A DNA stretch of 64,000 bases from Micromonospora sp. NBC_01813 (lineage in GTDB: Bacteria > Actinomycetota > Actinomycetes > Mycobacteriales > Micromonosporaceae). Made by a program: the position numbers and the translations under genes. The notes under the pieces were generated by a model, which saw only the letters and a list, made by a program, of their open reading frames with translations, was not told the origin of the DNA and ran no database searches. Positions 1 through 64,000 of the stretch are shown here, piece after piece. How positions within the stretch are numbered: position 1 is the first letter of the stretch; each line of letters starts with the position of its first letter. The stretch covers positions 1,242,501-1,306,500 of the forward strand of contig NZ_CP109067.1 in the NCBI RefSeq assembly GCF_035917335.1. The letters are read 5' to 3'.

Positions 1-2
1 CC

Positions 3-812
3 TGGCTCATCGCCACCTGGGAACTCTGGCACGCGATGCTGGTGGTCGCGGTGGTGTGCGCGGTGGTCTTCGCCGGGCTGCTCTACGTGACCAGCGGCAT
101 GGTCCGCCCGGAACGCACCGGTGAGGAGAACCTGATCCGCCGCTCCAGCGCGGGATTCCGGCTGCTGGCCGAGGACCGCCGACTGCGGTGGCTGTTCGTC
201 TCCGCGTTCTGCCTGGACCTGGCGTTCGCTTGGCCGCTGGAGGTCGCGCTCCCGCTGCTCGCGGACAGCCGGTCCTGGGGCGTCGGTGCGGTCGGCATCG
301 TGGTGGCGGCCTTCAGCGCCGGCGCGATGGCGGCGGGCGCGCTCGGCGCGCTGCTGGCACATCGCATCCCGCTGCGGGCCAGGCTGGTGGCCAGCGGCGT
401 GGTCATCGCCCTCGGTATCGCGGCGATGGCGCTGATGCCGTCGGTGGTCGCGCTCGCCTCGGTCGCGGTGGTCGTCGGTGCGATGTGTGGGCTCAACAGC
501 CCGGCCGTGGTCACGGCCTACCAGCAGGCGTCGCCACCGGCGCGGATGGGTACTGCGATGGCCACGCTGGCGCTCAGCGCGGTCGGTACCGCACCGGTCT
601 CGATCGCGGCCTTCAGCGCCCTCAGCTTCCTGATCGGCGTAGAGACGACCTGGGTGCTGTGTGGGTTGATCGCCCTCGCCGGGCCGTTCGCCGCGATGCG
701 GGCGCTGCGTCGCCGGGAGGTGCCGGTTGTCGCGGTGCGGGAGCCGTCCGAGGCTGAGCCGCAGGAGCCGGCGGAGGCGCAGCCGCGGGAGCCGGCGCTG
801 GCGGTGTCGTGA
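3..812 (+). CDS. MFS transporter, C-terminal part (5' end outside window)
   Basis: The frame is open to the left edge, so this is the 3' part of a longer gene; the first in-frame ATG is at 36 but coding continues upstream of it. The visible 269 residues hold about six hydrophobic helices rich in Ala, Val, Gly and Leu. The loop AHRIPLRARL between two helices resembles the short cytoplasmic loops of major facilitator proteins. The last 30 residues are a soluble tail rich in Glu, Pro and Ala. By family it would be a proton-coupled efflux permease in the cytoplasmic membrane. The substrate cannot be told. No gene follows on this strand for 760 bases. Confidence 0.75.
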   Translation, partial: WLIATWELWHAMLVVAVVCAVVFAGLLYVTSGMVRPERTGEENLIRRSSAGFRLLAEDRRLRWLFVSAFCLDLAFAWPLEVALPLLADSRSWGVGAVGIVVAAFSAGAMAAGALGALLAHRIPLRARLVASGVVIALGIAAMALMPSVVALASVAVVVGAMCGLNSPAVVTAYQQASPPARMGTAMATLALSAVGTAPVSIAAFSALSFLIGVETTWVLCGLIALAGPFAAMRALRRREVPVVAVREPSEAEPQEPAEAQPREPALAVS

Positions 813-872
813 CGAACCGATGCGCGTGACCCGCGTCCCACTGGGCCGTCGCCCGGTGGGACGCGCCGCGCG

Positions 873-1259
873 TCAACCCGGTGCCACGAAGTAGAACCGC
901 TGGTACCCGAGGAGCAGACCAAGCTCGGTCAGCGTGAAGATGTCGGCGAACTCCAGGTCCAGTGGCGGACGGACGTAGCGTCCGAAGACCGCGACACTGT
1001 CGCCGTCGGCGACGATGCGGTGCAGTTCGTGCCGGGCGGGCGGTCCCGCGATGCCGGCGTGGACGCGAAGCATCTGTGCCCTGCCCCGGCCCTGCGGTGT
1101 GTCCGGACGGCGTACCTGGGCCCGCTCGTCCAGCAGCGAGCCGTAGCCGTCCAGGTCGCCGGTGTCGAGATAGGCGTACGACAGGCGAGCGTGGTCGATG
1201 CCCGCCGACGTCGCGGCCGTCGTGGCGGGCAGCGAAGGGCGCCCGTCGGGTTTGATCAT
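873..1259 (-). CDS. SnoaL-like / NTF2-fold protein
   Basis: A 128-residue protein. The start at 1259 (MIKPDGRPSL) is chosen because GAGGAGG lies just upstream on the minus strand; a longer frame to 1316 has no such site. The pattern fits small NTF2-like proteins: an N-terminal helix with HARLSYAYLDTGDLDGY, then VRRPDTPQGR, then a beta-rich half with DSVAVFGRY, ending in an aromatic strand. The family includes polyketide cyclases and many uncharacterised actinobacterial proteins, so the reaction is not predicted. It is divergent from the ECF sigma factor at 1575; SnoaL-like domains often occur near ECF sigma factors, which makes a shared regulon possible. Confidence 0.6.
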   Translation of the reverse strand: MIKPDGRPSLPATTAATSAGIDHARLSYAYLDTGDLDGYGSLLDERAQVRRPDTPQGRGRAQMLRVHAGIAGPPARHELHRIVADGDSVAVFGRYVRPPLDLEFADIFTLTELGLLLGYQRFYFVAPG

Positions 1260-1574
1260 CGCGGTCCTCCTCGGGGTTGGACGGGGGCCGAGGTTCACTC
1301 TCCGACGCGCCCGCATCGGCGCGTTATCACGGTTCTATCGCGGCGACCGCCGAGCGCCACGTCCACCGCTGGACGACTTCCTCGAATTGCGCAATGAGTA
1401 CGACGGCCTGCCTCGCATTTACGTGCGTACCAGCAGTAGCGCGCCGCGCGGACCGACAACGGGTCCACGGCCTCCCGGCAACCCGCCCGTCCGGTGGTGC
1501 CTGCGGTGTAGTCCGGCCTTGTCCGGATCCGCGCCAGTGGTCATTATGGCGGGAGTTAGGGAGAAAGGAACTTC
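1260..1574. promoter_or_regulatory. Divergent intergenic region between SnoaL-like gene and ECF sigma gene
   Basis: 315 bases separate two divergent starts, so promoters for both should lie here. Two Shine-Dalgarno sites are visible: GAGGAGG on the minus strand just beyond 1259, and a purine run GGGAGAAAGGA about 6 bases before 1575. I see no convincing -35/-10 pair or operator palindrome. Open frames across this stretch have no ribosome site and look non-coding. Confidence 0.4.
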
Positions 1575-2864
1575 ATGGGGCGGCCGACCATCTTGGGCCC
1601 GGAGGACCAGGAGGTCATCGTCCGTGCGTTCCGGGAGGAGTCGGGACGAGTCGTCGCGGCGCTGATCCGGCTGACCGGTGACTGGGACCTGGCCGAGGAC
1701 TGCACCCAGGACGCCTTTGTGGAGGCAATGCGTACCTGGCCCGAATCCGGGGTGCCGCGCCGTCCTGGCGCCTGGCTCATGACGGTGGCCCGCAACCGGG
1801 CCTACGACCGATTGCGGCGCGCCACCACGGAGAGCAGCAAGCTGCGGGAGCTGGCGGCCCTGGCCGTTGACACCGGCTCGGACGACCCCGACGACGCGGG
1901 GGCAGAGATCCAGGACGACCGTCTTCGCCTCATGTTCACCTGCTGCCATCCGGCGCTGCCGCTGGAGGCTAGGGTGGCGCTCACCCTGCGTACTTTGGCG
2001 GGCCTGACGACCGCGGAGATCGCCCGCGCGTTCCTGCTGCCCGTGCCGACCATGGCCAAGCGCCTGGTCCGTGCGAAGCGGAAGATTGCCAACGCGGCGA
2101 TACCCTTCCGGGTGCCGCCGCCGAACCTGCTGCCGGAGCGTACGTCTGGGGTGCTGGCGGTGCTCTACCTGTTGTTCAACGAGGGCTACGCGTCGTCCGG
2201 CGGCGCGGAGCTGGCCCGTGACGGGCTGTGCATGGACGCGATCCGGCTGACCCGGGCGCTGGTCGGGTTGTTGCCCGGCGAGCCCGAGGCGGCCGGGCTG
2301 CTCGCGCTCATGCTCTTGCAGCACTCCCGGCGCCGGGCGCGGGTTGACGCCGACGGTGACCTGATCACCCTGGAGGACCAGGACCGTTCGCTCTGGGACC
2401 GGGTGGAGATCGACGAGGCGATCGGCCTGCTGGATGGGCTGGGCAGCCAGCGGATCGGCCCATACCAGGTCCAGGCCGCCATCGCGGCCAGTCACGCCGA
2501 GGTGTCCGGTGCCGCGGACACCGACTGGGCGCGGATAGCAGCCCTGTACGGACGCCTCGCAGAGCTGACCCCCTCACCGGTGGTGGAACTGAACCGGGCG
2601 GTCGCGGTAGCCATGGTCGACGGCCCTGAGGCGGCCCTTCGGCTGGTCGATGACCTGGACGCCTCCGGCCAGCTGCGCGACTATCACTTGTTGCCGGCGC
2701 TGCGCGCCGACCTACTGCGCCGCCTCGGCCGCCGCGGAGACGCCGCCGCGAGTTACCGGCGTGCGCTCGGGCTCACCGGCAATGAGGCTGAGCGCCGTTA
2801 CCTGAGCCGTCGGATGGACGAGATGACCGGTGCCGGGGCGGGGGCGTGGAAGCCGGGCCCCTGA
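1575..2864 (+). CDS. ECF RNA polymerase sigma factor with C-terminal extension (ECF42-like)
   Basis: 429 residues, more than twice the size of a minimal ECF sigma factor. Region 2 is near residues 15-85, with DWDLAEDCTQDAFVEAM and RPGAWLMTVARNRAYDRLRR. Region 4 is near 130-175, with TLRTLAGLTTAEIARAFLL and MAKRLVRAKRKI. The remaining ~240 residues form a helical extension of the DUF6596/TPR-like type, including LLFNEGYASSGGAEL and ELNRAVAVAM. That architecture is the ECF42 group, which normally has no anti-sigma factor and is linked to DGPF/YCII proteins. A DGPF protein is encoded at 6913-7248, which supports the call. The start has GAGAAAGGA upstream. Targets are unknown; the nearby ABC pair is a guess. 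Confidence 0.9.
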   Translation: MGRPTILGPEDQEVIVRAFREESGRVVAALIRLTGDWDLAEDCTQDAFVEAMRTWPESGVPRRPGAWLMTVARNRAYDRLRRATTESSKLRELAALAVDTGSDDPDDAGAEIQDDRLRLMFTCCHPALPLEARVALTLRTLAGLTTAEIARAFLLPVPTMAKRLVRAKRKIANAAIPFRVPPPNLLPERTSGVLAVLYLLFNEGYASSGGAELARDGLCMDAIRLTRALVGLLPGEPEAAGLLALMLLQHSRRRARVDADGDLITLEDQDRSLWDRVEIDEAIGLLDGLGSQRIGPYQVQAAIAASHAEVSGAADTDWARIAALYGRLAELTPSPVVELNRAVAVAMVDGPEAALRLVDDLDASGQLRDYHLLPALRADLLRRLGRRGDAAASYRRALGLTGNEAERRYLSRRMDEMTGAGAGAWKPGP

Positions 2865-3150
2865 GCGCCGGCATGCCGCCGATGGCCCCGCCGTTCGGCA
2901 CCGGCGCGCATCGCGCCCCCATGAATGGTTGATGGCACCGGCGGGCGAGGGGTGAGGCCCGCTCCGGATTCGCTCCCGGGATGGGCGGATCCAGTTGTCC
3001 ATTTGCGGGCTCCGCGTTCGTCGTTCTCCTGAATACCCACGATCTCCGAACTGGAGGACCGGTGACAGGTCAGTACACGTGCAGCGCCATCATTCCGAAC
3101 CGCGACCGCAGGACCCTGCTCAGCTGCGCCCTCGTCGCAGGAGGGACGCG

Positions 3151-5028
3151 ATGACGTCGGAGACCCGCCTGCAGACCCTGGTGCGGCTGACCCGGGACCG
3201 GCTGGAGATCGCCCGGCTGGCCGGTCGGGCCGGCGCCCCGATGATCGTCACCATCGTGCTGGTCAACCTGGTCGCTGGGCTGTTGCCGCCAGCGTTCGTG
3301 GTGGCCTCCTCGATTCTGCTCGGCAAGGTGCCGGCCGCGGTCGTCGCCGGCCTGGGATCGCCAGAGTGGGACGACCTGGTGACCGCCTTCCTCCTGGCCG
3401 CGGCGGCGTTCGTCGGGCAGCAGATCACCGCGCCGGTGCAGGAACTGCTCGGCAAGCTCGTGGCGCGGCGCATCGACGGCCTGGTCAGCGACGAGTTGAT
3501 GTCGGTCGCGACCAGGACTGCGGGGGTCGGCCCCTTGGAGGACCCGGGCCTGGTGGAGCACCTTCGGGTGGCCGCCCGGGAGCTGGAGAACTGGCTGTTC
3601 AGCCCCGGCGAGGCCGTGGCCGGTCTACTCGCCCTGATCGGGCGCTACACACAGTTGGCCGGGTATGCCGTGGTGATCGGCGTGGTGCTGCCGTGGCCCG
3701 CTGCGGCGGCGCTGGCCGCTGCCGTGGTGCTGCAGCGTTACGGACAGCGCGGTGGCCTGCGGAAGTTCGCCGAGGAGCGGTTCCTGCTCGACCCGCAGGA
3801 GCTGAGGAACGACTACCTGCGTGAGGTGGCCACTGCGGCGGGTTCGGCCAAGGAGATGCGCGTCTTCGGGCTGCACCACTTCTTCGTGGATTTCTGGCGC
3901 CACAGCTTCCTCGAATGGCTGGCGCTGGTGTGGGAGGCGCGCCGGCGGATCTATCTGTGGCAGTTCATCCGGGTCACGGCTGTTGGCCTGGTCATTGCCG
4001 GCGCGGTGTTCGCCTTCGCGGGCCGGGCCGCGACGGATGTGACGGCCGGGCTGACCCTGACCGGGTTCGCGATGGTCATGCAGGCGGCACTCGGCGCGCT
4101 GCGGCTGGGCGAGTACTGGCCGGAGTCGGACCTGCAGACCGCCCTCGGCATGCACGCCTACCAGAAGGTCAAGCTCTTCCGCGAGGGAGTCGACGGGTAC
4201 GCCGAGCAGGCTGTGCGGGACGTCGCGGTGCCGCCCGCCCCGCCGACCGGGGCGATCCACTTCGACCGGGTGAGCTTCCACTATCCGGGCGACGACCGGA
4301 TGATCTTCGAGGACCTGGACCTCACCATCCCGATCGGTCAGTGTACGGCCCTGGTCGGCGTGAACGGCGCCGGCAAGACCACCCTGGTCAAGCTGCTCGC
4401 CCGGTTGTACGAGCCGACCTCGGGCACGATCCGGCTGGACGGCGTCGACATCCGCTCATACGAGCTGCACGAGTGGCGGGCCCGGCTCGGGGTCACCTTC
4501 CAGGAGTTCGCCCGGTTCGAGGTGTCGGCCGCCGACAACGTCGGCTTCGGCGCGGTGGAGCACCTGGACGACCGGGCCGGGATCCGGTCCGCGATCGAAT
4601 CGGTGAACCTGCACGAGATGCTCGACACGCTGCCGCGCGGCATGGAGACCTTGTTGGCCCGGCACCTCGTGGACGGCGCCGACCTGTCCGGGGGGCAGTG
4701 GCAGCGGATCGCGTTGGCTCGGGCGCTGTTCGGCCTGCGCCACGGCGCCTCGATCCTGGTGCTCGACGAGCCCACAGCCAGCCTGGACGTCCGCGCCGAG
4801 GCCGGCTTCTTCCGGGAGTTCACGCAGCTCACGGAGGGTGCCACAACGTTGTTGATCTCGCACCGGTTCTCCACCGTGCGGCAGGCCGATCGAATCGTGG
4901 TACTCGACGGCGGCCAGGTGGCTGAGCAGGGCAGCCACGACGAGCTGATGGCCCAGGACGGCGAGTACGCACGACTGTTCCGGTTGCAGGCCGACCGGTT
5001 CACCGACGAGACGGCGAGGGTGGCATGA
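3151..5028 (+). CDS. ABC exporter half-transporter (permease-ATPase fusion), first subunit
   Basis: 625 residues. The start at 3151 (MTSETRLQTL) has AGGAGGGACGCG in front; in-frame codons back to 2995 look non-coding. The N-terminal ~330 residues carry hydrophobic helices of an exporter-type membrane domain. The ATPase domain has Walker A GVNGAGKTTLVKLL near residue 400, signature LSGGQWQRIALARAL near 515, Walker B ILVLDEPTASLD and an H-loop SHRF. It overlaps the next gene by the four bases ATGA, so the two subunits are probably translated together as a heterodimer. Substrates of this class include lipids, peptides and drugs; nothing here narrows it. Confidence 0.9.
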   Translation: MTSETRLQTLVRLTRDRLEIARLAGRAGAPMIVTIVLVNLVAGLLPPAFVVASSILLGKVPAAVVAGLGSPEWDDLVTAFLLAAAAFVGQQITAPVQELLGKLVARRIDGLVSDELMSVATRTAGVGPLEDPGLVEHLRVAARELENWLFSPGEAVAGLLALIGRYTQLAGYAVVIGVVLPWPAAAALAAAVVLQRYGQRGGLRKFAEERFLLDPQELRNDYLREVATAAGSAKEMRVFGLHHFFVDFWRHSFLEWLALVWEARRRIYLWQFIRVTAVGLVIAGAVFAFAGRAATDVTAGLTLTGFAMVMQAALGALRLGEYWPESDLQTALGMHAYQKVKLFREGVDGYAEQAVRDVAVPPAPPTGAIHFDRVSFHYPGDDRMIFEDLDLTIPIGQCTALVGVNGAGKTTLVKLLARLYEPTSGTIRLDGVDIRSYELHEWRARLGVTFQEFARFEVSAADNVGFGAVEHLDDRAGIRSAIESVNLHEMLDTLPRGMETLLARHLVDGADLSGGQWQRIALARALFGLRHGASILVLDEPTASLDVRAEAGFFREFTQLTEGATTLLISHRFSTVRQADRIVVLDGGQVAEQGSHDELMAQDGEYARLFRLQADRFTDETARVA

Positions 5029-6809
5029 GGACGACGTTGAGTGGGTCCTGGCGGCTGCTGGCGATGGCCTGGCGGGCGAACCGCCGCAAGACCATCGCGG
5101 CGACGGGCCTGATGATGGCCGGTACCGTGAGCGGCCCGCTGCTGGCTCTGGTGCTGGGGATGATGACCGACGCGGTCATCTCCGGACAGGCCGGCGCGGC
5201 TGTCTGGTACGGCGTCGCGGTGGCGGTCCTGGCCATCGTGAGCCTTACCTTTGCGCACTTCTCGTACATCTTCTACCAAGAACTGGCCGAACTGGCCGAG
5301 CTCGAAGTGGTGCGGGATCTGATCCTGCTCACCAACGGCTCCGAGGGGATCGAACACCAGGAACGCGCCGAGTACGCCGACGATCTGACGGTGCTGCACC
5401 GGGAGAGCCGTGGGCTGATCGGTGCACTGGAGTCGCTGTTCGGGATGCTAGGCCTGACCCTGGCCGTGATCTTCACCGCGATCCTGCTGGCCGGCCTGAA
5501 CCCGATTCTGCTGTTGCTGCCGCTCGCGGCGGTGCCGCCGCTGATCTGTGGGCGCTGGGCCGAGTCGCGGATCGACCGGGCCAAGACCGAAACCGCCGAG
5601 CCGACCCGGATCGCCCTCAACCTGTTCCGGCTCTCCACCTCGGCCCGGTTCGCCGGCGAGCTGCGGGTCTTCGGGCTCCGTGACGAGCTGCGCCGGCGGC
5701 ACCTGCGGGAATGGGAGCGGGCGAGCCGGGGGCTGGTCCGTTCGTACGGGGTGGCCTCCGTGGTCCGGACCCTCGGGCAGGTGATGTTCGGCCTGGCCTA
5801 CGTCGGCGCGGTGTTGCTGGTCGTGCGGGAAGCCATCACCGGCCGCCGCACGATCGGCGACGTGGTCCTCGTCATCGTCCTCGCCACCCAGGTCAACCAG
5901 CAGGTCACCGTGGCGGTCACGCTGCTCGCCAACCTGCAGCGGATGGGGAGCATGCTGCGCCGCCTGGATTCCATGCGGAACCTGGTCGCGGTCGACCACC
6001 CGGTGCCGGTCGACCAGGAGCCGCCGGCTCGGTTGACCACCGGGATCGAGCTCCGGGACGTGGACTTCACCTATCCGGGCACCAGCGAAGCGGTGCTGAG
6101 CGGCGTGTCGCTGAGACTGCCGCCCGGGGCCAGCGTGGCCATCGTCGGCGAGAACGGCGCCGGCAAGACCACCCTGGTCAAGCTGCTCTGCGGCCTGTAC
6201 CGGCCGACCAGCGGGCAGATTCTGGTCGATGGCACCGACCTGCGCCGGATTCCGGCCGAGTCATGGCGCAGGCAACTGTCGGCGGCCTTCCAGGACTTCG
6301 TCCGCTTCGAACTGCTCGCGGGCCAGGTGGTCGGTCTCGGCGACGTGACCCGGATGGGAGACGACGGCGCGGTCATCGACGCGCTGGATCGGGCGCAGGG
6401 CAGCGACGTCCTGGAGCGGCTGGAGCACGGACTGCACACCCAGCTCGGCAAGAGCTACACCGAGGGTGCCGAGCTCTCCGGTGGTCAGTGGCAGAAGCTC
6501 GCGCTGGGCCGGGCGCTGATGCGCGAGAAGCCGTTGTTGCTGGTGCTCGACGAGCCCACGTCGGCGCTGGATCCGCTGGCCGAGCATCGGTTGTTCGAGT
6601 CGTACGCCCGGCAGGCCGCGCAGCTGCGGGCCAGTACCGGGGCCATCACCCTGTTCGTCTCGCACCGCTTCTCGACGGTGCGCATGGCGGATCTGATCAT
6701 CGTGTTGCGCGACGGCCGGGTGGTCGAGGCCGGCAGTCACGATGAGCTGATGCGACGCGGCGAGCTCTACGCCGATCTGTTCAGCCTTCAGGCCCAGGCC
6801 TACCGGTAG
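5025..6809 (+). CDS. ABC exporter half-transporter (permease-ATPase fusion), second subunit
   Basis: 594 residues. The start codon overlaps the stop of the preceding ABC gene (ATGA), which indicates translational coupling. Membrane helices occupy roughly residues 1-310. The nucleotide-binding domain has Walker A GENGAGKTTLVKLL near 380, signature LSGGQWQKLALGRAL near 485, Walker B LLLVLDEPTSALDP and SHRFSTVRMADL as the H-loop region. Both subunits have intact catalytic glutamates, so both ATP sites could be active. A strong hairpin follows at 6876-6914 and ends the unit. Confidence 0.9.
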   Translation: MRTTLSGSWRLLAMAWRANRRKTIAATGLMMAGTVSGPLLALVLGMMTDAVISGQAGAAVWYGVAVAVLAIVSLTFAHFSYIFYQELAELAELEVVRDLILLTNGSEGIEHQERAEYADDLTVLHRESRGLIGALESLFGMLGLTLAVIFTAILLAGLNPILLLLPLAAVPPLICGRWAESRIDRAKTETAEPTRIALNLFRLSTSARFAGELRVFGLRDELRRRHLREWERASRGLVRSYGVASVVRTLGQVMFGLAYVGAVLLVVREAITGRRTIGDVVLVIVLATQVNQQVTVAVTLLANLQRMGSMLRRLDSMRNLVAVDHPVPVDQEPPARLTTGIELRDVDFTYPGTSEAVLSGVSLRLPPGASVAIVGENGAGKTTLVKLLCGLYRPTSGQILVDGTDLRRIPAESWRRQLSAAFQDFVRFELLAGQVVGLGDVTRMGDDGAVIDALDRAQGSDVLERLEHGLHTQLGKSYTEGAELSGGQWQKLALGRALMREKPLLLVLDEPTSALDPLAEHRLFESYARQAAQLRASTGAITLFVSHRFSTVRMADLIIVLRDGRVVEAGSHDELMRRGELYADLFSLQAQAYR

Positions 6810-6875
6810 GCATGGGAAGGCGAGGACGTGTCGAGCATGAGCGCAACCGACCCGTGACGAGTCAGGGCGCTGCCG

Positions 6876-6914
6876 GAGCCAGCCCTCAACCGCGCCGCGG
6901 TTGAGGGCTGGCTC
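6876..6914. terminator. Bidirectional terminator-like hairpin
   Basis: A perfect 18-bp inverted repeat (6876-6893 with 6897-6914) separated by a 3-base loop. It lies between two convergent genes: the ABC gene ends at 6809 and the DGPF gene ends at 6913, so the right arm includes bases of that gene's stop codon. There is no long T run, as is common in high-GC actinobacteria. It could stop transcription from both sides. Confidence 0.8.
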
Positions 6915-7248
6915 ACCCCTGCCGGAAGGGCCGCAGCTCCAGCACGCCGTGCCGGGCGACCGGGTGCTTGGACGCCACCTCGATCGCCTCGTCGAGGTCG
7001 GCACACTCGATGATGTCGAAGCCGGCGATCTGCTCCTTGGTCTCGGTGAACGGGCCGTCCGCTATCAGCACCTCGCTGTCGCGGACCCGTACCGTGGTGG
7101 CATCGCTGACCCCCTGCAGCTGACTGCCGGATAGCCAGACGTTGCGTCCGGCCACCTCCGCCCACTGCCCGGGACAATCGGATACGGCCGCGTCCTCCGG
7201 CGGCAGGACCAGCGACTCGTCGACACAGACCAGCATGAGATATTTCAT
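6913..7248 (-). CDS. DGPF/YCII-domain protein, probable ECF42 partner
   Basis: 111 residues from MKYLMLVCVDESLV. The start at 7248 has GGGAGGAG about 6 bases upstream on the minus strand. The diagnostic motif ADGPFTETKEQIAGF is present in the middle, followed by DIIECADLDEAIEVASKHP, a ferredoxin-like alpha/beta fold typical of YCII-related proteins. Genes of this family sit beside ECF42 sigma factors, and one is encoded at 1575-2864. They are thought to be targets or partners of that sigma factor, but the biochemical role is not established. Its stop lies in the 18-bp terminator shared with the ABC operon. Confidence 0.85.
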   Translation of the reverse strand: MKYLMLVCVDESLVLPPEDAAVSDCPGQWAEVAGRNVWLSGSQLQGVSDATTVRVRDSEVLIADGPFTETKEQIAGFDIIECADLDEAIEVASKHPVARHGVLELRPFRQG

Positions 7249-7439
7249 CGGTTCTCCTCCCGGCGTCCATCTCTCACGGTACGACGGCCGGCGAGGTCGC
7301 GGATGGACAGCAGCGGCGAGTTTTCGTCGTGAGTTGGTCACGGGAGTGCCGGCTCACGCTGAACTGGGTCCGACCGCTGACGCGGGCAACGGCAAGGGAA
7401 GAGATGCACCCTGCTGGGTGTCGCGCCGATCATTACTGT

Positions 7440-8597
7440 ATGCAGCCGTTTCGCGTACAGATACCCGAGGTGCAGCTGAACGATCTCCGTAGTCGGCTAG
7501 CTGAGGCCCGCTGGCCGGAGAAGCTGCCAGACGTCGGCTGGGAGCGTGGCGTGCCGACGAGCTACCTCAAGAACCTGGTCGATCACTGGCGCACCGACTT
7601 CGACTGGCGTGCCGTCGAGGCCTGCTTGAACGGGTACCCGCAGTACACCGCCGACTTCGACGGTACGACCATCTACTTCATGCACGTGCGTTCGCCTGAG
7701 CCGGGCGCGATGCCGATGATCATGACGCACGGCTGGCCCGGCTCGGTCGCGGAGTTCCTGGACGTCATCGGACCGCTGACCGATCCCCGGGCCCACGGCG
7801 GCGACCCGGCAGACGCGTTCCACCTCGTGATGCCCTCGTTGCCTGGGTTCGGCTTCTCCGGGCCCAACCCGAACGTCGGCTGGAACAACCTGCGCACGGC
7901 CCAGGCGTGGGCGGAGCTGATGCGCCGGCTCGGATACGACCGCTACCTGGCTCAGGCCGCCGACTTCGGCACCGGTGTGTCGCTCACTCTCGCCGGCGTT
8001 GACGAGGAGCACGTGGCCGGGGTGCACCTCAACACGCTGCCTACCCCGCCCAGCGGCGATCCGGGCGAGCTCGACGACCTCGACGACGAGGACCGGGCCC
8101 GGCTGGCACGGTCGGCCCGGTTCGTCCGGGAGCTCGCCGGATCGATGAAGCTCCAGGCGACCCGACCGCACACGGTGGCGTACGCGCTGACCGACTCGCC
8201 GATCGGGCAGCTTGCCTGGATCGTCGAGAAGTACAAGGACTGGGCGGACTCGGCGAGCGTTCCCGAGGACGCGGTGAACCGCGACCGCCTCCTGGCCATC
8301 GCGAGCATCTACTGGTTCACCGGTACGGCTGGCTCCTCCGCCCAGTTCTACTACGAGATCGCCGAGAACCTGCCGATCAACGTGTCCACGGGCCGGTACC
8401 CGGCGATCAAGGCGCCGCTCGGTGTGGCGGTGTTCCCGCACGCACCGTTCGTGCCGATCCGGCGCTTCGCCGATCGGGACTTTCCGTCGATCGTGCACTG
8501 GAACGAGTTCGACCGGGGCGGCAACTTCGCCGCCCTGGAGGAGCCGGACCTGTTCATCGAGGACGTCCGGGCGTTCCGCCGACTGATCAAGGAATGA
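7440..8597 (+). CDS. Epoxide hydrolase-family alpha/beta hydrolase, catalytic His replaced by Asn
   Basis: 385 residues. The start at 7440 (MQPFRVQIPE) matches the N-terminus of the paralogue at 18874 ([10 protein letters not shown]). It has no clear ribosome site; an in-frame ATG at 7404 with AAGGGAAG before it is an alternative. An N-terminal epoxide-hydrolase domain (to ~110) precedes the alpha/beta hydrolase domain. The oxyanion motif HGWPGS is present, and the nucleophile would be D175 in QAADFGTG. The expected catalytic histidine in GGHFAA is Asn here (N362, codon AAC at 8523), while the paralogue has His. Without the general base, hydrolysis of the ester intermediate should be impaired. 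It is followed after one base by the cyclase-family gene, so they are likely co-transcribed. Confidence 0.85.
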   Translation: MQPFRVQIPEVQLNDLRSRLAEARWPEKLPDVGWERGVPTSYLKNLVDHWRTDFDWRAVEACLNGYPQYTADFDGTTIYFMHVRSPEPGAMPMIMTHGWPGSVAEFLDVIGPLTDPRAHGGDPADAFHLVMPSLPGFGFSGPNPNVGWNNLRTAQAWAELMRRLGYDRYLAQAADFGTGVSLTLAGVDEEHVAGVHLNTLPTPPSGDPGELDDLDDEDRARLARSARFVRELAGSMKLQATRPHTVAYALTDSPIGQLAWIVEKYKDWADSASVPEDAVNRDRLLAIASIYWFTGTAGSSAQFYYEIAENLPINVSTGRYPAIKAPLGVAVFPHAPFVPIRRFADRDFPSIVHWNEFDRGGNFAALEEPDLFIEDVRAFRRLIKE

Positions 8598-8598
8598 C

Positions 8599-9537
8599 AT
8601 GGCCCAGCAGCCGGCCGCGATAGAGGACTTCCGGGCGCTCGGCGCGCGGCTGAGCAACTGGGGTCGCTGGGGCCCCGACGACCAGCGCGGCACCACCAAC
8701 CTGATCACGCCGGAGCGGCTGGTGGCAGCGGCCGGGCTGGTCCGGCGGGGCAAGGTGTTCGACCTTGGCATCCCGCTCGACGAGAACGGGCCGCAGCCGG
8801 GTGGAGGACGGATCAATCCGGTCCACCTGATGTCGGAGACCGGTGCCGAGCAGGTGTTCCCGGGCGGGTTCCGGTTCGCCGACGACTACATCTTCATGGC
8901 GCTGCAGGGTTCATCGCAGTGGGACGCGCTGTCGCACGTGTACTACGACGACCGGATGTACAACGGCTTCCCGGCCGGCGGTGTGACCGTCAGAGGCGCC
9001 GCGCACTGCGCAATCGACCAGCAGAGCGCGGGAATTGCCGGCCGTGGCGTGCTGCTGGACATCGCGGCGCTGAAGGGCGTCGACTGGCTGGAGAGCGGCA
9101 CCGTCATCACTCCCGAGGATCTCGACGAGGCGGCCGCGCGGCAGGGCGGCGTCGAGGTCGGCCCGGGCGACATCCTGTTGTTCCGCACCGGCTGGCGCCG
9201 CAAGTTCCTGCGTGACGGCGACCGGAACGCGTTCATGGCCGGTGAGCCCGGCCTCGGCCAGCGGTGCTGCGCCTGGCTGCGCGACCGCGACGTCGCCGCG
9301 GTCTGCTCGGACAACTGGGCCATCGAGGTGCTTCCGGGCGAGAACCCTGACGCGCTGCTGACCGTCCACATGGTTCTCATCCGGGACATGGGCATGACGC
9401 TCGGGGAGATCCTGGACTTCGAGGAACTCGCGGCCGACTGCGAGAACGACGGTGTCTGGGAGTTCTTCTTCGCGGCACCTCCGCTGAAGGTGAGCCGGGC
9501 GGTGGCGTCGCCGATCAACCCGCTGGCGATCAAGTAG
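8599..9537 (+). CDS. Cyclase-family metal-dependent hydrolase (PF04199-like)
   Basis: 312 residues. The start is one base after the previous stop and has AAGGA five bases upstream. The sequence has the features of the cyclase/kynurenine-formamidase superfamily: an early GRWGPDDQRGTTNLIT, then SSQWDALSHVYYDD in place of the usual HxGTHxDxPxH metal site, RGVLLDIAALKGV, and GDILLFRTGW. This variant with WDALSHV is common in the actinobacterial and fungal branch. Members hydrolyse amides, esters or lactones using a divalent metal; the natural substrate cannot be read from sequence. It sits with an epoxide hydrolase in a cluster of tailoring enzymes. Confidence 0.85.
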   Translation: MAQQPAAIEDFRALGARLSNWGRWGPDDQRGTTNLITPERLVAAAGLVRRGKVFDLGIPLDENGPQPGGGRINPVHLMSETGAEQVFPGGFRFADDYIFMALQGSSQWDALSHVYYDDRMYNGFPAGGVTVRGAAHCAIDQQSAGIAGRGVLLDIAALKGVDWLESGTVITPEDLDEAAARQGGVEVGPGDILLFRTGWRRKFLRDGDRNAFMAGEPGLGQRCCAWLRDRDVAAVCSDNWAIEVLPGENPDALLTVHMVLIRDMGMTLGEILDFEELAADCENDGVWEFFFAAPPLKVSRAVASPINPLAIK

Positions 9538-9547
9538 CCGCTCGACC

Positions 9548-9581
9548 GGGCCGCTCCGTGTGTTTCTCCGCGGAGCGGCCC
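9548..9581 (+). terminator. Terminator-like hairpin after the cyclase-family gene
   Basis: An 11-bp perfect inverted repeat (GGGCCGCTCCG with CGGAGCGGCCC), arms 9548-9558 and 9571-9581, loop 12 bases. It begins 11 bases after the stop at 9537. It is one of two hairpins between convergent transcription units. Confidence 0.8.
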
Positions 9582-9619
9582 GATGCTGTCCCCAGCGCCG
9601 CCTCGGGTGCATGAAATGC

Positions 9620-9648
9620 GGGCTCCTCGACCGTCAACCGAGGAGCCC
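9620..9648 (-). terminator. Terminator-like hairpin after the flavoenzyme gene
   Basis: A 10-bp perfect inverted repeat (GGGCTCCTCG with CGAGGAGCCC), arms 9620-9629 and 9639-9648, loop 9 bases. It lies just past the stop at 9663 of the minus-strand gene and serves that strand best. Confidence 0.75.
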
Positions 9649-9662
9649 GAATCCCACTGCGT

Positions 9663-10835
9663 CTACAGATACAGGGTGTCCGGTTCGAGCCCGCTCAGCA
9701 CGCGGCCGTACAGCTCGAGGTTGGTCTCGGGCTGCATCAGGGCGTGCATGTTCATCGCATCGATGTCGCGGGCGATCTGCTGGATCGGCACGCTCGTATA
9801 GATGGAGGAGCCGCCGCTGGCTCGGCGCAGGATGTCCACCGACTCCTGGGCCAGGCGGCAGGCACGTCCCATGTCGACCCGGGCGCGGGCACGGTCCTCG
9901 ACCGTCCAGGGGTCCGCGGCGGCGTTCTTGGTGTCCACCTGCCTGGCCAGCCGCTGCGCGTGGAACTCGGCCTCGTCGGCGCGCATGACGGCGTCGGCGA
10001 GCTTGAGGTGGGTCACCGGCGCGGCCGCCTGCGAGGAGTACGAGGTGTACGTGATACCCCGCTGCCGCATCCGCTGGCGGAACTGGTCGACGGCCGCCCG
10101 GGCCATTCCGACGGCGAGGCCGGTCACTGAGGCAGCCGCGGTCGCCACGAGCGGAGCGCCGTAGATGCCGGCGCGACCCGACGCGTAGCCGTCGGGAAGC
10201 GCGAATACCAGCGGCACAACCCTCGATGCCGGGACGAACACGTTGTCCGCCACCGTGGTGACGCTGCCCGACCCGCGCAGGCCCGAGGTGTGCCAGTCAT
10301 CCACGACCAGCAGGTCCGACAGCGGGGCGAGGGCCATCACCGGCCACGGGTCGCCCCCAGGGCCCGGTGCCATGGCCACCAGGACCTGCCACTGACTGTG
10401 CGGCGCGCCGCTGACGAAGCCCCACTTCCCGTTCACGAGGAAACCGTCGTTGACGGGTGCGGCCGTCGCCGACGGGCTCAGGGTGCCGCACATGCGCAGG
10501 TCCGCGTCGGCAAAGACCTCGTCGCGCACCTCCGGCGGGAACAGCGCGGCCATCCACGTGGTGATCCAGTTGACCGCGACGGTCCAGGCCGCGGAGGCGT
10601 CGGCCTTCGCCAGCTCGGTGGCGACCGCGACCATGGTGGTTGCGTCACTCTCGTAGCCGCCGTTGGCCACCGGCACCCGGAGCCGGAACATCCCGGCGTC
10701 GGTCAGCGCCTCGACGACCGTGTCATGGACCCGGCGGTTCTCCTCGTTCCAGCCGGCGTGCTCGGTCATTACAGGCGCCAGTTTCGACGCCCGGTGAACC
10801 AGTTCGATCTGCGTCGGTAGCTCGGTGGTCTCCAT
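9663..10835 (-). CDS. Acyl-CoA dehydrogenase-fold flavoenzyme (group D monooxygenase-like)
   Basis: 390 residues. The start at 10835 (METTELPTQI) has GAGGAGGAAG upstream on the minus strand. It has the ACAD layout: N-terminal helices, a middle beta domain with VNGKWGFVSGAPHSQW and LRGSGSVTTVADNVFVP, and a C-terminal helical domain of the PF08028 type. That family includes FMN-dependent hydroxylases of aromatics and amino-sugar N-oxygenases rather than true acyl-CoA dehydrogenases. A partner flavin reductase is not seen in the window. The C-terminus ASGGSSIYTS...LSGLEPDTLYL is echoed by a decayed copy at 21604-21730, so the gene was once present twice. Confidence 0.85.
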   Translation of the reverse strand: METTELPTQIELVHRASKLAPVMTEHAGWNEENRRVHDTVVEALTDAGMFRLRVPVANGGYESDATTMVAVATELAKADASAAWTVAVNWITTWMAALFPPEVRDEVFADADLRMCGTLSPSATAAPVNDGFLVNGKWGFVSGAPHSQWQVLVAMAPGPGGDPWPVMALAPLSDLLVVDDWHTSGLRGSGSVTTVADNVFVPASRVVPLVFALPDGYASGRAGIYGAPLVATAAASVTGLAVGMARAAVDQFRQRMRQRGITYTSYSSQAAAPVTHLKLADAVMRADEAEFHAQRLARQVDTKNAAADPWTVEDRARARVDMGRACRLAQESVDILRRASGGSSIYTSVPIQQIARDIDAMNMHALMQPETNLELYGRVLSGLEPDTLYL

Positions 10836-10924
10836 CGCTTCCTCCTCAGGGCCTCGGTCCAGGGATGTCGTGTGCGAGTCCCTTTCAGCCGCACCTTGCT
10901 GCGTCACTCACCCACGGGCGGGTT

Positions 10925-11665
10925 TCACTCCTTGATGACCGACATGATGTTGCCGGCCGGGTCACGGAACCAGGCGATCAGCGGTCCACCCTTGCGGAAC
11001 ACACCGTCGTCGTCGACGCCGTCGAACTTCTCCATCTCCACGCCGCGCTCGCGCAGCCACGCCACCGCCGCGTCGATGTCATCGACCGGGAAGTTCAGCA
11101 TCGTGTAGGTGGCTGGCTCGTGGTTCGGCTTGGGGTATACCAGGATCTCCCGGTTGCCACCGAGATGCAGGTGCAGCATGCCGTACTCCTCGGTCACCGG
11201 GATGCCGAGCGTGTCGCGGTAGAACTCCTGCGCGCGGGGGATGTCGTCCACCGAGAACCCGTTGAACGCCACCGTACCCGCGAGCATCCCGGAGCCACCG
11301 CGGGCGGCGGCGAGGTACTCCGCGTTGAGCTCGATGATCTGCACGTAGTTGCCGTCCGGGTCCAGTAGTGTGCCGAACAGGCCGTCCTTACGCTCCTCCA
11401 GCGGCGCGACCCAGGACACGCCCATACCGTCGAGGTGTGCGGCCGCCCTGCGGGCATCCGTGACCTCGAAGTTGAGGATGACGCGCCCGGGTTCCACCGT
11501 CGTCGCTGCGACGTCGTCGCGACTGTCCACGAGCACGTCGAACCCGTCGAAGTCGAGAAAGCCGGACGGTTGCTGCAGCGGTTCGAACGCCTTGATGTAC
11601 CAGGTGCGCAGCCGTTCCGGGTCGGCCGAACCGAGCAGAATACTGCCGAGTCGTGGCGTTGACAT
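10925..11665 (-). CDS. VOC-family protein with two glyoxalase/dioxygenase modules
   Basis: 246 residues from MSTPRLGSILLGSADPERL, with GGAGG about 6 bases before the start. Two vicinal-oxygen-chelate modules are visible. The first (about 1-115) has LDFDGFDVLVDSRDD and GLFGTLLDPDGNYVQIIEL. The second (about 130-246) has GFSVDDIPRAQEFYRDTLG and GPLIAWFRDPAGNIMSVI. Each ends in the DPxGN motif and a Glu-bearing strand that normally binds metal. The family spans isomerases, dioxygenases, bleomycin-type resistance proteins and epimerases; no substrate is inferred. It lies between the flavoenzyme and a glycosyltransferase on the same strand. Confidence 0.85.
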   Translation of the reverse strand: MSTPRLGSILLGSADPERLRTWYIKAFEPLQQPSGFLDFDGFDVLVDSRDDVAATTVEPGRVILNFEVTDARRAAAHLDGMGVSWVAPLEERKDGLFGTLLDPDGNYVQIIELNAEYLAAARGGSGMLAGTVAFNGFSVDDIPRAQEFYRDTLGIPVTEEYGMLHLHLGGNREILVYPKPNHEPATYTMLNFPVDDIDAAVAWLRERGVEMEKFDGVDDDGVFRKGGPLIAWFRDPAGNIMSVIKE

Positions 11666-11707
11666 TCAGGACCTCCACGTGTCGATCGATGACCTTCAGC
11701 CTTCAGC

Positions 11708-12964
11708 CTATCGAGAAATGGCGGCCGTCTTTTGCATCAACGCGGGCGTGAGTTGTACCGATCCGCCGACTCGGGCGGCCTCCGTCAGGATCTCGGCCGA
11801 CCAGCGCGGCCAGAGTCCGGCCAGGCGCGACGTCAGGACCACGACATCCACGGCATGGTCGGGCAACGGGGTGCGGATGCCGATGGCGTGGTACGTGGCA
11901 CCGAGCTCGGCCACCGCGTCGGCGTCGAAGTCCAGGGTCACCGCGTCGGCGAGTTCCGCCGGCAGGCGGCGGCCCGCGCCAAACACCGCGAGGCGGCCGG
12001 GTGGTAGCTGCGGCAGCAGATCGGCCACCTCCGCCGCCACGTCGACCGACCGGGCCTGATCGATACAGCCGATCAGGAACCGGTAGTTCTCATCCACCTC
12101 CAGCAGGTCATCGTCGTTGTTCAGCAGCTTCCAGGCAAGCTCGGTCATCGGCTCCGGGAACCTGGCCATCATCCGGTGCATGTTCACCATGACACCGGCC
12201 AGGGCGTCGGCCAGGAGGGCCCGCTCGTGCGGTGCGTGCACCGCCCAGGCGGTGCGGCTGAGCCGGAACTCGAGGCCGGCCTTGAACAGTCGGAACCCCA
12301 GTTCCAGGTCGTCCAGACCCCAGACGACTATGCCCTCGTCGAAGCCGTCCACCCGCCAGTAGTCGTCGGCGGACAAAGAGAAGTTGAGCCCCCAGAGCAG
12401 GACCCACGGTGCGACCATCCGGCGGAGGTCGAAGTCGGTCTTGACGAACGCCGCGTGCCGGGCATCGAAGAAGTCCTCCGAGCCGTGGAACCGGGCGACG
12501 ACGTCCTCCGGCAGCGACTCGGCCACTGCCTCGGCCAGACCGGGGGGAGGTTCCTTTTCGAAGTCGTAGCCCCAGGTGTAGCCCACCACGACCAGCCGTT
12601 CGCCGTTGGCGTGGGCGGCGACGTGCTCGTTCAAGAAGTCCGGCCCGACGTATACGCCGCTGTCGAGAAAGACCAGCAGCGGCGCGGCGGCCAGCCGGGC
12701 GCCGGCGTTGCGGGCCAGGCACACCCGGTTGCCCTCGTCCGGCTGGAAGTGGTATTTGATCCGCAGCTGCTGCGACGCCTCTTCGACGACCGCGCGGCTA
12801 CCGTCCGACGAACCGTCGTCAGCGACGACGACCTCGAATTCGTCGACCGGCATCCGCTGCCGGGCGAGGTTCCGCAGCGTCTCACGCAACAAGTCCCGCC
12901 GGTTGTAGGTCGGGATGACCACCGTCACCCGGGGAACCGAGCCTGCTGTCCTAGTAGCGTCCAC
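11708..12964 (-). CDS. Family 2 glycosyltransferase with C-terminal Rossmann-like domain
   Basis: About 418 residues. The GT-A core starts at VTVVIPTYNRRDLL, with DDGSSDGS for nucleotide-sugar binding, DEGNRVCLARNAGARLA, the FLDSG motif at the DxD position, and WGLDDLELGFRLFKAGLEF as the acceptor/catalytic region. The last ~110 residues have AVFGAGRRLP and VDVVVLTSRLAGLWPRW, a Rossmann-like tail shared with the paralogue at 20219. The start is uncertain: GTG at 12964 gives an N-terminus of similar length to the paralogue, while GTG at 12928 overlaps the stop of a 24-codon frame (12925-12999) and would begin right at the fold. Neither has a good ribosome site. The sugar donor and acceptor are unknown. 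Confidence 0.8.
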   Translation of the reverse strand: MDATRTAGSVPRVTVVIPTYNRRDLLRETLRNLARQRMPVDEFEVVVADDGSSDGSRAVVEEASQQLRIKYHFQPDEGNRVCLARNAGARLAAAPLLVFLDSGVYVGPDFLNEHVAAHANGERLVVVGYTWGYDFEKEPPPGLAEAVAESLPEDVVARFHGSEDFFDARHAAFVKTDFDLRRMVAPWVLLWGLNFSLSADDYWRVDGFDEGIVVWGLDDLELGFRLFKAGLEFRLSRTAWAVHAPHERALLADALAGVMVNMHRMMARFPEPMTELAWKLLNNDDDLLEVDENYRFLIGCIDQARSVDVAAEVADLLPQLPPGRLAVFGAGRRLPAELADAVTLDFDADAVAELGATYHAIGIRTPLPDHAVDVVVLTSRLAGLWPRWSAEILTEAARVGGSVQLTPALMQKTAAISR

Positions 12965-13176
12965 TCTGCCAGCGTGCCGACGGCAACGTCCGCGTTCATC
13001 TCCCAGAGTGCCGTTCTCGACGCATTCATGAGGATGCCCACGCGACGACGGCTGGGTGACGCTTGTGGCTCGGTCTGGACACGACACCCGGACGCCCCGA
13101 GCCGGCCTGATGACCCGCCCCCGGGGCCGCCTGTTCGCACTGCATGCCAGCACATATCGGTAAGGGGAGGAGTGCC

Positions 13177-14541
13177 ATGTCTGTCGTCGACGAGATGCCG
13201 CGCACGATGCGGACCGCGGCGGAGCTCGCCGAGATCGACCGGCGGGTGCTGGTGCATCCGCACCACCACGGCGGCCGGTCGAAGCGCATCACGATCGTCC
13301 GCGGTGACGGTTGCACGGTGTGGGACGCGTCCGGTGTGGAACTGCTGGACGTCATGGGCGCCGGCAACTGGGTCGCGCAGGTCGGGCACGGTCGGCCGGA
13401 ACTGGCTGACGCGGCGGCCCGTCAGATGCGCAAGCTGGCGTACTACACCGGGTTCGACATCTTCGCCAACGACCAGTCCATCACGCTCGCGCAGCGGCTG
13501 GTCGACCTGGCCCCCGAGGGGCTGGACCGGGTGTTCTTCACCAACGGCGGCTCTGAGAGCGTGGAGACGGCCTTCAAGTTCGCCCGGCTGTATCACCACC
13601 ACCGCGGCGAGCCTGAGCGCGTCTGGTTCATCTCGCGGAACTTCGCCTACCACGGCTCCACCTACGCCAGCGGCGCCGCGACCGGGTTCCCCGGCATTCA
13701 CGCGGGCATCGGGCCGGAGTTCCCGAACGTGGCGCGGACCTCGCCCCCGCATAGCTACCGCGCACCGGACATCTGTCCCGGCCGGGATCTCACCGACTTC
13801 CTTATCGAGGAGTTGGCCACCACCATCGAGCGGATCGGCCCCAGCAACGTGGCGGCGATGATCGGCGAGCCGGTCATGGGCGGCGCGGGGATTCTCATTC
13901 CGCCCGCGGACTACTGGCCGCGGGTCCGCGAGCTGCTGTCGCTCCACGGGATCCTGCTCATCGCCGACGAGGTCGTCACCGGTTTCGGCCGGACCGGCGC
14001 CTGGTACGACTCGGCCGAGCGCGGCATGCAGGCCGACCTGGTGACCGTAGCGAAGGGCCTCACCAGCGGCTACGCCCCGCTGGGGGCGGTGCTCATGAGC
14101 GACGCGATCGCCGAGACGATCGCCGGCGGCGACAACTATCTGTTCCACGGTCACACCTACTCGGGCCACGCCACCGCCTGCGCGGTCGCGCATGCCAACC
14201 TGGACCTGCTTGAACAGGAAGGCCTGGTGGATCGGTCCCGCACGGTCGGCACGTGGCTGCGCGAGGCATTGGCCCCCCTTGCCGACCTGCCCGAGGTCGG
14301 CGAGGTGCGGGTAGCCGGCGCCACCGCCGGCGTGGAACTGGTGGCCGACCGGGACACCCGGGAACCGTTGATGGCCGACTGGGTCACCGTCGCCCTGCGC
14401 GACGAGCACCGCGTGGCGGCCCGGGAGTACGGCAACACCCTCGTCATGGCCCCGCCGCTGGTCATCTCCCGGCCCGAGGTCGACCGCGCCGCGCAGGCGC
14501 TGGCCGACGTGCTGCGCCGCCGACCCGCCAGCCACTCGTGA
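13177..14541 (+). CDS. Class III PLP-dependent aminotransferase
   Basis: 454 residues. The start at 13177 (MSVVDEMPRT) has GGGGAGGAG 5 bases upstream. Fold-type I class III markers are in order: GSESVETAFKFARLYHH near 125, LLIADEVVTGFGRTG near 265 (PLP-contacting Asp), and the Schiff-base lysine in VAKGLTSGYAPLGAV (K293). Family members use beta-alanine, omega-amino acids, diamines or aminosugar-like ketones with pyruvate or 2-oxoglutarate. It overlaps the GMC oxidoreductase by one base (TGATG), and the next two junctions also overlap, so 13177-20025 is one operon. An oxidase making a carbonyl for this enzyme to aminate would fit, but that is inference. Confidence 0.9.
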   Translation: MSVVDEMPRTMRTAAELAEIDRRVLVHPHHHGGRSKRITIVRGDGCTVWDASGVELLDVMGAGNWVAQVGHGRPELADAAARQMRKLAYYTGFDIFANDQSITLAQRLVDLAPEGLDRVFFTNGGSESVETAFKFARLYHHHRGEPERVWFISRNFAYHGSTYASGAATGFPGIHAGIGPEFPNVARTSPPHSYRAPDICPGRDLTDFLIEELATTIERIGPSNVAAMIGEPVMGGAGILIPPADYWPRVRELLSLHGILLIADEVVTGFGRTGAWYDSAERGMQADLVTVAKGLTSGYAPLGAVLMSDAIAETIAGGDNYLFHGHTYSGHATACAVAHANLDLLEQEGLVDRSRTVGTWLREALAPLADLPEVGEVRVAGATAGVELVADRDTREPLMADWVTVALRDEHRVAAREYGNTLVMAPPLVISRPEVDRAAQALADVLRRRPASHS

Positions 14542-16133
14542 TGGAGTCCTACGACTACGTCATTGTCGGCGCCGGCACCGCCGGCTGCGTGCTCGCGGCG
14601 CGGCTGAGCGAGGACCTTGACGTGACGGTGTGCCTGATCGAGGCCGGACCTGTTGACGACTCGGACAACATCCGCATCCCGGCGGCGGGCGGCAAGCTGC
14701 TGCGCTCGCAGTACGACTGGGACTACAACAGCAACGAGGAGCCACAGCTGGGCGGGCGCCGGCTCTATCTGCCGCGGGGACGTGTCCTCGGCGGCACCAG
14801 CGCGCTCAACGGCATGGTGCACATCCGGGGCAACGCCCGTGACTTCGACGAGTGGTGTCAGCCCGGCTGGACCTACGAGACCATGCTGCCGTACTTCGTC
14901 GGCTGCGAGGACAACGAGCGAGGCGCCTCGGCTCACCACGGGACCGGCGGCCCGCTGCCGGTCGCCGAGAGCCGTTCGCGCAACCCGATGGCCGCGGCGT
15001 TCGTACGTGCCGCGGTGGAGGCCGGGTTCCCGGCCAACGACGACTTCAACGGCCCGAGCCAGGACGGTTTCGGCTTCTATCAGGTGAACCAGCGCAACGG
15101 GCGGCGGTGCAGCGCCGCAGCGGCATACCTGCACCCGTCGGCTGCTCGACCCAACCTGACCGTGCGCACCCGCACCCACGCACACCGCGTCCTCGTCGAG
15201 GGCGGGCGGGCTTGCGGGGTACGGGTCCAGCGGTACGACGAGGTGGTCGACATCCGGGCGCAGCGCGAGGTCATCGTGGCCGCCGGGGCGTACAACTCTC
15301 CGCAGCTGCTGATGCTGTCCGGGATCGGTCCGGCCGAACGCCTCGCGGCGGCGGGCGTGCCGGTCCTCGCCGACCTGCCCGAGGTCGGCCGCAACCTGCA
15401 GGACCATCCCGCCATATACCTGGTCTTCACACACGACGAGCCGGTCAGCCTGCTGTCCGCCGGTGAGGAAAGCAACGTTCGCCAGTTCGAGGCTGACGGC
15501 AGCGGACCGCTGTCGTCCAACGTGCCGGAAGCCGGTGGCTTCGTGCGTACCCAGAGCGACCTGGCGGCCCCCGACGTGCAGTACCACGTGCTGCCGGTGA
15601 TGTTCGTCGAGTGCGCCCTCGGCGAGTCGGCCGAGCACGGCATTTCCTTCGGCCCCTGCGTGTTGCGGCCAGCCAGCCGCGGCGAGGTCAGCCTCGCCTC
15701 CGACGACCCGACAGCCAAGCCGCGTATCCGGCACCAGTACTACGAGGAGCCTGCGGACCTGCGGACGATGACAGCCGGCCTGCGAATCGCCATGGAGTTG
15801 GCCAGGCAGCCATCGCTGGCGCCGTACACCGTGCGCCCGTACGCGTACCCGGCTTCCACCGACGAGGCGGACCTGCATGCATTCGTGCGGGCACACACCC
15901 AGTCGGTCTTCCACCCGGCCGGCACCTGCGCGATCGGCCCCGTGCTGGACCCGGATCTGAGGGTGCACGGGGTGGACGGCCTGCGTGTGGTGGACGCATC
16001 CGTGCTGCCGCTTGTGCCGAGGGGCAACACCAACGCCCCGACCGTCGCGGTCGCGGAGCGGGCGGCGGACCTGATCCGTGGCCGCACCGAGGCGGCCCAC
16101 AGCCGCAAGAGCTTGATGGAGGTGCATCAATGA
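14541..16133 (+). CDS. GMC-family FAD oxidoreductase (choline/alcohol dehydrogenase-like)
   Basis: 530 residues from MESYDYVIVGAGTAGCVLAA, starting inside the stop of the aminotransferase. It has the dinucleotide fold at the N-terminus, GMC signature 1 as RGRVLGGTSALNGMVHIRG near 80, signature 2 as GAYNSPQLLMLSGIGP near 250, and the active-site histidine in FHPAGTCAIG (H458). The second active-site position is Asn in NTNAPT (about 496-501), as in many choline-oxidase-like members. It should oxidise an alcohol to a carbonyl with FAD, in the cytoplasm, as there is no signal peptide. It overlaps the next gene by ATGA. Confidence 0.9.
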   Translation: MESYDYVIVGAGTAGCVLAARLSEDLDVTVCLIEAGPVDDSDNIRIPAAGGKLLRSQYDWDYNSNEEPQLGGRRLYLPRGRVLGGTSALNGMVHIRGNARDFDEWCQPGWTYETMLPYFVGCEDNERGASAHHGTGGPLPVAESRSRNPMAAAFVRAAVEAGFPANDDFNGPSQDGFGFYQVNQRNGRRCSAAAAYLHPSAARPNLTVRTRTHAHRVLVEGGRACGVRVQRYDEVVDIRAQREVIVAAGAYNSPQLLMLSGIGPAERLAAAGVPVLADLPEVGRNLQDHPAIYLVFTHDEPVSLLSAGEESNVRQFEADGSGPLSSNVPEAGGFVRTQSDLAAPDVQYHVLPVMFVECALGESAEHGISFGPCVLRPASRGEVSLASDDPTAKPRIRHQYYEEPADLRTMTAGLRIAMELARQPSLAPYTVRPYAYPASTDEADLHAFVRAHTQSVFHPAGTCAIGPVLDPDLRVHGVDGLRVVDASVLPLVPRGNTNAPTVAVAERAADLIRGRTEAAHSRKSLMEVHQ

Positions 16134-18877
16134 GCGAGAGGCTCGGCAGCCGGGCGGTCGTGCTCGGTGCCGGAATGGCGGGCCTTGTGACGGCCCGGGT
16201 GCTGGCGGATCGGTATGCCCAGGTCGTGGTCGTCGAGCGCAACACCGTCGTCGGCGTGACCGGCCCGCGTGCGGGTGTGCCGCAGGGTCACCACGCGCAC
16301 GCTCTGCTGGCCCGAGGACAGGAGGTGATGGAGCGGCTCTTCCCCGGTATGCAGGCCGACCTGACCGCCGACGGCGTGCTCAGCGGCGACCTGTCGGGGG
16401 ATCTGCGCTGGTACTTCCGCGGTCGCGTGCTGCAACAGTCGCACTCGGGCCTGAGCAGCGTCTCGGCCAACCGGCCGACGCTGGAGGCCTATGTGCGCCG
16501 GCGGGTGGTCGAAATGCCTGATGTGGTCATGCGGGAGCGCACCGTCGTGCAAGGTCTGGTGACGACGGCCGACCACAGCCGGGTCACCGGCGTGCGGGTC
16601 GTCGGAGACGAACCAGGGGCGACGCCCGAGACGATCGATGCCGACCTGGTGGTCGACGCGACCGGCCGCGGCAGCCGCACCCCGGCGTGGCTGGAGCAGT
16701 TCGGCTACCCACGGCCGGCAGAGGACAAGGTGCGAATCGACCTGGCCTATGTGTCGCAGTACTTCCGGTTGCGCACCGACCCGTTCGGCACCGACCTGGC
16801 AATCAACTCGGTGCCGCACCCCGGCAACATGCGCGGAGCCTTTTTCGGCAAGTTCCCCGACAACGTGGCCCTGCTGTCCCTTACCGGGCTGCTCGGCGAC
16901 CACCCGCCGAGGGACCGCGAGGGGTTCCTGGAGTTCGCCCGATCGCTGGACGCACCGGAGATCTACGAGGCGGTTCGCACCGCGGAACCGCTCACCGAGC
17001 CCGCGATGTTCCGCGTGCCGGCCAGCGTCCGGCGCCGGTACGAGAAGCTGACCCGCTTCCCGGACGGTCTGCTGGTCGTCGGTGACGGGGTCTGCGCGTT
17101 CAACCCCGTGTACGGCCAGGGGATGACGGTGGCCGCGATGGAGGCGGACGCGCTGGCCGAGCATCTGGGCCGCGGTCCCGCCCGTCCGCGGGAGTTCTTC
17201 CGGGCCGTGGGCCGCATCGTCGACGTGCCGTGGGAGACCTCCGTCGGCGGTGACCTGGCATTGCCCGCGATCGAAGGGAAGCGTACGGCCAAGGTCAAGG
17301 TGGGCGGCGCTTTCATGGCCCGGCTGCACACCGCGGCCCAGCGCGACGGCGCCTTCACCCGCGCGTTCTTCCGGGTGGCCGGCCTGGTCGACCCGCCGAG
17401 CGCGCTGATGAAGCCCGGCTTCATCGCCCGCGTCCTGCGCTCCGCCCGCCGGGTCGACGCCGAGACGGTGCCGGCTGGGAGGCCAGATGCCGTCGTCGGG
17501 CAACGCGCCGTCGTCGTGGGCGGCAGCGTGGCCGGGACCCTCGCGGCGCGCGTTCTGTCCGACCACTATCACGAGGTGGTCGTCGTCGATCGCGACGAGG
17601 TGCTCGGCATCGACGTTCCCCGGCGCGGCACACCGCACACCGCGCACGCGCACGGACTGCACGGACGCGGATACCTGATCCTGACCGAGCTCTTCCCGGG
17701 CCTGCGGTCCGACCTGCAGAGCCGTGGCGTGCCGGTGGGTGATCTCGGTGAGATGCGCTGGTACTTCGACGGCCGACGCCTTCAACCGGCCCGTACCGGC
17801 CTGCTGTCGATCACCACTCAACGGCCGGTTCTCGAGGAGTATCTGCGTTCCCGGGTCGCTGCGCTGCCCAACGTGACGTACCGGCAGGGCACCGAGCTGA
17901 CCGGCCTGCGGACCACCGCCGACAACCGGCGCGTCACCGCGGTGGCGCTGCGCGACATGGCGACCGGGACGGAGAGCGTTCTCGGCGCGGACCTCGTCAT
18001 CGATGCCACCGGGCGCGGCTCCCGCCTGCCGGTGTGGCTGGAGCAGTTGGGCTACCAGCGGCCGGTCGAGGAACGCATGAAGATCGGCTTGGCGTACACC
18101 ACCCGGCTATACCGCAAGCGGCCGGAGATGTTCGACGGGACCCAGTCCATCAACCCGGTCGCGTCGCCAGCGCACCCGCGCGGCGCGTTCTTCGGGCAGG
18201 TCGGCGAGCATGAGTGCATCGTGTCGCTGACCGGGATTCTTGGCGACCACCCGCCGTCGGACCCCGACGGCTTCCTGGCCTTCGCCCGTTCGCTGCCGGT
18301 GCCGGACGTGTACGACGGGCTGCGCGACGCCGAGCCGCTGACCGAGCCCGTGACGTTCACCTTCCCGGCGAGCCTGCGTCGCCGGTACGAGCGGCTGTCC
18401 CGCTTCCCGGAGCGCCTACTCGTGCTCGGCGACGCGGTCTGCAGCTTCAACCCGGTCTACGGCCAGGGCATGACGGTCGCCGCCATCGAGGCCATGACGC
18501 TGCGCAAGTGGCTGCTCCGCGGCGCGCCGCCCGAGCCGCGCGGGTTCCTGCGCGACATCGGTCGCGTCGTGGACGTGCCGTGGCAGATCTCCACCAGCGG
18601 CGACCTCGACTTCCCAGGTGTACCCGGCAAACGGTCGGCGATGGTGCGCATGGGCAACGCGTACATGGCCCGGGTGCAGTACGCGGCAACCAAGGACCCG
18701 TCGATCACCGCGAGGTTCATGCGTGTCGCCGGTCTGATCGACCCGCCGAGCGCGCTGATGCTCCCCGGCTTCGTCCGGCGCGTGCTGCGGCTGTCACGCG
18801 ACCGCACAACCGGGCCGGCGGCCGCGTCTCTCACCGCATTCGACCCAACCGACCAGGTAGAGAGGGCTGCGTCATGA
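16130..18877 (+). CDS. Tandem FAD-dependent oxidoreductase: two complete flavoprotein modules in one chain
   Basis: 915 residues, about twice the usual size. It starts in the ATGA overlap with the GMC gene. Module 1 (about 1-445) has [16 protein letters not shown], the motif [18 protein letters not shown] and [20 protein letters not shown] near 312. Module 2 (about 455-915) repeats this order: [16 protein letters not shown] near 460, [18 protein letters not shown] and [20 protein letters not shown] near 762. Both also end in [20 protein letters not shown], so this is an in-frame duplication of a single gene. The fold resembles FAD-dependent monooxygenases and geranylgeranyl-reductase-like enzymes. 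Both halves keep the FAD motifs, so two active sites are possible. It overlaps the downstream epoxide hydrolase by ATGA. Confidence 0.85.
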
Positions 18878-20025
18878 AACCGTTCCGCATCGAGATTCCG
18901 CAGGCCGCCATCGACGATCTCCACCGTCGGCTGGCCGACGTCCGCTGGCCCGCGCCATTGGGAGACGACGACTGGAGCCGCGGCGTACCGGTGTGGTATC
19001 TGCGTGAGCTCGTTGAGTACTGGCGTACCCAGTACGACTGGCGGGCCGCCGAGGCTGAGCTGAACCGGTACCCCCAGTTCCTCGCCGAGATCAACGGCGT
19101 CACCGTTCACTTCCTGCACGTACGTTCCCCGGAGCCGGACGCGGTGCCGATGCTGATGACCCACGGCTGGCCGGGCTCGGTGGCCGAGTTCCTCGACGTC
19201 ATCGGCCCGCTGACCGACCCTGCCGCGCACGGCGGCGACCCGGCCGACGCGTTCCACCTCGTCATTGCCAGTCCGCCGGGGTTCGGCTTCTCCGGCCCGG
19301 CCCGCCCGGGGTGGCACGCGGGCACCATCGCGCCGGTCTGGGCCGAGCTGATGAACCAGCTGGGCTACGACCGGTACGTGGTCCAGGGCGGCGACGCCGG
19401 CGCGGTCATCTCGCAGCAGGTCGCCGCCGTGGCACCCGATCATGTCATCGGGTTGCACGTCAACATGCTGATGACCTTTCCGTCCGGCGACCCCGAGGAG
19501 TTGGCCGGGCTCAGCGAGGTCGACCAGGCGCGTCTCGCACTCATGGGCCGCTTCGACGCGGAGCTGTCCGGATACATGAAGCTGCAGGCGACCCGGCCGC
19601 AGACCTTGGCGTACGCGTTGACGGACTCGCCCGTGGGCCAGTTGGCCTGGATCGTGGAGCGGTTCCGGGAGTGGACCGACGCGGCGAAGGTGCCCGACGA
19701 CGCGGTGTCGAGGGACCGGTTGCTGACCAACGTGACCATCTACTGGTTCACCGCCACCGCCGGCACGTCGGCCGCGCTCTACTACGAGGGCGCGGAGGGC
19801 ATGCGCGCGATGGCCTCCGGCTGGCGGCCGGAACCGATACGGGTCCCGGCCGGCGTCACGGTGTACCCGCACGATCCCTTCCAGCCGATGCGTGGGCTGG
19901 CGCACCACTACCTGGCTGACATCGTGCGGTGGAGCGAGCCCGACCGGGGTGGTCACTTCGCCGCGATGGAGGAACCGGACCTGTTCGTCGACGACGTGCG
20001 AGCCTTCGGCCGCATCGTGCGGTGA
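18874..20025 (+). CDS. Epoxide hydrolase (EHN-type alpha/beta hydrolase)
   Basis: 383 residues from [20 protein letters not shown]; the start overlaps the upstream stop (ATGA). The N-terminal epoxide-hydrolase domain carries [18 protein letters not shown]. The alpha/beta hydrolase core has [16 protein letters not shown], the nucleophile D174 in VQGGDAGAV, and the general-base H361 in [14 protein letters not shown]. This set matches active microsomal-type and enediyne-cluster epoxide hydrolases that open an oxirane to a vicinal diol. It is a close paralogue of the protein at 7440, which has lost the histidine. It is the last gene of the 13177-20025 operon. Confidence 0.9.
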
Positions 20026-20218
20026 CGGCAACGGAAGACGGGCGGCCTGACTCGGCAGGACAACCAGACAAGCGCAGCAGGATGAACAAAGCGCAGTATC
20101 GGAGTAGACCCGTCGAGGCACATCGATATGCTTCTGGAGTGGATCGACGCTCCCGCTGACGGCTCCCACAGCGGTCCACGACGCTATGGACGGTGCCTGG
20201 CCATCGAAGGAGGCTTCC

Positions 20219-21448
20219 ATGCCGGCAACCGGTAACCCCAAAGTCTCGATAGTGATCCCGACGTACAACCGTCGCGACCGGCTGCACAACACCTTGCACC
20301 AGCTCACCCGGCAGGTGCCCGGCACGCCGGAGTTTGAGGTCGTGGTGTCCGACGACGGCTCGTCCGACGACTCGGCGACCGTCGCCAAGTCGTTCTCCGA
20401 TCGGCTGAACCTGAAATACACCTACCAGGAGGATCTCGGCAACCGGGTCGCGCTCGCGCGCAACAACGGTGCGCGGCTTGCCACCGCACCGATCCTGGTC
20501 TTTTTGGACACCGGCGCGATCGCCGGGCCCGACTTCGTGCTACAGCACTATTTGGCCCACAGCAACGGTTCGCCGCGGCATGCCCTGGCCGGATACGCCT
20601 ACGGCTACAACCCCGGGGACCCGATGGTGCAGGTGCCCGATCTCCTCAAGCGGTTCACACCCGAGGAGATGGTGGAGGTCTACGGCCGGGTCCACGAGTT
20701 CCTCGACAGTCGCGAGCTGGCGCTGCTCAGGTGCGACGACGACCTGACCAGGCGCAGCGTGCCGTGGCTCATCTTCTGGACCATCAACTGCTCCATGCAC
20801 ACCGACGACTTCTGGGCGGTGGGCGGCTTCGACGAGGGGCACCGCGGCTGGGCCGTGGAGGACCTCGATCTCGGATACCGCCTGCACCGCAGCGGCCTGC
20901 CACTGCACTTCACCCGCAAGGCGTGGGTGATCGAGGAGCACCAGGACCGGGTGTTCGACGAGCAGTACGAGGAGTTCAAGGCCAACATGCTGCGCTTCGT
21001 GACCAACAATCCGGAGCCGGTCAACGAGATCGGCTGGACGGTGGCGGTCCACGAAAACATGTTCTGGTCGTGGGAGGAGGACAACAAAGACCTTGTGCGG
21101 TACACCGACGAGGTACGCGGTCTGGACGTCTCGGCAGAGGTCGAGCGGGCGTTGCGGGGCGTCTCCGCGACCGACCGCGTGGTCGTGATCGGCGCCGGTG
21201 GCGCGTTGCCCGAGTCGATGCACGCAGCCACCGTGATGGACTTCGACCGGGAGTTGATCGAGCGTGTTGCAGCCACCGGGCGGCACGTCACCCATCACAG
21301 CCTGGGCCTGCACACGCCGCTGGCCGACCAGTCCGCCGACGTCGTCATCCTCACGTCCCGGCTCGCGAAGTTCTGGCGCCGCTGGGAGGACCAGTTCATG
21401 ATCGAGGCACGCCGCATCGGACGAGACGTGCGCTGCCTCGTGCCGTAG
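20219..21448 (+). CDS. Family 2 glycosyltransferase with C-terminal Rossmann-like domain (paralogue)
   Basis: 409 residues. The start at 20219 (MPATGNPKVS) has GAAGGAGG 6 bases upstream. The GT-A fold shows VSIVIPTYNRRDRLHNTL, VVSDDGSSDDSATV, EDLGNRVALARNNGARLA, VFLDTGAIAGPDFV and the region DEGHRGWAVEDLDLGYRLHR. A C-terminal segment VVVIGAGGALPESM...SADVVILTSRLAKFWRRW matches the same tail in the glycosyltransferase at 11708-12964. It should transfer a sugar from a nucleotide donor in the cytoplasm; donor and acceptor are unknown. It is 193 bases downstream of the epoxide hydrolase and may have its own promoter. Confidence 0.85.
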   Translation: MPATGNPKVSIVIPTYNRRDRLHNTLHQLTRQVPGTPEFEVVVSDDGSSDDSATVAKSFSDRLNLKYTYQEDLGNRVALARNNGARLATAPILVFLDTGAIAGPDFVLQHYLAHSNGSPRHALAGYAYGYNPGDPMVQVPDLLKRFTPEEMVEVYGRVHEFLDSRELALLRCDDDLTRRSVPWLIFWTINCSMHTDDFWAVGGFDEGHRGWAVEDLDLGYRLHRSGLPLHFTRKAWVIEEHQDRVFDEQYEEFKANMLRFVTNNPEPVNEIGWTVAVHENMFWSWEEDNKDLVRYTDEVRGLDVSAEVERALRGVSATDRVVVIGAGGALPESMHAATVMDFDRELIERVAATGRHVTHHSLGLHTPLADQSADVVILTSRLAKFWRRWEDQFMIEARRIGRDVRCLVP

Positions 21449-21603
21449 ACCCGCACTCCCCACCCGATCGAGGTGACGCGGCCGGCGTCACCCCACCCGA
21501 CGTGCCCGGATTCCGTGTCACGCATCGAGCAATCTCCAAGCGGCGATGGTCGCGGGCCGAGTTCCCGTACTGGGCCTATCGGGGCACGGTGCTCCTGCGC
21601 TTC

Positions 21604-21730
21604 TGACGCCATCAAGACGGCGGCCGACATTCTCCACACCGCCAGCAGCGGGTCGTCGCACCCCAACGCCAACCTGGAGCGGTACGTCCGGATGCTGTGC
21701 GGCCTGCAGCCCAACACCACGTACCTCTGA
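21604..21730 (+). pseudogene. C-terminal remnant of an acyl-CoA dehydrogenase-fold flavoenzyme
   Basis: Only about 41 codons remain, ending in GLQPNTTYL followed by TGA. They align with the C-terminus of the flavoenzyme at 9663-10835: ADILHTASSGSS against VDILRRASGGSS, and NLERYVRMLCGLQPNTTYL against NLELYGRVLSGLEPDTLYL. The intervening ~20 residues of the intact gene are missing, and nothing upstream matches the rest of the protein. The stub is far too short to fold, so it is a deletion remnant of a second copy. Confidence 0.7.
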
Positions 21731-21822
21731 CTCGGCACACCCCGGAAAGCCTGCCCACCGATCATCGCCGTCCGGTGGGTGGGCTGCCGCGGCCTGCCCG
21801 AAAAATCAAGAGGAGGAACCGG

Positions 21823-23256
21823 ATGCAGCCAACGCTTTCCGACGCCACACCCCTCACGGGCACCACATCCAGCACGGGCCGTCGCGTCGCGGCGCTGGTC
21901 CTGCTGTGCTTCGCCAGCTTCATGATGATCCTCGACTCGGAGATCGTGATTCTGGCCCTGCCGTCCATCCAGAACGCCCTCGGGCTGGACCCCTCGGCGG
22001 CGCAATGGATCCTCACGGCCAACGCCATCACCTTCGGCGGCCTGCTCCTGCTCGGCGGGCGCATGGCCGACCTGCTCGGCCGGCGCCGCGTGTTCATGTG
22101 GGGCATGGCCCTGTTCCTGATCACCTCGCTGGTCTCCGGCATCGCCTGGAGCGGTGAGGTCATCATCGTGGCCCGCGCGCTGCACGGCGTGTCGTCGGCC
22201 ATGCTCGTGCCCAGCGCGCTGTCCATCCTGATGAACACCTTCCGGGAGGGTAAGGAACGCAACCGGGCCATCGCCTCGTGGTCGGCGGTCGGCGGCATCG
22301 GCGCCACCGCCGGGCTGCTGCTCGGCGGCACGATCACGACCGCGCTCGGCTGGCAGTGGGTCTTCCTGGTCAACGTGCCGGTCGTGGCGCTCGTCATGCT
22401 GATCAGCCCGTTCGTGCTCGACGAAAGCTGGGACCGCAACCGCATACGCAACTTCGACATCGCCGGCGCCGTCACCATCACCATCGCCGCGACCGCCCTG
22501 GTGTACGCGATCAGCAACGGGCCCGCGCTCGGCTGGGGCAGCGCACCGATCATCGCCCTGTTCGCCACGGTGATCTTGCTCCTCGCGGCGTTCGTCGTGA
22601 TCGAGGCCCGATCCGCCGCACCCCTTGTGCCGCTTCGCTTCCTGCGGCTGAACACGGTGATGAGCGGCAACCTGCTCATGGTCGTCGTGGCGATGATCGT
22701 GTGGGGCGCGAGCGTGCTCATCTCGCTCTACACCCAGCAGGTGCTCGGCTACTCGGCCATCATGTCGGGCTTCGCCACCTCGGTCATGCCCGTGGCCGCC
22801 GTGTTCGGCGCCTACATCGGGCAGGCCTTCATCACCAAGCGCGGATTCCGCGTGGTCGCCGGGATCGGACTGCTCGGGCTCGGCGTGTGCTGCCTGCTGC
22901 TGTCCCGGATACCCGTCGAAGGACAATACTTCCGTAACCTGTTCGTCGCGCTAGGACTGTTTGGTCTCTCCCTGGGTGTCGCGCACACCACCGCCTCGAT
23001 CGTCGCACTCACAGCGGTCCCCGAGCCGGAATCGGGCCTCGCCTCCGGGCTGAGCGCCGCGAGCTTCCAGGTCGGCGGCGCCATCGGCGTCGTGTTCGTC
23101 ACGACCGTGTCGGTGACCGTCTCGGGCGGATCCACCTTGCTGCCCGATCTGACCAGAGGTTTCCAAGCCGCGTTCATCGCCCTGGTGTGCGCCGCGATCG
23201 TCGGCTTCGTCATCGCCCTGGCGCTGCCGCGCAAATCGGTCGCGCAGGCCAGTTGA
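21823..23256 (+). CDS. DHA2-type MFS drug/metabolite exporter
   Basis: 477 residues. The start at 21823 (MQPTLSDATP) has AAGAGGAGG 6 bases upstream; the frame continues back to 21697 only through non-coding sequence. About 14 transmembrane helices are expected. Motif A is seen as GGRMADLLGRRRVFMWG after helix 2 and motif C-like glycines in SAVGGIGATAGLLLGG in helix 5. The first helix carries the LDSEIVILALPSI stretch common in proton-driven 14-helix exporters such as QacA and EmrB relatives. At the end of the tailoring-enzyme cluster it is the likely exporter of the product, by position only. Confidence 0.9.
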   Translation: MQPTLSDATPLTGTTSSTGRRVAALVLLCFASFMMILDSEIVILALPSIQNALGLDPSAAQWILTANAITFGGLLLLGGRMADLLGRRRVFMWGMALFLITSLVSGIAWSGEVIIVARALHGVSSAMLVPSALSILMNTFREGKERNRAIASWSAVGGIGATAGLLLGGTITTALGWQWVFLVNVPVVALVMLISPFVLDESWDRNRIRNFDIAGAVTITIAATALVYAISNGPALGWGSAPIIALFATVILLLAAFVVIEARSAAPLVPLRFLRLNTVMSGNLLMVVVAMIVWGASVLISLYTQQVLGYSAIMSGFATSVMPVAAVFGAYIGQAFITKRGFRVVAGIGLLGLGVCCLLLSRIPVEGQYFRNLFVALGLFGLSLGVAHTTASIVALTAVPEPESGLASGLSAASFQVGGAIGVVFVTTVSVTVSGGSTLLPDLTRGFQAAFIALVCAAIVGFVIALALPRKSVAQAS

Positions 23257-23258
23257 CC

Positions 23259-23285
23259 GTGGGGCCGGCTCAAGGCCGGCCCCAC
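23259..23285 (+). terminator. Terminator-like hairpin after the MFS exporter
   Basis: An 11-bp perfect inverted repeat (GTGGGGCCGGC with GCCGGCCCCAC), arms 23259-23269 and 23275-23285 with a 5-base loop, 2 bases past the stop codon. Confidence 0.85.
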
Positions 23286-23569
23286 CCAAGATTGTTCGCG
23301 CGCTGGTTCCTGTCGTCCGTCCGGCTTCGACCCGTCCGGGAAAGCTGCCCGCAAGGCCATGACAGGAGCAGCGAACCTTTGGGCCGTTGCGCAGGTAGCC
23401 GAAGTCCAGGTAGTGACCGCCGTACCACCCCTCAGCCGTGGAATCTGCACCGGACTCGTCGTCTCGGGCGGTCCAGGTCGTGGCATCCGCTTCGATGAAG
23501 GGCAGCAGATCGGAGGGCACCGGTTCCAGATGAGGTCGAGCCGGTGGTGCCCGGTGGACCGGGCGGTGG
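23286..23569. other. Intergenic, no convincing gene
   Basis: This stretch between the MFS terminator and the PARG-like gene has open frames on both strands but none with a ribosome site, a plausible start or a recognisable domain. A minus-strand frame (to 23577) contains STAEGWYGGHYLDFGYLRNG, which reads somewhat protein-like and may be a decayed gene. I cannot assign it. Confidence 0.4.
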
Positions 23570-24406
23570 TCAGCCACGAGGTTCGCCGCTGGTCCGCTCG
23601 TCGGCCGCGGGGCTGAAACGTTGGGCGAACGCGGCGTGGACCGGTGTTCCGGGCAGGTTGTCGCGGATGGCGAAGACGACGTGGTCGAAGTGCTGGACCG
23701 CGTTCAGGGCTTGGGCGAACGCGTCGGCCACGATCGCGGGGTCGTTGCGGAACACCCCGCACCCCCACGCACCGAGCACGAGGCCGCGATGCCCGTGCGC
23801 CGCGGCGACCTCGAGGATCCGCCGGGCCCGCCGGGCGAGTACGGCTGGTACGTCGCCGGCGTGGTCCGGCTGGCTGCGTACGATCGCCCCGAGGTTGGGC
23901 GCGGCTGTGGTCAGCAGCGAGGTGGTGTACGGCTGGTCGAGCAGGTTGCCATGGTCGTCGCGGAACACCGGCACGTCGGGGGAGTAGACGAGCCGGTCGC
24001 TGTAGCGCAGGTCCCGTTGGGCGCGGTGGAAGGCGTAGAACTCGGGCGCGGCCCGCAGACATGCGTACAGGGCTGATGAGCGGGCGATGCTCTCCTCCTG
24101 CGCCTGGGCGCCACCGAGGAATCCGCCGCCGGGATTCTTGGCCGAGGCGAACACCAGAGCCGCCGCGCCGGGGCCGAGACGGCGCGCCGCGAGCAGCGTC
24201 GACTCGTGTGTCACCTCCACTGTACAGGTACCCGGCTCGCGGTGCGCGAAAGTGATCGCCTCATCGGGCAGGTGGTGCCGGGTCCCGGCGACCGCAGCGC
24301 GGACCGCCTCACCGATGACGACCTCGTCACCGATGTCGTTGCGGTAGCGGCCCGATTCCGTGATCGTCACCGTTTGCCGGGCGATCTCTCGAAGACGGCC
24401 GCTCAC
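23570..24406 (-). CDS. TIGR02452-family protein (bacterial PARG-like macrodomain)
   Basis: 278 residues from MSGRLREIARQTVTI. The family signature is NPGGGFLGGAQAQEESIAR near residues 90-110: a GGG loop followed by QEE, the catalytic motif of poly(ADP-ribose) glycohydrolase macrodomains. Also visible are YSPDVPVFRD and GLVLGAWGCGVFRNDP, both typical. Members are predicted to remove ADP-ribose from proteins or nucleic acids, and some occur near phage-defence or toxin genes. It is convergent with the MFS gene and next to a decayed transposase at the edge of an accessory island. No ribosome site is obvious before 24406. Confidence 0.85.
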   Translation of the reverse strand: MSGRLREIARQTVTITESGRYRNDIGDEVVIGEAVRAAVAGTRHHLPDEAITFAHREPGTCTVEVTHESTLLAARRLGPGAAALVFASAKNPGGGFLGGAQAQEESIARSSALYACLRAAPEFYAFHRAQRDLRYSDRLVYSPDVPVFRDDHGNLLDQPYTTSLLTTAAPNLGAIVRSQPDHAGDVPAVLARRARRILEVAAAHGHRGLVLGAWGCGVFRNDPAIVADAFAQALNAVQHFDHVVFAIRDNLPGTPVHAAFAQRFSPAADERTSGEPRG

Positions 24407-24522
24407 GGGTACACCGGGCCGGCGAGGTTACCGAGGAGTGACACAGCCAGGGAACCTACGCAGCAACGTGGTGGCGGGCAACCCGGTGAGGCGAGGATGG
24501 AGTCGCTGCCGGGCTCGGTGCC

Positions 24523-24799
24523 GTGCCCGCGCAGCCCGAGCGCGCCGACTACCTTGAGGCGGTGCGGCGGCTCGCGCCGGGCCGGTTGGCGGAGCTGGTG
24601 GCGGGTACGCGGTTCGGGATCGCCTGTTCGCCACCCTGTTGCTGGGCGAGGCCGGCATGCTCGACTCTGCTGCCGAGTCCGGTCTCGCTGACTTCCGCGC
24701 CGCTGTCCGGGACGCGTCGAAGGCGACGACCGGGAGCAGGTGGCAGATCCCCGATGTGGAGGCCGCCGATCATCGCCTGGCCGCCGAAGTCGAGGGATC
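24523..24799 (+). pseudogene. Broken coding region, family not recognised
   Basis: Protein-like sequence can be followed across two frames. The first gives PERADYLEAVRRLAPGRLAE and then LVAGTRFG. It continues in another frame as LLGEAGMLDSAAESGLADFR and then AAVRDASKATTGSRWQ. No single frame is open through the whole. It runs directly into the IS5-type transposase fossil, suggesting a gene disrupted by insertion and later indels. I do not recognise the domain. Confidence 0.3.
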
Positions 24800-25110
24800 C
24801 TGCTCTGCGAACTCAACGTCCACGGCCGCATCGACTGGTCCAGAGCGATCATCGACGGCGGACACATCGACGCGAAAAAGAGGGCGAGGGGACCGGTCCA
24901 TCCCCGGTCAACCGCGGCAAACCCGGCAGCAAGCACCATGTGATCACCGACGGAGCGGGCACCCACTCGCGATACTCACCACCGGCGCCAACATCCCCGA
25001 CATCAGCAAGGCCGTGGACCTGCTCGACGCGGTACCACCCATCGCCGGCCGCCCCGGTCGACCACGCCGACGGTTCCCCGTCCTGCTCGCCGACAAGGGC
25101 TACGTGGACC
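24800..25110 (+). mobile_element. Decayed IS5-family transposase fragment
   Basis: Typical IS5-type DDE transposase segments appear in order but in three frames: LNVHGRIDWSRAIIDGGHID, then GPSPVNRGKPGSKHHVITDG, then LTTGANIPDISKAVDLLDAV and FPVLLADKGYVDL. At least two frameshifts separate them, and the N-terminal third and C-terminal part are absent, so the gene is dead. It is not the same family member as the intact transposase at 62874. No terminal inverted repeats could be placed. Confidence 0.7.
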
Positions 25111-25320
25111 TTCGCCGCAGTCCTGGTCATCTTCTTCGGCAGCACGTTGCTGCCGGGTCGGCCGGAGGAGCCAGCGGAACCGTAGGAGCCCGCCGTCACC
25201 GCAGTCCCGCCGTCCGATTCGGCCAGGGTCTCCACCGGCCAGCCTTGATGGTGAGCGTCCTGGAGTAGGTCGAATCTCATCCTGGTCCTGGCGAGCCGTC
25301 GGGGTCGGAGCGGGTAGGTG

Positions 25321-25352
25321 TCGCTTGCCGCGAGGATGCTCGTGGCAAGCGA
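25321..25352. repeat. 9-bp inverted repeat in a gene-free stretch
   Basis: TCGCTTGCC (25321-25329) pairs perfectly with GGCAAGCGA (25344-25352) across a 14-base loop. It lies in the ~500 bases between the transposase fossil and the helicase, where I see no gene. It may be a terminator or part of an old mobile-element end. Confidence 0.4.
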
Positions 25353-25611
25353 CAACCAGGCGGGAATTTGTCGCCATGGCGATGTCGCGGCGGCTGTGGC
25401 CGAGGGTTGAGGCACCATGCGGGGTGTGACGTGGCTCAAGCGAGACCGTTGGGGCCGGCGGGTGACGGTGGTCGAAGCATTGATCATCGGTGATCAACGG
25501 CCAGGTGTCCACTCACTCATGTCGTGATCATCGAGAAGCTCTTGTGTTCTTGGTCGGGCACGGCGCAGTCTGTTGCGTTGCCTTTCTAGTGAAGCAGGGG
25601 GTCCAAGGGGC

Positions 25612-28600
25612 GTGGATCGTAGTCAGGATGCGCTGCAGAAGACGACGAGGCTGATCGAGTTTTTGGCGGAGGTTACGGCTGCGGTCGAGCGTGACCCGGT
25701 TATCGACATCCTGGATGACCCGGACCGGCCGGACCCGATCATCTGGCTCGATGCACTGCCAGATGAGGTTCAGTTGGCAGACGGCCCGCAGGATGAGGTG
25801 CTTATTCGGCTGCGTCCGCCGCGGGCACGCGTGGAGCCGGCTCCACCGGAGGTGCTGCACGGCTGGGTCGATACCGAGACGGCGCGTGGGGTCGACGGTC
25901 CTGCGCCACGTCTGTTGTGTACCGCTACAACTCATGACGAGGTGGACCCCGGTCTTGAGCCGCCTTTGAGAGTGGTGCGGCTGTTCGACCATTGGGCCGA
26001 GGAATGGAGGACCTGGCGCCACGAAGCGCTGCGGCTACGTGCCGTTCGTGCGTTGTATGAAGAGCTTGAGCGCGCCGCCAAGGTTATGGAACAGCAGGAC
26101 GATGAGTACGAGTTCGTTCTCTGTGTTGGCCTATTGCGTTGGACGGCTCCGGATGGCAGCCGAATTCGTCGCCACCTGATAGCGGAGGGCGCGGTTGCCC
26201 GGTTGGACCAGGCGACGGCAGAGGTATCGGTGTCGATTGCCGCAGGACGACGCCGGGTCGAGGATCGAGAGATCCTCGACGAGATTGAACTGTTCCGAGG
26301 TGATCGCGGCCGGAATAGGCGGCATGAGATCGTCGATGGTGACACGCCGATGCTGGAGCTACTGCCCCCGATCTTGGATCTACTCGGGGAATGTCTGGAT
26401 GCCCAGCTGCAGGTAGATACCTCCGGAGCGGTGCCGGGCGACCAGTTGCCGGCGACGCCGCTGGTTAGCTTGTCACCGGCGTTGCTGGTGCGCCGACGCA
26501 GCCGGGTGCTGCTCGCGGAGGCTTACCAGCACATTCGTGAAGCGCTGCGGCAGCCCGACGCGCAGATACCCGTCGCCCTCGCGCAGTTGGTGGTCGACAC
26601 CGAACCGGAGCAGCGCAACGGCTGGCTACGTGGGCAGGGTGCCGTTCACGGCGACGTGCTCGGAAGTGATCCCTTGTTTCCGTTGCCGACAAACGACGAG
26701 CAGATCCGCGTTATCGAGCTGCTCCGGTCCGAGACCGGAGTCGTGGTACAAGGACCGCCCGGCACTGGCAAGACGCACACGATCGCCAACCTGGTGTCGG
26801 CATTGCTGGCTCGTGGTCAGCGTGTGCTTGTCACAAGTCAAAAGGATCAGGCGCTCAGCGAGCTTCGCGACAAGGTGCCGGCGGCATTGCGTGATCTGTG
26901 CGTATTGATGACTGATGGCAGAAACGCCGCGGCCGAACTCGGCCAGGGTCTCGCGGCACTGTCGCGCATGACGGCGTCCACGGAGACCACCGGATTAGGC
27001 GACCGGGTGGAGATTCTTCGGCAGGAGCGCCATGAACTGCGATCGCAATCCGCGCTACTCAATAACCAAATCCAGAAGCTGCGCGAGATTGAGTTCATCT
27101 CACATGCCCCAGTCGTTCCGGGATTCAGTGAGGATATTTACCGCGGGTCGCTCGGGCAGATCGCGCGCCAGGTGAAGGCGGGCGCAGGCAGTTTCGGCTG
27201 GATGCCGCCAGTCGGAGCGAGCCTGCCCGACGTGCCACCGCTGTCGGCTGGAGAGGCTGTCGAACTGCTGCACCTGCTGCGGACGACGAGCCCGACCCGT
27301 GGCGCCCGTCTGCAGCAGCAGATACCCGAGCCGTCGGACCTGCCCGCGCCCGCCTACCTTGCTGAGGCGTTCGTCGCCGAGTATGACGCCGCCGCCACAG
27401 TCCAAGCGAACACCAACGCGCTGGCAACCCGACTGGCGGACGCGGGCGAAGGCATGCTGACCGACCTGGAGGAACTCGGGCGACGATCTACCACCATCGT
27501 CGAGCGCCTCGATCTCGACAGCGGCACAGGATCGACGCCTGAGTGGGTGGCACGCGCCGCCGCAGATCATTTCGCCGGTCGGCGCCGGACGCTGTGGCGA
27601 CACCTGACCGAGGTAGCTGGTCGGGCAGATCGGTTACAGGAGAAGCTCCGGACGCACGCCCTCGGCTTCGAAGTACGGATCACATCCACAGGCGAGTTCG
27701 ACCTCGGGCAAGCCCGGCACATGCTCACTGTAGGGCGGGAACTACGCGCGCACCTCGCTGACGGCATCACATGTCGCAGTCTCTTCGCCATCCAGAGCGC
27801 GCGGCACCGGGCCGCGCCTTTGATGAAGAACGTGCGGGTGGATGGTCAGCCACCCACCACCCTGCCGCTCCTAGACGCAGCGCTCGACCACCTCGCGATC
27901 TACATCGAAACCGCCCAGCTCGTCCGACTGTGGGCCGACGTCCAAGTTCCCGTTCCGGCCGGCAGTGTCATCGCGACACTGTCCGAGCTACAGGACTTTC
28001 ACCACTTACTCATCGATGTCCGCTCGCTCGCCGACGTCCACACCGCGATAGGTGCGCGCCTAGCGTCTGCCGGCGCATCACCCAGGATGCTGACAGTCGC
28101 CGATGTCACGGAGGTCATCGCCTCCACTGCGGCCGCCCGCCAGCACCTACGGCTGCGGCACGCGCAGGCTGTCATCGACGCGCTGCGCGGGACAATCCGG
28201 AAAAATCAGACACGAGATGACACCTGCCCGGAAATGGGGCTGCTGACTGACGCCATCGACAAGCGGTCCGTCGAGGCATATCGGCAAGGCATGGAGGCCA
28301 TCGACGAGGCCAGGGGAGAGCGGTATGCCGAATGGCGGCGCGTCACGCTCACGGAACGTCTTGGCGCCACGCACCCACAACTTCTCGCCGATTTGCAGAA
28401 GAGCGTTCACAGCGCAGACTGGGAGGCCCGCCTCCAAAGACTTCCCGCAGCGTGGGCTTGGTCCAAGGCCGATCAGTTCATTCGGACGCGGCGAACTGCC
28501 GAGAGGGAACGCCAGATAAGGAAAATGTACGACGAAGTCGAAGAGAAACTCACGCGGGTGACCACGGAGCTTGTGGCAGCCGAGGCCATTCGTGCGTGCG

Positions 28601-30102
28601 TCAATCGCATGACGGACACTCATATGAGGGCCCTGCGCACCTACGGTGAGTTCCGCAACCAGATCGGGGCAGGCGGCGGACGCAAGGTCCGAGAACTACG
28701 CCAAGCGGCCCGCGCGGCGATGAACAAGGCCAAGGGCGCCGTACCTGCATGGGTGGTCCCGCTGCCGAGCCTGTTGGAGAATCTCTCCATTGAACGCAAC
28801 GCTTTCGACGTGATCATCGTCGATGAGGCGAGCCAGGTAGGGCTGGAACATCTCTTCCTTCTGTGGCTGGCCCCAAGAATAATCGTCGTCGGAGACGACC
28901 AACAATGTACTCCAGCGCCCAGCCGAATGGGCAGAAGCTTCGACACGCACTTCAAATCACTCCGCGATCACCTAGGCGACCTCGACACCGAGATCAGGTA
29001 TCACTTCACGCCAAAGTCGCACCTATACGGCCTGCTGTCCGCGCGATCCGGCAAAGACGCAGTTGTCCGCCTGCGAGAACACTTCCGGTGCATGCCAGAG
29101 ATCATCAACTGGTCGAGGGCTCAGTTCTATCGAGGTGCGAACGAAATCATTCCGCTGCGCGAACGTAGCGCTCGTGACCTGGATCCGCTCCGCGTTGTCT
29201 CTGTGGAGGGCGCGTACCCGGAGCGGACCGGGCAGGCCATCCGTAACCCCGTCGAGGCGAAACGCATCGTCGGACAGCTACTAGACTGCCTTGCCAACCC
29301 GCAGTACAAGGACAAAACCTTCGGCATCATCGTGCTACACGGATACGGCCAGATCCAACTCCTGGACCACGAGATCAACGCAGCCATCCCCGCGCAAACC
29401 CGTACTGCCCGGCAGATCAGGGTTGGCTCGGCACCCAACTTCCAAGGAGCTGAGCGCCACGTCATCTTCCTCTCAACGGTGGTCACGGCTGCCCCACGAC
29501 GACTGGGTGAGCACCTGTCGCAAAACTACAACGTCGCTGCCAGCCGCGCCCGTGATCAACTCTGGCTGTTCAGCTCCATCGCCCCCGGAGACTACAAGCC
29601 CGATGACCTCCGCGCCTCACTGATCGGCTACATGCTGAACCCACCATCCGTCTACGGACCCTCACCCGACCTGAAGACCGTCAGCGCCGACCAGCCTCGT
29701 GCGCCGTTCGAGTCCCTGTTCGAGCAACGCGTGTACCGGGTCCTCAAACGCCGCGGCTACCACGTCGTACCCCAGCTCAAAGTCGGCTCCCGCTCGCTGG
29801 ACCTCGTGATAGTCGGCAACGGGGGCAGGCTTGCCGTGGAATGCGACGGCCACCGCTGGCACACGAGGCCGACCGACGTGATTTCCGACGCCCGTCGCGA
29901 TCGGGAACTAGGCCGCATGGGCTGGGAAGTCATCCGAATACGCGAGAGCGAATTCGAGATCGACCCAGACAAGGAACTCGCACCCCTGTTCGCCCGGCTC
30001 GCCGAACGTGATATCAGCCCGCATAACGTACAGCCAACCACAGATAACACATGGAAGCCCGTTGAACTGCTCCCCCAGGACGAGGAAGGCGAATCGCTAT
30101 GA
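25612..30102 (+). CDS. Large SF1 (UPF1/DNA2-like) helicase with C-terminal PD-(D/E)XK-type nuclease domain
   Basis: 1496 residues. The GTG start at 25612 (VDRSQDALQK) is chosen as the first plausible codon after a purine-rich stretch. Residues 1-370 have no recognised motif. Walker A QGPPGTGKTHTIANL is at about 381, Walker B with DEAS in DVIIVDEASQVGLEHLFLLW at about 1066-1085, then VVGDDQQCTP, and the motif VI-like NVAASRARDQLWLFSS at about 1310. About 680 residues between Walker A and B form a long insert. The last ~130 residues, from PFESLFEQRVYRVLKRRGYH at about 1365, hold LDLVIV and LAVECDGHRWH, a Vsr/DUF559-like nuclease core. The stop overlaps the next gene (ATGA). Similar helicase-nuclease fusions occur in phage-defence loci; a DNA-cleaving defence role is inference. 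Confidence 0.85.
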   Translation: MDRSQDALQKTTRLIEFLAEVTAAVERDPVIDILDDPDRPDPIIWLDALPDEVQLADGPQDEVLIRLRPPRARVEPAPPEVLHGWVDTETARGVDGPAPRLLCTATTHDEVDPGLEPPLRVVRLFDHWAEEWRTWRHEALRLRAVRALYEELERAAKVMEQQDDEYEFVLCVGLLRWTAPDGSRIRRHLIAEGAVARLDQATAEVSVSIAAGRRRVEDREILDEIELFRGDRGRNRRHEIVDGDTPMLELLPPILDLLGECLDAQLQVDTSGAVPGDQLPATPLVSLSPALLVRRRSRVLLAEAYQHIREALRQPDAQIPVALAQLVVDTEPEQRNGWLRGQGAVHGDVLGSDPLFPLPTNDEQIRVIELLRSETGVVVQGPPGTGKTHTIANLVSALLARGQRVLVTSQKDQALSELRDKVPAALRDLCVLMTDGRNAAAELGQGLAALSRMTASTETTGLGDRVEILRQERHELRSQSALLNNQIQKLREIEFISHAPVVPGFSEDIYRGSLGQIARQVKAGAGSFGWMPPVGASLPDVPPLSAGEAVELLHLLRTTSPTRGARLQQQIPEPSDLPAPAYLAEAFVAEYDAAATVQANTNALATRLADAGEGMLTDLEELGRRSTTIVERLDLDSGTGSTPEWVARAAADHFAGRRRTLWRHLTEVAGRADRLQEKLRTHALGFEVRITSTGEFDLGQARHMLTVGRELRAHLADGITCRSLFAIQSARHRAAPLMKNVRVDGQPPTTLPLLDAALDHLAIYIETAQLVRLWADVQVPVPAGSVIATLSELQDFHHLLIDVRSLADVHTAIGARLASAGASPRMLTVADVTEVIASTAAARQHLRLRHAQAVIDALRGTIRKNQTRDDTCPEMGLLTDAIDKRSVEAYRQGMEAIDEARGERYAEWRRVTLTERLGATHPQLLADLQKSVHSADWEARLQRLPAAWAWSKADQFIRTRRTAERERQIRKMYDEVEEKLTRVTTELVAAEAIRACVNRMTDTHMRALRTYGEFRNQIGAGGGRKVRELRQAARAAMNKAKGAVPAWVVPLPSLLENLSIERNAFDVIIVDEASQVGLEHLFLLWLAPRIIVVGDDQQCTPAPSRMGRSFDTHFKSLRDHLGDLDTEIRYHFTPKSHLYGLLSARSGKDAVVRLREHFRCMPEIINWSRAQFYRGANEIIPLRERSARDLDPLRVVSVEGAYPERTGQAIRNPVEAKRIVGQLLDCLANPQYKDKTFGIIVLHGYGQIQLLDHEINAAIPAQTRTARQIRVGSAPNFQGAERHVIFLSTVVTAAPRRLGEHLSQNYNVAASRARDQLWLFSSIAPGDYKPDDLRASLIGYMLNPPSVYGPSPDLKTVSADQPRAPFESLFEQRVYRVLKRRGYHVVPQLKVGSRSLDLVIVGNGGRLAVECDGHRWHTRPTDVISDARRDRELGRMGWEVIRIRESEFEIDPDKELAPLFARLAERDISPHNVQPTTDNTWKPVELLPQDEEGESL

Positions 30103-30935
30103 CTGGTAGCACGGTGGACGGCGGCAGCGACATCCGCGTCGAACTCGACGAGAACGTCCTCAATCGCCTAGCGGACCTCATCTGCGGCGACGATACTACT
30201 CCTTACTATCGGACCGGCCGCCAGATCACGGCGCTCTTCGACGCCGCCGGCTGGCGCCGTGTCGGAGAAGTCGATGGCCCACGGCGCGCCTGGGTCCTCG
30301 ACACGCTCCAGAAGCGCCGCCGCGACTCCGAAGCGCTGCATCGACTGCTGCTTCGACTCGCCGACCCCCGCGAGTACCTTGACGACGATGAAGCTCGTAG
30401 CCATCTGGTTCAAGCCCTCAACGAGCTACTCGCCGTCGAGGGCTACCAGATCCTCTACACCAATGGCCGTCCGGAACTGATCACACAGACCCCGACGATG
30501 AAGCGCCCTGCAATGCAAGCACCGATCCAACTCACCGCCAGCCTCACCAACATCCTCAGTGACCCAGACTTCGGCCAACAACTCAAGAGCAGACTCGACG
30601 AGGCCCACGTCTGCTGGCAGTCCGGCGCCTGCACCGCAGCCATCATAATGCTCGGCAGTTTGCTGGAGGGCGTTCTCTACGATGTCGCCCTCGCCCAGCA
30701 CACCGACGGACCTCGCCCTACCGACCATCTACAGTCACTCATCGAACTTGCCGCCGAGAAGCAATGGATCGCTCAGGACGTGATTGACTATGCTCACGTG
30801 CTGCGAAACCACCGGAACCTCGTACACCCGAAGAAGCAGCTCAACCAGCGGTACGCACCAGATGATGACACCGTTCGCATCGCCTGGAACGTCGTCGTTG
30901 CCGCGCTCAACGACCTTGAACAAGTCAAGAGATGA
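30099..30935 (+). CDS. HEPN-domain protein, AbiJ-like, coupled to the helicase-nuclease
   Basis: 278 residues, starting in the ATGA overlap with the helicase gene. The N-terminal ~110 residues are a charged alpha/beta region (ELDENVLNRLADLICG, ALFDAAGWRRVGEVDGPRRA) resembling the N-terminal domains placed in front of HEPN modules in AbiJ-type proteins. The C-terminal ~130 residues are helical (SGACTAAIIMLGSLLEGVL) and end with LRNHRNLVHPKK. This contains the HEPN motif R-N-x5-H at R236, N237 and H243. HEPN proteins with this motif are usually RNases acting as toxins or abortive-infection effectors. Co-translation with the helicase-nuclease suggests a two-component system. The exact subfamily is inference. 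Confidence 0.7.
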   Translation: MTGSTVDGGSDIRVELDENVLNRLADLICGDDTTPYYRTGRQITALFDAAGWRRVGEVDGPRRAWVLDTLQKRRRDSEALHRLLLRLADPREYLDDDEARSHLVQALNELLAVEGYQILYTNGRPELITQTPTMKRPAMQAPIQLTASLTNILSDPDFGQQLKSRLDEAHVCWQSGACTAAIIMLGSLLEGVLYDVALAQHTDGPRPTDHLQSLIELAAEKQWIAQDVIDYAHVLRNHRNLVHPKKQLNQRYAPDDDTVRIAWNVVVAALNDLEQVKR

Positions 30936-31142
30936 CGACTACGTCCCGCCGGGTTGAACGGCAAGAGGCGACGGCTGCGCGATCTGACACCGACCCCAGA
31001 TCGATTCAGCGCGTCCGTCGCGTCAGCGTTGCCAGTATCGAGGCGGACCTTGACGAGGCCCGATGACATCGTAGTGCCGAGCCTGCGCGCCTGGCGGCGC
31101 AGTAGCTGTCGCTTGACCCGAGGGTGGTGCGGAGGTGGACCA

Positions 31143-31322
31143 GTGAGTGACTCGCCGACCGACGCTTTCAGCACCCGCTTGAGGGAGCCCGACGCCACCG
31201 CCCAGGGCTACGCCGTAGCCGCTGACGAACAGCCGAACATCAAAGCGCATGTCCGGGGAGGCTGGCGCCGACCTCCGCCGGATCGAGGACCGACCAGTGA
31301 CTGGACCACTACTTATCGGTGA
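31143..31322 (+). CDS. Small hypothetical protein, possibly the 5' part of a frameshifted gene
   Basis: 59 residues from a GTG with GGAGGT five bases upstream, the best ribosome site in this stretch. The first 37 residues (VSDSPTDAFSTRLREPDATA and on) read protein-like. After about position 31255 the frame becomes Arg/Pro-rich and poor. At that point a GGGG run allows a switch into the frame of the gene at 31249-31509. One base indel would join them into a protein of about 120 residues. No domain recognised. Confidence 0.3.
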   Translation: MSDSPTDAFSTRLREPDATAQGYAVAADEQPNIKAHVRGGWRRPPPDRGPTSDWTTTYR

Positions 31323-31509
31323 GGTCGGCTACCGCAGCAAGGACGATGTAGTCCTCCGCCGCGCCCTCTACGAGGTGTGGAAGAGCCGATTCGCCTTCTG
31401 TACCCGCCCGACTCTCAGCTGGGACCTGCGCTTCGAGGACGATCCGAACGGCGAGATCGAGGTGGATATCACCGAGGTCTACAGCCGCTACTCCGTCTCC
31501 CGGAACTGA
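31249..31509 (+). CDS. Hypothetical protein, possibly the 3' part of a frameshifted gene
   Basis: 86 residues. The segment YRSKDDVVLRRALYEVWKSR followed by FAFCTRP looks like the start of an HNH-type module in which the first cysteine of a CxxC pair is Phe. The rest, DDPNGEIEVDITEVYSRYSV, has no second zinc knuckle, so an active nuclease is unlikely. There is no ribosome site before the ATG at 31249, and the better-supported start is at 31143 in another frame. Confidence 0.35.
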   Translation: MSGEAGADLRRIEDRPVTGPLLIGEVGYRSKDDVVLRRALYEVWKSRFAFCTRPTLSWDLRFEDDPNGEIEVDITEVYSRYSVSRN

Positions 31510-31709
31510 TCCACCCCTTAGGGTCCGGTGCTATAGGTCGCGGCACCGACTCAGAAGCCGGCGAACGCCGCAACTGACATCCGCAGTGGACTCACGCTGA
31601 GTCACCGTTGTAGAGCATTCGGTGTTTTCCGGGGCGCCCGGTCCAGCCACGTCATCGATACAGGCGTCGCTCGTTGGTCAGGGTGAGGTATCGCATCGAG
31701 GTGATCTCC

Positions 31710-33160
31710 ATGGGCGGTACGGCAAGCGTCAACCAGCCCGATTTCCTTACCGGGTGGCTACACAGCGCGCAACCTCAATCCCGGATCCGAGGGCAGCGAC
31801 CACCACCTGCTGTCGGTCTCCTGCGGTTCGCCTTCTATGGACGGATCTCCACCGCCGAGTACCAGGACGCCACCTCATCACGGGCCTGGCAACTCGACTC
31901 GGCAAACCGGACCATCGCCGACCACGGTGAAATCGTCTCTGAGTACTTCGACATCGGCTGCTCCCGCCGTCTGCCGTGGCACGCACGCCCGCAAGCCGCC
32001 GCACTGTTCACCGCCGTCACCCAACCGCGCCGAGTGTTCGACGCGGTCATCATCGGCGAGTTCGAACGCGCCTTCGACGCCGACCAGCTTGCCGGTGTCG
32101 CCGCCGTGCTGGCCGCTCGCGGGGTTCAACTGTGGCTTCCCGAGACCCGCGGGCCCGTCGACCTGAACGACCCCACCCACCAGGCCCTGGTCATGCTGCT
32201 CGGGCACCAGTCGAAACGGGAAGTACTCCGTGCCCGGTTCCGCACCACGATGGCCATGCGCGCCCAAGTCCGCGAACAAGGCCGGCACCTCGGCGGGCGG
32301 CCACCCTACGGCTACCGCCTCGTCGACGCCGGACCCCACCCGAACACCGCGCATGCCCGCTGGGGACGCCGACTGCACCGACTCGCCCCCGACCCGGTCA
32401 CCGCACCACATGTGCAGTGGATTTTCGCGCAGCGGATCGTTGGAACCAGTGCCGCCGGCATTGCTCGTACCCTGAACCACCTGGGTGTTCCGTCACCATC
32501 ACGGTACGACCGCAGCCGCAACCGGCACCGCACAGCTGAAGGATGGACGGTACGGACGGTCGCCGAGCTCCTCGCCAACCCCCGCTACACGGGGAGGCAG
32601 GTGTGGAACCGGCAGTACACCGACCATCAGGAGACCGAGCCGGGGGACCGGCGCACCAGTCGAGGATCGGTACGGCGCTGGAATCCACGAGACCAGTGGG
32701 TGCTGTCCACCCGGTTGGTGCACCCGCCGCTGGTCAGCGAGACGGACTTCATCAAGGCCCAAACGGTGAACGCGGTCGCCACGCCGGAGGACGGCCTGCC
32801 GCGCCGGTACCTGCTCACCGGACTGGTCATCTGCCGAACCTGTGGCCGACGAGCCGACGCGCACTGGGTACGCGGACGGCCCGGATACCGGTGCCGACAC
32901 GGCCACAGCAGCGCCAGCCCGCCCTACCCGGCCGGCCCAAGTCGCTGTACTTACGCGAAGACCTGCTCCTCGCCCACATCGCACGGCAACTCGACGATCG
33001 AACGACGGAAGCCGGCGACGACGCGCGAGCTATCGCCGCGTACCTACGGGCAAACCAGATCACCATCACCTGCGACGCCGACACCATCACAGTCGGCCGG
33101 CAGCCGTTGATAACCCGAGTCCCACGCCAGAAGCGACGACCCCCACCCGAACCGCCCTGA
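31710..33160 (+). pseudogene. Large serine recombinase/integrase, frameshifted near the 3' end
   Basis: The start at 31710 (MGGTASVNQP) has GAGGTGATC upstream. The resolvase domain begins at RFAFYGRISTAEYQD, with the catalytic serine in GRIS. A recombinase domain follows (GGRPPYGYRLVDAG, TVRTVAELLANPRYTGRQVW), then a zinc ribbon (LVICRTCGRRADAHWVRGRP). After about 32930 the frame turns to low-quality sequence and stops at 33110. The expected continuation, RPKSLYLREDLLLAHIARQL and on to the stop at 33160, is in the -1 frame, so one base appears lost near the CCCGGCCGGCCC run. It could be a true mutation or a read error. The gene lies 30 bases from the 3' end of tRNA-Leu, as expected of an integrase. 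Confidence 0.75.
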
Positions 33161-33189
33161 AACATGAACGGCTGTGGTGGGGGTTAACG

Positions 33190-33273
33190 TGTCCGAGGGG
33201 GGACTTGAACCCCCACGCCCTATACGGGCACTAGCACCTCAAGCTAGCGCGTCTGCCATTCCGCCACCCGGAC
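33190..33273 (-). tRNA. tRNA-Leu (anticodon GAG)
   Basis: The minus strand folds as a class II tRNA. The acceptor stem GTCCGGG pairs with the 3' CTCGGAC (one G-U), the anticodon arm is CTAGC-TTGAGGT-GCTAG with anticodon GAG, a long variable arm is formed by TGCCCGTATAGGGCG, and the T arm contains GGTTCAAGTCC. The long variable arm and GAG anticodon identify a leucine tRNA reading CUC/CUU. CCA is not encoded. Its 3' end faces the serine recombinase, so it may mark one boundary of the island. Confidence 0.95.
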
Positions 33274-33457
33274 TTGTCCGGACCACTCTACCGCCCCGGC
33301 TTTGATGTCAGCACCATCGGCCGGCGGCTGAGGGCCGCACGGGGCATGACTGTACACGAACGGATTCGATCATGCACAACCGCTCACCGGGCACTCCGAT
33401 CCCGGCCGCACGCACGGCGACGAGCGCATGGAGAAGGGCAGCAGTGAGACTTGCGGT

Positions 33458-33859
33458 ATGACGATCGACCGGATCAACCCGCCTGGACTCCACACCCCTC
33501 CCGGCTACCACCACGTGACCCTCGTACCGGCTGGCCGGACCGCGTACCTTGCCGGGCAGTGCCCCCTCGATCCTGCCGGCATGGTCGTCAGTCCGGACAT
33601 CCTGCGGCAGGTCGACCAGGTGGCCACGAACACGCTGACCGCCCTGACCTCGGTGCCGGCAACGCCGGAGCAGGTTGTCCGCACCGTCATCTACGTCGTC
33701 AGCGACGACCGGACGGTGCTGTCGTCGGTCTGGGACAGGTTGCGCCTCTCACCGATCGGTGCGGCGTTCACCAGCGCGAGCACGCTGCTCGGTGTGGCGC
33801 AGCTGGGGTATCCCGGTCAACTGGTGGAGTTGGACGTCACCGCGGCGCTCCCGGACTGA
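33458..33859 (+). CDS. RidA/YjgF-family protein without the deaminase arginine
   Basis: 133 residues from MTIDRINPPGLHTPPGYHHV. It has the chorismate-mutase-like fold of the family: AYLAGQCPLDPAG, then VDQVATNTLTALTSVPATPE, then TVIYVVSDD. True RidA deaminases carry an arginine in a PARS-type motif near residue 105. Here the equivalent stretch is FTSASTLLGVAQLG, with no arginine, so imine deaminase activity is doubtful. It stands alone between the tRNA and the phosphoketolase gene. Confidence 0.8.
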   Translation: MTIDRINPPGLHTPPGYHHVTLVPAGRTAYLAGQCPLDPAGMVVSPDILRQVDQVATNTLTALTSVPATPEQVVRTVIYVVSDDRTVLSSVWDRLRLSPIGAAFTSASTLLGVAQLGYPGQLVELDVTAALPD

Positions 33860-34027
33860 CGCGCTGTCGCCGTCCGGGCGGCCAGCGGATCACTCCGAGG
33901 CACCTCTCGTCACCTGCGTCAAGGGTCGAAGTTCCCTGGCAGTCAGGTATTGGAGCAGCGAAAGATCTCGGCCTGCGCAACTACGATCGAACGTGACGGT
34001 GTAACCCGATGAGGGAGGAATCCGCTC

Positions 34028-36460
34028 GTGACTGCCCTGACCGAACAGCGCGTTCAAGCCGTACCCGGGGAGGAGCTGTTGCGGACGCTCGCCGCACCGG
34101 ACGATGCCGAGCTGGCGCAGTTGGACGCCTGGTGGCGGGCCAACAACTATCTGACCGTCGGGCAGATCTACCTGCGCGGGAATCCGCTGCTGCGTGAGCC
34201 GCTGGCACCTGAGCACATCAAGCCGCGGTTGCTCGGCCACTGGGGCACCAGCCCCGGTCTGTCGCTGATCTACGCCCACGTGTCCCGGCTGATCCGGCAC
34301 ACCGGGCAGCAGACCATCTACCTGACCGGTCCCGGCCACGGCGGCCCGGCGCTGGTCGCCGCTGGCTACCTGGAGGGGACGTACTCCGAGATCTATCCGG
34401 ACGTCACCCGGGACGAGCCCGGCATGTTGCGGCTGTTCCGGCAGTTCTCCAGCCCGGGTGGCATCCCCAGCCACGTCTCGGTGACCACCCCCGGTTCGAT
34501 CCACGAGGGCGGCGAGCTCGGCTACGTCCTGGTGCACGCCTTCGGCTCGGTGATGGACAACCCGGATCTGTTGACGATCGCGGTCGTCGGCGACGGTGAG
34601 GCCGAAACTGGCCCGCTGGAAGGCTCCTGGAAGGGCGTCTCGTTCATCAACCCGGCCCACGACGGCGCCGTACTGCCGATTCTGCACCTCAACGGCGCGA
34701 AGATCGCCGGTCCGACGGTGCTGGCCCGCAAGCCGCGCGGCGAGGTCCGTTCGCTGCTGCAAGGCCACGGGTACGAGGTGATCGAGGTCGAAGGTGACGA
34801 TCTGCCGGGCATGCACTACCGGTTCGCCGCCGCGCTGGCCGACGCCTGGGGCAAGATCCGGGCGATCCAGCAGGCCGCACGCTCCGGTGACTGGGATGGC
34901 TCCCGCCCGCACTGGCCGTTGATCATCCTGCGGTCGCCGAAGGGCTGGACCGGCCCGGAAAAGGTCGACGGCATCACCGTGACCGGCACCTGGCGGTCGC
35001 ACCAGGTGCCGTTGTCGGGTGTCCGGGACAACGCCGACCACCTGGCGATCCTGGAGACGTGGCTGCGGTCGTACCGGCCGGAGGAGCTCTTCGACGCGGA
35101 CGGCGCGCCGACCGCGACGGTGACCGGCGTCAACCCCGACGGTGACCTACGGATGAGCGCCAGCCCGCACGCCAACGGCGGCCTGCTGACCCGGGATCTG
35201 GACATGCCGAACTTCCGCGAATACGCGGTCGACGTGCCGCAGCCGGCGCAGCTGCGCGCCGAGTCGACCCGCAAACTCGGCGAGCTGATGCGCGACATCT
35301 ACACCCGCAACCCGGACCGGTTCCGGCTGTTCTGCCCGGACGAGACCAACAGCAACCGGCTCGGCGCGGTGTTCGAGGTCTCCGACCGTGGGTTCATGGA
35401 GCAGGTCTACCCGTCGGACACCGCGATCAGCCGCAACGGCCGGGTGATGGAGGTGCTGTCCGAGCACAACTGCCACGGCTGGCTGGAGGGCTACAACCTG
35501 ACCGGCCGGCACGGCATGTTCGCCACCTACGAGGCGTTCGCGATGGTCAGCGCCTCCCAGACGGTGCAGCACGGCAAGTGGTTACAGGAGGCGGCGCACC
35601 TGCCGTGGCGGGCCAAGGTACCGAGCCTGAACATCCTGCTCACCTCGACTGCCTGGCGCAACGACCACAACGGCTTCTCACATCAGGGACCCGGCCTGAT
35701 CCAGGTTGTGCTCAACCAGCGGGGCACCGTGTCGCGGGTCTACCTGCCGCCGGACGCGAACTGTCTGCTGTCGGTGGCCGACCACTGCCTGCGGTCCAAG
35801 TCGTACGTCAACCTGATCGTCATCGACAAGCAGCCGCAACTGCAGTGGTTGACGATGGACGAGGCGATCGAGCACTGCGCCAAGGGCGCCGACATCTGGT
35901 CGTGGGCCGGCACAGACGACGGCAACTCCGAGCCGGACATCGTGCTGGCCTGCGCCGGTGACGTGGTCACCATGGAGACGGTGGCCGCCGCGCACATTCT
36001 CAAGCAGCGCCTGCCCAGCCTGAAGGTGCGGGTGGTCAACGTGGTCAACCTGATGACGCTGCCCCGCCCGAAGGACCACCCGCACGGCATGACCGAGACG
36101 ATGTTCACCGAGCTGTTCACCAACTCGGTCGACGTGGTCTTCGCCTTCCACGGCTACCCGGGCGCGATTCACCAGTTGGTGCACGGCCGACCGGACGCCG
36201 ACCGGTTCCGGGTGCGTGGCTTCATCGAGGAAGGCACCACCACCACCCCGTTCGACATGACGGTCCGCAACCGGGCGTCGCGCTACCACCTGGTGATGGA
36301 CGCGATCAACAACGCGCGGCGGGTGCCGCGCGGCGCCGCCGAGCTCAAGGCCTGGTGCGAGGCGAAACTCGCCGAGCACGAGGCGTACGTGGTGGAGCAT
36401 CTGGAGGACATGCCCGAGGTGAAGGACTGGTCGCTGGGCGACTGGGCCAAGCAGGGCTGA
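34028..36460 (+). CDS. xfp: Xylulose-5-phosphate/fructose-6-phosphate phosphoketolase
   Basis: 810 residues from a GTG preceded by GGGAGGA. It splits xylulose 5-phosphate (and usually fructose 6-phosphate) with phosphate into acetyl phosphate and an aldose phosphate, using thiamine diphosphate. The length is normal for the family. Conserved parts include TGPGHGGPALVAAGYLEGTY near 100, SIHEGGELGYVLVHAFG, the cofactor motif VVGDGEAETGPLEGSWKG near 195, and HNGFSHQGPGLIQ near 545. The enzyme is cytosolic and gives a bypass around lower glycolysis to acetyl units. It appears single-gene, closed by a hairpin at 36486-36512. Confidence 0.95.
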   Translation: MTALTEQRVQAVPGEELLRTLAAPDDAELAQLDAWWRANNYLTVGQIYLRGNPLLREPLAPEHIKPRLLGHWGTSPGLSLIYAHVSRLIRHTGQQTIYLTGPGHGGPALVAAGYLEGTYSEIYPDVTRDEPGMLRLFRQFSSPGGIPSHVSVTTPGSIHEGGELGYVLVHAFGSVMDNPDLLTIAVVGDGEAETGPLEGSWKGVSFINPAHDGAVLPILHLNGAKIAGPTVLARKPRGEVRSLLQGHGYEVIEVEGDDLPGMHYRFAAALADAWGKIRAIQQAARSGDWDGSRPHWPLIILRSPKGWTGPEKVDGITVTGTWRSHQVPLSGVRDNADHLAILETWLRSYRPEELFDADGAPTATVTGVNPDGDLRMSASPHANGGLLTRDLDMPNFREYAVDVPQPAQLRAESTRKLGELMRDIYTRNPDRFRLFCPDETNSNRLGAVFEVSDRGFMEQVYPSDTAISRNGRVMEVLSEHNCHGWLEGYNLTGRHGMFATYEAFAMVSASQTVQHGKWLQEAAHLPWRAKVPSLNILLTSTAWRNDHNGFSHQGPGLIQVVLNQRGTVSRVYLPPDANCLLSVADHCLRSKSYVNLIVIDKQPQLQWLTMDEAIEHCAKGADIWSWAGTDDGNSEPDIVLACAGDVVTMETVAAAHILKQRLPSLKVRVVNVVNLMTLPRPKDHPHGMTETMFTELFTNSVDVVFAFHGYPGAIHQLVHGRPDADRFRVRGFIEEGTTTTPFDMTVRNRASRYHLVMDAINNARRVPRGAAELKAWCEAKLAEHEAYVVEHLEDMPEVKDWSLGDWAKQG

Positions 36461-36485
36461 TCAGACACCCGTCAGCGATCCGCCG

Positions 36486-36512
36486 GTCCGCCTGCCGAGG
36501 TGGCAGGCGGAC
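36486..36512 (+). terminator. Terminator-like hairpin after phosphoketolase
   Basis: An 11-bp perfect inverted repeat (GTCCGCCTGCC with GGCAGGCGGAC), arms 36486-36496 and 36502-36512, loop 5 bases. It lies 25 bases past the phosphoketolase stop and 12 bases before the next gene's start. Confidence 0.8.
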
Positions 36513-36524
36513 TACGCTGGCGGC

Positions 36525-36842
36525 ATGGCAGTCGTGAAGATCAACGCGATCGAGGTCCCGGCCGGTGCCGGCGCGGAGTTGGAGCGGCGGTTCGCCGCCC
36601 GGCTGGGCGCGGTGGAGAACTCGCCGGGTTTCCTCGGCTTCGAGTTGCTGCGCCCGGTCGCCGGCGAGGGCCGGTACTTCGTCTACACCCGCTGGGAGAA
36701 CGAAGAGGCGTACCAGGCGTGGGCAAGTGGCCCGGCCCGGCAGGCGCACGCCGCCGGCGACGGTGAGAAGCCCCGGCCACCGGTGGCGTCCGGGGCGAGT
36801 CTGCTGGAGTTCGAGGTCGTCCAGTCGGTGTCCCGCGGCTGA
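36525..36842 (+). CDS. mhuD: MhuD-like haem-degrading monooxygenase
   Basis: 105 residues, the same length as mycobacterial MhuD. The N-terminus MAVVKINAIEVPAGAG and the end GASLLEFEVVQ are close to that family as I recall it. The haem-site residues sit at the expected numbers: N7 in KINAIE, W66 in YQAWASG and H75 in ARQAHAAG. The IsdG/MhuD family opens the haem ring with oxygen to release iron; MhuD makes mycobilins without carbon monoxide. The protein is a cytosolic ferredoxin-like dimer. The start lies 12 bases after a terminator hairpin with no clear ribosome site, so it may be made from a leaderless or very short-leader transcript. Confidence 0.9.
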   Translation: MAVVKINAIEVPAGAGAELERRFAARLGAVENSPGFLGFELLRPVAGEGRYFVYTRWENEEAYQAWASGPARQAHAAGDGEKPRPPVASGASLLEFEVVQSVSRG

Positions 36843-36852
36843 TCCGGGTGGC

Positions 36853-37077
36853 TCAGGCCGCCGGGCAGGTGTCGCGGGCCGGTGCCGGGCGCGGTTCGAG
36901 CCGGTACGCGAGGCGGTGCAGCGCGTTCGCGGTGGTGGCCCGTAGCCGGGTGGTGAGCGCGGCGGGGGAGCGCCGGGGCGGGTCGGGGCGCACCGGCGCG
37001 TTCGGGCGGGCCGAGTTGACGTGCCGCTGCATGGCGGTGAGCGCGGTGCTGTAGCCGGCGGGCATCTCCATGGTCAT
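36853..37077 (-). CDS. Small hypothetical protein coupled to the LacI-type regulator
   Basis: 74 residues (MTMEMPAGYSTALTAMQRHV and on). The ATG at 37077 overlaps the stop of the LacI gene (ATGA) and has AGGAG directly upstream inside that gene's end, strong signs of a real, translationally coupled gene. The protein is basic, rich in Arg, Ala and Pro, with no membrane segment or known motif. A later stretch, AALTTRLRATTANALHRLAY, could form an amphipathic helix. Function unknown. Confidence 0.55.
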   Translation of the reverse strand: MTMEMPAGYSTALTAMQRHVNSARPNAPVRPDPPRRSPAALTTRLRATTANALHRLAYRLEPRPAPARDTCPAA

Positions 37078-38147
37078 CTCCTGGGTGCTGGTCCGGTGCT
37101 GGTCCGGGTGATCAGTTCGGTGGGGAGCAGGATCTGCCGCCGGTCGCTGGCCGCCGGCGGGTCGAGCAGCAGCTCTGCGGCGATCCGGCCCTTGTCCTCG
37201 GCGGGTTGCCGGATGGTGGTCAGGCCGGCGGCGTCGGCCTGGTCGATGTCGTCGAAGCCGGTGACCGAGACGTCGACCCCGGGCCGCAGCCCGCGTGCGG
37301 CCAACTCGTCGAGCACCCCGAGGGCGAGCACGTCGGTGAGGGCGAGGATCGCGGTGGGTGGTGCCGGCTGGTCGAGCAGCAGCGCGGCGGCGGTACGCCC
37401 GTCACGTCGGTCGTTGCCGGTGGCGCTGATGACGGCGAGTTGTGACCACGGCACGCCGACGGTGGCGAACGCGTCCCGGATGCCGACGAGTCGTCCCCGG
37501 GTCGACAGGTAGTGGGCCTGCTCCGGGCCGGCCAGCTCGACCGGCGCGGTGGGTCGCGCGGTGGCGTTGACGCCGTCGGCGACGACTCCGATCCGCCGGT
37601 GTCCGAGGCCGGCCAGGTGGTCGCCGAGTTGGGCGCTGGCGGCGGCTTCGTCGATGCCGACGTGGTGTTCGGCGGGCCCGGCGTCGTCGAGTGGGCTGCT
37701 GGCGACGATGGGCAGTCCACGGGCGCGGATGGCGGCTAGCGCCCAGTGGGTGTCGGAGCCACAGTAGATGCAGAATCCGTCGACGGCGGCGTTGTCCAGC
37801 GCGCGCAGCGCGACCGTCCGGTCGGCGGGCAGTGGGATCAGCAGCAGACTGGTGTCACGTTGCTCGGTCGCGGCGGCGACTCCGCGCAGGAACCGTATCG
37901 CGAACGGGTCGGTGACGGCGTAGCTGAGGTTGCTGGTGAACAGCACCCCGATGGCGCCGGCGCGGCCACGGCGTAGGGAGCGGGCGGTGGGGTCGGGGCC
38001 GGAGTAGCCGAGGTCGCGGGCGATGTCGAGGATCCGCTGGCGCAGCGCGGGGGAGAGCTGGTCGGGTCGGGCGTACGCGTTGGAGACGGTGCTGCGGGAG
38101 ACGCCGGCGGCGGTGGCGACGGTCTGCAGGGTGGGTCGCTGGGCCAT
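37074..38147 (-). CDS. LacI-family transcriptional regulator
   Basis: 357 residues. The start at 38147 (MAQRPTLQTV) is chosen because AAGGGGG lies 8 bases upstream; an in-frame GTG at 38156 touches that site. The N-terminal helix-turn-helix is PTLQTVATAAGVSRSTVSNA, followed by a hinge (ILDIARDLGYSGPDPTARSL) and a periplasmic-binding-protein-like sensor domain (AIGVLFTSNLSYAV, GHRRIGVVADGVNA, GVDVSVTGFDDIDQADAAGL). It is a DNA-binding dimer that responds to a small ligand, often a sugar. Two tandem operator-like palindromes lie at once upstream (38160-38193), so autoregulation is likely. It is divergent from the MscS gene. Confidence 0.9.
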   Translation of the reverse strand: MAQRPTLQTVATAAGVSRSTVSNAYARPDQLSPALRQRILDIARDLGYSGPDPTARSLRRGRAGAIGVLFTSNLSYAVTDPFAIRFLRGVAAATEQRDTSLLLIPLPADRTVALRALDNAAVDGFCIYCGSDTHWALAAIRARGLPIVASSPLDDAGPAEHHVGIDEAAASAQLGDHLAGLGHRRIGVVADGVNATARPTAPVELAGPEQAHYLSTRGRLVGIRDAFATVGVPWSQLAVISATGNDRRDGRTAAALLLDQPAPPTAILALTDVLALGVLDELAARGLRPGVDVSVTGFDDIDQADAAGLTTIRQPAEDKGRIAAELLLDPPAASDRRQILLPTELITRTSTGPAPRR

Positions 38148-38159
38148 GGTCCGCACCCC

Positions 38160-38193
38160 CTTCTGGATCGATACAGCTTCTGGATCGATACAG
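38160..38193. promoter_or_regulatory. Tandem operator pair for the LacI-type regulator
   Basis: A 17-base sequence, CTTCTGGATCGATACAG, is repeated exactly twice without a gap (38160-38176 and 38177-38193). Each copy contains a palindromic core CTGnATCGATnCAG with a central CG, as expected for LacI-family operators. The first copy overlaps the Shine-Dalgarno region of the regulator gene, so binding would block its own expression. The pair is also about 100 bases upstream of the divergent MscS gene. Confidence 0.75.
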
Positions 38194-38293
38194 TAACACG
38201 GCGTACCGCCGGCCGGAACCCACAGCCGCCCAACATCATCGATGTGATTAGCTGGCCGCTGCCCAGCCGCAGACCCCGGAAGGAGATCTCGGA

Positions 38294-39448
38294 GTGCCCG
38301 ACGTCCTGCTCAGCATCACGATCATCACCGGAGCGGTAACCGCGGCGGCGATCGCCGTCACCGTCGTCTACCGGATCCTGCGGATCGTCGGACGCCGGTC
38401 GACGCTGCTCACCGACATCTCCCGCCGCGCCTACTGGCCGACCCTGATCATCGCCGCGCTGCTCGCCGCCCGGTTCACCATCCCCATCGCCACCACCAAC
38501 GGCTGGCACGAACCCGTCCTGCACCTGATCATGCTGGCCAGCATCGCCGTCGGCGGCTGGCTCGTCGCCACCCTGCTCGGCCTGGCCGCCGACACCGCCC
38601 TGCGCCGCTTCCGCATCGACGTCCACGACAACCTCGCCGCCCGCCGCGCCCACACCCAGATCACCGTCATCCGTCGGGTCGCCTTCGCCGTCGTCGCGGT
38701 CATCACCATCGGCGCGATGCTGATCACCTTCCCGAGCGCCCGCGCCGCCGGCGCCAGCGTCCTCGCCTCCGCCGGACTCGTCGGCGTCGTCGCTGCCCTC
38801 GCCGCCCAGAGCCTGCTCGGCAACATGTTCGCCGGCCTGCAACTCGCCTTCGGTGACTCGCTGCGCCTCGACGACGTGGTCGTCGTCGAAGGCGAATGGG
38901 GCCGCATCGAGGAGATGACCCTCGGCTACGTCGTGGTCAGAATCTGGGACGAACGCCGCCTCATCCTGCCGTCGTCCTACTTCACCACCACCCCGTTCCA
39001 GAACTGGACCCGGACCGCGTCATCGGTCCTCGGCACCGCCGAGATCGACGTCGACTGGAGCCTGCCCGTCGAAGCGATGCGCCAGGAACTGCGCCGCATC
39101 GTCGAATCCGACCTCGCCGCCCCGCTCTGGGACGGCCGCGTCTGCGGGCTGCAGGTCACCGAGGCCACCGGCGGCACCATCCGGACCCGCGCCCTGGTCA
39201 GCTCCGCGAACAGCTCCGCCCTGTGGGACCTGAGGTGCCTGGTCAGAGAGCAGTTGGTCGCCTGGGTGCAGACCCAGCACCCGCAGGCCCGGCCCCGGGT
39301 CCGCGCCGAGGTCGGCGCGGGCGGCGGCGCAGATCAGTCCACTGACGACCCCGCCGCTGGCGGGCCGCCCAGTGGCAACCCCAACGGTGGTACGCCGCAG
39401 CAGCGCACCGCCGAAACCACCCCGGGCGTCGGCGACCAGGACCAGTAG
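38294..39448 (+). CDS. MscS-family mechanosensitive channel
   Basis: 384 residues from a GTG with AAGGAG 8 bases upstream. Four hydrophobic helices precede the MscS core: the pore helix region ASAGLVGVVAALAAQSLLGN, then FAGLQLAFGDSLRLDDVVVV and GEWGRIEEMTLGYVVVRIWD of the beta domain, and RLILPSSYFTTTPFQNWTR. The C-terminal ~50 residues are a Gly/Pro/Thr-rich disordered tail. It would open on membrane tension to release solutes during hypo-osmotic shock, as a heptamer in the cytoplasmic membrane. It is convergent with the gene at 39480. Confidence 0.92.
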   Translation: MPDVLLSITIITGAVTAAAIAVTVVYRILRIVGRRSTLLTDISRRAYWPTLIIAALLAARFTIPIATTNGWHEPVLHLIMLASIAVGGWLVATLLGLAADTALRRFRIDVHDNLAARRAHTQITVIRRVAFAVVAVITIGAMLITFPSARAAGASVLASAGLVGVVAALAAQSLLGNMFAGLQLAFGDSLRLDDVVVVEGEWGRIEEMTLGYVVVRIWDERRLILPSSYFTTTPFQNWTRTASSVLGTAEIDVDWSLPVEAMRQELRRIVESDLAAPLWDGRVCGLQVTEATGGTIRTRALVSSANSSALWDLRCLVREQLVAWVQTQHPQARPRVRAEVGAGGGADQSTDDPAAGGPPSGNPNGGTPQQRTAETTPGVGDQDQ

Positions 39449-39479
39449 AAACCCGCCGGAATCCCGCCCGGCCGCCAGC

Positions 39480-40511
39480 TCAGCCCGACCGGTCGCGCAG
39501 CAACTCCACCGCTTCGTCGAGACGACCCTGCCGGGCCAGCAACGTCACCAGCAGACCCACCCCGTGCCAGTCGTCGTCGGCCACCCCGGCCTGCAGCAAC
39601 GCGATCGCCTCGTCGACATCGCCCCGCCCGGCCAGCACCGTCGCCAACGCGGTCCGCGCCGCCGGCTCACCCTGATCGGCGGCCAGCCGCCAGAACCGCT
39701 CCGCCTCGACCGGCTCGCCCTGCTCGTGCAGCAGCGACGCCAGCCGCGACGCCGCATGCCAGTCACCGGCCTGCGCCAACGACCGCAGCTGATCCAGATG
39801 CCCCCGGTCGGCCAGCAGATCCACCAGGATCCGCCCGGCCGGTGACTCACCCGCCGCTGCCAGGTCCCGCAGATAGCCTGTCGGATCCGGCACCGGCTCG
39901 ATACCGGAGGACTCCGGGCCGAAGGTCCGGCTGCCGCCGAACTCGTGCCGCAACTGGTCGTCGAGGTCGTCGGCCAACTCCACCATCGCCCGGATCGCCA
40001 GCAGCAGATGGGTCGGCTGGAAATCCACCCCGAGCACCGGAAGCGACGCCCACACCGTGTCCCCGCTGCAGTAGATCCGCCCGACCGGCATCGTCATCGT
40101 CAGATCCGACAGCCGCCGGTACAACGCCTCGGTCGGCTGCACCCCGGTCAGCAACGGCGAGAAGACATCCACCAGCGGCGGATCCTCCTGGGCGCGTACC
40201 AGAATCATCGCGGAACCGGAGCGGATGCCGATGTCACCGTCGGAGTCCAGCCGAAGCTGATCGACGGGGGTGGCGAGCAGGGCGGCGACGACCGCCTTCA
40301 CCTGACCGGCCAACTTGTCCCCAGCGGACAGACCGGCGGACACCTCGGCGGTGCCGTTGAACATGGTGCCCGGCTGGTTGACCACCGGGCGGGCGGCCAA
40401 CGCCGCCGCCAGCCGGGTGCTGGTCGGCAGCGGCACCGACGTCGTCGTCGCCGCCGGCCGGGCGGCCAACGCCGCCACCAGCCGGGACAGGAACCTGTCA
40501 GCTCCGCTCAT
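39480..40511 (-). CDS. YbjN/type III chaperone-like domain protein with TPR-like C-terminus
   Basis: 343 residues from MSGADRFLSRLVAALAARP. The central part (about 85-200) has LRLDSDGDIGIRSGSAMILV and LTMTMPVGRIYCSGDTVWAS, the beta-sheet pattern of YbjN/CesT-like peptide-binding chaperones. The last ~110 residues form helical repeats (GDWHAASRLASLLHEQGEPV, AARTALATVLAGRGDVDEAI, GLLVTLLARQGRLDEAVELL), a Sel1/TPR-type solenoid. This suggests a protein-interaction role, but no partner is evident. The start overlaps the upstream small membrane gene by 14 bases, so the two are an operon. Confidence 0.7.
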   Translation of the reverse strand: MSGADRFLSRLVAALAARPAATTTSVPLPTSTRLAAALAARPVVNQPGTMFNGTAEVSAGLSAGDKLAGQVKAVVAALLATPVDQLRLDSDGDIGIRSGSAMILVRAQEDPPLVDVFSPLLTGVQPTEALYRRLSDLTMTMPVGRIYCSGDTVWASLPVLGVDFQPTHLLLAIRAMVELADDLDDQLRHEFGGSRTFGPESSGIEPVPDPTGYLRDLAAAGESPAGRILVDLLADRGHLDQLRSLAQAGDWHAASRLASLLHEQGEPVEAERFWRLAADQGEPAARTALATVLAGRGDVDEAIALLQAGVADDDWHGVGLLVTLLARQGRLDEAVELLRDRSG

Positions 40512-40857
40512 CGTCGGGCTCCCGCCCGGTCAACGACTGCGGCGGTGTCGGCTGGTCGACCACCCGGACCTGGTCGAACATCTTCGCGATGAACAACGGC
40601 GCGACCACCCCGAAGACGAACGTCGCGAACGCGGTCGTCGCCACCCCGCCGGCGGCGGCGGCCGCCGCCAGGCCGGTGCCCGCGATGGCACGCAGCGTCA
40701 CCGCGAAGACGATGATCGGTCGATCCCGTTTGCTGCGCCACGGCCACTGCCAGCGACCCTTGGACTCGGTCGTCGGGCGCATCATGCCGTAGAGGTTCAA
40801 CGCTTCGGCGACTATGCTGCCGACCAGTCCCCACGTCGCTGCGATCCATAGAGACAC
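40498..40857 (-). CDS. Small membrane protein
   Basis: 119 residues from GTG at 40857 (VSLWIAATWGLVGSIVAEAL). Three hydrophobic stretches are likely membrane segments: residues 3-22, about 48-72 (IIVFAVTLRAIAGTGLAAAA) and about 75-95 (TTAFATFVFGVVAPLFIAKM). A basic loop with KGRWQWPWRSKRDRP lies between the first two. The tail is acidic and soluble. It overlaps the YbjN-like gene by 14 bases, implying co-translation and perhaps a complex. No family recognised. Confidence 0.65.
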   Translation of the reverse strand: MSLWIAATWGLVGSIVAEALNLYGMMRPTTESKGRWQWPWRSKRDRPIIVFAVTLRAIAGTGLAAAAAAGGVATTAFATFVFGVVAPLFIAKMFDQVRVVDQPTPPQSLTGREPDDERS

Positions 40858-41132
40858 ATCCCCACTCTACTGATCGTGGTCACCCGTTCACGTGACGGGG
40901 TGCCGGCCCCACGGACGCGACCCGCCCATGGTCCGGTCGGCCCCGCCCGCAACCTGGTCGGCTACTCCTGCAACGGTAACCGAACGCCGCAATGACCCGA
41001 CGCAATCGAATAGAGATCAACTCGTCAGGGGTTCCTACTGGCGCCAACCGGTGGGAAATGAGACTGTATTGGCCGCAAGGATCTGACATGTCCGGGCGGG
41101 TGGGCACGCGTACCGGCAGTGAAGGGGCACAA

Positions 41133-42320
41133 ATGTCCGAAAAGGACGACGATAAGGCTCGCCTACGTATCGGTGGATGGTTGCCGATCGACGGCGCCCC
41201 CGGGTCCGTATCGCCCCTGCCGGCCGACGAAGCCGCCGCCGATCAGACCGGCACCGACCGGGCGCCCGGCGGCCGACCCGGCGGACGCCACATGAGCAGC
41301 GCCGCCAGCTTCCTCCGCCGGGTCACCCCGACCCGCCCGTTCACCGCGATCGTGCCCCGATCCGCCCGCTACACCGCCCGGCAGGCCGCCGCCGCGGCCG
41401 CCGCCGCGAACCGGACCGCCCCGGCACACCTGCCCGCCGGCGGCCTGGGCGCCGACACCGCGAACACGCGCGGCACCACCTACGGCCGCAACGACGACCC
41501 CGTCGCATCCCGGCGACTGCTGCTCGGCGCCGGCGCCCTGTTCGCCATCGCCGCCCTGCTCGTCGTGGCCGTGGTCCGGGACGGCATCGACCGGGAGCCG
41601 ATCCGCGGTGAGTTCGCCGCCGGCGCGCCCAACGTCAACACCCCCGCCTTCGGCACCGACAGCCCCAGCCCCGACGGCGAGGGATCGCCCGACGCGTCGG
41701 CCAACGGCGCGCCGGTCGGCGACCCGGCCGCCTCGGGCGGCACCGACCCGGACATCGGCAGCGACCCCGGCGCCAACCCCAACCCGGGCACCGGTGGCAC
41801 CCCCGACCCGACCCCCGCCGGCCCCACCACGCCGCCGGCCGGCAACCCGACGACGCCGGCCCCCGCACCCACCGCGCCGGCCACCGCCTCACTCACCCCC
41901 GGCAGCCGCATCGGGCTCGAAGTCGCAGCCCTGCCCGGCCACCGGATCCGCCACCGCGATGGCACGGTCGTCGTCGAACGAGTCGACAGCCGGTCGAAGG
42001 ACGACGCCGAATTCGTGGTCCGCTCAGGCCTGGCCAACCGCAACTGCGTCTCGTTCGAATCGACCAACCGCTCCGGCTTCTACCTGCGGCACTACGACTT
42101 CCGGATCTTCCTGCAACGCAACGACGGCAGCGCCATCTTCCGCGCCGACACCACCTTCTGCCCGGTCCTCGGCATCGGCGGCCAGCACACCTCGTTCATG
42201 TCCTACAACTACCCGGACCGCTTCCTGCGCCACGACGGCAACCGGCAGATGCGGATCTCGACGACAGGCGACGGCGCGTCGGCCGCGACGGCTACCTTCC
42301 AGGTCCGGCCGCCGCTGTAG
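41133..42320 (+). CDS. Membrane-anchored protein with extracellular AbfB-like domain
   Basis: 395 residues from MSEKDDDKARLRIGG, with GAAGGGG before the start; an in-frame ATG at 41088 with AAGGA is an alternative. The first ~125 residues are cytoplasmic and basic-disordered. One transmembrane helix, LLLGAGALFAIAALLVVAVV, lies at about 128-147. A 110-residue linker rich in Pro, Gly, Thr and Asp follows, then a C-terminal beta-trefoil (about 258-395) with NRSGFYLRHYDFRIFLQRND and SYNYPDRFLRHDGNRQMRI. The repeats match the AbfB arabinose-binding module. It probably presents a carbohydrate-binding domain outside the cell. Its 3' end overlaps the convergent GNAT gene by 29 bases. Confidence 0.8.
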   Translation: MSEKDDDKARLRIGGWLPIDGAPGSVSPLPADEAAADQTGTDRAPGGRPGGRHMSSAASFLRRVTPTRPFTAIVPRSARYTARQAAAAAAAANRTAPAHLPAGGLGADTANTRGTTYGRNDDPVASRRLLLGAGALFAIAALLVVAVVRDGIDREPIRGEFAAGAPNVNTPAFGTDSPSPDGEGSPDASANGAPVGDPAASGGTDPDIGSDPGANPNPGTGGTPDPTPAGPTTPPAGNPTTPAPAPTAPATASLTPGSRIGLEVAALPGHRIRHRDGTVVVERVDSRSKDDAEFVVRSGLANRNCVSFESTNRSGFYLRHYDFRIFLQRNDGSAIFRADTTFCPVLGIGGQHTSFMSYNYPDRFLRHDGNRQMRISTTGDGASAATATFQVRPPL

Positions 42321-43026
42321 CGCCCGACCCGCCAGCCCCGGCCCGGCCACCCCGCCCAGCCGAGCCAGCCTGCCCGGCCGGGCCAGCCGACGCGTCACGA
42401 CGCAACGACCACAGCGGCGGCCCGGCGGGGGACAGGTGCCGGGGACCGGGCGTCCGCCAACCTCGCCGTACCAGCAGATCCCGCACGTACTCCTCATCGG
42501 TGACCGCATGACCGGCGAGCCCGGCGGCGTCGAGACGACCGTGATGGTCGGCGAGCAGCGCGGTCGCGATCCGCTTGCGCCGCAACCACGGCGCCGCCGC
42601 CATACACACCAGCTCATGCCCGAGCGTCTGGCCCGGCCCGAACACCTGATCATCCGGCCCGGCGGGCAGCCGCAACGCCGCCGCCCGATGCTCGTCGCGC
42701 GCCGCCCACAGGTGGGCGAACCGCCGCCGGTAGATGCCGACCGCGCCGAGATACTCCCGCTCGTGGGCGGTCACCGTCGACAACATCATCGGGTACGGCT
42801 GCCAGATGGCGACCCCTTCCCGGTTGCCGGCCACCCGCACGATCCCGTGCGCCAACCCCTGCTCCAACTCGACCTCGAACGTGCGCAGGAACGTCGGGTA
42901 ACGGTTCTCGACGTTGGCGACCAGCCAGGCCGCCACCGGGTTCAGCACGAACGCCTCGGCGAGCAGCGCCGACAGTTCGCCGATGTCGGCGGCGGTCCCC
43001 GCCCGTACGGTCATCTCGGATTCCAC
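42292..43026 (-). CDS. GNAT-family acetyltransferase
   Basis: 244 residues from GTG at 43026 (VESEMTVRAGTAADI), with GGAGG about 6 bases upstream. ATG at 43014 is an alternative. The N-terminal half has VRAGTAADIGELSALLAEAF typical of GNAT strand 1-helix 1. The acetyl-CoA region is degenerate around LVCMAAAPWLRRKRIATALL, where RRKRIATAL matches the Q/RxxGxG/A loop. The C-terminal ~40 residues are an Ala/Gly-rich low-complexity tail. It should N-acetylate a small molecule or protein, unknown which. Only two bases separate it from the gene at 43029, so it is the last gene of a three-gene minus-strand operon. Confidence 0.75.
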   Translation of the reverse strand: MESEMTVRAGTAADIGELSALLAEAFVLNPVAAWLVANVENRYPTFLRTFEVELEQGLAHGIVRVAGNREGVAIWQPYPMMLSTVTAHEREYLGAVGIYRRRFAHLWAARDEHRAAALRLPAGPDDQVFGPGQTLGHELVCMAAAPWLRRKRIATALLADHHGRLDAAGLAGHAVTDEEYVRDLLVRRGWRTPGPRHLSPAGPPLWSLRRDASAGPAGQAGSAGRGGRAGAGGSGATAAAGPGR

Positions 43027-43028
43027 GG

Positions 43029-43313
43029 TCACCCTCCAAAACGGTTGATTGCGGTGGCGGCCCGCGCCCAGGCCAGAAACCGGACGTACGCCATCACCGG
43101 CGTCAGCCCCGGCAGGTCGCGCGCGGCGTCGTCGGACCGCACGGCCAGATAGATGCACAAACCAATCCGGTCGTACGCGGCGACCAGCTGCTCCTTCGCC
43201 GCACAGCACGGCCACGGATCCCGGCACACCCGGCACTGCCACGACGGCCGCGCCGCCAGGTGCTCGACGCTCACCGCCCGGTATCCAACGTCACGAACTG
43301 TCGGGAACCGCAT
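43029..43313 (-). CDS. Small cysteine-motif protein of the regulator-associated type
   Basis: 94 residues from MRFPTVRDVGYRAVSV. The core motif SWQCRVCRDPWPCCAAKEQL, then IGLCIYLAVRSDDAARDLPG, is seen in many small proteins encoded beside XRE/DUF397 regulators in Micromonospora relatives; some databases call them flavin reductase-like without evidence. CxxC plus PWPC may bind a metal. The start overlaps the upstream zinc-ribbon gene by 43 bases. Confidence 0.6.
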   Translation of the reverse strand: MRFPTVRDVGYRAVSVEHLAARPSWQCRVCRDPWPCCAAKEQLVAAYDRIGLCIYLAVRSDDAARDLPGLTPVMAYVRFLAWARAATAINRFGG

Positions 43314-43435
43314 CCCGGGCAGCACAGCGTCTGCCCGCACTTCGGGCACCAACGCCGCCGCAGCCGACACAGCAACAGACCCGGCGGAATGCCCAACACA
43401 AAACCGACGACAATGTACGCGAGCGCGGTCAACAT
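43271..43435 (-). CDS. Small membrane protein with zinc-ribbon-like cysteines
   Basis: 54 residues from MLTALAYIVVGFVLGIPPG. One hydrophobic helix fills the first ~22 residues. The second half has RRWCPKCGQTLCCPGCGSRQ, with two CxxC pairs, a compact zinc ribbon facing the cytoplasm. It begins a minus-strand operon with the genes at 43029 and 42292. The start may also be at 43462, nine codons earlier. Function unknown. Confidence 0.5.
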   Translation of the reverse strand: MLTALAYIVVGFVLGIPPGLLLCRLRRRWCPKCGQTLCCPGCGSRQFVTLDTGR

Positions 43436-43742
43436 GACGATTTCCTCCCGAGCGAAGATCAATTAATCGGGCGGGTGGGAACGCGTCGGTGCTGGCCCCG
43501 CCGCAGCCGATACGGGGGGTCACGACTGCGGCGGGAGACTATGGACAGCACCGGCATGAGTTATCTAACGTGGACGCCATGCAGAAGACAAGGAGTGTTG
43601 CGCCGCTATCGCCATGGGCAGCGTCTGGTGAGAGTCAATCAATTCAGTGCCGGGTGTCATCACGATTATGAAGGCGCTCGTCAGTTGATTGTCCACCACC
43701 TGGTGACTACACTCACCACAGAGGATGAAGGGGGCGAGCGAC

Positions 43743-44678
43743 TTGTCCGGCTCGATCGGCACAACCCTGCTCCGCCGACACATCGGCCGCTGGTTCACCG
43801 TCTTACGGGAGTCCGCCGGCATCAGCCAGGACGCCGCGGCTCGCGAGCTGCAACGCGGCTCCTCGACCATCTGGCGCATCGAGGCCGGCGACGAGCGGAT
43901 CCGCTTCCGCGACGTCGACGTCCACGCCATGTGCACCCTCTACGCGGTCTCCCCGGAGACCCGCGCCCGCCTGCTCAACCTCACCAAGGAGACCCGCGAG
44001 GCGCCCAAGCGCGCCTGGTGGCACGACTACACCGAGTCCGCCCTGCCCGCCTGGTTCGGCCTCTACGTATCCCTCGAAGACAGCGCAGACACGATTCGCC
44101 ACTTCGTTGCAGAATCAGTGCCTGGGCTCCTGCAGACTCGGGACTATGCAGAAGCGGTAACGCGGCTACCTGCAGGTCTGCTCACCGAGGAGGAGGTCAA
44201 GCGGCGGGTCAGCGTCCGGCTCGAACGGCAGGCGCTACTTAGCGCACCTCGGCCGCCTCACCTGCGTACGATCATCAACGAAGCTGTTCTGCATCGTCTC
44301 GTTGGTGGTCCCGAGGTCATGGCCGCTCAGCTCAGTCACATTCTTGATGTCACGAAGCGGCACAGCGTCTCCGTGCGGATCCTGCCGTACTCGGCCGGCG
44401 AGCACGCGGGAATGACCTCCACCTTTACTCTGCTCAGCTTCCCGAACGCACCGCTGAGCTCGGACCCGGTTGAACCACCTTTGGCCTACGTGGACACTCT
44501 GACCGGTGCTCTCTACCTCAACAAGGCGGAGGAGATCAGGGCATACGACTTGGTCTGGAGCGACCTTGACGACCGAGCCCTCGACGAAGCCTCGTCGAGG
44601 GAGATGATCAGTAACGCATTGGAGGCACTTTCCAGTGGTCGATCTGACCAACGCCACCTGGCGCAAGAGCAGCCGTAG
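43743..44678 (+). CDS. XRE-family regulator with DUF5753 domain
   Basis: 311 residues from a TTG at 43743 (LSGSIGTTLLRRHIG), preceded by AAGGGGG; an in-frame ATG six codons earlier has no ribosome site. The helix-turn-helix is ISQDAAARELQRGSSTIWRI (about 26-45). The DUF5753 part follows with YVSLEDSADTIRHFVAESVP, GLLQTRDYAEAV, LERQALLSAPRPPHLRTIIN and VSVRILPYSAGEHAGMTSTF. In streptomycete relatives such proteins pair with a DUF397 protein (the BldB/WhiJ-like module) to control development or metabolism. A DUF397 gene overlaps its 3' end by 44 bases. Confidence 0.9.
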   Translation: MSGSIGTTLLRRHIGRWFTVLRESAGISQDAAARELQRGSSTIWRIEAGDERIRFRDVDVHAMCTLYAVSPETRARLLNLTKETREAPKRAWWHDYTESALPAWFGLYVSLEDSADTIRHFVAESVPGLLQTRDYAEAVTRLPAGLLTEEEVKRRVSVRLERQALLSAPRPPHLRTIINEAVLHRLVGGPEVMAAQLSHILDVTKRHSVSVRILPYSAGEHAGMTSTFTLLSFPNAPLSSDPVEPPLAYVDTLTGALYLNKAEEIRAYDLVWSDLDDRALDEASSREMISNALEALSSGRSDQRHLAQEQP

Positions 44679-44835
44679 CGGCAACGCTGGGGCCTGTGTA
44701 GAAGTATCGACGAACCTGCCTGCCGTCGTCGCCGTACGGGACAGCAAGGACACGACCGGCCCGGTCCTCACCTTCGCCCCCGCCCAGTGGGCCACCTTCA
44801 CCGCCCACCTGCCGACGGATGGCGGCGCCCGCTGA
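44635..44835 (+). CDS. DUF397 protein, partner of the XRE regulator
   Basis: 66 residues from a GTG inside the end of the regulator gene. The family motif is clear: ATWRKSSRSGNAGACVEV, then VVAVRDSKDTTGPVLTFAPA and QWATFTAHL. DUF397 proteins act with XRE/DUF5753 regulators as antagonist or partner. The deep overlap (44 bases) suggests fixed stoichiometry by coupled translation. Confidence 0.92.
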   Translation: MVDLTNATWRKSSRSGNAGACVEVSTNLPAVVAVRDSKDTTGPVLTFAPAQWATFTAHLPTDGGAR

Positions 44836-44893
44836 CTCTTGGTGTGCTGGGTGGCCAGGCTCGGCCACCCAGCGGCGATTTGAGGCCAGAAGT

Positions 44894-45028
44894 TGATCTA
44901 GGAACCCTCGGCGATCACGCTCCAAGCGTGAGGTTCCGAACCGCCAAATTGCTAGAATTGGGACATTAACGGCTCGTGATCGGCGCACTATCTGTCGATG
45001 AAGGTGAATGTTGCCAGCTCGCGAGCGG
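44894..45028 (+). promoter_or_regulatory. CRISPR leader of array 1
   Basis: This AT-richer stretch before the first repeat shares three blocks with the leader of array 2 at nearly the same spacing: TGATCTAGGAACC (44894), GAGGTTCCGAACC (44930-44942) and AGCTCGCGAGC ending at 45026. The last contains a perfect palindrome, GCTCGCGAGC, two bases from the first repeat. The first two blocks form a GGAACC/GGTTCC inverted repeat. It should hold the array promoter and the signals for spacer integration. Confidence 0.75.
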
Positions 45029-47962
45029 GCTGCGCCGGGTCTCCGGACCCGGCGAGGATCGCAACGCGTTGGAGCCTGCGCACCGCCCTGCCGAGCCGGC
45101 TGTAGCTGCGCCGGGTCTCCGGACCCGGCGAGGATCGCAACGGCGATGCGATCGCTGATCTCCGTGATGCGCGCCTGGCTGCGCCGGGTCTCCGGACCCG
45201 GCGAGGATCGCAACAGCATCCCCATCGGCGACCTGGACGTGTCGCTCAACAGGCTGCGCCGGGTCTCCGGACCCGGCGAGGATCGCAACAGCAGGTCCCA
45301 TTCGGCGGTCATCGAGTCGATGACGAGGGCTGCGCCGGGTCTCCGGACCCGGCGAGGATCGCAACAGCCGTGCCGGGGTGAGGGTCGTGTCAGCGAACTG
45401 GGCTGCGCCGGGTCTCCGGACCCGGCGAGGATCGCAACAACGCGGGTGAGCCGGAGTCGGGCTGGCGGAAGCTGAGCTGCGCTGGGTCTCCGGACCCGGC
45501 GAGGATCGCAACCAGCTCCCGCAGGTAGCGGGTGATCTTGTCGCCGCGGCGCTGCGCCGGGTCTCCGGACCCGGCGAGGATCGCAACCGCCTGCATGCCG
45601 GCCTGCCGGCGGGCCTCCGACGGCTGCGCCGGGTCTCCGGACCCGGCGAGGATCGCAACAACAGCTCGTCGGGCCTGGTAGCTGCGCACGTCGAGGGCTG
45701 CGCCGGGTCTCCGGACCCGGCGAGGATCGCAACGCGGTGACCATCGCTACGCCTCGGATGGCGGCGAGGTAGCGCTGCGCCGGGTCTCCGGACCCGGCGA
45801 GGATCGCAACTTGCCGGACGCGGTGCGGGTCACGTTGACCCACGGCGGCTGCGCCGGGTCTCCGGACCCGGCGAGGATCGCAACTCGGCGTCGTGTCGGC
45901 GGCCGAGGTAGTCGAGCCAGCCGCTGCGCCGGGTCTCCGGACCCGGCGAGGATCGCAACTCGTGCGACGTAGCTGCGACACCGGGGACGCACGGCTGCGC
46001 CGGGTCTCCGGACCCGGCGAGGATCGCAACATCTTCCGGACCGCCGACGGTGCCGCCCTGGAATACGACGCTGCGCCGGGTCTCCGGACCCGGCGAGGAT
46101 CGCAACCCGTGTCTCCGTACCGTCGGCGTCGTCGGAGCCGGGCGCTGCGCCGGGTCTCCGGACCCGGCGAGGATCGCAACCCGTGCGGCTTGGGCGTACG
46201 CGGCCCATGTGCCGCGCTGCTGCGCCGGGTCTCCGGACCCGGCGAGGATCGCAACAGCACCGACGGATCACTGCTGTACATCGGGATCACCTTCGCTGCG
46301 CCGGGTCTCCGGACCCGGCGAGGATCGCAACATCGGCCCGGCCCGCGACCACCACGAGCGGCAGGCTGCTGCGCCGGGTCTCCGGACCCGGCGAGGATCG
46401 CAACTTCTGATCCTGATCGCGCGCGGGCAGGAAGCGGCCAACGCTGCGCCGGGTCTCCGGACCCGGCGAGGATCGCAACGCCCTCGCGATGCACGGTCAA
46501 GGCGCTGCCCGCGCGGAGCTGCGCCGGGTCTCCGGACCCGGCGAGGATCGCAACGGTTGATTCTCGGTCGGCCCTGAGGCTCTATCGTGGGCTGCGCCGG
46601 GTCTCCGGACCCGGCGAGGATCGCAACGCCGACGACGGCGCACAGCCGGCCGCCCGGATCACCTGCTGCGCCGGGTCTCCGGACCCGGCGAGGATCGCAA
46701 CTGGCTGGCCAAGCGCCTCGACCGGAGGGCAATCGACGAGCTGCGCCGGGTCTCCGGACCCGGCGAGGATCGCAACAGCGCCGAGCACCATGGCCAGCGC
46801 CTCGATCAGCTGGCTGCGCCGGGTCTCCGGACCCGGCGAGGATCGCAACGTCGCAGTACGCCAGACACCGGCCGTCGCCCTGGCAGGCTGCGCCGGGTCT
46901 CCGGACCCGGCGAGGATCGCAACTACCCCAACAACCCGCGTTATGCCCCGGCCAACCGGGGCTGCGCCGGGTCTCCGGACCCGGCGAGGATCGCAACCGC
47001 TTCGGGTGGCTCCGGTGGCGGCTCCGCCTCCCCGGGGCTGCGCCGGGTCTCCGGACCCGGCGAGGATCGCAACGTCGAACTCGTCGTCGCTGAGCCGCTT
47101 GCCGACCTCGAGCTGCGCCGGGTCTCCGGACCCGGCGAGGATCGCAACGGCGTCGGTCAGCTCGGCCTCGAACTGGTCGAGTCAGGCTGCGCCGGGTCTC
47201 CGGACCCGGCGAGGATCGCAACCTTGCACCGGTGCCGGCCGAGCGCGGCCATGTCGGTCGCTGCGCCGGGTCTCCGGACCCGGCGAGGATCGCAACCTTA
47301 CCTACGTCCGCAACCAGTCGAACCGACATCACCGCTGCGCCGGGTCTCCGGACCCGGCGAGGATCGCAACGGTCCTGCGTTGGCCGGGATCGTGATGCTG
47401 TTGGGGTGCTGCGCCGGGTCTCCGGACCCGGCGAGGATCGCAACACTGCGACGACTGCGAGCGGCTGCGGTGCGAGGGGCTGCGCCGGGTCTCCGGACCC
47501 GGCGAGGATCGCAACGTCTGCTGATCCCACGCGTACGCGCGGATCTCCGAAAGCTGCGCCGGGTCTCCGGACCCGGCGAGGATCGCAACACCGTTTCGTG
47601 ACGTTGACGACGATAGGAGCGCTGCGGGGGCTGCGCCGGGTCTCCGGACCCGGCAAGGGTCGCAACGGGATGGTCAGCGCGGTCGTCTTGTAGACGTCGA
47701 CGCTGCGCCGGGTCTCCGGACCCGGCGAGGATCGCAACTATCAGCCGTCGGACTGGGCGACCGCGGTGCTGATCGCGCTGCGCCGGGTCTCCGGACCCGG
47801 CGAGGATCGCAACAACGCCGTAGTGATGCGCCAGGGCACGGGCAACACCCGGTGCGCCGGAGTCTCCGGACCCGGCGAGGATCGCAACCGGGGTGCCCAA
47901 TGAGCGGGCTGGGGCGGTCCCTGGTGCTGCGCCGGGTCTCCGGACCCGGCGAGGATCGCAAC
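45029..47962 (+). CRISPR. CRISPR array 1: 40 repeats, 39 spacers (type I-C)
   Basis: A 37-base direct repeat recurs 40 times with 39 unique spacers of 34-40 bases. The repeat is GCTGC, an 8-bp stem GCCGGGTC/GACCCGGC with loop TCCG, then GAGGATCGCAAC. The last 11 bases would form the crRNA 5' handle. Transcription should run on the plus strand from the leader at 44.9 kb. Repeats near the far end are degenerate: the 36th (47630) has two changes near its 3' end and the 39th (47851) has a base change plus an inserted A. The 7th (45476) has one C-to-T change. No spacer duplicates were noticed by eye. The array is 4.3 kb before cas3. Confidence 0.98.
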
Positions 47963-48029
47963 ATCATCGCCGGGATGTCTGTCTGCGGACACCTCAAGGT
48001 GCCGAACGAGGTACGGCGTTGAAAGGCGA

Positions 48030-50516
48030 CTATTCAAGGTCGAACTCGGCGGTGGCGACGTCCTTGTCTAGCCGTAGCAGCCAGGGTGCGCCAGCTTCTT
48101 CGGCCGGCAGCGGATCGGGAGCCGGACCGGTGGACTCCTGCTCTGCCAGGATGATCCGGCAGCGTCGGAGGGCATCCTGTGCTGCGGTCGTGTCGCCGGC
48201 GGCCGCGCTCGCTCGGCTGAGGTTGTGCAGCACCGCAGCAAGGTCGGGGCCGGCGTCGGCTGCCGCGTCCAGGATCGACGCAGCACGGGTCAGCAGGACC
48301 CTTGCCTGTTCCGGCTCGCCCAACGCCTGGCGAACAACTGCGAGGTTGTTGAGGATCACCGCAACGTCCGGGTGCGTCGCGCCGAGGGCCGTCTCGTTGA
48401 TGGTGAGTGACTGTTCCAGCGTCCGGCTCGCCTCCGCCGACTGGCCAAGTTCGTGCAGGATCACGCCGTGGTTGATCAGATCGGCGGCGAGGGCCGGATG
48501 CCCGGTGCCGAGTACTTCCGTGTCGATCTTGACGGCCCGCTCTATGCATCGGCGGGCGGCGGTGAAGTCGCCTGCGTCGGCGTACGTATTGGAAAGGTTG
48601 TTCAGCGAGGTTGCGACGTCGGGATGACGGACGCCGAGGTGCGCCTCCCGGATGTCCACTGCCCGTTCGTGCGCTCGGACCGCAGCTTCGGCGTCGCCGA
48701 CCCGCCGCTCTACGTTGCCGATGTTGTTGAGTGTGGTTGCGCAGGCCGGATGGTCGCTGCCGAGCGTCCGTTCAAAGATCGCCAGAGCTCGGGCGTGGAA
48801 CTCTCGCGCCCGTCCCAGGGAGCCGATGCCCCGGAGCACCGTTCCAGCGGCGTTGAGGGTGACCGCCACCCTTGGATGGTCCTGCCCCCGGCTCGCTTCC
48901 TCAAGCTGGATTGCCTCTTCGAGCGCGGCGAGGGAGTCGAGAAGCCGGCCACTTGCCCGCAGAACAGTGCCGATCCGCACCAGGATCTCCGGCAGGTCCG
49001 GGGTGGTGAAGTCGTGTGGTCGGCGCAGGATGTCGGCTGCGGCGCGCAGCACACCGAGCGCCTGCTCGTACTGGCCCTGAATCCGAAGATACTCGCCGAT
49101 CCGCGCGTACACCGAGGCCACCTTCTGCAGCGTGACGTTCTGCTCGGTGGCGTGCCTGGCTGCGGCAAGCGCATGCGGCATGACGATGTCGCAGGCCGGC
49201 CAGTTGTCAGTGGCCGCCACGTCGAGTGGCAGAGCCTGCGCGGCGTAGGTGACGGCGGTGCCCGCGCAGCGCCGACGTTCAGCCGGGGACAGCGACTGCC
49301 GGGCCAACGTCTGCACCAGCCGGTGCACCGTGAGACCGTCCGGGCTCGCCTGCAGCAGCGAGTACCGGCTGAGGATGCTGACCGCTTGGTTGTAGACGAT
49401 CCGGTCATCGTGCAGGGGACGAAGTCGGCGCGGGTGGTCCGGCGACCACGACCGCAGCATGGTGTGCGGGATGCCCTCCGGGTTGAGGAAGGCGCAGAGA
49501 TTCAGCAGCTCCTGCGCGATCGGCAACTCCTTGCGGATCGTCGCCACCGACGCCAACCAGGTGGACGCCACGGTGCGCGGATAGTTGGACAGCGAACCGA
49601 GCGCCAGCACGTCAGCGGTGCGCGAGCGCAGCAGGTCAAGATAGTCGCGCAGCGAGGTCGATGTCTCCTGCATGTACGACGACGCCTGGTCGAGGGCAAG
49701 CGGCAGATCCCCGAGGAACGCGGCGAGAGCGTCCGCGTCGTTGTGCTGGCCCGGCGGCGGTGCGAGAAAGCTGACGGACTCCGACCGCTTCCACGGCGGC
49801 ACGATGAGGGTAGTGGCGTTGCGCCAGTGCTGATTCCTCGTGGTCACCAGGACATGCCCGGAACGCCGCTGCGGTAGGTAGTCGTCGACCAGATCCTCGG
49901 CCTCGGCGTTGTCGAAGACCAACAGCCAATTGTCGCGTTCCTCCAGCCAGCGTCGGATCACTTCGGTCTGCTGGGGTTGCGGACTCTCGGAGTCGACCGG
50001 CACCCCATGCGCGGCGGCGAGCCCGAGGTAGTCGTCGTCGAGTGCGACCCGGTCCTCAGCCCGGAGCCACCAGACGACCGCGTGCTCGGACCGGAAGCGC
50101 TCCACATAGGCGAGCGCAAGCTGTGTCTTGCCGACCCCGCCAAGACCGGCCAGCGCCAACCGCCGTTGGCCGCGGAGGGCGGCGTGAGCCTCGGCGAGCA
50201 ACGCCTCACGGCCGGTGAACCGGGGCGTCAGTTTGGGCCGCGGAGTGTTGGCGGGAAGCGGTACGCGGTCGGTCGACATCGACATCTCCTCCGACGAGAC
50301 TTCACGAGTCGTCACGAACACCGACGCAACCAGGAGCGCAAGCCCCAGGCCGGCGAGCAGCAACTGCCGTACCGTCGAATCGACAACCGGAATCCGGACG
50401 CCGAGCAACTCCACCCCGCCGGCGACGATCGCCGCGACCACGCAGGCGACACCGGCCGCCGACAGACGTGGATCGAGCCGCTGCCCAGACCGGATGGCCG
50501 ACCGGCGCACCCTCAC
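48030..50516 (-). CDS. STAND-type NTPase (NB-ARC-like) with TPR repeats and N-terminal membrane segments
   Basis: About 828 residues. The start is uncertain: GTG at 50516 follows the upstream stop by 25 bases with GGGCAGGG before it, and a nearby GTG at 50510 is possible. Two hydrophobic segments lie at about 20-40 and 50-68. The NTPase has P-loop AGLGGVGKTQLALAYVERF at about 120, Walker B NWLLVFDNAEAEDL and GDLPLALDQASSYM. The C-terminal ~400 residues are tetratricopeptide repeats of the TPR_10/12 type (HPACATTLNNIGNVERRVGD, HPDVATSLNNLSNTYADAGD). STAND proteins act as ligand-triggered switches; some are phage sensors, others are developmental regulators. Position between the array and cas genes hints at immunity but does not prove it. 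Confidence 0.8.
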   Translation of the reverse strand: MRVRRSAIRSGQRLDPRLSAAGVACVVAAIVAGGVELLGVRIPVVDSTVRQLLLAGLGLALLVASVFVTTREVSSEEMSMSTDRVPLPANTPRPKLTPRFTGREALLAEAHAALRGQRRLALAGLGGVGKTQLALAYVERFRSEHAVVWWLRAEDRVALDDDYLGLAAAHGVPVDSESPQPQQTEVIRRWLEERDNWLLVFDNAEAEDLVDDYLPQRRSGHVLVTTRNQHWRNATTLIVPPWKRSESVSFLAPPPGQHNDADALAAFLGDLPLALDQASSYMQETSTSLRDYLDLLRSRTADVLALGSLSNYPRTVASTWLASVATIRKELPIAQELLNLCAFLNPEGIPHTMLRSWSPDHPRRLRPLHDDRIVYNQAVSILSRYSLLQASPDGLTVHRLVQTLARQSLSPAERRRCAGTAVTYAAQALPLDVAATDNWPACDIVMPHALAAARHATEQNVTLQKVASVYARIGEYLRIQGQYEQALGVLRAAADILRRPHDFTTPDLPEILVRIGTVLRASGRLLDSLAALEEAIQLEEASRGQDHPRVAVTLNAAGTVLRGIGSLGRAREFHARALAIFERTLGSDHPACATTLNNIGNVERRVGDAEAAVRAHERAVDIREAHLGVRHPDVATSLNNLSNTYADAGDFTAARRCIERAVKIDTEVLGTGHPALAADLINHGVILHELGQSAEASRTLEQSLTINETALGATHPDVAVILNNLAVVRQALGEPEQARVLLTRAASILDAAADAGPDLAAVLHNLSRASAAAGDTTAAQDALRRCRIILAEQESTGPAPDPLPAEEAGAPWLLRLDKDVATAEFDLE

Positions 50517-50541
50517 TGCCCTGCCCACCCGAGGCGGCCGT

Positions 50542-51453
50542 TCACCGGCCGGCGTCGCCGTTGGCTTCCGCTGCTCTTGCCTCAAGCAGCGCGACGACCT
50601 CATCGAGCCGGTCGACCTCGTTGAGCGCCGCGTGTCGGGCCCGCGTCGCGGTGACCAGACCAAACTGAAGGTACGCCGGCAGCAGTCCGGGAGCACGGTC
50701 GCGCAACGCCCGTACGTGCGCGTCGATCGTGCCGGTGTCGGCACGGCGCACCGGCCCGGTCAGCGCCTGGTCGCCGTGTCGCAGTGCGTTCTCCAGCGAG
50801 GTGCGCACCAGCGGGGCGAGGACGAATCCTGGATCCGGCACGCCAGCCGCGCCTAATGCGTCCATGGAGGCGGCCAGCAGGGTGATCAGGTTGTTCGCGC
50901 CGAGGACCAGCGCGGCGTGGTAAAGAGTGCGGTCCTCATCGGCGATCCACACGGGAACACCAGACAGGTCACGGACCAGTTCCTCGGCGAGTGGCCGGTC
51001 GTCCGGCCGGGCAGTGATCGCGTACGCCAGACCGGTGAGATTGTCGGCGTCGTTAGCCAGACCGGGAAAGGTCATCGCCGGATGGATGGCGAGTGGCACG
51101 GCGCCCACGTCGGTCGCTGGTGCGAGGACCGCCAGCCCGCACGCCCCGCTCACGTGCATCACGATCTGTCCAGGCTGGAGGTGCCCGCTCTCGGCTAACT
51201 TCCTGGCGACCGGACCGATGGCGTCGTCGGTGACCGAGAGCAGGATGATGCCGGCACTCTTGGCGATCGTCGGCAGGTCGACCAGCGGGATGTCCGGCAG
51301 GATGTCGGCTGCTCGCTGTCTCGACGCGTCCGACCGGGCGGTGATCCCTACCAGGTCGTAGCCGGCACGGACCAGCGCCAGCCCGAGAGCGGTGCCGACC
51401 CGACCTGCACCGATGACACCGACCGGCCGGTCCTTCATCGTCGGCACTCGCAT
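50542..51453 (-). CDS. Rossmann-fold/DUF2520 protein
   Basis: 303 residues from ATG at 51453, with AGCGAGGG upstream; TTG at 51471 and ATG at 51438 are alternatives. The N-terminal NAD(P)-binding fold has PVGVIGAGRVGTALGLALVR and IILLSVTDDAIGPVARKLAE. The DUF2520 C-terminal half has MTFPGLANDADNLTGLAYAI, HAALVLGANNLITLLAASMD and LRDRAPGLLPAYLQFG. This family resembles 6-phosphogluconate-dehydrogenase-fold reductases and in actinobacteria often precedes pantothenate genes, which are not present here. The STAND gene follows after 25 bases on the same strand. Confidence 0.85.
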   Translation of the reverse strand: MRVPTMKDRPVGVIGAGRVGTALGLALVRAGYDLVGITARSDASRQRAADILPDIPLVDLPTIAKSAGIILLSVTDDAIGPVARKLAESGHLQPGQIVMHVSGACGLAVLAPATDVGAVPLAIHPAMTFPGLANDADNLTGLAYAITARPDDRPLAEELVRDLSGVPVWIADEDRTLYHAALVLGANNLITLLAASMDALGAAGVPDPGFVLAPLVRTSLENALRHGDQALTGPVRRADTGTIDAHVRALRDRAPGLLPAYLQFGLVTATRARHAALNEVDRLDEVVALLEARAAEANGDAGR

Positions 51454-51636
51454 CCCTCGCTTCGACCGCAATCATGATCGGCAGCGGGTAGCCCCCGAAT
51501 GACTTTCGGCAACCGTACCGGACATGGGTGCGGTACGTAAGCGACCGCGCGTCGTGTGGGTGCCCGGAACTCATGCCGACCATCCGGCGGGTGGCGGTGT
51601 GGAACGACGAGGGGCCGTTCCGCACCGCCGAACTGC

Positions 51637-51840
51637 CTATGGCCGCAAGATCCGGTACAGCAATCCGACAGCGATCATGAACGCCATGATGCCGCTCGGT
51701 GTCCCCTCGGATTGCCTGACGAACAACCCGATCAGCGCGCTTGCGCCCAGAATCACGGCCCACCTCACGGGCAGCCTCGGATCTGGCCGGGGTTGGGGGC
51801 CATCCGTTGACGAATCAGCAGGTCGCTGTCGTAAGCTCAT
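51637..51840 (-). CDS. Small two-helix membrane protein
   Basis: 67 residues from ATG at 51840, with AAAGGAGG seven bases upstream, an excellent ribosome site. After a polar N-terminus (MSLRQRPADSSTDGPQPRPD) come two hydrophobic segments, VRWAVILGASALIGLFVRQ and SGIMAFMIAVGLLYRILRP. No family recognised. It is divergent from cas3, with about 460 bases between starts. Confidence 0.65.
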   Translation of the reverse strand: MSLRQRPADSSTDGPQPRPDPRLPVRWAVILGASALIGLFVRQSEGTPSGIMAFMIAVGLLYRILRP

Positions 51841-52088
51841 GCGAGCCTCCTTTGCTTGATCAAGACGTGGCAGGGGCTGGCCCGGCGGTCCGCTGTTGCA
51901 GCAGCGGGCCGCCCAGAAGTAGGCAGGCAGCCGGGCCGTCCGGCAGGGAATCGACGCGTCGATCCTCTGGGGACTCGATGAGAGTACGGGCGGCGGTCGT
52001 TGCTTCGCAAGCCATCCCATTGCGCTGAAGTTGACGACAGGTGGGTGTGCGGGCCACCATAGTGGTGTGTCGTCGGCTGACCTGCGTG

Positions 52089-52125
52089 GGGCACGTGCGA
52101 CGCCCGTGGCGTCGAGGATCGAAAC
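52089..52125 (+). repeat. Orphan CRISPR-repeat-like hairpin upstream of cas3
   Basis: A single copy of a sequence with the architecture of this locus's CRISPR repeats: a 7-bp stem CGACGCC/GGCGTCG (52098-52104, 52108-52114) with loop CGT, followed by AGGATCGAAAC, against AGGATCGCAAC in both arrays. The stem is unlike either array, but the position of stem to handle is the same. It points in the same direction as the arrays and the cas operon. No second repeat follows at spacer distance. It may be a relic of an older array or the repeat of a crRNA-like regulatory RNA. Confidence 0.55.
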
Positions 52126-52232
52126 AGCGCGATGGGCTGCGGCGAGTCCGCTGAACGGCTGAACGTGGTGGGTGAGTGGCTGACACTTGTCCACCACCTC
52201 GCCAGTTGTATGCCGGATTCGCGAACCAGTAC

Positions 52233-52303
52233 TTGACAGCGCATTACCGCAATGGCTTCATGGATCGGTTGCTTTCAAGTGTGCAAGTTTGAGAGGTTTC
52301 TTC
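52233..52303 (+). promoter_or_regulatory. Probable promoter and ribosome site of the cas operon
   Basis: A perfect TTGACA at 52233-52238 is the only consensus -35 box upstream of cas3. The -10 about 17-18 bases on is weak. The ribosome site GAGAGG lies 8 bases before the cas3 ATG at 52304. The assignment is tentative without transcript data. Confidence 0.4.
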
Positions 52304-54589
52304 ATGTCTGGCGAGCGGCTGCTGTGGGCGCATAGTCCAGGTAGGAACGGCGGTCGCTGGCATCGGCTTGAAGATCATTTGCGGGGTACCGCTGAGCTGG
52401 CCAGCCGATTCGCGGCACCGTTCGGTGGCGGGGAGGTGGCGTACTGGCTGGGTGCCCTGCACGATATCGGGAAAGCGTCCTGCGCCTGGCAGGATAAATT
52501 GACAAAGGTCGCTGATTCTGGCGAGCGGGTCGGAATTGATCATAAGTCGTTGGGCACGCGGATCGCGCACGAACGCGGGCTCGGCGGCTACGCGGGCGCG
52601 ATCTTCGGCCACCACGGCGGACTGATCGACACAAGTTCACTGGGGCAGTCCCTCAAGCAGGGCTTCAGCCGCGCCAAGGATGTCGCCTCCGCCGAGGCCG
52701 AGTTGCCCCGGCTGCTGCCCGACCTGCCCGCCAACCTGCGGCACACCATCCCCGAGCCGTGGCTGCAGGACCGGCTCGTGGGGGAGATGGCGCTGCGACT
52801 CAGCTACAGCGCCCTGGTCGACGCCGACGGGCTCGACACCGGTGCCCACTTCGACGGACTCGCCGCGCCTCGGGTCCGGGCCGACACCGACTTCGACCAC
52901 CTCTACCAGCGCTTCGAGCAACGCCGCGCCGCCATGCTCGCTGAGCGGAAACCGTCACCCGTGGATGGTCTACGCGAGTACGTCTACGACCAGTGCCTCA
53001 GCTTCGCCGACCAACCGCCCGGCATCTACCGGCTGCCCGCGCCGACCGGTGCCGGAAAGACCCTCTGCGCCGCCGGGTTCGCGCTGCGGCACGCCGCGCG
53101 GCACCAAATGAGACGGGTCATCGTCGCGGTGCCGTTTCTGACCATTACAGGGCAGAACGCCGCCGTCTACCGTGGCATGCTCGACGAGCCCGGCGCCGAG
53201 CCGGTCGTCCTGGAGCACCACAGCCAGGTCAACTTTGACGACGGCGCCGCCGGGCGGTGGGGCCGACTCGCCGCCGAGAACTGGGACGCACCGTTCATCG
53301 TGACCACCTTCGTCCGCCTCTTCGAATCGCTGTTCGGTCGCCGGCCGTCCGCGATGCGGCGGGTGCACCGGCTCGCCGGCTCGGTGATCGTGCTCGACGA
53401 GGTGCAGGCCCTGCCACACGACATGCTGGTGCCGATCCTCGACGGCCTGCGGCTGCTGGTGCAGCACTTCGGCGCGACCGTGCTGCTCTCCTCGGCGACC
53501 CAGCCCGAGTTCTGGTCGCTGCCCACCCTGCAGGACGTCGAGTACGTCGACGTCCTGTCCGATGTGCCGGCCGTCGCCAGCCAGCTCAAACGGGTCCGCT
53601 ACGAATGGCAGCTCGACCCCGCCCCGACGCTCGCCGACATCGCCGACCAGGCCGCCGACGCGGTCGACACCCCTGCCGGGCACCCGCCGGCCGCGATGGT
53701 GGTCGTCAACACCACCGCCAACGCCCAGGCCGTCTTCGACACCTGGCGCGACAACGGCGACCTCGACCACGCCTGGCACCTGTCCACCCGGATGTGCCCG
53801 GCGCACCGGCAGCGCGTACTCGAAACCGTGCGCGACCGACTCACCAAGGACGAGCCGGTCCTGCTGGTCTCCACCCAGCTCATCGAAGCCGGTGTCGATG
53901 TAGATTTCGCTATCGTTTACCGGGCGATGGCGCCCGCCGACTCGTTGCTGCAGGCCGCTGGCCGGGCCAACCGGGAAGGCCGCCTCGACCATGGCCGGGT
54001 CGTCATCTTCGCGCCCGCCGATGGCAGCGCTCCGCCGACGTACCCACGGCTCGTCGACAGCGCCGCCACCCACTTCGGACCCGACAAGGCCGACCCCGAC
54101 GACCCCGACGCGCTCGCCGCCTATTACCGGTCCGTCTACAGCACACTCAACCTGAACGCCTGCGACCACGTCGGCCAGGAAATCCAGCGGGCCCGCGTCG
54201 ACTGGGCGTACCAGACCGTCGCCGACGGGCCGCTCACCGACAGCGGCCACCGCGAACACAAGCGCGCCTTCCGCATCATCAGCGACGACGGCATCTCGGT
54301 GGTCACCCCACAAGGCGCCGGTACGCCGACCGAACGCGCCGAAGTCGAAGACCTCATCCACCGGGTACGCACCGCCGCCGTCCCCGACCTGCGGGACCTG
54401 CGCCGTCTGCAGCCCTACACCACCACCGTCCATCCAAGTGTTCCCCAACGCGACCGTGGGATCCGCGCCCTGATGCTGCCGATCCTCGGCACCGAGGTCC
54501 GCGTCGGCGCACTCGTCGAATGGCGCGGCGACTACGACCCGCACACCGGCATGATCTTCGACCCGAAACTGGAGGACTTCATCCTGTGA
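52304..54589 (+). CDS. cas3: Cas3, HD nuclease-helicase (type I-C)
   Basis: 761 residues. The start at 52304 (MSGERLLWAHSPGR) has GAGAGG 8 bases upstream; codons back to 52187 are not needed. The N-terminal HD nuclease has H53-D54 in LHDIGKASCAWQDKL and a second metal-ligand region IFGHHGGLID. The SF2 helicase has Walker A PTGAGKTLCAAGFALRHA (lysine about 252), the DEVQ box in VIVLDEVQALPHDML (about 365), LLSSATQPEFW and LLVSTQLIEAGVDVDF, then QAAGRANREGR. Cas3 is recruited by Cascade after target binding and degrades DNA processively 3' to 5'. It is first of seven tightly packed cas genes. Confidence 0.97.
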   Translation: MSGERLLWAHSPGRNGGRWHRLEDHLRGTAELASRFAAPFGGGEVAYWLGALHDIGKASCAWQDKLTKVADSGERVGIDHKSLGTRIAHERGLGGYAGAIFGHHGGLIDTSSLGQSLKQGFSRAKDVASAEAELPRLLPDLPANLRHTIPEPWLQDRLVGEMALRLSYSALVDADGLDTGAHFDGLAAPRVRADTDFDHLYQRFEQRRAAMLAERKPSPVDGLREYVYDQCLSFADQPPGIYRLPAPTGAGKTLCAAGFALRHAARHQMRRVIVAVPFLTITGQNAAVYRGMLDEPGAEPVVLEHHSQVNFDDGAAGRWGRLAAENWDAPFIVTTFVRLFESLFGRRPSAMRRVHRLAGSVIVLDEVQALPHDMLVPILDGLRLLVQHFGATVLLSSATQPEFWSLPTLQDVEYVDVLSDVPAVASQLKRVRYEWQLDPAPTLADIADQAADAVDTPAGHPPAAMVVVNTTANAQAVFDTWRDNGDLDHAWHLSTRMCPAHRQRVLETVRDRLTKDEPVLLVSTQLIEAGVDVDFAIVYRAMAPADSLLQAAGRANREGRLDHGRVVIFAPADGSAPPTYPRLVDSAATHFGPDKADPDDPDALAAYYRSVYSTLNLNACDHVGQEIQRARVDWAYQTVADGPLTDSGHREHKRAFRIISDDGISVVTPQGAGTPTERAEVEDLIHRVRTAAVPDLRDLRRLQPYTTTVHPSVPQRDRGIRALMLPILGTEVRVGALVEWRGDYDPHTGMIFDPKLEDFIL

Positions 54590-55287
54590 CCACCGAAGTC
54601 GTCAACGGGCTGACCCTGCGCCGCAGCGCAGCCGGCGACCTGCCGATCGCCGTCCAGGTCACCGGCGACGCCGCACTCTTCTCCCGCCCCGAGCTGAAAG
54701 TCGAACGGGTCACGTACCCGGTGATGACTCCCACGGCGGCGGTCGGCGTCCTCGAATCGATCTACTGGAAGCCCGAGATCCGCTACGAGATCGTCGCCAT
54801 CGAGGTTCTCAAGCCGATCAGACAGTTCACCATCCGGCGCAACGAGACCACCGATGTCGCCCCGCTCGCCGAAGCGATCCGCGGCACCCGCCGGGTCGAC
54901 ACCGTCGCCCACCGGGACCAACGCAACGCCGTCTGTCTGCGGGACGTCGCGTACCGCATCCATGCGCACCTGGTGCCCGCCGCACACGCCGACAAGCCGG
55001 CCGCCGCGTACCGCGACCAGCTGCGCCGCCGGGTCCGTCGTGGTGCCTGCTTCCAACAGCCCTACCTCGGTACGCGCGAATTCAGCGCCGACTTCAGCTG
55101 GCCCGACGACACCCCACGGGACACCACCGTCAACGAAGAAGTCGGCATCATGCTGCACACCATCCACCGTGACGGCACCGGCCAGCCCCGGATGGAGTGG
55201 TTCGCCGCCCGCGTCGCCGAGGGAGTCCTCTACGTGCCGCAGCGCGGCATGGAAATGGCCCTGCCGTCGAGCAGCGGGGCCGCCTGA
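54586..55287 (+). CDS. cas5: Cas5 (Cas5c/Cas5d), crRNA-processing Cascade subunit
   Basis: 233 residues from a GTG whose last two bases belong to the cas3 stop (GTGA); GGAGG lies about 10 bases upstream. RAMP-type features include AALFSRPELKVERVTYPVMT, then PTAAVGVLESIYWKPEIRYE and RQFTIRRNETTDVAPL, QRNAVCLRDVAYRIHAHLVP. Type I-C systems have no cas6, and their Cas5 both cuts the repeat and caps the crRNA 5' handle. Here that would be the 11-base AGGATCGCAAC shared by both arrays. Confidence 0.95.
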   Translation: MTTEVVNGLTLRRSAAGDLPIAVQVTGDAALFSRPELKVERVTYPVMTPTAAVGVLESIYWKPEIRYEIVAIEVLKPIRQFTIRRNETTDVAPLAEAIRGTRRVDTVAHRDQRNAVCLRDVAYRIHAHLVPAAHADKPAAAYRDQLRRRVRRGACFQQPYLGTREFSADFSWPDDTPRDTTVNEEVGIMLHTIHRDGTGQPRMEWFAARVAEGVLYVPQRGMEMALPSSSGAA

Positions 55288-57116
55288 TGCTGCTGCAACG
55301 CCTAGTCGAGTACGCCGCGACCAGCGCCGACGTCATCCCACCTTTCTACGGCCGCAAACCCGTGCGTCTGATCATCGACATCGCCGGTGACGGCACCTAC
55401 CGGGGGATGACCGACACCATCGCGCCGGAGGCCGGTGCCCGGTTTGGTGTCGAACGGCTGGTGCCTGCCGTCACCCGTACCGCTGGGATCGCCCCCGCGT
55501 TGGCCGCCGACAATGTTGAGTACGTGCTCGGCTGGGTCGCCGACGGCGGCAAGGCCGACCGAATCGCCAAACAGCACGACGCGTTTACCGAGCTGATCCG
55601 CGACTGGGCAACCGCCGAACCGGACGGGCCCGGCCCGGCGATCGCGGCCTTCTACCAGCGCGGTCAGCACGTCTGGGTCAAGGAGCCGGCGAAGTGGGGC
55701 CGCGCCGACATGGTCGGCTTCCGGGTCAACGACGAGTTCGCCTTCGCGCACGACACCGCCCGTCGCTACTGGGCCACCGTCGCCGCCGGACGCAAAGGAA
55801 TCGGCCGGGCCGGCCTCTGCCTCGTCTGTGGCAAGACCGGGGACCTGCTCAAGACCATCCCGCAGCAGATCCCGCAGCGACTGCTGCCCGGCGCCACCCA
55901 GGGCGCGTCGCTGGTCAGCGTCAACGAAGCGGTACACGGCTACGAGCTGACCAAGTTCCTCGGGCACACCCCGATCTGCGTCACCTGCGGGCTGACGTTC
56001 ATGTCCTCGCTGACCGTCCTGCTCGGCGACAAGAGTCACAGCTCCAGCCTGCAGGGCCAGAACGCCCGGCTGACCTGGTGGGTGGTCGGCGGGTCGACGT
56101 TCGACCCGATGGGTCCGCTTGACCAGGAGGACGAGAAGACGGCGCTGGAGATGATCGTCAGCCCCGTGCGTGGCGCCGAAGCCACCGTCGACGACCTGTC
56201 GAAGTTCTGCTCGGTCACCGTATCCGGCAACGTGGCGCGGGTCGTCGTCCGCGACTGGGTCGAAATGCCGCTGTCGGCGGTCAAGACCAACCTGCGCCGC
56301 TGGTTCGACGACCACAAGATCGCCGGCTGGGACGGTGAAACCACCCTCGTCAAACTCGTCCAGCTCACCCGAGTCGCCGGGCGGTGGCAGCCAGGCCGGG
56401 GGAGCGGCCCCGGCAGCTGGATCAAGCTCGGCGCCCGAGGCGAAGACCGGCCTGGCGGCCTCTACCACGCCCTGTGGCGGGCCGCGATCCTCGGTGCTCC
56501 ACTCCCACCCAAACTCCTCGCACACGTCATCGACCGCATCCGAACCGACGGCCGGGTAGACGCCGCCCGGGTCGCCCTGATCCGGCTCGCCGTCATCCGC
56601 CGCCACGGACTTTCCCCGTACGCCGTAGAAAGGCTGACCCCCACGTTGAACGAGGACAACCGCGACCCCGCATACCTGTCCGGGCGGGCCTTCGCCGTGC
56701 TCGACGACCTGCAGCAGGCCGTCTTCCGCGCCGCGAACCAGCCGCTCAACACCACCTTCGCCGAGCGCTACATGGGCCGCGCGATCACCAACCCACAGGC
56801 CGTGCTCGTCAACGGCCGCCGCTCGGCCACCGCGTGGCTGCGCCGGCTGCGCGGCCCGCTCGGCAAACCGGCCTGGGCCGGCGCGTACGCCAACCGGCTC
56901 GACGACATCTTCGTCCACATCAACGCCGACACATCCATCCCCAGCTCAGCGGTGCTGACGCAAAAGGCCGCGTTCGTCCTTGGCTACCACCACCAGCGCG
57001 CCGCGATGCGGGCCGAGCGGATCGAAGCCGCCGCGAGCAAGAAAAACACCGACCTGCCGCCCGGCCCGGACGTGACGCCGGACGCTGCCGCCGCATCTGA
57101 AGGAGACGCCGCATGA
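55287..57116 (+). CDS. cas8c: Cas8c, large Cascade subunit
   Basis: 609 residues. The ATG at 55287 shares one base with the cas5 stop (TGATG). The N-terminus MLLQRLVEYAATSADVIPPF is typical of Csd1/Cas8c, followed by YGRKPVRLIIDIAGDGTYRG. Two CxxC pairs, CLVCGKTGDLLKTIPQQIPQ and CVTCGL, could form a zinc site. The C-terminal part is helical and supplies the small-subunit function in this subtype; some I-C systems make Cas11 from an internal start, which I cannot confirm here. The protein recognises the PAM and opens the target duplex. Confidence 0.95.
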   Translation: MLLQRLVEYAATSADVIPPFYGRKPVRLIIDIAGDGTYRGMTDTIAPEAGARFGVERLVPAVTRTAGIAPALAADNVEYVLGWVADGGKADRIAKQHDAFTELIRDWATAEPDGPGPAIAAFYQRGQHVWVKEPAKWGRADMVGFRVNDEFAFAHDTARRYWATVAAGRKGIGRAGLCLVCGKTGDLLKTIPQQIPQRLLPGATQGASLVSVNEAVHGYELTKFLGHTPICVTCGLTFMSSLTVLLGDKSHSSSLQGQNARLTWWVVGGSTFDPMGPLDQEDEKTALEMIVSPVRGAEATVDDLSKFCSVTVSGNVARVVVRDWVEMPLSAVKTNLRRWFDDHKIAGWDGETTLVKLVQLTRVAGRWQPGRGSGPGSWIKLGARGEDRPGGLYHALWRAAILGAPLPPKLLAHVIDRIRTDGRVDAARVALIRLAVIRRHGLSPYAVERLTPTLNEDNRDPAYLSGRAFAVLDDLQQAVFRAANQPLNTTFAERYMGRAITNPQAVLVNGRRSATAWLRRLRGPLGKPAWAGAYANRLDDIFVHINADTSIPSSAVLTQKAAFVLGYHHQRAAMRAERIEAAASKKNTDLPPGPDVTPDAAAASEGDAA

Positions 57117-57976
57117 GTGACGCCCACCTCGACCCCGCCCGCCGGCACGACGTCGTGATGTTCTTCGACGTCACCGACGGCAACCCCAACGGCGACCCGG
57201 ACGGCGGCAACCAGCCACGCACCGACGACGAAACCGGCCAGGGCCTCGTCACCGACGTCGCCCTCAAGCGCAAGATCCGCGACACGGTGGCGTTGCTGCG
57301 CGGCGACGACCCCCGGTACGGCATCTTCGTCGAAGCCGGTCACGCCCTCAACACCCGCATCGAAGAAGGACTCACCGCCGCCCCCGGCCGGACCGACCAG
57401 GCCCAGCAGTGGCTCTGCGACCACTACTTCGACATCCGGATGTTCGGTGCGGTGCTCAGCACCGGCGCCAAGGGCGGCGCCGGCCAGGTCCGCGGACCAC
57501 TCCAGGTCACCTTCGCCCGCAGCATCGATCCGATCCTGCCGACCGACCACGCCATCACCCGCGTCACCCAGACCCGCCAGGACGACATCGACAAAGGCGA
57601 GCGGACCGAAATGGGTTCGAAGTGGACCGTCCCGTACGGCCTCTACCGCGCCCACGCCTTCTACTCTGCGCCCCGCGCTGCCAAGACCGGCGTCACCACC
57701 GACGACCTCGCCGCCCTCTGGCAGGCAATCACCATGATGTTCGACCACGACCGGTCCGCCACCCGTGGCGAGATGAAGCTCTGCGGCCTCTGGGTCTTCA
57801 GCCACCCCGACGCGCTCGGCGTCGCCCCAGCCGCCAGCCTCTCCAACCGGATCCAGGTCAGCCGTACCAACCCGGACAAGCCCGCCCGTCAACACCTCGA
57901 CTACCAGCGGAACATCGCCGACGCGCCGCTGCCAGACGGCGTCGTACTCACCACCGTGGCGGACCTCTGGCTGTGA
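57113..57976 (+). CDS. cas7: Cas7 (Csd2), Cascade backbone
   Basis: 287 residues. It overlaps cas8c by ATGA and has GAAGGAG 7 bases upstream. Family motifs are clear: VVMFFDVTDGNPNGDPDGGN near the start, GLVTDVALKRKIRDTVALLR, and DIRMFGAVLSTGAKGGAGQV, then VRGPLQVTFARSIDPILPTD. Multiple copies coat the spacer part of the crRNA to form the Cascade filament. It is normally the most abundant product; its strong ribosome site fits that. Confidence 0.97.
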   Translation: MSDAHLDPARRHDVVMFFDVTDGNPNGDPDGGNQPRTDDETGQGLVTDVALKRKIRDTVALLRGDDPRYGIFVEAGHALNTRIEEGLTAAPGRTDQAQQWLCDHYFDIRMFGAVLSTGAKGGAGQVRGPLQVTFARSIDPILPTDHAITRVTQTRQDDIDKGERTEMGSKWTVPYGLYRAHAFYSAPRAAKTGVTTDDLAALWQAITMMFDHDRSATRGEMKLCGLWVFSHPDALGVAPAASLSNRIQVSRTNPDKPARQHLDYQRNIADAPLPDGVVLTTVADLWL

Positions 57977-58617
57977 CACCACCCGCCGAGGGCGGCAGCG
58001 GGATCCGCGAGGTCCCGCTGTCCGCCCTTGAGCACTACGCCTACTGCCAGCGGCAGACCGCGCTCATCCACGTCGAGCAGGTCTGGGACGAAAGTGCGGA
58101 AACCGTACGCGGCGACCTGAGTCACACCACTGTCGACCTGCCCGGCATCACCCGCCGGGCAGGCGTCACCGTCGTGCGCTCCCTGCCCGTCGGCAGCGAG
58201 CAGTACGGTCTACGGGGTGTCTGCGACGTCGTCGAGTTCACCGGCGAGGTAGCCACGCCCGTCGAATACAAGGTCGGCCGCTACCAGCCCGGTGGGCCAG
58301 CCGAGCTGCAACTCGGCGGCCAGGCCCTGTGCCTGATCGAAGCCGGCTTCGACGTGCCGCTTGGCCACATCTACTCCGTCGCCGAACGCCGACGCCACCC
58401 GGTGACCATCGACGATGCACTTCTCCAGCAGGTCATCGAAGCCGCCGAGGCCGTACGCCGGATCCTCGACAGCCCGACCCTGCCGCTCGCCCGCAACGAC
58501 AAACGTTGCCGGCGCTGCTCGCTGCGTGACGCCTGCCTGCCCGAAGCCACCGACGGGCGCAGCCGTCCTCTCCTCGAACTGTTCGCCCCGCGACCACTCG
58601 GAACCTGGCGTGACTGA
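57973..58617 (+). CDS. cas4: Cas4, RecB-like nuclease for spacer acquisition
   Basis: 214 residues from a GTG overlapping the cas7 stop (GTGA). The iron-sulphur cysteines are one in EHYAYCQRQTALIH near the N-terminus and three in CRRCSLRDACLPE near the C-terminus. The nuclease core has GVCDVVEF and PVEYKVGRY, that is D and E-x-K of the RecB-type site, then ELQLGGQALCLIEAGF. Cas4 trims prespacers and selects those with the right PAM in concert with Cas1-Cas2. The 3' end overlaps cas1 by 8 bases. Confidence 0.95.
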   Translation: MTPPAEGGSGIREVPLSALEHYAYCQRQTALIHVEQVWDESAETVRGDLSHTTVDLPGITRRAGVTVVRSLPVGSEQYGLRGVCDVVEFTGEVATPVEYKVGRYQPGGPAELQLGGQALCLIEAGFDVPLGHIYSVAERRRHPVTIDDALLQQVIEAAEAVRRILDSPTLPLARNDKRCRRCSLRDACLPEATDGRSRPLLELFAPRPLGTWRD

Positions 58618-59647
58618 ACTTCTCAACACCCTGTACATCCAGACCCCCGGCACCAGCCTGCATCTCGACGGCGACACCGTGCGTGCCTTCCACCCCGACG
58701 ATGATGCCGACGCCAAACCGCGACGGGTGCCGCTCGTGCGCATCGACCACCTGGTCGCCTTCGGCGGAGTCAACGTCAGCCAGGAGTTGCAACTGCGTTG
58801 CGCAGCCGATGGCCGGTCCGTCACCTACCTGACGAGCAATGGCCGCTTCCGGATGCGCACGGTCGGACCGGCAACCGGCAATCCACTGCTGCGCCAAGCG
58901 CAGCACCGCGCAGCCGACGACCCGGCCCACCGGCTCGCCATCTCGGTTGCCATGATCGCCGGGAAGATCCACAACAGCCGGCAGGTGCTGCTGCGTACCG
59001 CCCGGGACAGCTCCGGGTTCCGGCAGACCGCGCTGCGCGCCAGCGCCGAACTGATCGCCGGACGGCTCGAACTACTCCGCACCGCCGACAGCACTGGTGA
59101 AGTGTTCGGCGTCGAAGGAATCACCGCCCGCGACTACTTCGCCGCCCTGCCGCACCTGGTCACCCAGGCCAAAGAGTGGAAGGTCGCTGGACGCAGCAAG
59201 CGCCCGCCCACCGACCCCGTGAACTGTCTTCTCTCCTTCCTCTACGGGATGTTGCGCGGTGCCGTGCACGGCGCACTGGAACAGGTCGGACTGGATCCGT
59301 ACATCGGGTTCCTGCACGGCGTACGCGCCGGAAAGCCGGCACTGGCCCTCGACCTGATGGAAGAGTTCCGTCCCCTGCTGGCCGACCGGCTCGCCTTCAC
59401 CCTGCTCAACCGACGTGAGCTAGGCATCAAGGACTTCGACCATCTGCCCAACGGGGCATACCAACTGACCGACGACGGGCGCAAGAAGGTGTTCACCGCC
59501 TGGCAGCAGAGTCGGCAGCGCACCTGGCCGCACGCCTACCTCGGCCGGGAAGTCGAGGCCGCGTTGCTGCCGCTCGTCCAGGCGCGTCTGCTCGCCCGGC
59601 ATCTGCGCGGCGAGCTTGCCGCCTACCAGCCCTGGATGGTCAACTGA
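58610..59647 (+). CDS. cas1: Cas1 integrase
   Basis: 345 residues from a GTG at 58610 (VTELLNTLYIQTPGTSLHLD), inside the end of cas4. The metal-binding residues lie in the expected segments: KRPPTDPVNCLLSFLYGM near 205, the histidine in DPYIGFLHGVRAGKPALALD near 235, and LMEEFRPLLADRLAF just after. The N-terminal beta-sandwich domain precedes them. With Cas2 it inserts new spacers next to the leader of either array. Confidence 0.97.
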   Translation: MTELLNTLYIQTPGTSLHLDGDTVRAFHPDDDADAKPRRVPLVRIDHLVAFGGVNVSQELQLRCAADGRSVTYLTSNGRFRMRTVGPATGNPLLRQAQHRAADDPAHRLAISVAMIAGKIHNSRQVLLRTARDSSGFRQTALRASAELIAGRLELLRTADSTGEVFGVEGITARDYFAALPHLVTQAKEWKVAGRSKRPPTDPVNCLLSFLYGMLRGAVHGALEQVGLDPYIGFLHGVRAGKPALALDLMEEFRPLLADRLAFTLLNRRELGIKDFDHLPNGAYQLTDDGRKKVFTAWQQSRQRTWPHAYLGREVEAALLPLVQARLLARHLRGELAAYQPWMVN

Positions 59648-59648
59648 G

Positions 59649-59939
59649 ATGGACCTGCTGGTCACGTACGACGTCGAGACGACCACCCCAGCAGGCCAGC
59701 GGCGGCTGCGGAAAGTGGCCAAGATCTGCGAGGGGTACGGCCACCGCGTGCAGAAGTCGGTCTTCGAAGTCGTCTGCCGGGACGCCGACAAGGTAAAGCT
59801 GGTCGCAGCGATCGAGGCCGTCATCGACCCAGCCCGGGACAGCGTACGGATCTACCGCCTACCGGCGATGGCCCTCGATGACGTCGAGCACCTCGGACGG
59901 CCACGGGCGATGGACCCGCGCGGCCCGTTCGTGATCTAG
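59649..59939 (+). CDS. cas2: Cas2
   Basis: 96 residues starting one base after the cas1 stop. It has the ferredoxin-like core MDLLVTYDVETTTPAGQRRL, then KICEGYGHRVQKSVFEVVCR and DSVRIYRLP. The residue after the first strand is Asp in TYDVET. Cas2 is the structural centre of the Cas1-Cas2 integrase. Its last codons and stop (GTGATCTAG) are the beginning of a block repeated before array 1. Confidence 0.97.
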   Translation: MDLLVTYDVETTTPAGQRRLRKVAKICEGYGHRVQKSVFEVVCRDADKVKLVAAIEAVIDPARDSVRIYRLPAMALDDVEHLGRPRAMDPRGPFVI

Positions 59940-60065
59940 GAACCTCCGGTGCACACGGAAACCCGGGGAGGTTCCGAACCACGAAAGTGGGGCAAAATAC
60001 TTGTACTGGCATGCGTGTCTGGGCCGAAAGCAGTGACGTCCTGCTATTTGCCCAGCTCGCGAGCC
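59940..60065 (+). promoter_or_regulatory. CRISPR leader of array 2
   Basis: 126 bases between the cas2 stop and the first repeat. It contains a 9-bp inverted repeat GGAACCTCC/GGAGGTTCC (59939-59947, 59966-59974), the block GAGGTTCCGAACC, an AT-rich CAAAATACTTGTACTGGCAT, and the palindrome GCTCGCGAGC (60055-60064) one base from the repeat. The same blocks occur before array 1. The inverted repeat may also end the cas transcript. Confidence 0.75.
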
Positions 60066-62763
60066 GCTGCACCGGGCCCCGACGGCCGGTGAGGATCGCA
60101 ACGTCTTGGGGCCAGCCGGCCGGGGCGGTGGTGCCGGAGCGCTGCACCGGGCCCCGACGGCCGGTGAGGATCGCAACGATCGCGTCGGCGATGACGCGGC
60201 CGGGGTCGGCGACGGGGCTGCACCGGGCCCCGACGGCCGGTGAGGATCGCAACGTCGTCCGTCGGCGGGTTTCCGATGGCGACCATCGGCTGCACCGGGC
60301 CCCGACGGCCGGTGAGGATCGCAACGTCGACGTGGTCCGCGTGATCGGCGGTGACGCTGCCGCTGCACCGGGCCCCGACGGCCGGTGAGGATCGCAACGG
60401 CGAGCGGGACGCCGCCGCGCTCCTCGATGCCGTCGCTGCACCGGGCCCCGACGGCCGGTGAGGATCGCAACCGCCATCCGGCCCAGCGCGCCTGCCACTG
60501 ATGCCACGGCTGCACCGGGCCCCGACGGCCGGTGAGGATCGCAACGGCGGCACCACCAGCGTTTCCAGGGCAGACGCCCCGCTGCACCGGGCCCCGACGG
60601 CCGGTGAGGATCGCAACGTCACGCTGCGTCAGGCGGTAGAGGGCGGCGTGCTTCGCTGCACCGGGCCCCGACGGCCGGTGAGGATCGCAACGAGTCGACC
60701 ATCCCCGTCACACTCGCCACTCTGGTCGCTGCACCGGGCCCCGACGGCCGGTGAGGATCGCAACGCCGAGTTGGCCGGCCGGGGTGCGTCGTGACGCCCC
60801 GGCTGCACCGGGCCCCGACGGCCGGTGAGGATCGCAACAACTCCCCCACGGACTCCCCGCCGCCACCGCCGAGCTGCACCGGGCCCCGACGGCCGGTGAG
60901 GATCGCAACCTCGCGTCGGAGAACGGTCAGAGCACGGTCCGTGTCAGCTGCACCGGGCCCCGACGGCCGGTGAGGATCGCAACGTCATCGGGCAGATCCT
61001 TTTGTCGCGGCACGCTGTCGCGCTGCACCGGGCCCCGACGGCCGGTGAGGATCGCAACGACCTCCCAGCCGATGTTGCTGCCGGGCTGTTGGAGCGCTGC
61101 ACCGGGCCCCGACGGCCGGTGAGGATCGCAACACTTGGGCATCCCTCTCAGGATCCGGCCGGCACGGGCTGCACCGGGCCCCGACGGCCGGTGAGGATCG
61201 CAACGGCATCGTCGTCATCCTGGCCACGCAGATCCCGGACGCGAGCTGCACCGGGCCCCGACGGCCGGTGAGGATCGCAACGTCTTGAGGACGCCGACGA
61301 GGTCCGCATCCAGGTGGGTGGCTGCACCGGGCCCCGACGGCCGGTGAGGATCGCAACAGCGTTTCCCATGTGTAGAACAGGCCCAACCCCTTGTGGCTGC
61401 ACCGGGCCCCGACGGCCGGTGAGGATCGCAACGACGGCCACAGCCCGGCTGAGGTGTTCGGCAAGGCCGCTGCACCGGGCCCCGACGGCCGGTGAGGATC
61501 GCAACGGCCGGTGGGTCGACGAGGGATGGATCGTCGCGACCGAGGCTGCACCGGGCCCCGACGGCCGGTGAGGATCGCAACGGCCACGCGGTGTACGTCT
61601 GTCGGAACGTCTGATGGGCGCTGCACCGGGCCCCGACGGCCGGTGAGGATCGCAACTCGGTGATCGTGATCCCCTCGTTGCGCCCCCGGAAGCTGCACCG
61701 GGCCCCGACGGCCGGTGAGGATCGCAACCTGAGGGTCACGAGTTGTGGCACGACACGTCCGACGCTGCACCGGGCCCCGACGGCCGGTGAGGATCGCAAC
61801 TATTCGGCCGTTGACGCCGTCGAGGACGATGCGCTGGCTGCACCGGGCCCCGACGGCCGGTGAGGATCGCAACGGCGGCTGACGCGGCGGGGATGGCGTA
61901 GGGCATCCGGGCTGCACCGGGCCCCGACGGCCGGTGAGGATCGCAACCTTCAGCAGCGCAGCGTTGTCTTCCCAGCCCTGGGCTGCACCGGGCCCCGACG
62001 GCCGGTGAGGATCGCAACCGTCGTCGGCCAGGCGTAGTTGACGGACACGCCGTAGGCTGCACCGGGCCCCGACGGCCGGTGAGGATCGCAACGTCGGCGG
62101 CCGCCGTCAGCCGGTCGACGACGGTACGGCTGCACCGGGCCCCGACGGCCGGTGAGGATCGCAACACGCCGTCACACCGGCTGTGGCAGCCGGGCTGGCA
62201 TCAGCTGCACCGGGCCCCGACGGCCGGTGAGGATCGCAACTCGAAGTTGCCGGCCATCAGCACCAGGCCGGCGGTCGTGCTGCACCGGGCCCCGACGGCC
62301 GGTGAGGATCGCAACATCGACGTACCCCCAATCTGATCATGTCGACGCGCTGCGCTGCACCGGGCCCCGACGGCCGGTGAGGATCGCAACACGGCTGGTG
62401 CGCCGCAGATGTCAGGCGTCACCGGTAGCTGCACCGGGCCCCGACGGCCGGTGAGGATCGCAACGAGCGCGTCACCGGCGACCTGGCCCGCTGGCGGCTC
62501 GGCTGCACCGGGCCCCGACGGCCGGTGAGGATCGCAACGGCTCGGGTGCCGGCGCGATGTCCGGCCGGCTGTCCGGGCTGCACCGGGCCCCGACGGCCGG
62601 TGAGGATCGCAACATCCACCCTGCCGCGCCGAGCAGCACGGCGCCAGTCAGGCTGCACCGGGCCCCGACGGCCGGTGAGGATCGCAACCTGCTCTAGGGC
62701 ACGCTCCAGTGTGGTCAAGGACCATGGCTGCACCGGGCCCCGACGGCCGGTGAGGATCGCAAC
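60066..62763 (+). CRISPR. CRISPR array 2: 37 repeats, 36 complete spacers (type I-C)
   Basis: A 37-base repeat recurs 37 times with spacers of 34-40 bases. The repeat is GCTG, a stem CACCG(G)GCC/GGCCGGTG with loop CCGAC and one bulged G, then AGGATCGCAAC. It shares both ends with array 1 but differs in the stem. All copies look consensus, including the last (62727-62763), which is unusual for a true far end. 22 bases of spacer-like sequence follow, then CTAG and an IS5-type element, so the array is probably cut by that insertion and may continue past it. Confidence 0.98.
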
Positions 62764-62873
62764 TTGGACGTCAGAGGCCGGTTCGCTAGGTCTTGTCCAT
62801 TGTGGGTTGATCTGATCGTGCGGATGTGAGCGGTGGTCGTAACCGGTGAGGACGTGACCGCGTTGGGTCGATC

Positions 62874-63704
62874 ATGGGTGAACGCGCGGCGTATCCGAGT
62901 GACCTGACCGACGAGCAGTGGGCGGTGATCGGACCGTTCCTGCAGGCGTGGAAGGCCCGCCACCCGTCGGTGTCCGGGCATCAGGGCCGCTACGAGCTGC
63001 GGGAGATCGTGAACGCGATCTTCTACCAGAACCGGACCGGCTGTCAGTGGGCGTACCTGCCACACGACCTGCCGCCGAAGTCCGCGACGTACTACTACTT
63101 CGCCCGGTGGCGTGACGACGGCACCGACCAGGTCGTCCACGACCTGCTGCGGTGCCAGGCACGGGAGAAGGCCGGCCGTACCGAGGACCCGACCGCGGTG
63201 GTGCTGGACACCCAGTCGGTCCGCGTGGCCAACAATGTGCCCGCCGCGACGACCGGCAAGGACGCCGCCAAGAAGGTGCCGGGGCGTAAACGGGGCCTCG
63301 CCGTGGACGCGTTGGGGCTGGTCATCGCGGTCGTGGTCACCGCCGCGTCGGTCACCGACAACGCCATCGGCATCCGGCTGCTCGACCAGGTCGTCGCGCA
63401 CACCCCCACCGTGACCCGCGCATGGGTCGACGCAGGGTTCAAACAGGACATGGCGCTGCACGGCGCCCTGGTCGGCGTCGACGTCGAGGTCGTCAAACGC
63501 TCCGACACCCGGCCCGGGTTCGTACCGGTCCGCAGACGCTGGATCGTCGAACAGACCCTCGGCACCCTGATGCTGCACCGCCGTCTCGTCCGCGAGTACG
63601 AGAGCCGACCGGAGTCCAGCGCGTCACGCACCTGGTGGGCGTCCACCGCGAACCTGGTCCGCCGACTGACCGGCACCAGCACACCCACCTGGCGGCAGCG
63701 GTGA
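62874..63704 (+). CDS. IS5-family DDE transposase
   Basis: 276 residues from MGERAAYPSDLTDEQWAVIG, the typical N-terminus of this family (DUF4096-like), with NAIFYQNRTGCQWAYLPHDL. The DDE residues are in VVLDTQSVRVAN, RAWVDAGFKQDMAL and RRRWIVEQTLGTLMLHRRLV. The frame is intact, so the element may be active. It overlaps the next frame by GTGA. It lies at the far end of array 2. Confidence 0.93.
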   Translation: MGERAAYPSDLTDEQWAVIGPFLQAWKARHPSVSGHQGRYELREIVNAIFYQNRTGCQWAYLPHDLPPKSATYYYFARWRDDGTDQVVHDLLRCQAREKAGRTEDPTAVVLDTQSVRVANNVPAATTGKDAAKKVPGRKRGLAVDALGLVIAVVVTAASVTDNAIGIRLLDQVVAHTPTVTRAWVDAGFKQDMALHGALVGVDVEVVKRSDTRPGFVPVRRRWIVEQTLGTLMLHRRLVREYESRPESSASRTWWASTANLVRRLTGTSTPTWRQR

Positions 63705-64000
63705 ACCTCACCACGGTCCTCGACCTGATCGCCCACCAGGAGGCCACCGCCGGCCAGACAGCCGACCGGCTACGCGAGCAGATCGCCACACTCACCGCCG
63801 AACTCGGCCGCGTCGACAGCGAACTGGCCGCCCTGGCGACCACCCGCACCACGCTGCGCACGCTCGCCGCCGCCGAGTTCACCGCCGACGACCCGACGAT
63901 CGCCAGCACCCCCTACCAGCAGATCCTGGAAGTCCTCGCCGCCACACCCTCCGGGATGCGGGCGAAGGGCATCTGCCTCGCGCTCGGCGTCGAGCCCTCA
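63701..64000 (+). CDS. IS-associated coiled-coil protein (3' end outside window)
   Basis: 100 codons from a GTG overlapping the transposase stop (GTGA), open to the window edge. A coiled coil is likely in TADRLREQIATLTAELGRVD and SELAALATTRTTLRTLAA. It is followed by TPYQQILEVLAATPSGMRAK and GICLALGVEPS, a helix-turn-helix-like module. Similar frames follow IS5-type transposases in other actinobacteria, where their role is unknown; a DNA-binding accessory is likely. Confidence 0.7.
   Translation, partial: MNLTTVLDLIAHQEATAGQTADRLREQIATLTAELGRVDSELAALATTRTTLRTLAAAEFTADDPTIASTPYQQILEVLAATPSGMRAKGICLALGVEPS

Follow-up and report, generated by a model that had tools for sequence, protein, structure and literature searches.

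The window, a 64,000-nucleotide stretch of Micromonospora sp. NBC_01813, raises the question of whether a very large helicase-nuclease and the HEPN protein encoded directly behind it form one system against invading DNA. The first gene (25612-30102; all features of the pair lie on the + strand) encodes a 1496-residue SF1 helicase, UPF1-like, which by Pfam carries an MTES_1575 (Vsr-type) nuclease at its C-terminus. Its reading frame is open from a TTG at 25573 and ends at 30102. We used the alternative GTG start at 25612, with which alignments to the closest homologues begin at residues 2-5. The Walker A motif GPPGTGKT (residues 381-388; 26752-26775) is separated from the Walker B motif VDEASQ (residues 1070-1075; 28819-28836) by an insert that motif spacing puts at ~680 residues (26776-28818), the conservation of which was mostly below that of the motor. 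AAA_11 and AAA_12 scored over the Pfam cut-off. The reading frame, motifs and domain matches agree with the first-pass annotation, made from the letters alone, which had described a 1496-residue SF1 helicase with both Walker motifs and a 680-residue insert. We observed no DUF4011 match in this protein (Pfam, E 0.1).

A nuclease core had also been read at the C-terminus. We observed an MTES_1575 domain there (PF18741; 29719-30000; 89.1 bits, cut-off 38.2), with D1397, E1410 and D1412 as putative catalytic residues. Below, helicases of the window's type are called type A and those of the DUF4011/PDC-S37 type are called type B. Among 14 HEPN-linked type A rows, Walker A was intact in 13 (the 14th is N-terminally truncated) and the D and E of Walker B were present in all 14. 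The putative nuclease site was retained as well (D in 13/14, E-x-D in 14/14), in line with the predicted nuclease.

The second gene (30099-30935) encodes a two-domain HEPN protein of 278 residues. As first described, it overlaps the helicase gene by the 4 nt of an ATGA stop-start (30099-30102). By profile match, the protein consists of an N-terminal module that is weakly AbiJ_NTD3-like (residues 14-132; 30138-30494) and a DUF4145-like HEPN domain (residues 140-276; 30516-30926). The HEPN half of the earlier label "HEPN/AbiJ-like" stood, with DUF4145 matching 8/11 HEPN homologues (E 0.05; best E 4.1e-6), whereas AbiJ_NTD3 matched 1/11, at 19 bits and thus below the cut-off of 32.5. The window protein itself reached 22.9 bits against DUF4145, just under the Pfam cut-off of 23.1. 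The accessible text of PMC3710099 places DUF4145 in the HEPN superfamily, so the best family of the second protein is not the non-HEPN housekeeping family that would have spoken against the first-pass reading.

In the alignment, the HEPN motif of the window protein is R236-N-H-R239-N240-L-V-H243 (30804-30827), and the motif conserved across homologues is R236-x2-R239-N240-x-[VI]242-H243. Motif counts cover 31 of 32 homologues, the broken L065 being left out. R239, N240 and H243 were present in 31/31 and R236 in 30/31 (K in one); the R239-N240-x2-H243 spacing held in 31/31 and R236-x6-H243 in 30/31. Invariance of R239, N240 and H243 extends to homologues merely 35-40% identical to the window protein. 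A HEPN motif had been proposed earlier as R-N-x5-H; the motif is conserved, but the N in it (N237) is not (N in 3/31). The usual HEPN catalytic motif is R-x4-6-H. R239-x3-H243 falls short of this spacing, which leaves either R236 as the catalytic Arg or an atypical motif.

Profile comparison matched the C-terminal domain to other proteins sharing the same motif (98.6-99.7%) and the N-terminal module to the N-termini of the L086-L088 proteins (96.8%). Judged by these profiles, the HEPN protein is built of modules, since its two halves each recur on other proteins. Kin of the HEPN domain or module also occur away from such a helicase (L086-L088, L120-L121, L139-L141, L145, L146 and the broken L073), and a remote relative in Deinococcus (L207) has no such helicase adjoining. 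A Prevotella HEPN homologue adjoins a caspase gene. A nuclease-looking domain lies near Qat-like genes and is listed among the effectors that the N-terminal module might couple.

Across 397 genomes of the order, 23/23 full-length HEPN homologues lay directly 3' of such a helicase, which was of type A in 7 cases and of type B in 16. The top helicases had a HEPN gene adjoining in both types (type A 7/7, type B 16/16), and of the 20 close type B helicases, 16 had the partner. The distribution was patchy, with full-length HEPN in 23/397 genomes; phylum-wide, 2/396 genomes besides the window's own gave a HEPN match (E 1e-8), both partial. Remote HEPN or module kin and these two partial matches were excluded from pair counts. 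A helicase was immediately upstream in 32/32 distinct strong HEPN homologues (>280 bits), one of them broken, and a HEPN start was possible within 11 nt of the helicase stop in 31/32 pairs. The genes overlapped by 4 nt in 17 pairs and by 1 nt in 5 (22/32), and by 7 nt in 1 more. These counts contradict the notion, named at the outset as evidence against a joint system, that homologues are rarely adjacent. The pairing is not due to chance.

Beside many related helicases the HEPN gene is absent, and the linkage is therefore clade-specific. In the order set, 59/66 type A matches (E 1e-60) were without HEPN, some of 774 bits among them, and in the relatives set two close type A helicases (918 and 876 bits) were without it. 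HEPN is therefore dispensable for the core activity.

In the type A tree (n = 50), the helicase stood without HEPN in 36/50 rows, and a single branch separated the 14 HEPN-linked helicases from the rest (SH-aLRT 99). The combined tree recovered the same branch (SH-aLRT 84). No HEPN loss was observed within the HEPN-linked type A group. Helicase distances mirrored HEPN distances (Mantel r 0.935 and 0.968; 0/5000 permutations as high). Purifying selection acts on both genes, with dN/dS of 0.07-0.20 across 9 pairs of loci. Profile comparison of type A and type B helicase N-termini, which asked about a DUF4011-like origin, gave a probability of 0.6-2%, a value that remote kinship would still fit. 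On the simplest view, the pairing would have arisen at least twice.

The pair lies on a strain-variable island of ~9.85 kb (23338-33188), in place of which a syntenic genome of the same genus has 1.83 kb. On the right, the island ends exactly at the 3' end of its insertion site, tRNA-Leu(gag) (33189-33273, - strand). A serine recombinase gene (31674-33110, + strand; Pfam Recombinase 65.5 bits, cut-off 21.1) lies at this edge beside the tRNA; we set it aside as a system part and counted it as a mobility gene. We searched the left edge of the island for a directly repeated copy of the tRNA end and found none, which is expected because the core of serine recombinases is 2 bp. Coding-like ORFs of the island comprise a PARG gene, a transposase remnant, the pair, a small ORF and the recombinase. 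The PARG gene (23570-24406) was rejected as a third component, its Pfam family occurring in 1/101 scanned neighbour proteins with the window's own E-value. Among the helicase/HEPN pairs, both island and plasmid locations occurred.

Among the matches listed near some type A pairs were JetC/JetD (Wadjet), an ApeA N-terminal domain and GajA (Gabija). Neighbours of type B pairs gave mainly kinase-like models (PD-T4-6) among the 25 families listed (82/105 listed neighbours scanned); because these matches are mostly kinase-like, we did not count type B neighbourhoods as support for defence. The HEPN protein had no match in 50,697 phage records (E 1e-5). Viral contigs gave two remote HEPN-domain matches and no match for the helicase.

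The function first suggested for the pair, sensing or cutting of invader DNA coupled to an abortive effector, is plausible. We consider it probable that the two proteins form one anti-invader module that would sense and cut invader DNA and control an abortive HEPN RNase. The UPF1-like helicase-nuclease would load onto nucleic acid that is abnormal or comes from an invader (free ends, single strands), and ATP-driven movement would license the Vsr-type nuclease to cut DNA. The same conformational change may free or activate the HEPN RNase, docked on the helicase via its N-terminal module, which would then halt growth or kill the cell.

Other readings fit parts of these data. The tight operon, the co-inheritance without loss in the HEPN-linked type A group and the island's own recombinase would also suit a toxin-antitoxin-like pair that keeps the island stable through addiction, with HEPN as a toxin-like back-up, the helicase-nuclease as mere antagonist and phage defence secondary. 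We regard this as unlikely, since an ATP-driven nuclease of 1496 residues, its motifs intact, is an expensive choice if all it does is act as antitoxin, and the helicase occurs without HEPN in most type A rows. To a similar degree, we doubt that the helicase-nuclease restricts DNA directly while the HEPN domain is a nucleic-acid-binding adaptor and not an RNase. Many helicase relatives do act without HEPN, and some HEPN families are inactive according to the accessible text of PMC3710099; the invariance of R239, N240 and H243 in 31/31 homologues, even at 35-40% identity, argues against it.

A pair for DNA repair or genome maintenance with no defence role is less probable still. A UPF1/DNA2-like motor with a nuclease would suit such work, but the patchy distribution (23/397 genomes), the island and plasmid locations and the anti-phage names of the best NCBIfam models, though far below cut-off, speak against it. 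That the genes are chance neighbours with no joint function has next to no probability given adjacency in 32/32 and mirrored distances, and we found nothing in its favour.

A wider version of the anti-invader module is possible, and we offer it tentatively. The Vsr-type helicase-nuclease may be a sensor, and the position immediately downstream of it a slot into which effectors plug. One two-domain HEPN family would have entered this slot in at least two remote lineages of helicases and become fixed there; in relatives the slot holds an SF2 helicase or is empty. The N-terminal module might then serve for docking in general and link different killers (HEPN RNase, nuclease-looking domain, caspase-adjoining HEPN homologue) to different sensors. 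If this is true, the module would be a dual DNase and RNase system.

We found no description of the pair in the titles, abstract openings and article passages that our literature search covered. Overall, the pair, kept together in many actinobacteria, is likely a two-part antiviral module, and we found no name for it. As a well-supported unit of two genes, it brings together in trans a DNA-cutting helicase and a predicted RNase. For helicases that match PDC-S37, in PADLOC a bare candidate model, it reveals a constant partner in one lineage. Both helicase types include lineages that carry the HEPN gene and lineages that lack it, which provides a natural experiment on the control of separate killer proteins by UPF1-like defence helicases.

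Known systems resemble the pair in parts. The three best NCBIfam models for the window helicase were ProA, Hhe and PLuB helicase, all far below cut-off; ProA (NF058533) reached 173.9 bits against a cut-off of 1500. Hhe (NF042953; PADLOC PDLC02194) has the motor lobe and nuclease region in common with it (window residues about 980-1480), but the score was 101.6 bits against an NCBIfam cut-off of 2000 and the Hhe DUF4011 is lacking. In PADLOC, a library of defence models only, the best models were PDC-S37, Mokosh and Hhe, and the HEPN protein had no match. Against PDC-S37, which has no description in PADLOC, the three scanned type B partners that are intact scored 903-934 bits. The window helicase, which has no DUF4011 and falls outside this type, reached 164 bits. 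Mokosh MkoA and MkoC (123 and 107 bits) have a related SF1 core. The defining parts of Mokosh are a helicase with a kinase or PLD part; we observed no kinase or PLD Pfam match (E 0.1), and a Vsr-type nuclease and HEPN partner instead.

The pair comes closest to three precedents, namely CoCoNuT CnuH/CnuE, the fused HEPN-helicase-Vsr giants and Hachiman. As described in the accessible text of PMC11090510, CnuH (types II and III-A) is a UPF1-like SF1 helicase in which a large insert follows Walker A, CnuE is a downstream effector with an N-terminal module and HEPN, and helicases of CnuH's family typically lie in operons with a variable downstream effector. The window's two genes have this general layout. 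The N-terminal module of CnuE is an elongated wHTH. In type III-B, a Vsr fusion replaces the HEPN effector, whereas the window has helicase-Vsr plus HEPN; we observed no McrB/McrC-type (CnuB/CnuC) gene among the coding-like ORFs of the island (23338-33188). The fused HEPN-transglutaminase-SF1 helicase-Vsr-wHTH giants also combine an SF1 helicase, an MTES_1575-type nuclease and HEPN, and are predicted to attack DNA first, with HEPN suicide upon failure (PMC3710099, accessible text). Their HEPN belongs to the Abi2/SWT1 group, whereas that of the window is a separate downstream gene of the DUF4145 type. In Hachiman HamAB, whose helicase and effector families differ from the window pair as judged by description, a sensor helicase restrains and then activates a nuclease partner (PMC12278908, accessible text), a functional precedent for the control proposed here.

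The first-pass annotation had described two ORFs in the window, and both were present: a 1496-residue helicase-nuclease (25612-30102, +) and a 278-residue HEPN protein (30099-30935, +) that starts within the helicase stop (ATGA overlap). For the helicase we favoured the GTG start at 25612 over TTG at 25573 because the closest homologues begin aligning at residues 2-5 from the GTG. Its motor consists of AAA_11/AAA_12 domains (Pfam). With Walker A at residues 381-388 and Walker B at 1070-1075, the proposed insert of ~680 residues between them was borne out, and the suspected C-terminal nuclease core is a Vsr-type REase of the MTES_1575 family (89.1 bits against a cut-off of 38.2). Both Walker motifs, together with the D and E-x-D of the REase, were conserved in the HEPN-linked helicases of the window's kind (type A), except at loci L006 (helicase N-terminally truncated) and L009 (G in place of the REase D). 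In the pair of genome G126 (L051/L033), the helicase was truncated before Walker A and matched from residue 506; the HEPN gene was full-length.

The two genes had been proposed to form one defence system, and adjacency held across 397 genomes of the order. The HEPN family profile gave 29 places in 27 genomes, and each of the 23 full-length places immediately followed a giant helicase, of type A in 7 cases and of the DUF4011/PDC-S37 kind (type B) in 16. The remaining six were partial matches with no giant-helicase neighbour (G069 and G630 had two apiece, G838 and G158 a single one). Type A helicases occupied 66 places in this set (E 1e-60): HEPN followed all seven of ≥810 bits and none of the other 59. 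A scripted tally covered 28 of the 66; absence at the rest was deduced because the 23 full-length HEPN places had all been accounted for, and none of the genomes with the six partial ones was in the list. Type B helicases above 1000 bits carried HEPN in 16/16 cases and those of 707-934 bits in 0/4, in a tally that leaves out weaker matches and the fragment in G817. Among 201 nearer-relative genomes, helicase score did not separate HEPN-linked from HEPN-less type A: helicases of 720-794 bits had HEPN, and those of G033 and G043 (918 and 876 bits) had none. The window HEPN protein alone had matches in 18 of these 201 genomes, 12 over most of its length. Phylum-wide (396 genomes, E 1e-8), it matched its own genome and gave two partial matches only.

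We observed a helicase directly upstream of HEPN in 32/32 distinct strong homologues among the fetched loci (>280 bits; L033, which duplicates L051, was not counted). The tight spacing of the window pair also recurred, the HEPN start lying ≤11 nt from the helicase stop in 31/32 pairs (overlap of 4 nt, n = 17, 1 nt, n = 5, or 7 nt, n = 1; gap of 1-11 nt, n = 8); these values use the possible start nearest the helicase stop, which biases them toward small distances. The exception was L065, where both genes are broken. The L055 helicase is split between two frames close to its end. Four Streptomyces plasmid records had both genes at adjacent coordinates. In the HEPN-less type A relatives checked, the downstream slot was empty or held other genes. 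At L012 an SF2 helicase (Pfam) overlapped the type A gene in this slot, and L184 had a similar protein; at L057 (10730-12916) too, the HEPN-less type A helicase overlaps a downstream SF2 helicase (ResIII, Helicase_C and ERCC3_RAD25_C matches).

The best family for the window HEPN protein was DUF4145 (22.9 bits, cut-off 23.1), and AbiJ_NTD3 matched weakly (19 bits, cut-off 32.5). Its earlier description as HEPN/AbiJ-like stood for HEPN (DUF4145 in 8/11 homologues) and held only in part for AbiJ (AbiJ_NTD3 in 1/11). The HEPN motif was present, but the N of the R-N-x5-H form first given was not conserved; the conserved form is R236-x2-R239-N240-x-[VI]-H243. Profile comparison resolved two parts, residues 14-132 and 140-276. 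The first matched the N-termini of L086-L088 (96.8%), whose C-terminal half differs. That half looks nuclease-like, fused to the N-terminal module, and gave no Pfam match in the L087 and L088 proteins scanned; Qat-like genes, by eye, adjoin L087. Residues 140-276 matched three proteins in restriction-type neighbourhoods (L139-L141, 99.7%; HsdR near L139 by Pfam, near L140 and L141 by eye), two viral-contig proteins (98.9%) and a Paraburkholderia protein (L146, 98.6%) directly followed by a PIN-domain gene, with annotated qatABCD ~5 kb away. In Prevotella (L145, 9995-12306), a full-length homologue with 24% identity directly precedes a gene for a caspase-domain protein (Peptidase_C14), possibly a different defence pair. 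Genes upstream of it look by eye like conjugation genes.

A tree was built from 50 type A helicases, leaving out pieces <900 residues (L065), duplicates and L187. A single branch (SH-aLRT 99) set the 14 HEPN-linked rows, from three families of the order and Streptomyces plasmids, apart from the rest. A combined tree of both types (73 rows, C-terminal 560 residues; L072 pieces also left out) gave this group a support of 84 and did not separate the HEPN-linked type B row L069 from HEPN-less rows. In the combined tree the HEPN label required three changes, and types A and B lay across a long branch. The simplest reading is that the pairing arose two or more times; a less simple alternative is one old origin followed by many losses. 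In a quick HEPN tree, the A/B split had a support of just 67-75. HEPN and helicase distances were correlated in type A (r = 0.935, 14 pairs) and type B (r = 0.968, 16 pairs), with 0/5000 permutations as high in either. These mirrored distances show joint inheritance of the two proteins, not contact. Across nine pairs of loci, HEPN had a dN/dS of 0.07-0.16 and the helicase one of 0.09-0.20, with dS >1 in two of the nine.

The pair lies on an island (23338-33188). Window 5623-23337 was for the most part syntenic with G003, a genome of the same genus (91-97% identity, some gaps); homology ended after 23337 and picked up again at precisely 33189, where tRNA-Leu(gag) (33189-33273, -) has its 3' end. 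G003 has 1.83 kb where the window has 9.85 kb. The tRNA and phosphoketolase gene start kept the same order in 6/6 same-genus genomes searched, the match beginning at 33189; leftward synteny was absent from 20-kb stretches of those other than G003. GC was 61-66% over the pair versus 65-73% in sampled flanks. A serine recombinase occupies the right edge, and insertion at the 3' end of the tRNA seems to have recurred. An apparent serine-recombinase C-terminal remnant, by eye, adjoins the same tRNA in two same-genus genomes (L201, L202). Next to the pair, the island carries a microbial-type PARG (23570-24406, -; TIGR02452, 274.5 bits); none was seen among the neighbours sampled for other type A pairs. 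A broken transposase remnant (24523-25268; DDE_Tnp_1 at 17.7 bits, under its cut-off of 23) lies upstream, and an 86-aa ORF (31249-31509, +) with coding-like GC3 and no Pfam match lies between the HEPN gene and the recombinase. In a scan of 101 of 120 listed type A neighbour ORFs, the window's included, the matches listed included JetC (two proteins), JetD (two proteins), GajA (strong, 2.3e-205) and the N-terminal domain of ApeA, along with transposases and integrases. One pair had annotated TIGR02678/02679/02680 and DUF2397 genes alongside, a Wadjet-like set. Type B neighbours, among the matches listed, were mostly kinase-like.

The pair is a conserved operon, inherited jointly, that encodes a helicase-DNase and a HEPN protein with intact motifs and lies on an island. 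The helicase may sense invading or damaged nucleic acid, which its nuclease would cut; the HEPN RNase, held via its N-terminal module, could then be released as an abortive effector. There are three precedents: CnuH/CnuE of CoCoNuTs, a setting in which this family's helicases typically lie upstream of variable effectors (PMC11090510); fused HEPN-SF1-Vsr giants, for which the same two-step logic has been proposed (PMC3710099); and Hachiman, whose sensor helicase activates a partner nuclease (PMC12278908).

The first-pass annotation knew of no named system with exactly this pair; for each named system considered, there was at least one defining test that the window pair failed. No description of the pair appeared among the papers listed in our literature search, which left out bioRxiv and most subscription papers. 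The window helicase scored 101.6 of 2000 bits for Hhe and lacks DUF4011, and scored 173.9 of 1500 bits for ProA. The kinase or PLD part of Mokosh had no Pfam match in the pair (E 0.1), and no McrBC-type gene, as in CoCoNuT, was seen in the island. DUF4011 occurred in 4/4 HEPN-linked type B loci scanned, and PADLOC PDC-S37 gave 903-934 bits for three intact type B proteins (the fourth is split into two pieces); the window helicase scored 164 bits for PDC-S37, with no DUF4011 match. We file the pair as a new form of a known general kind, in which a UPF1-like helicase of probable defence function works with a HEPN effector in trans. Three features set it apart: the helicase carries a second nuclease, two remote helicase lineages share a single HEPN family, and the window's island shows no McrBC-type gene.
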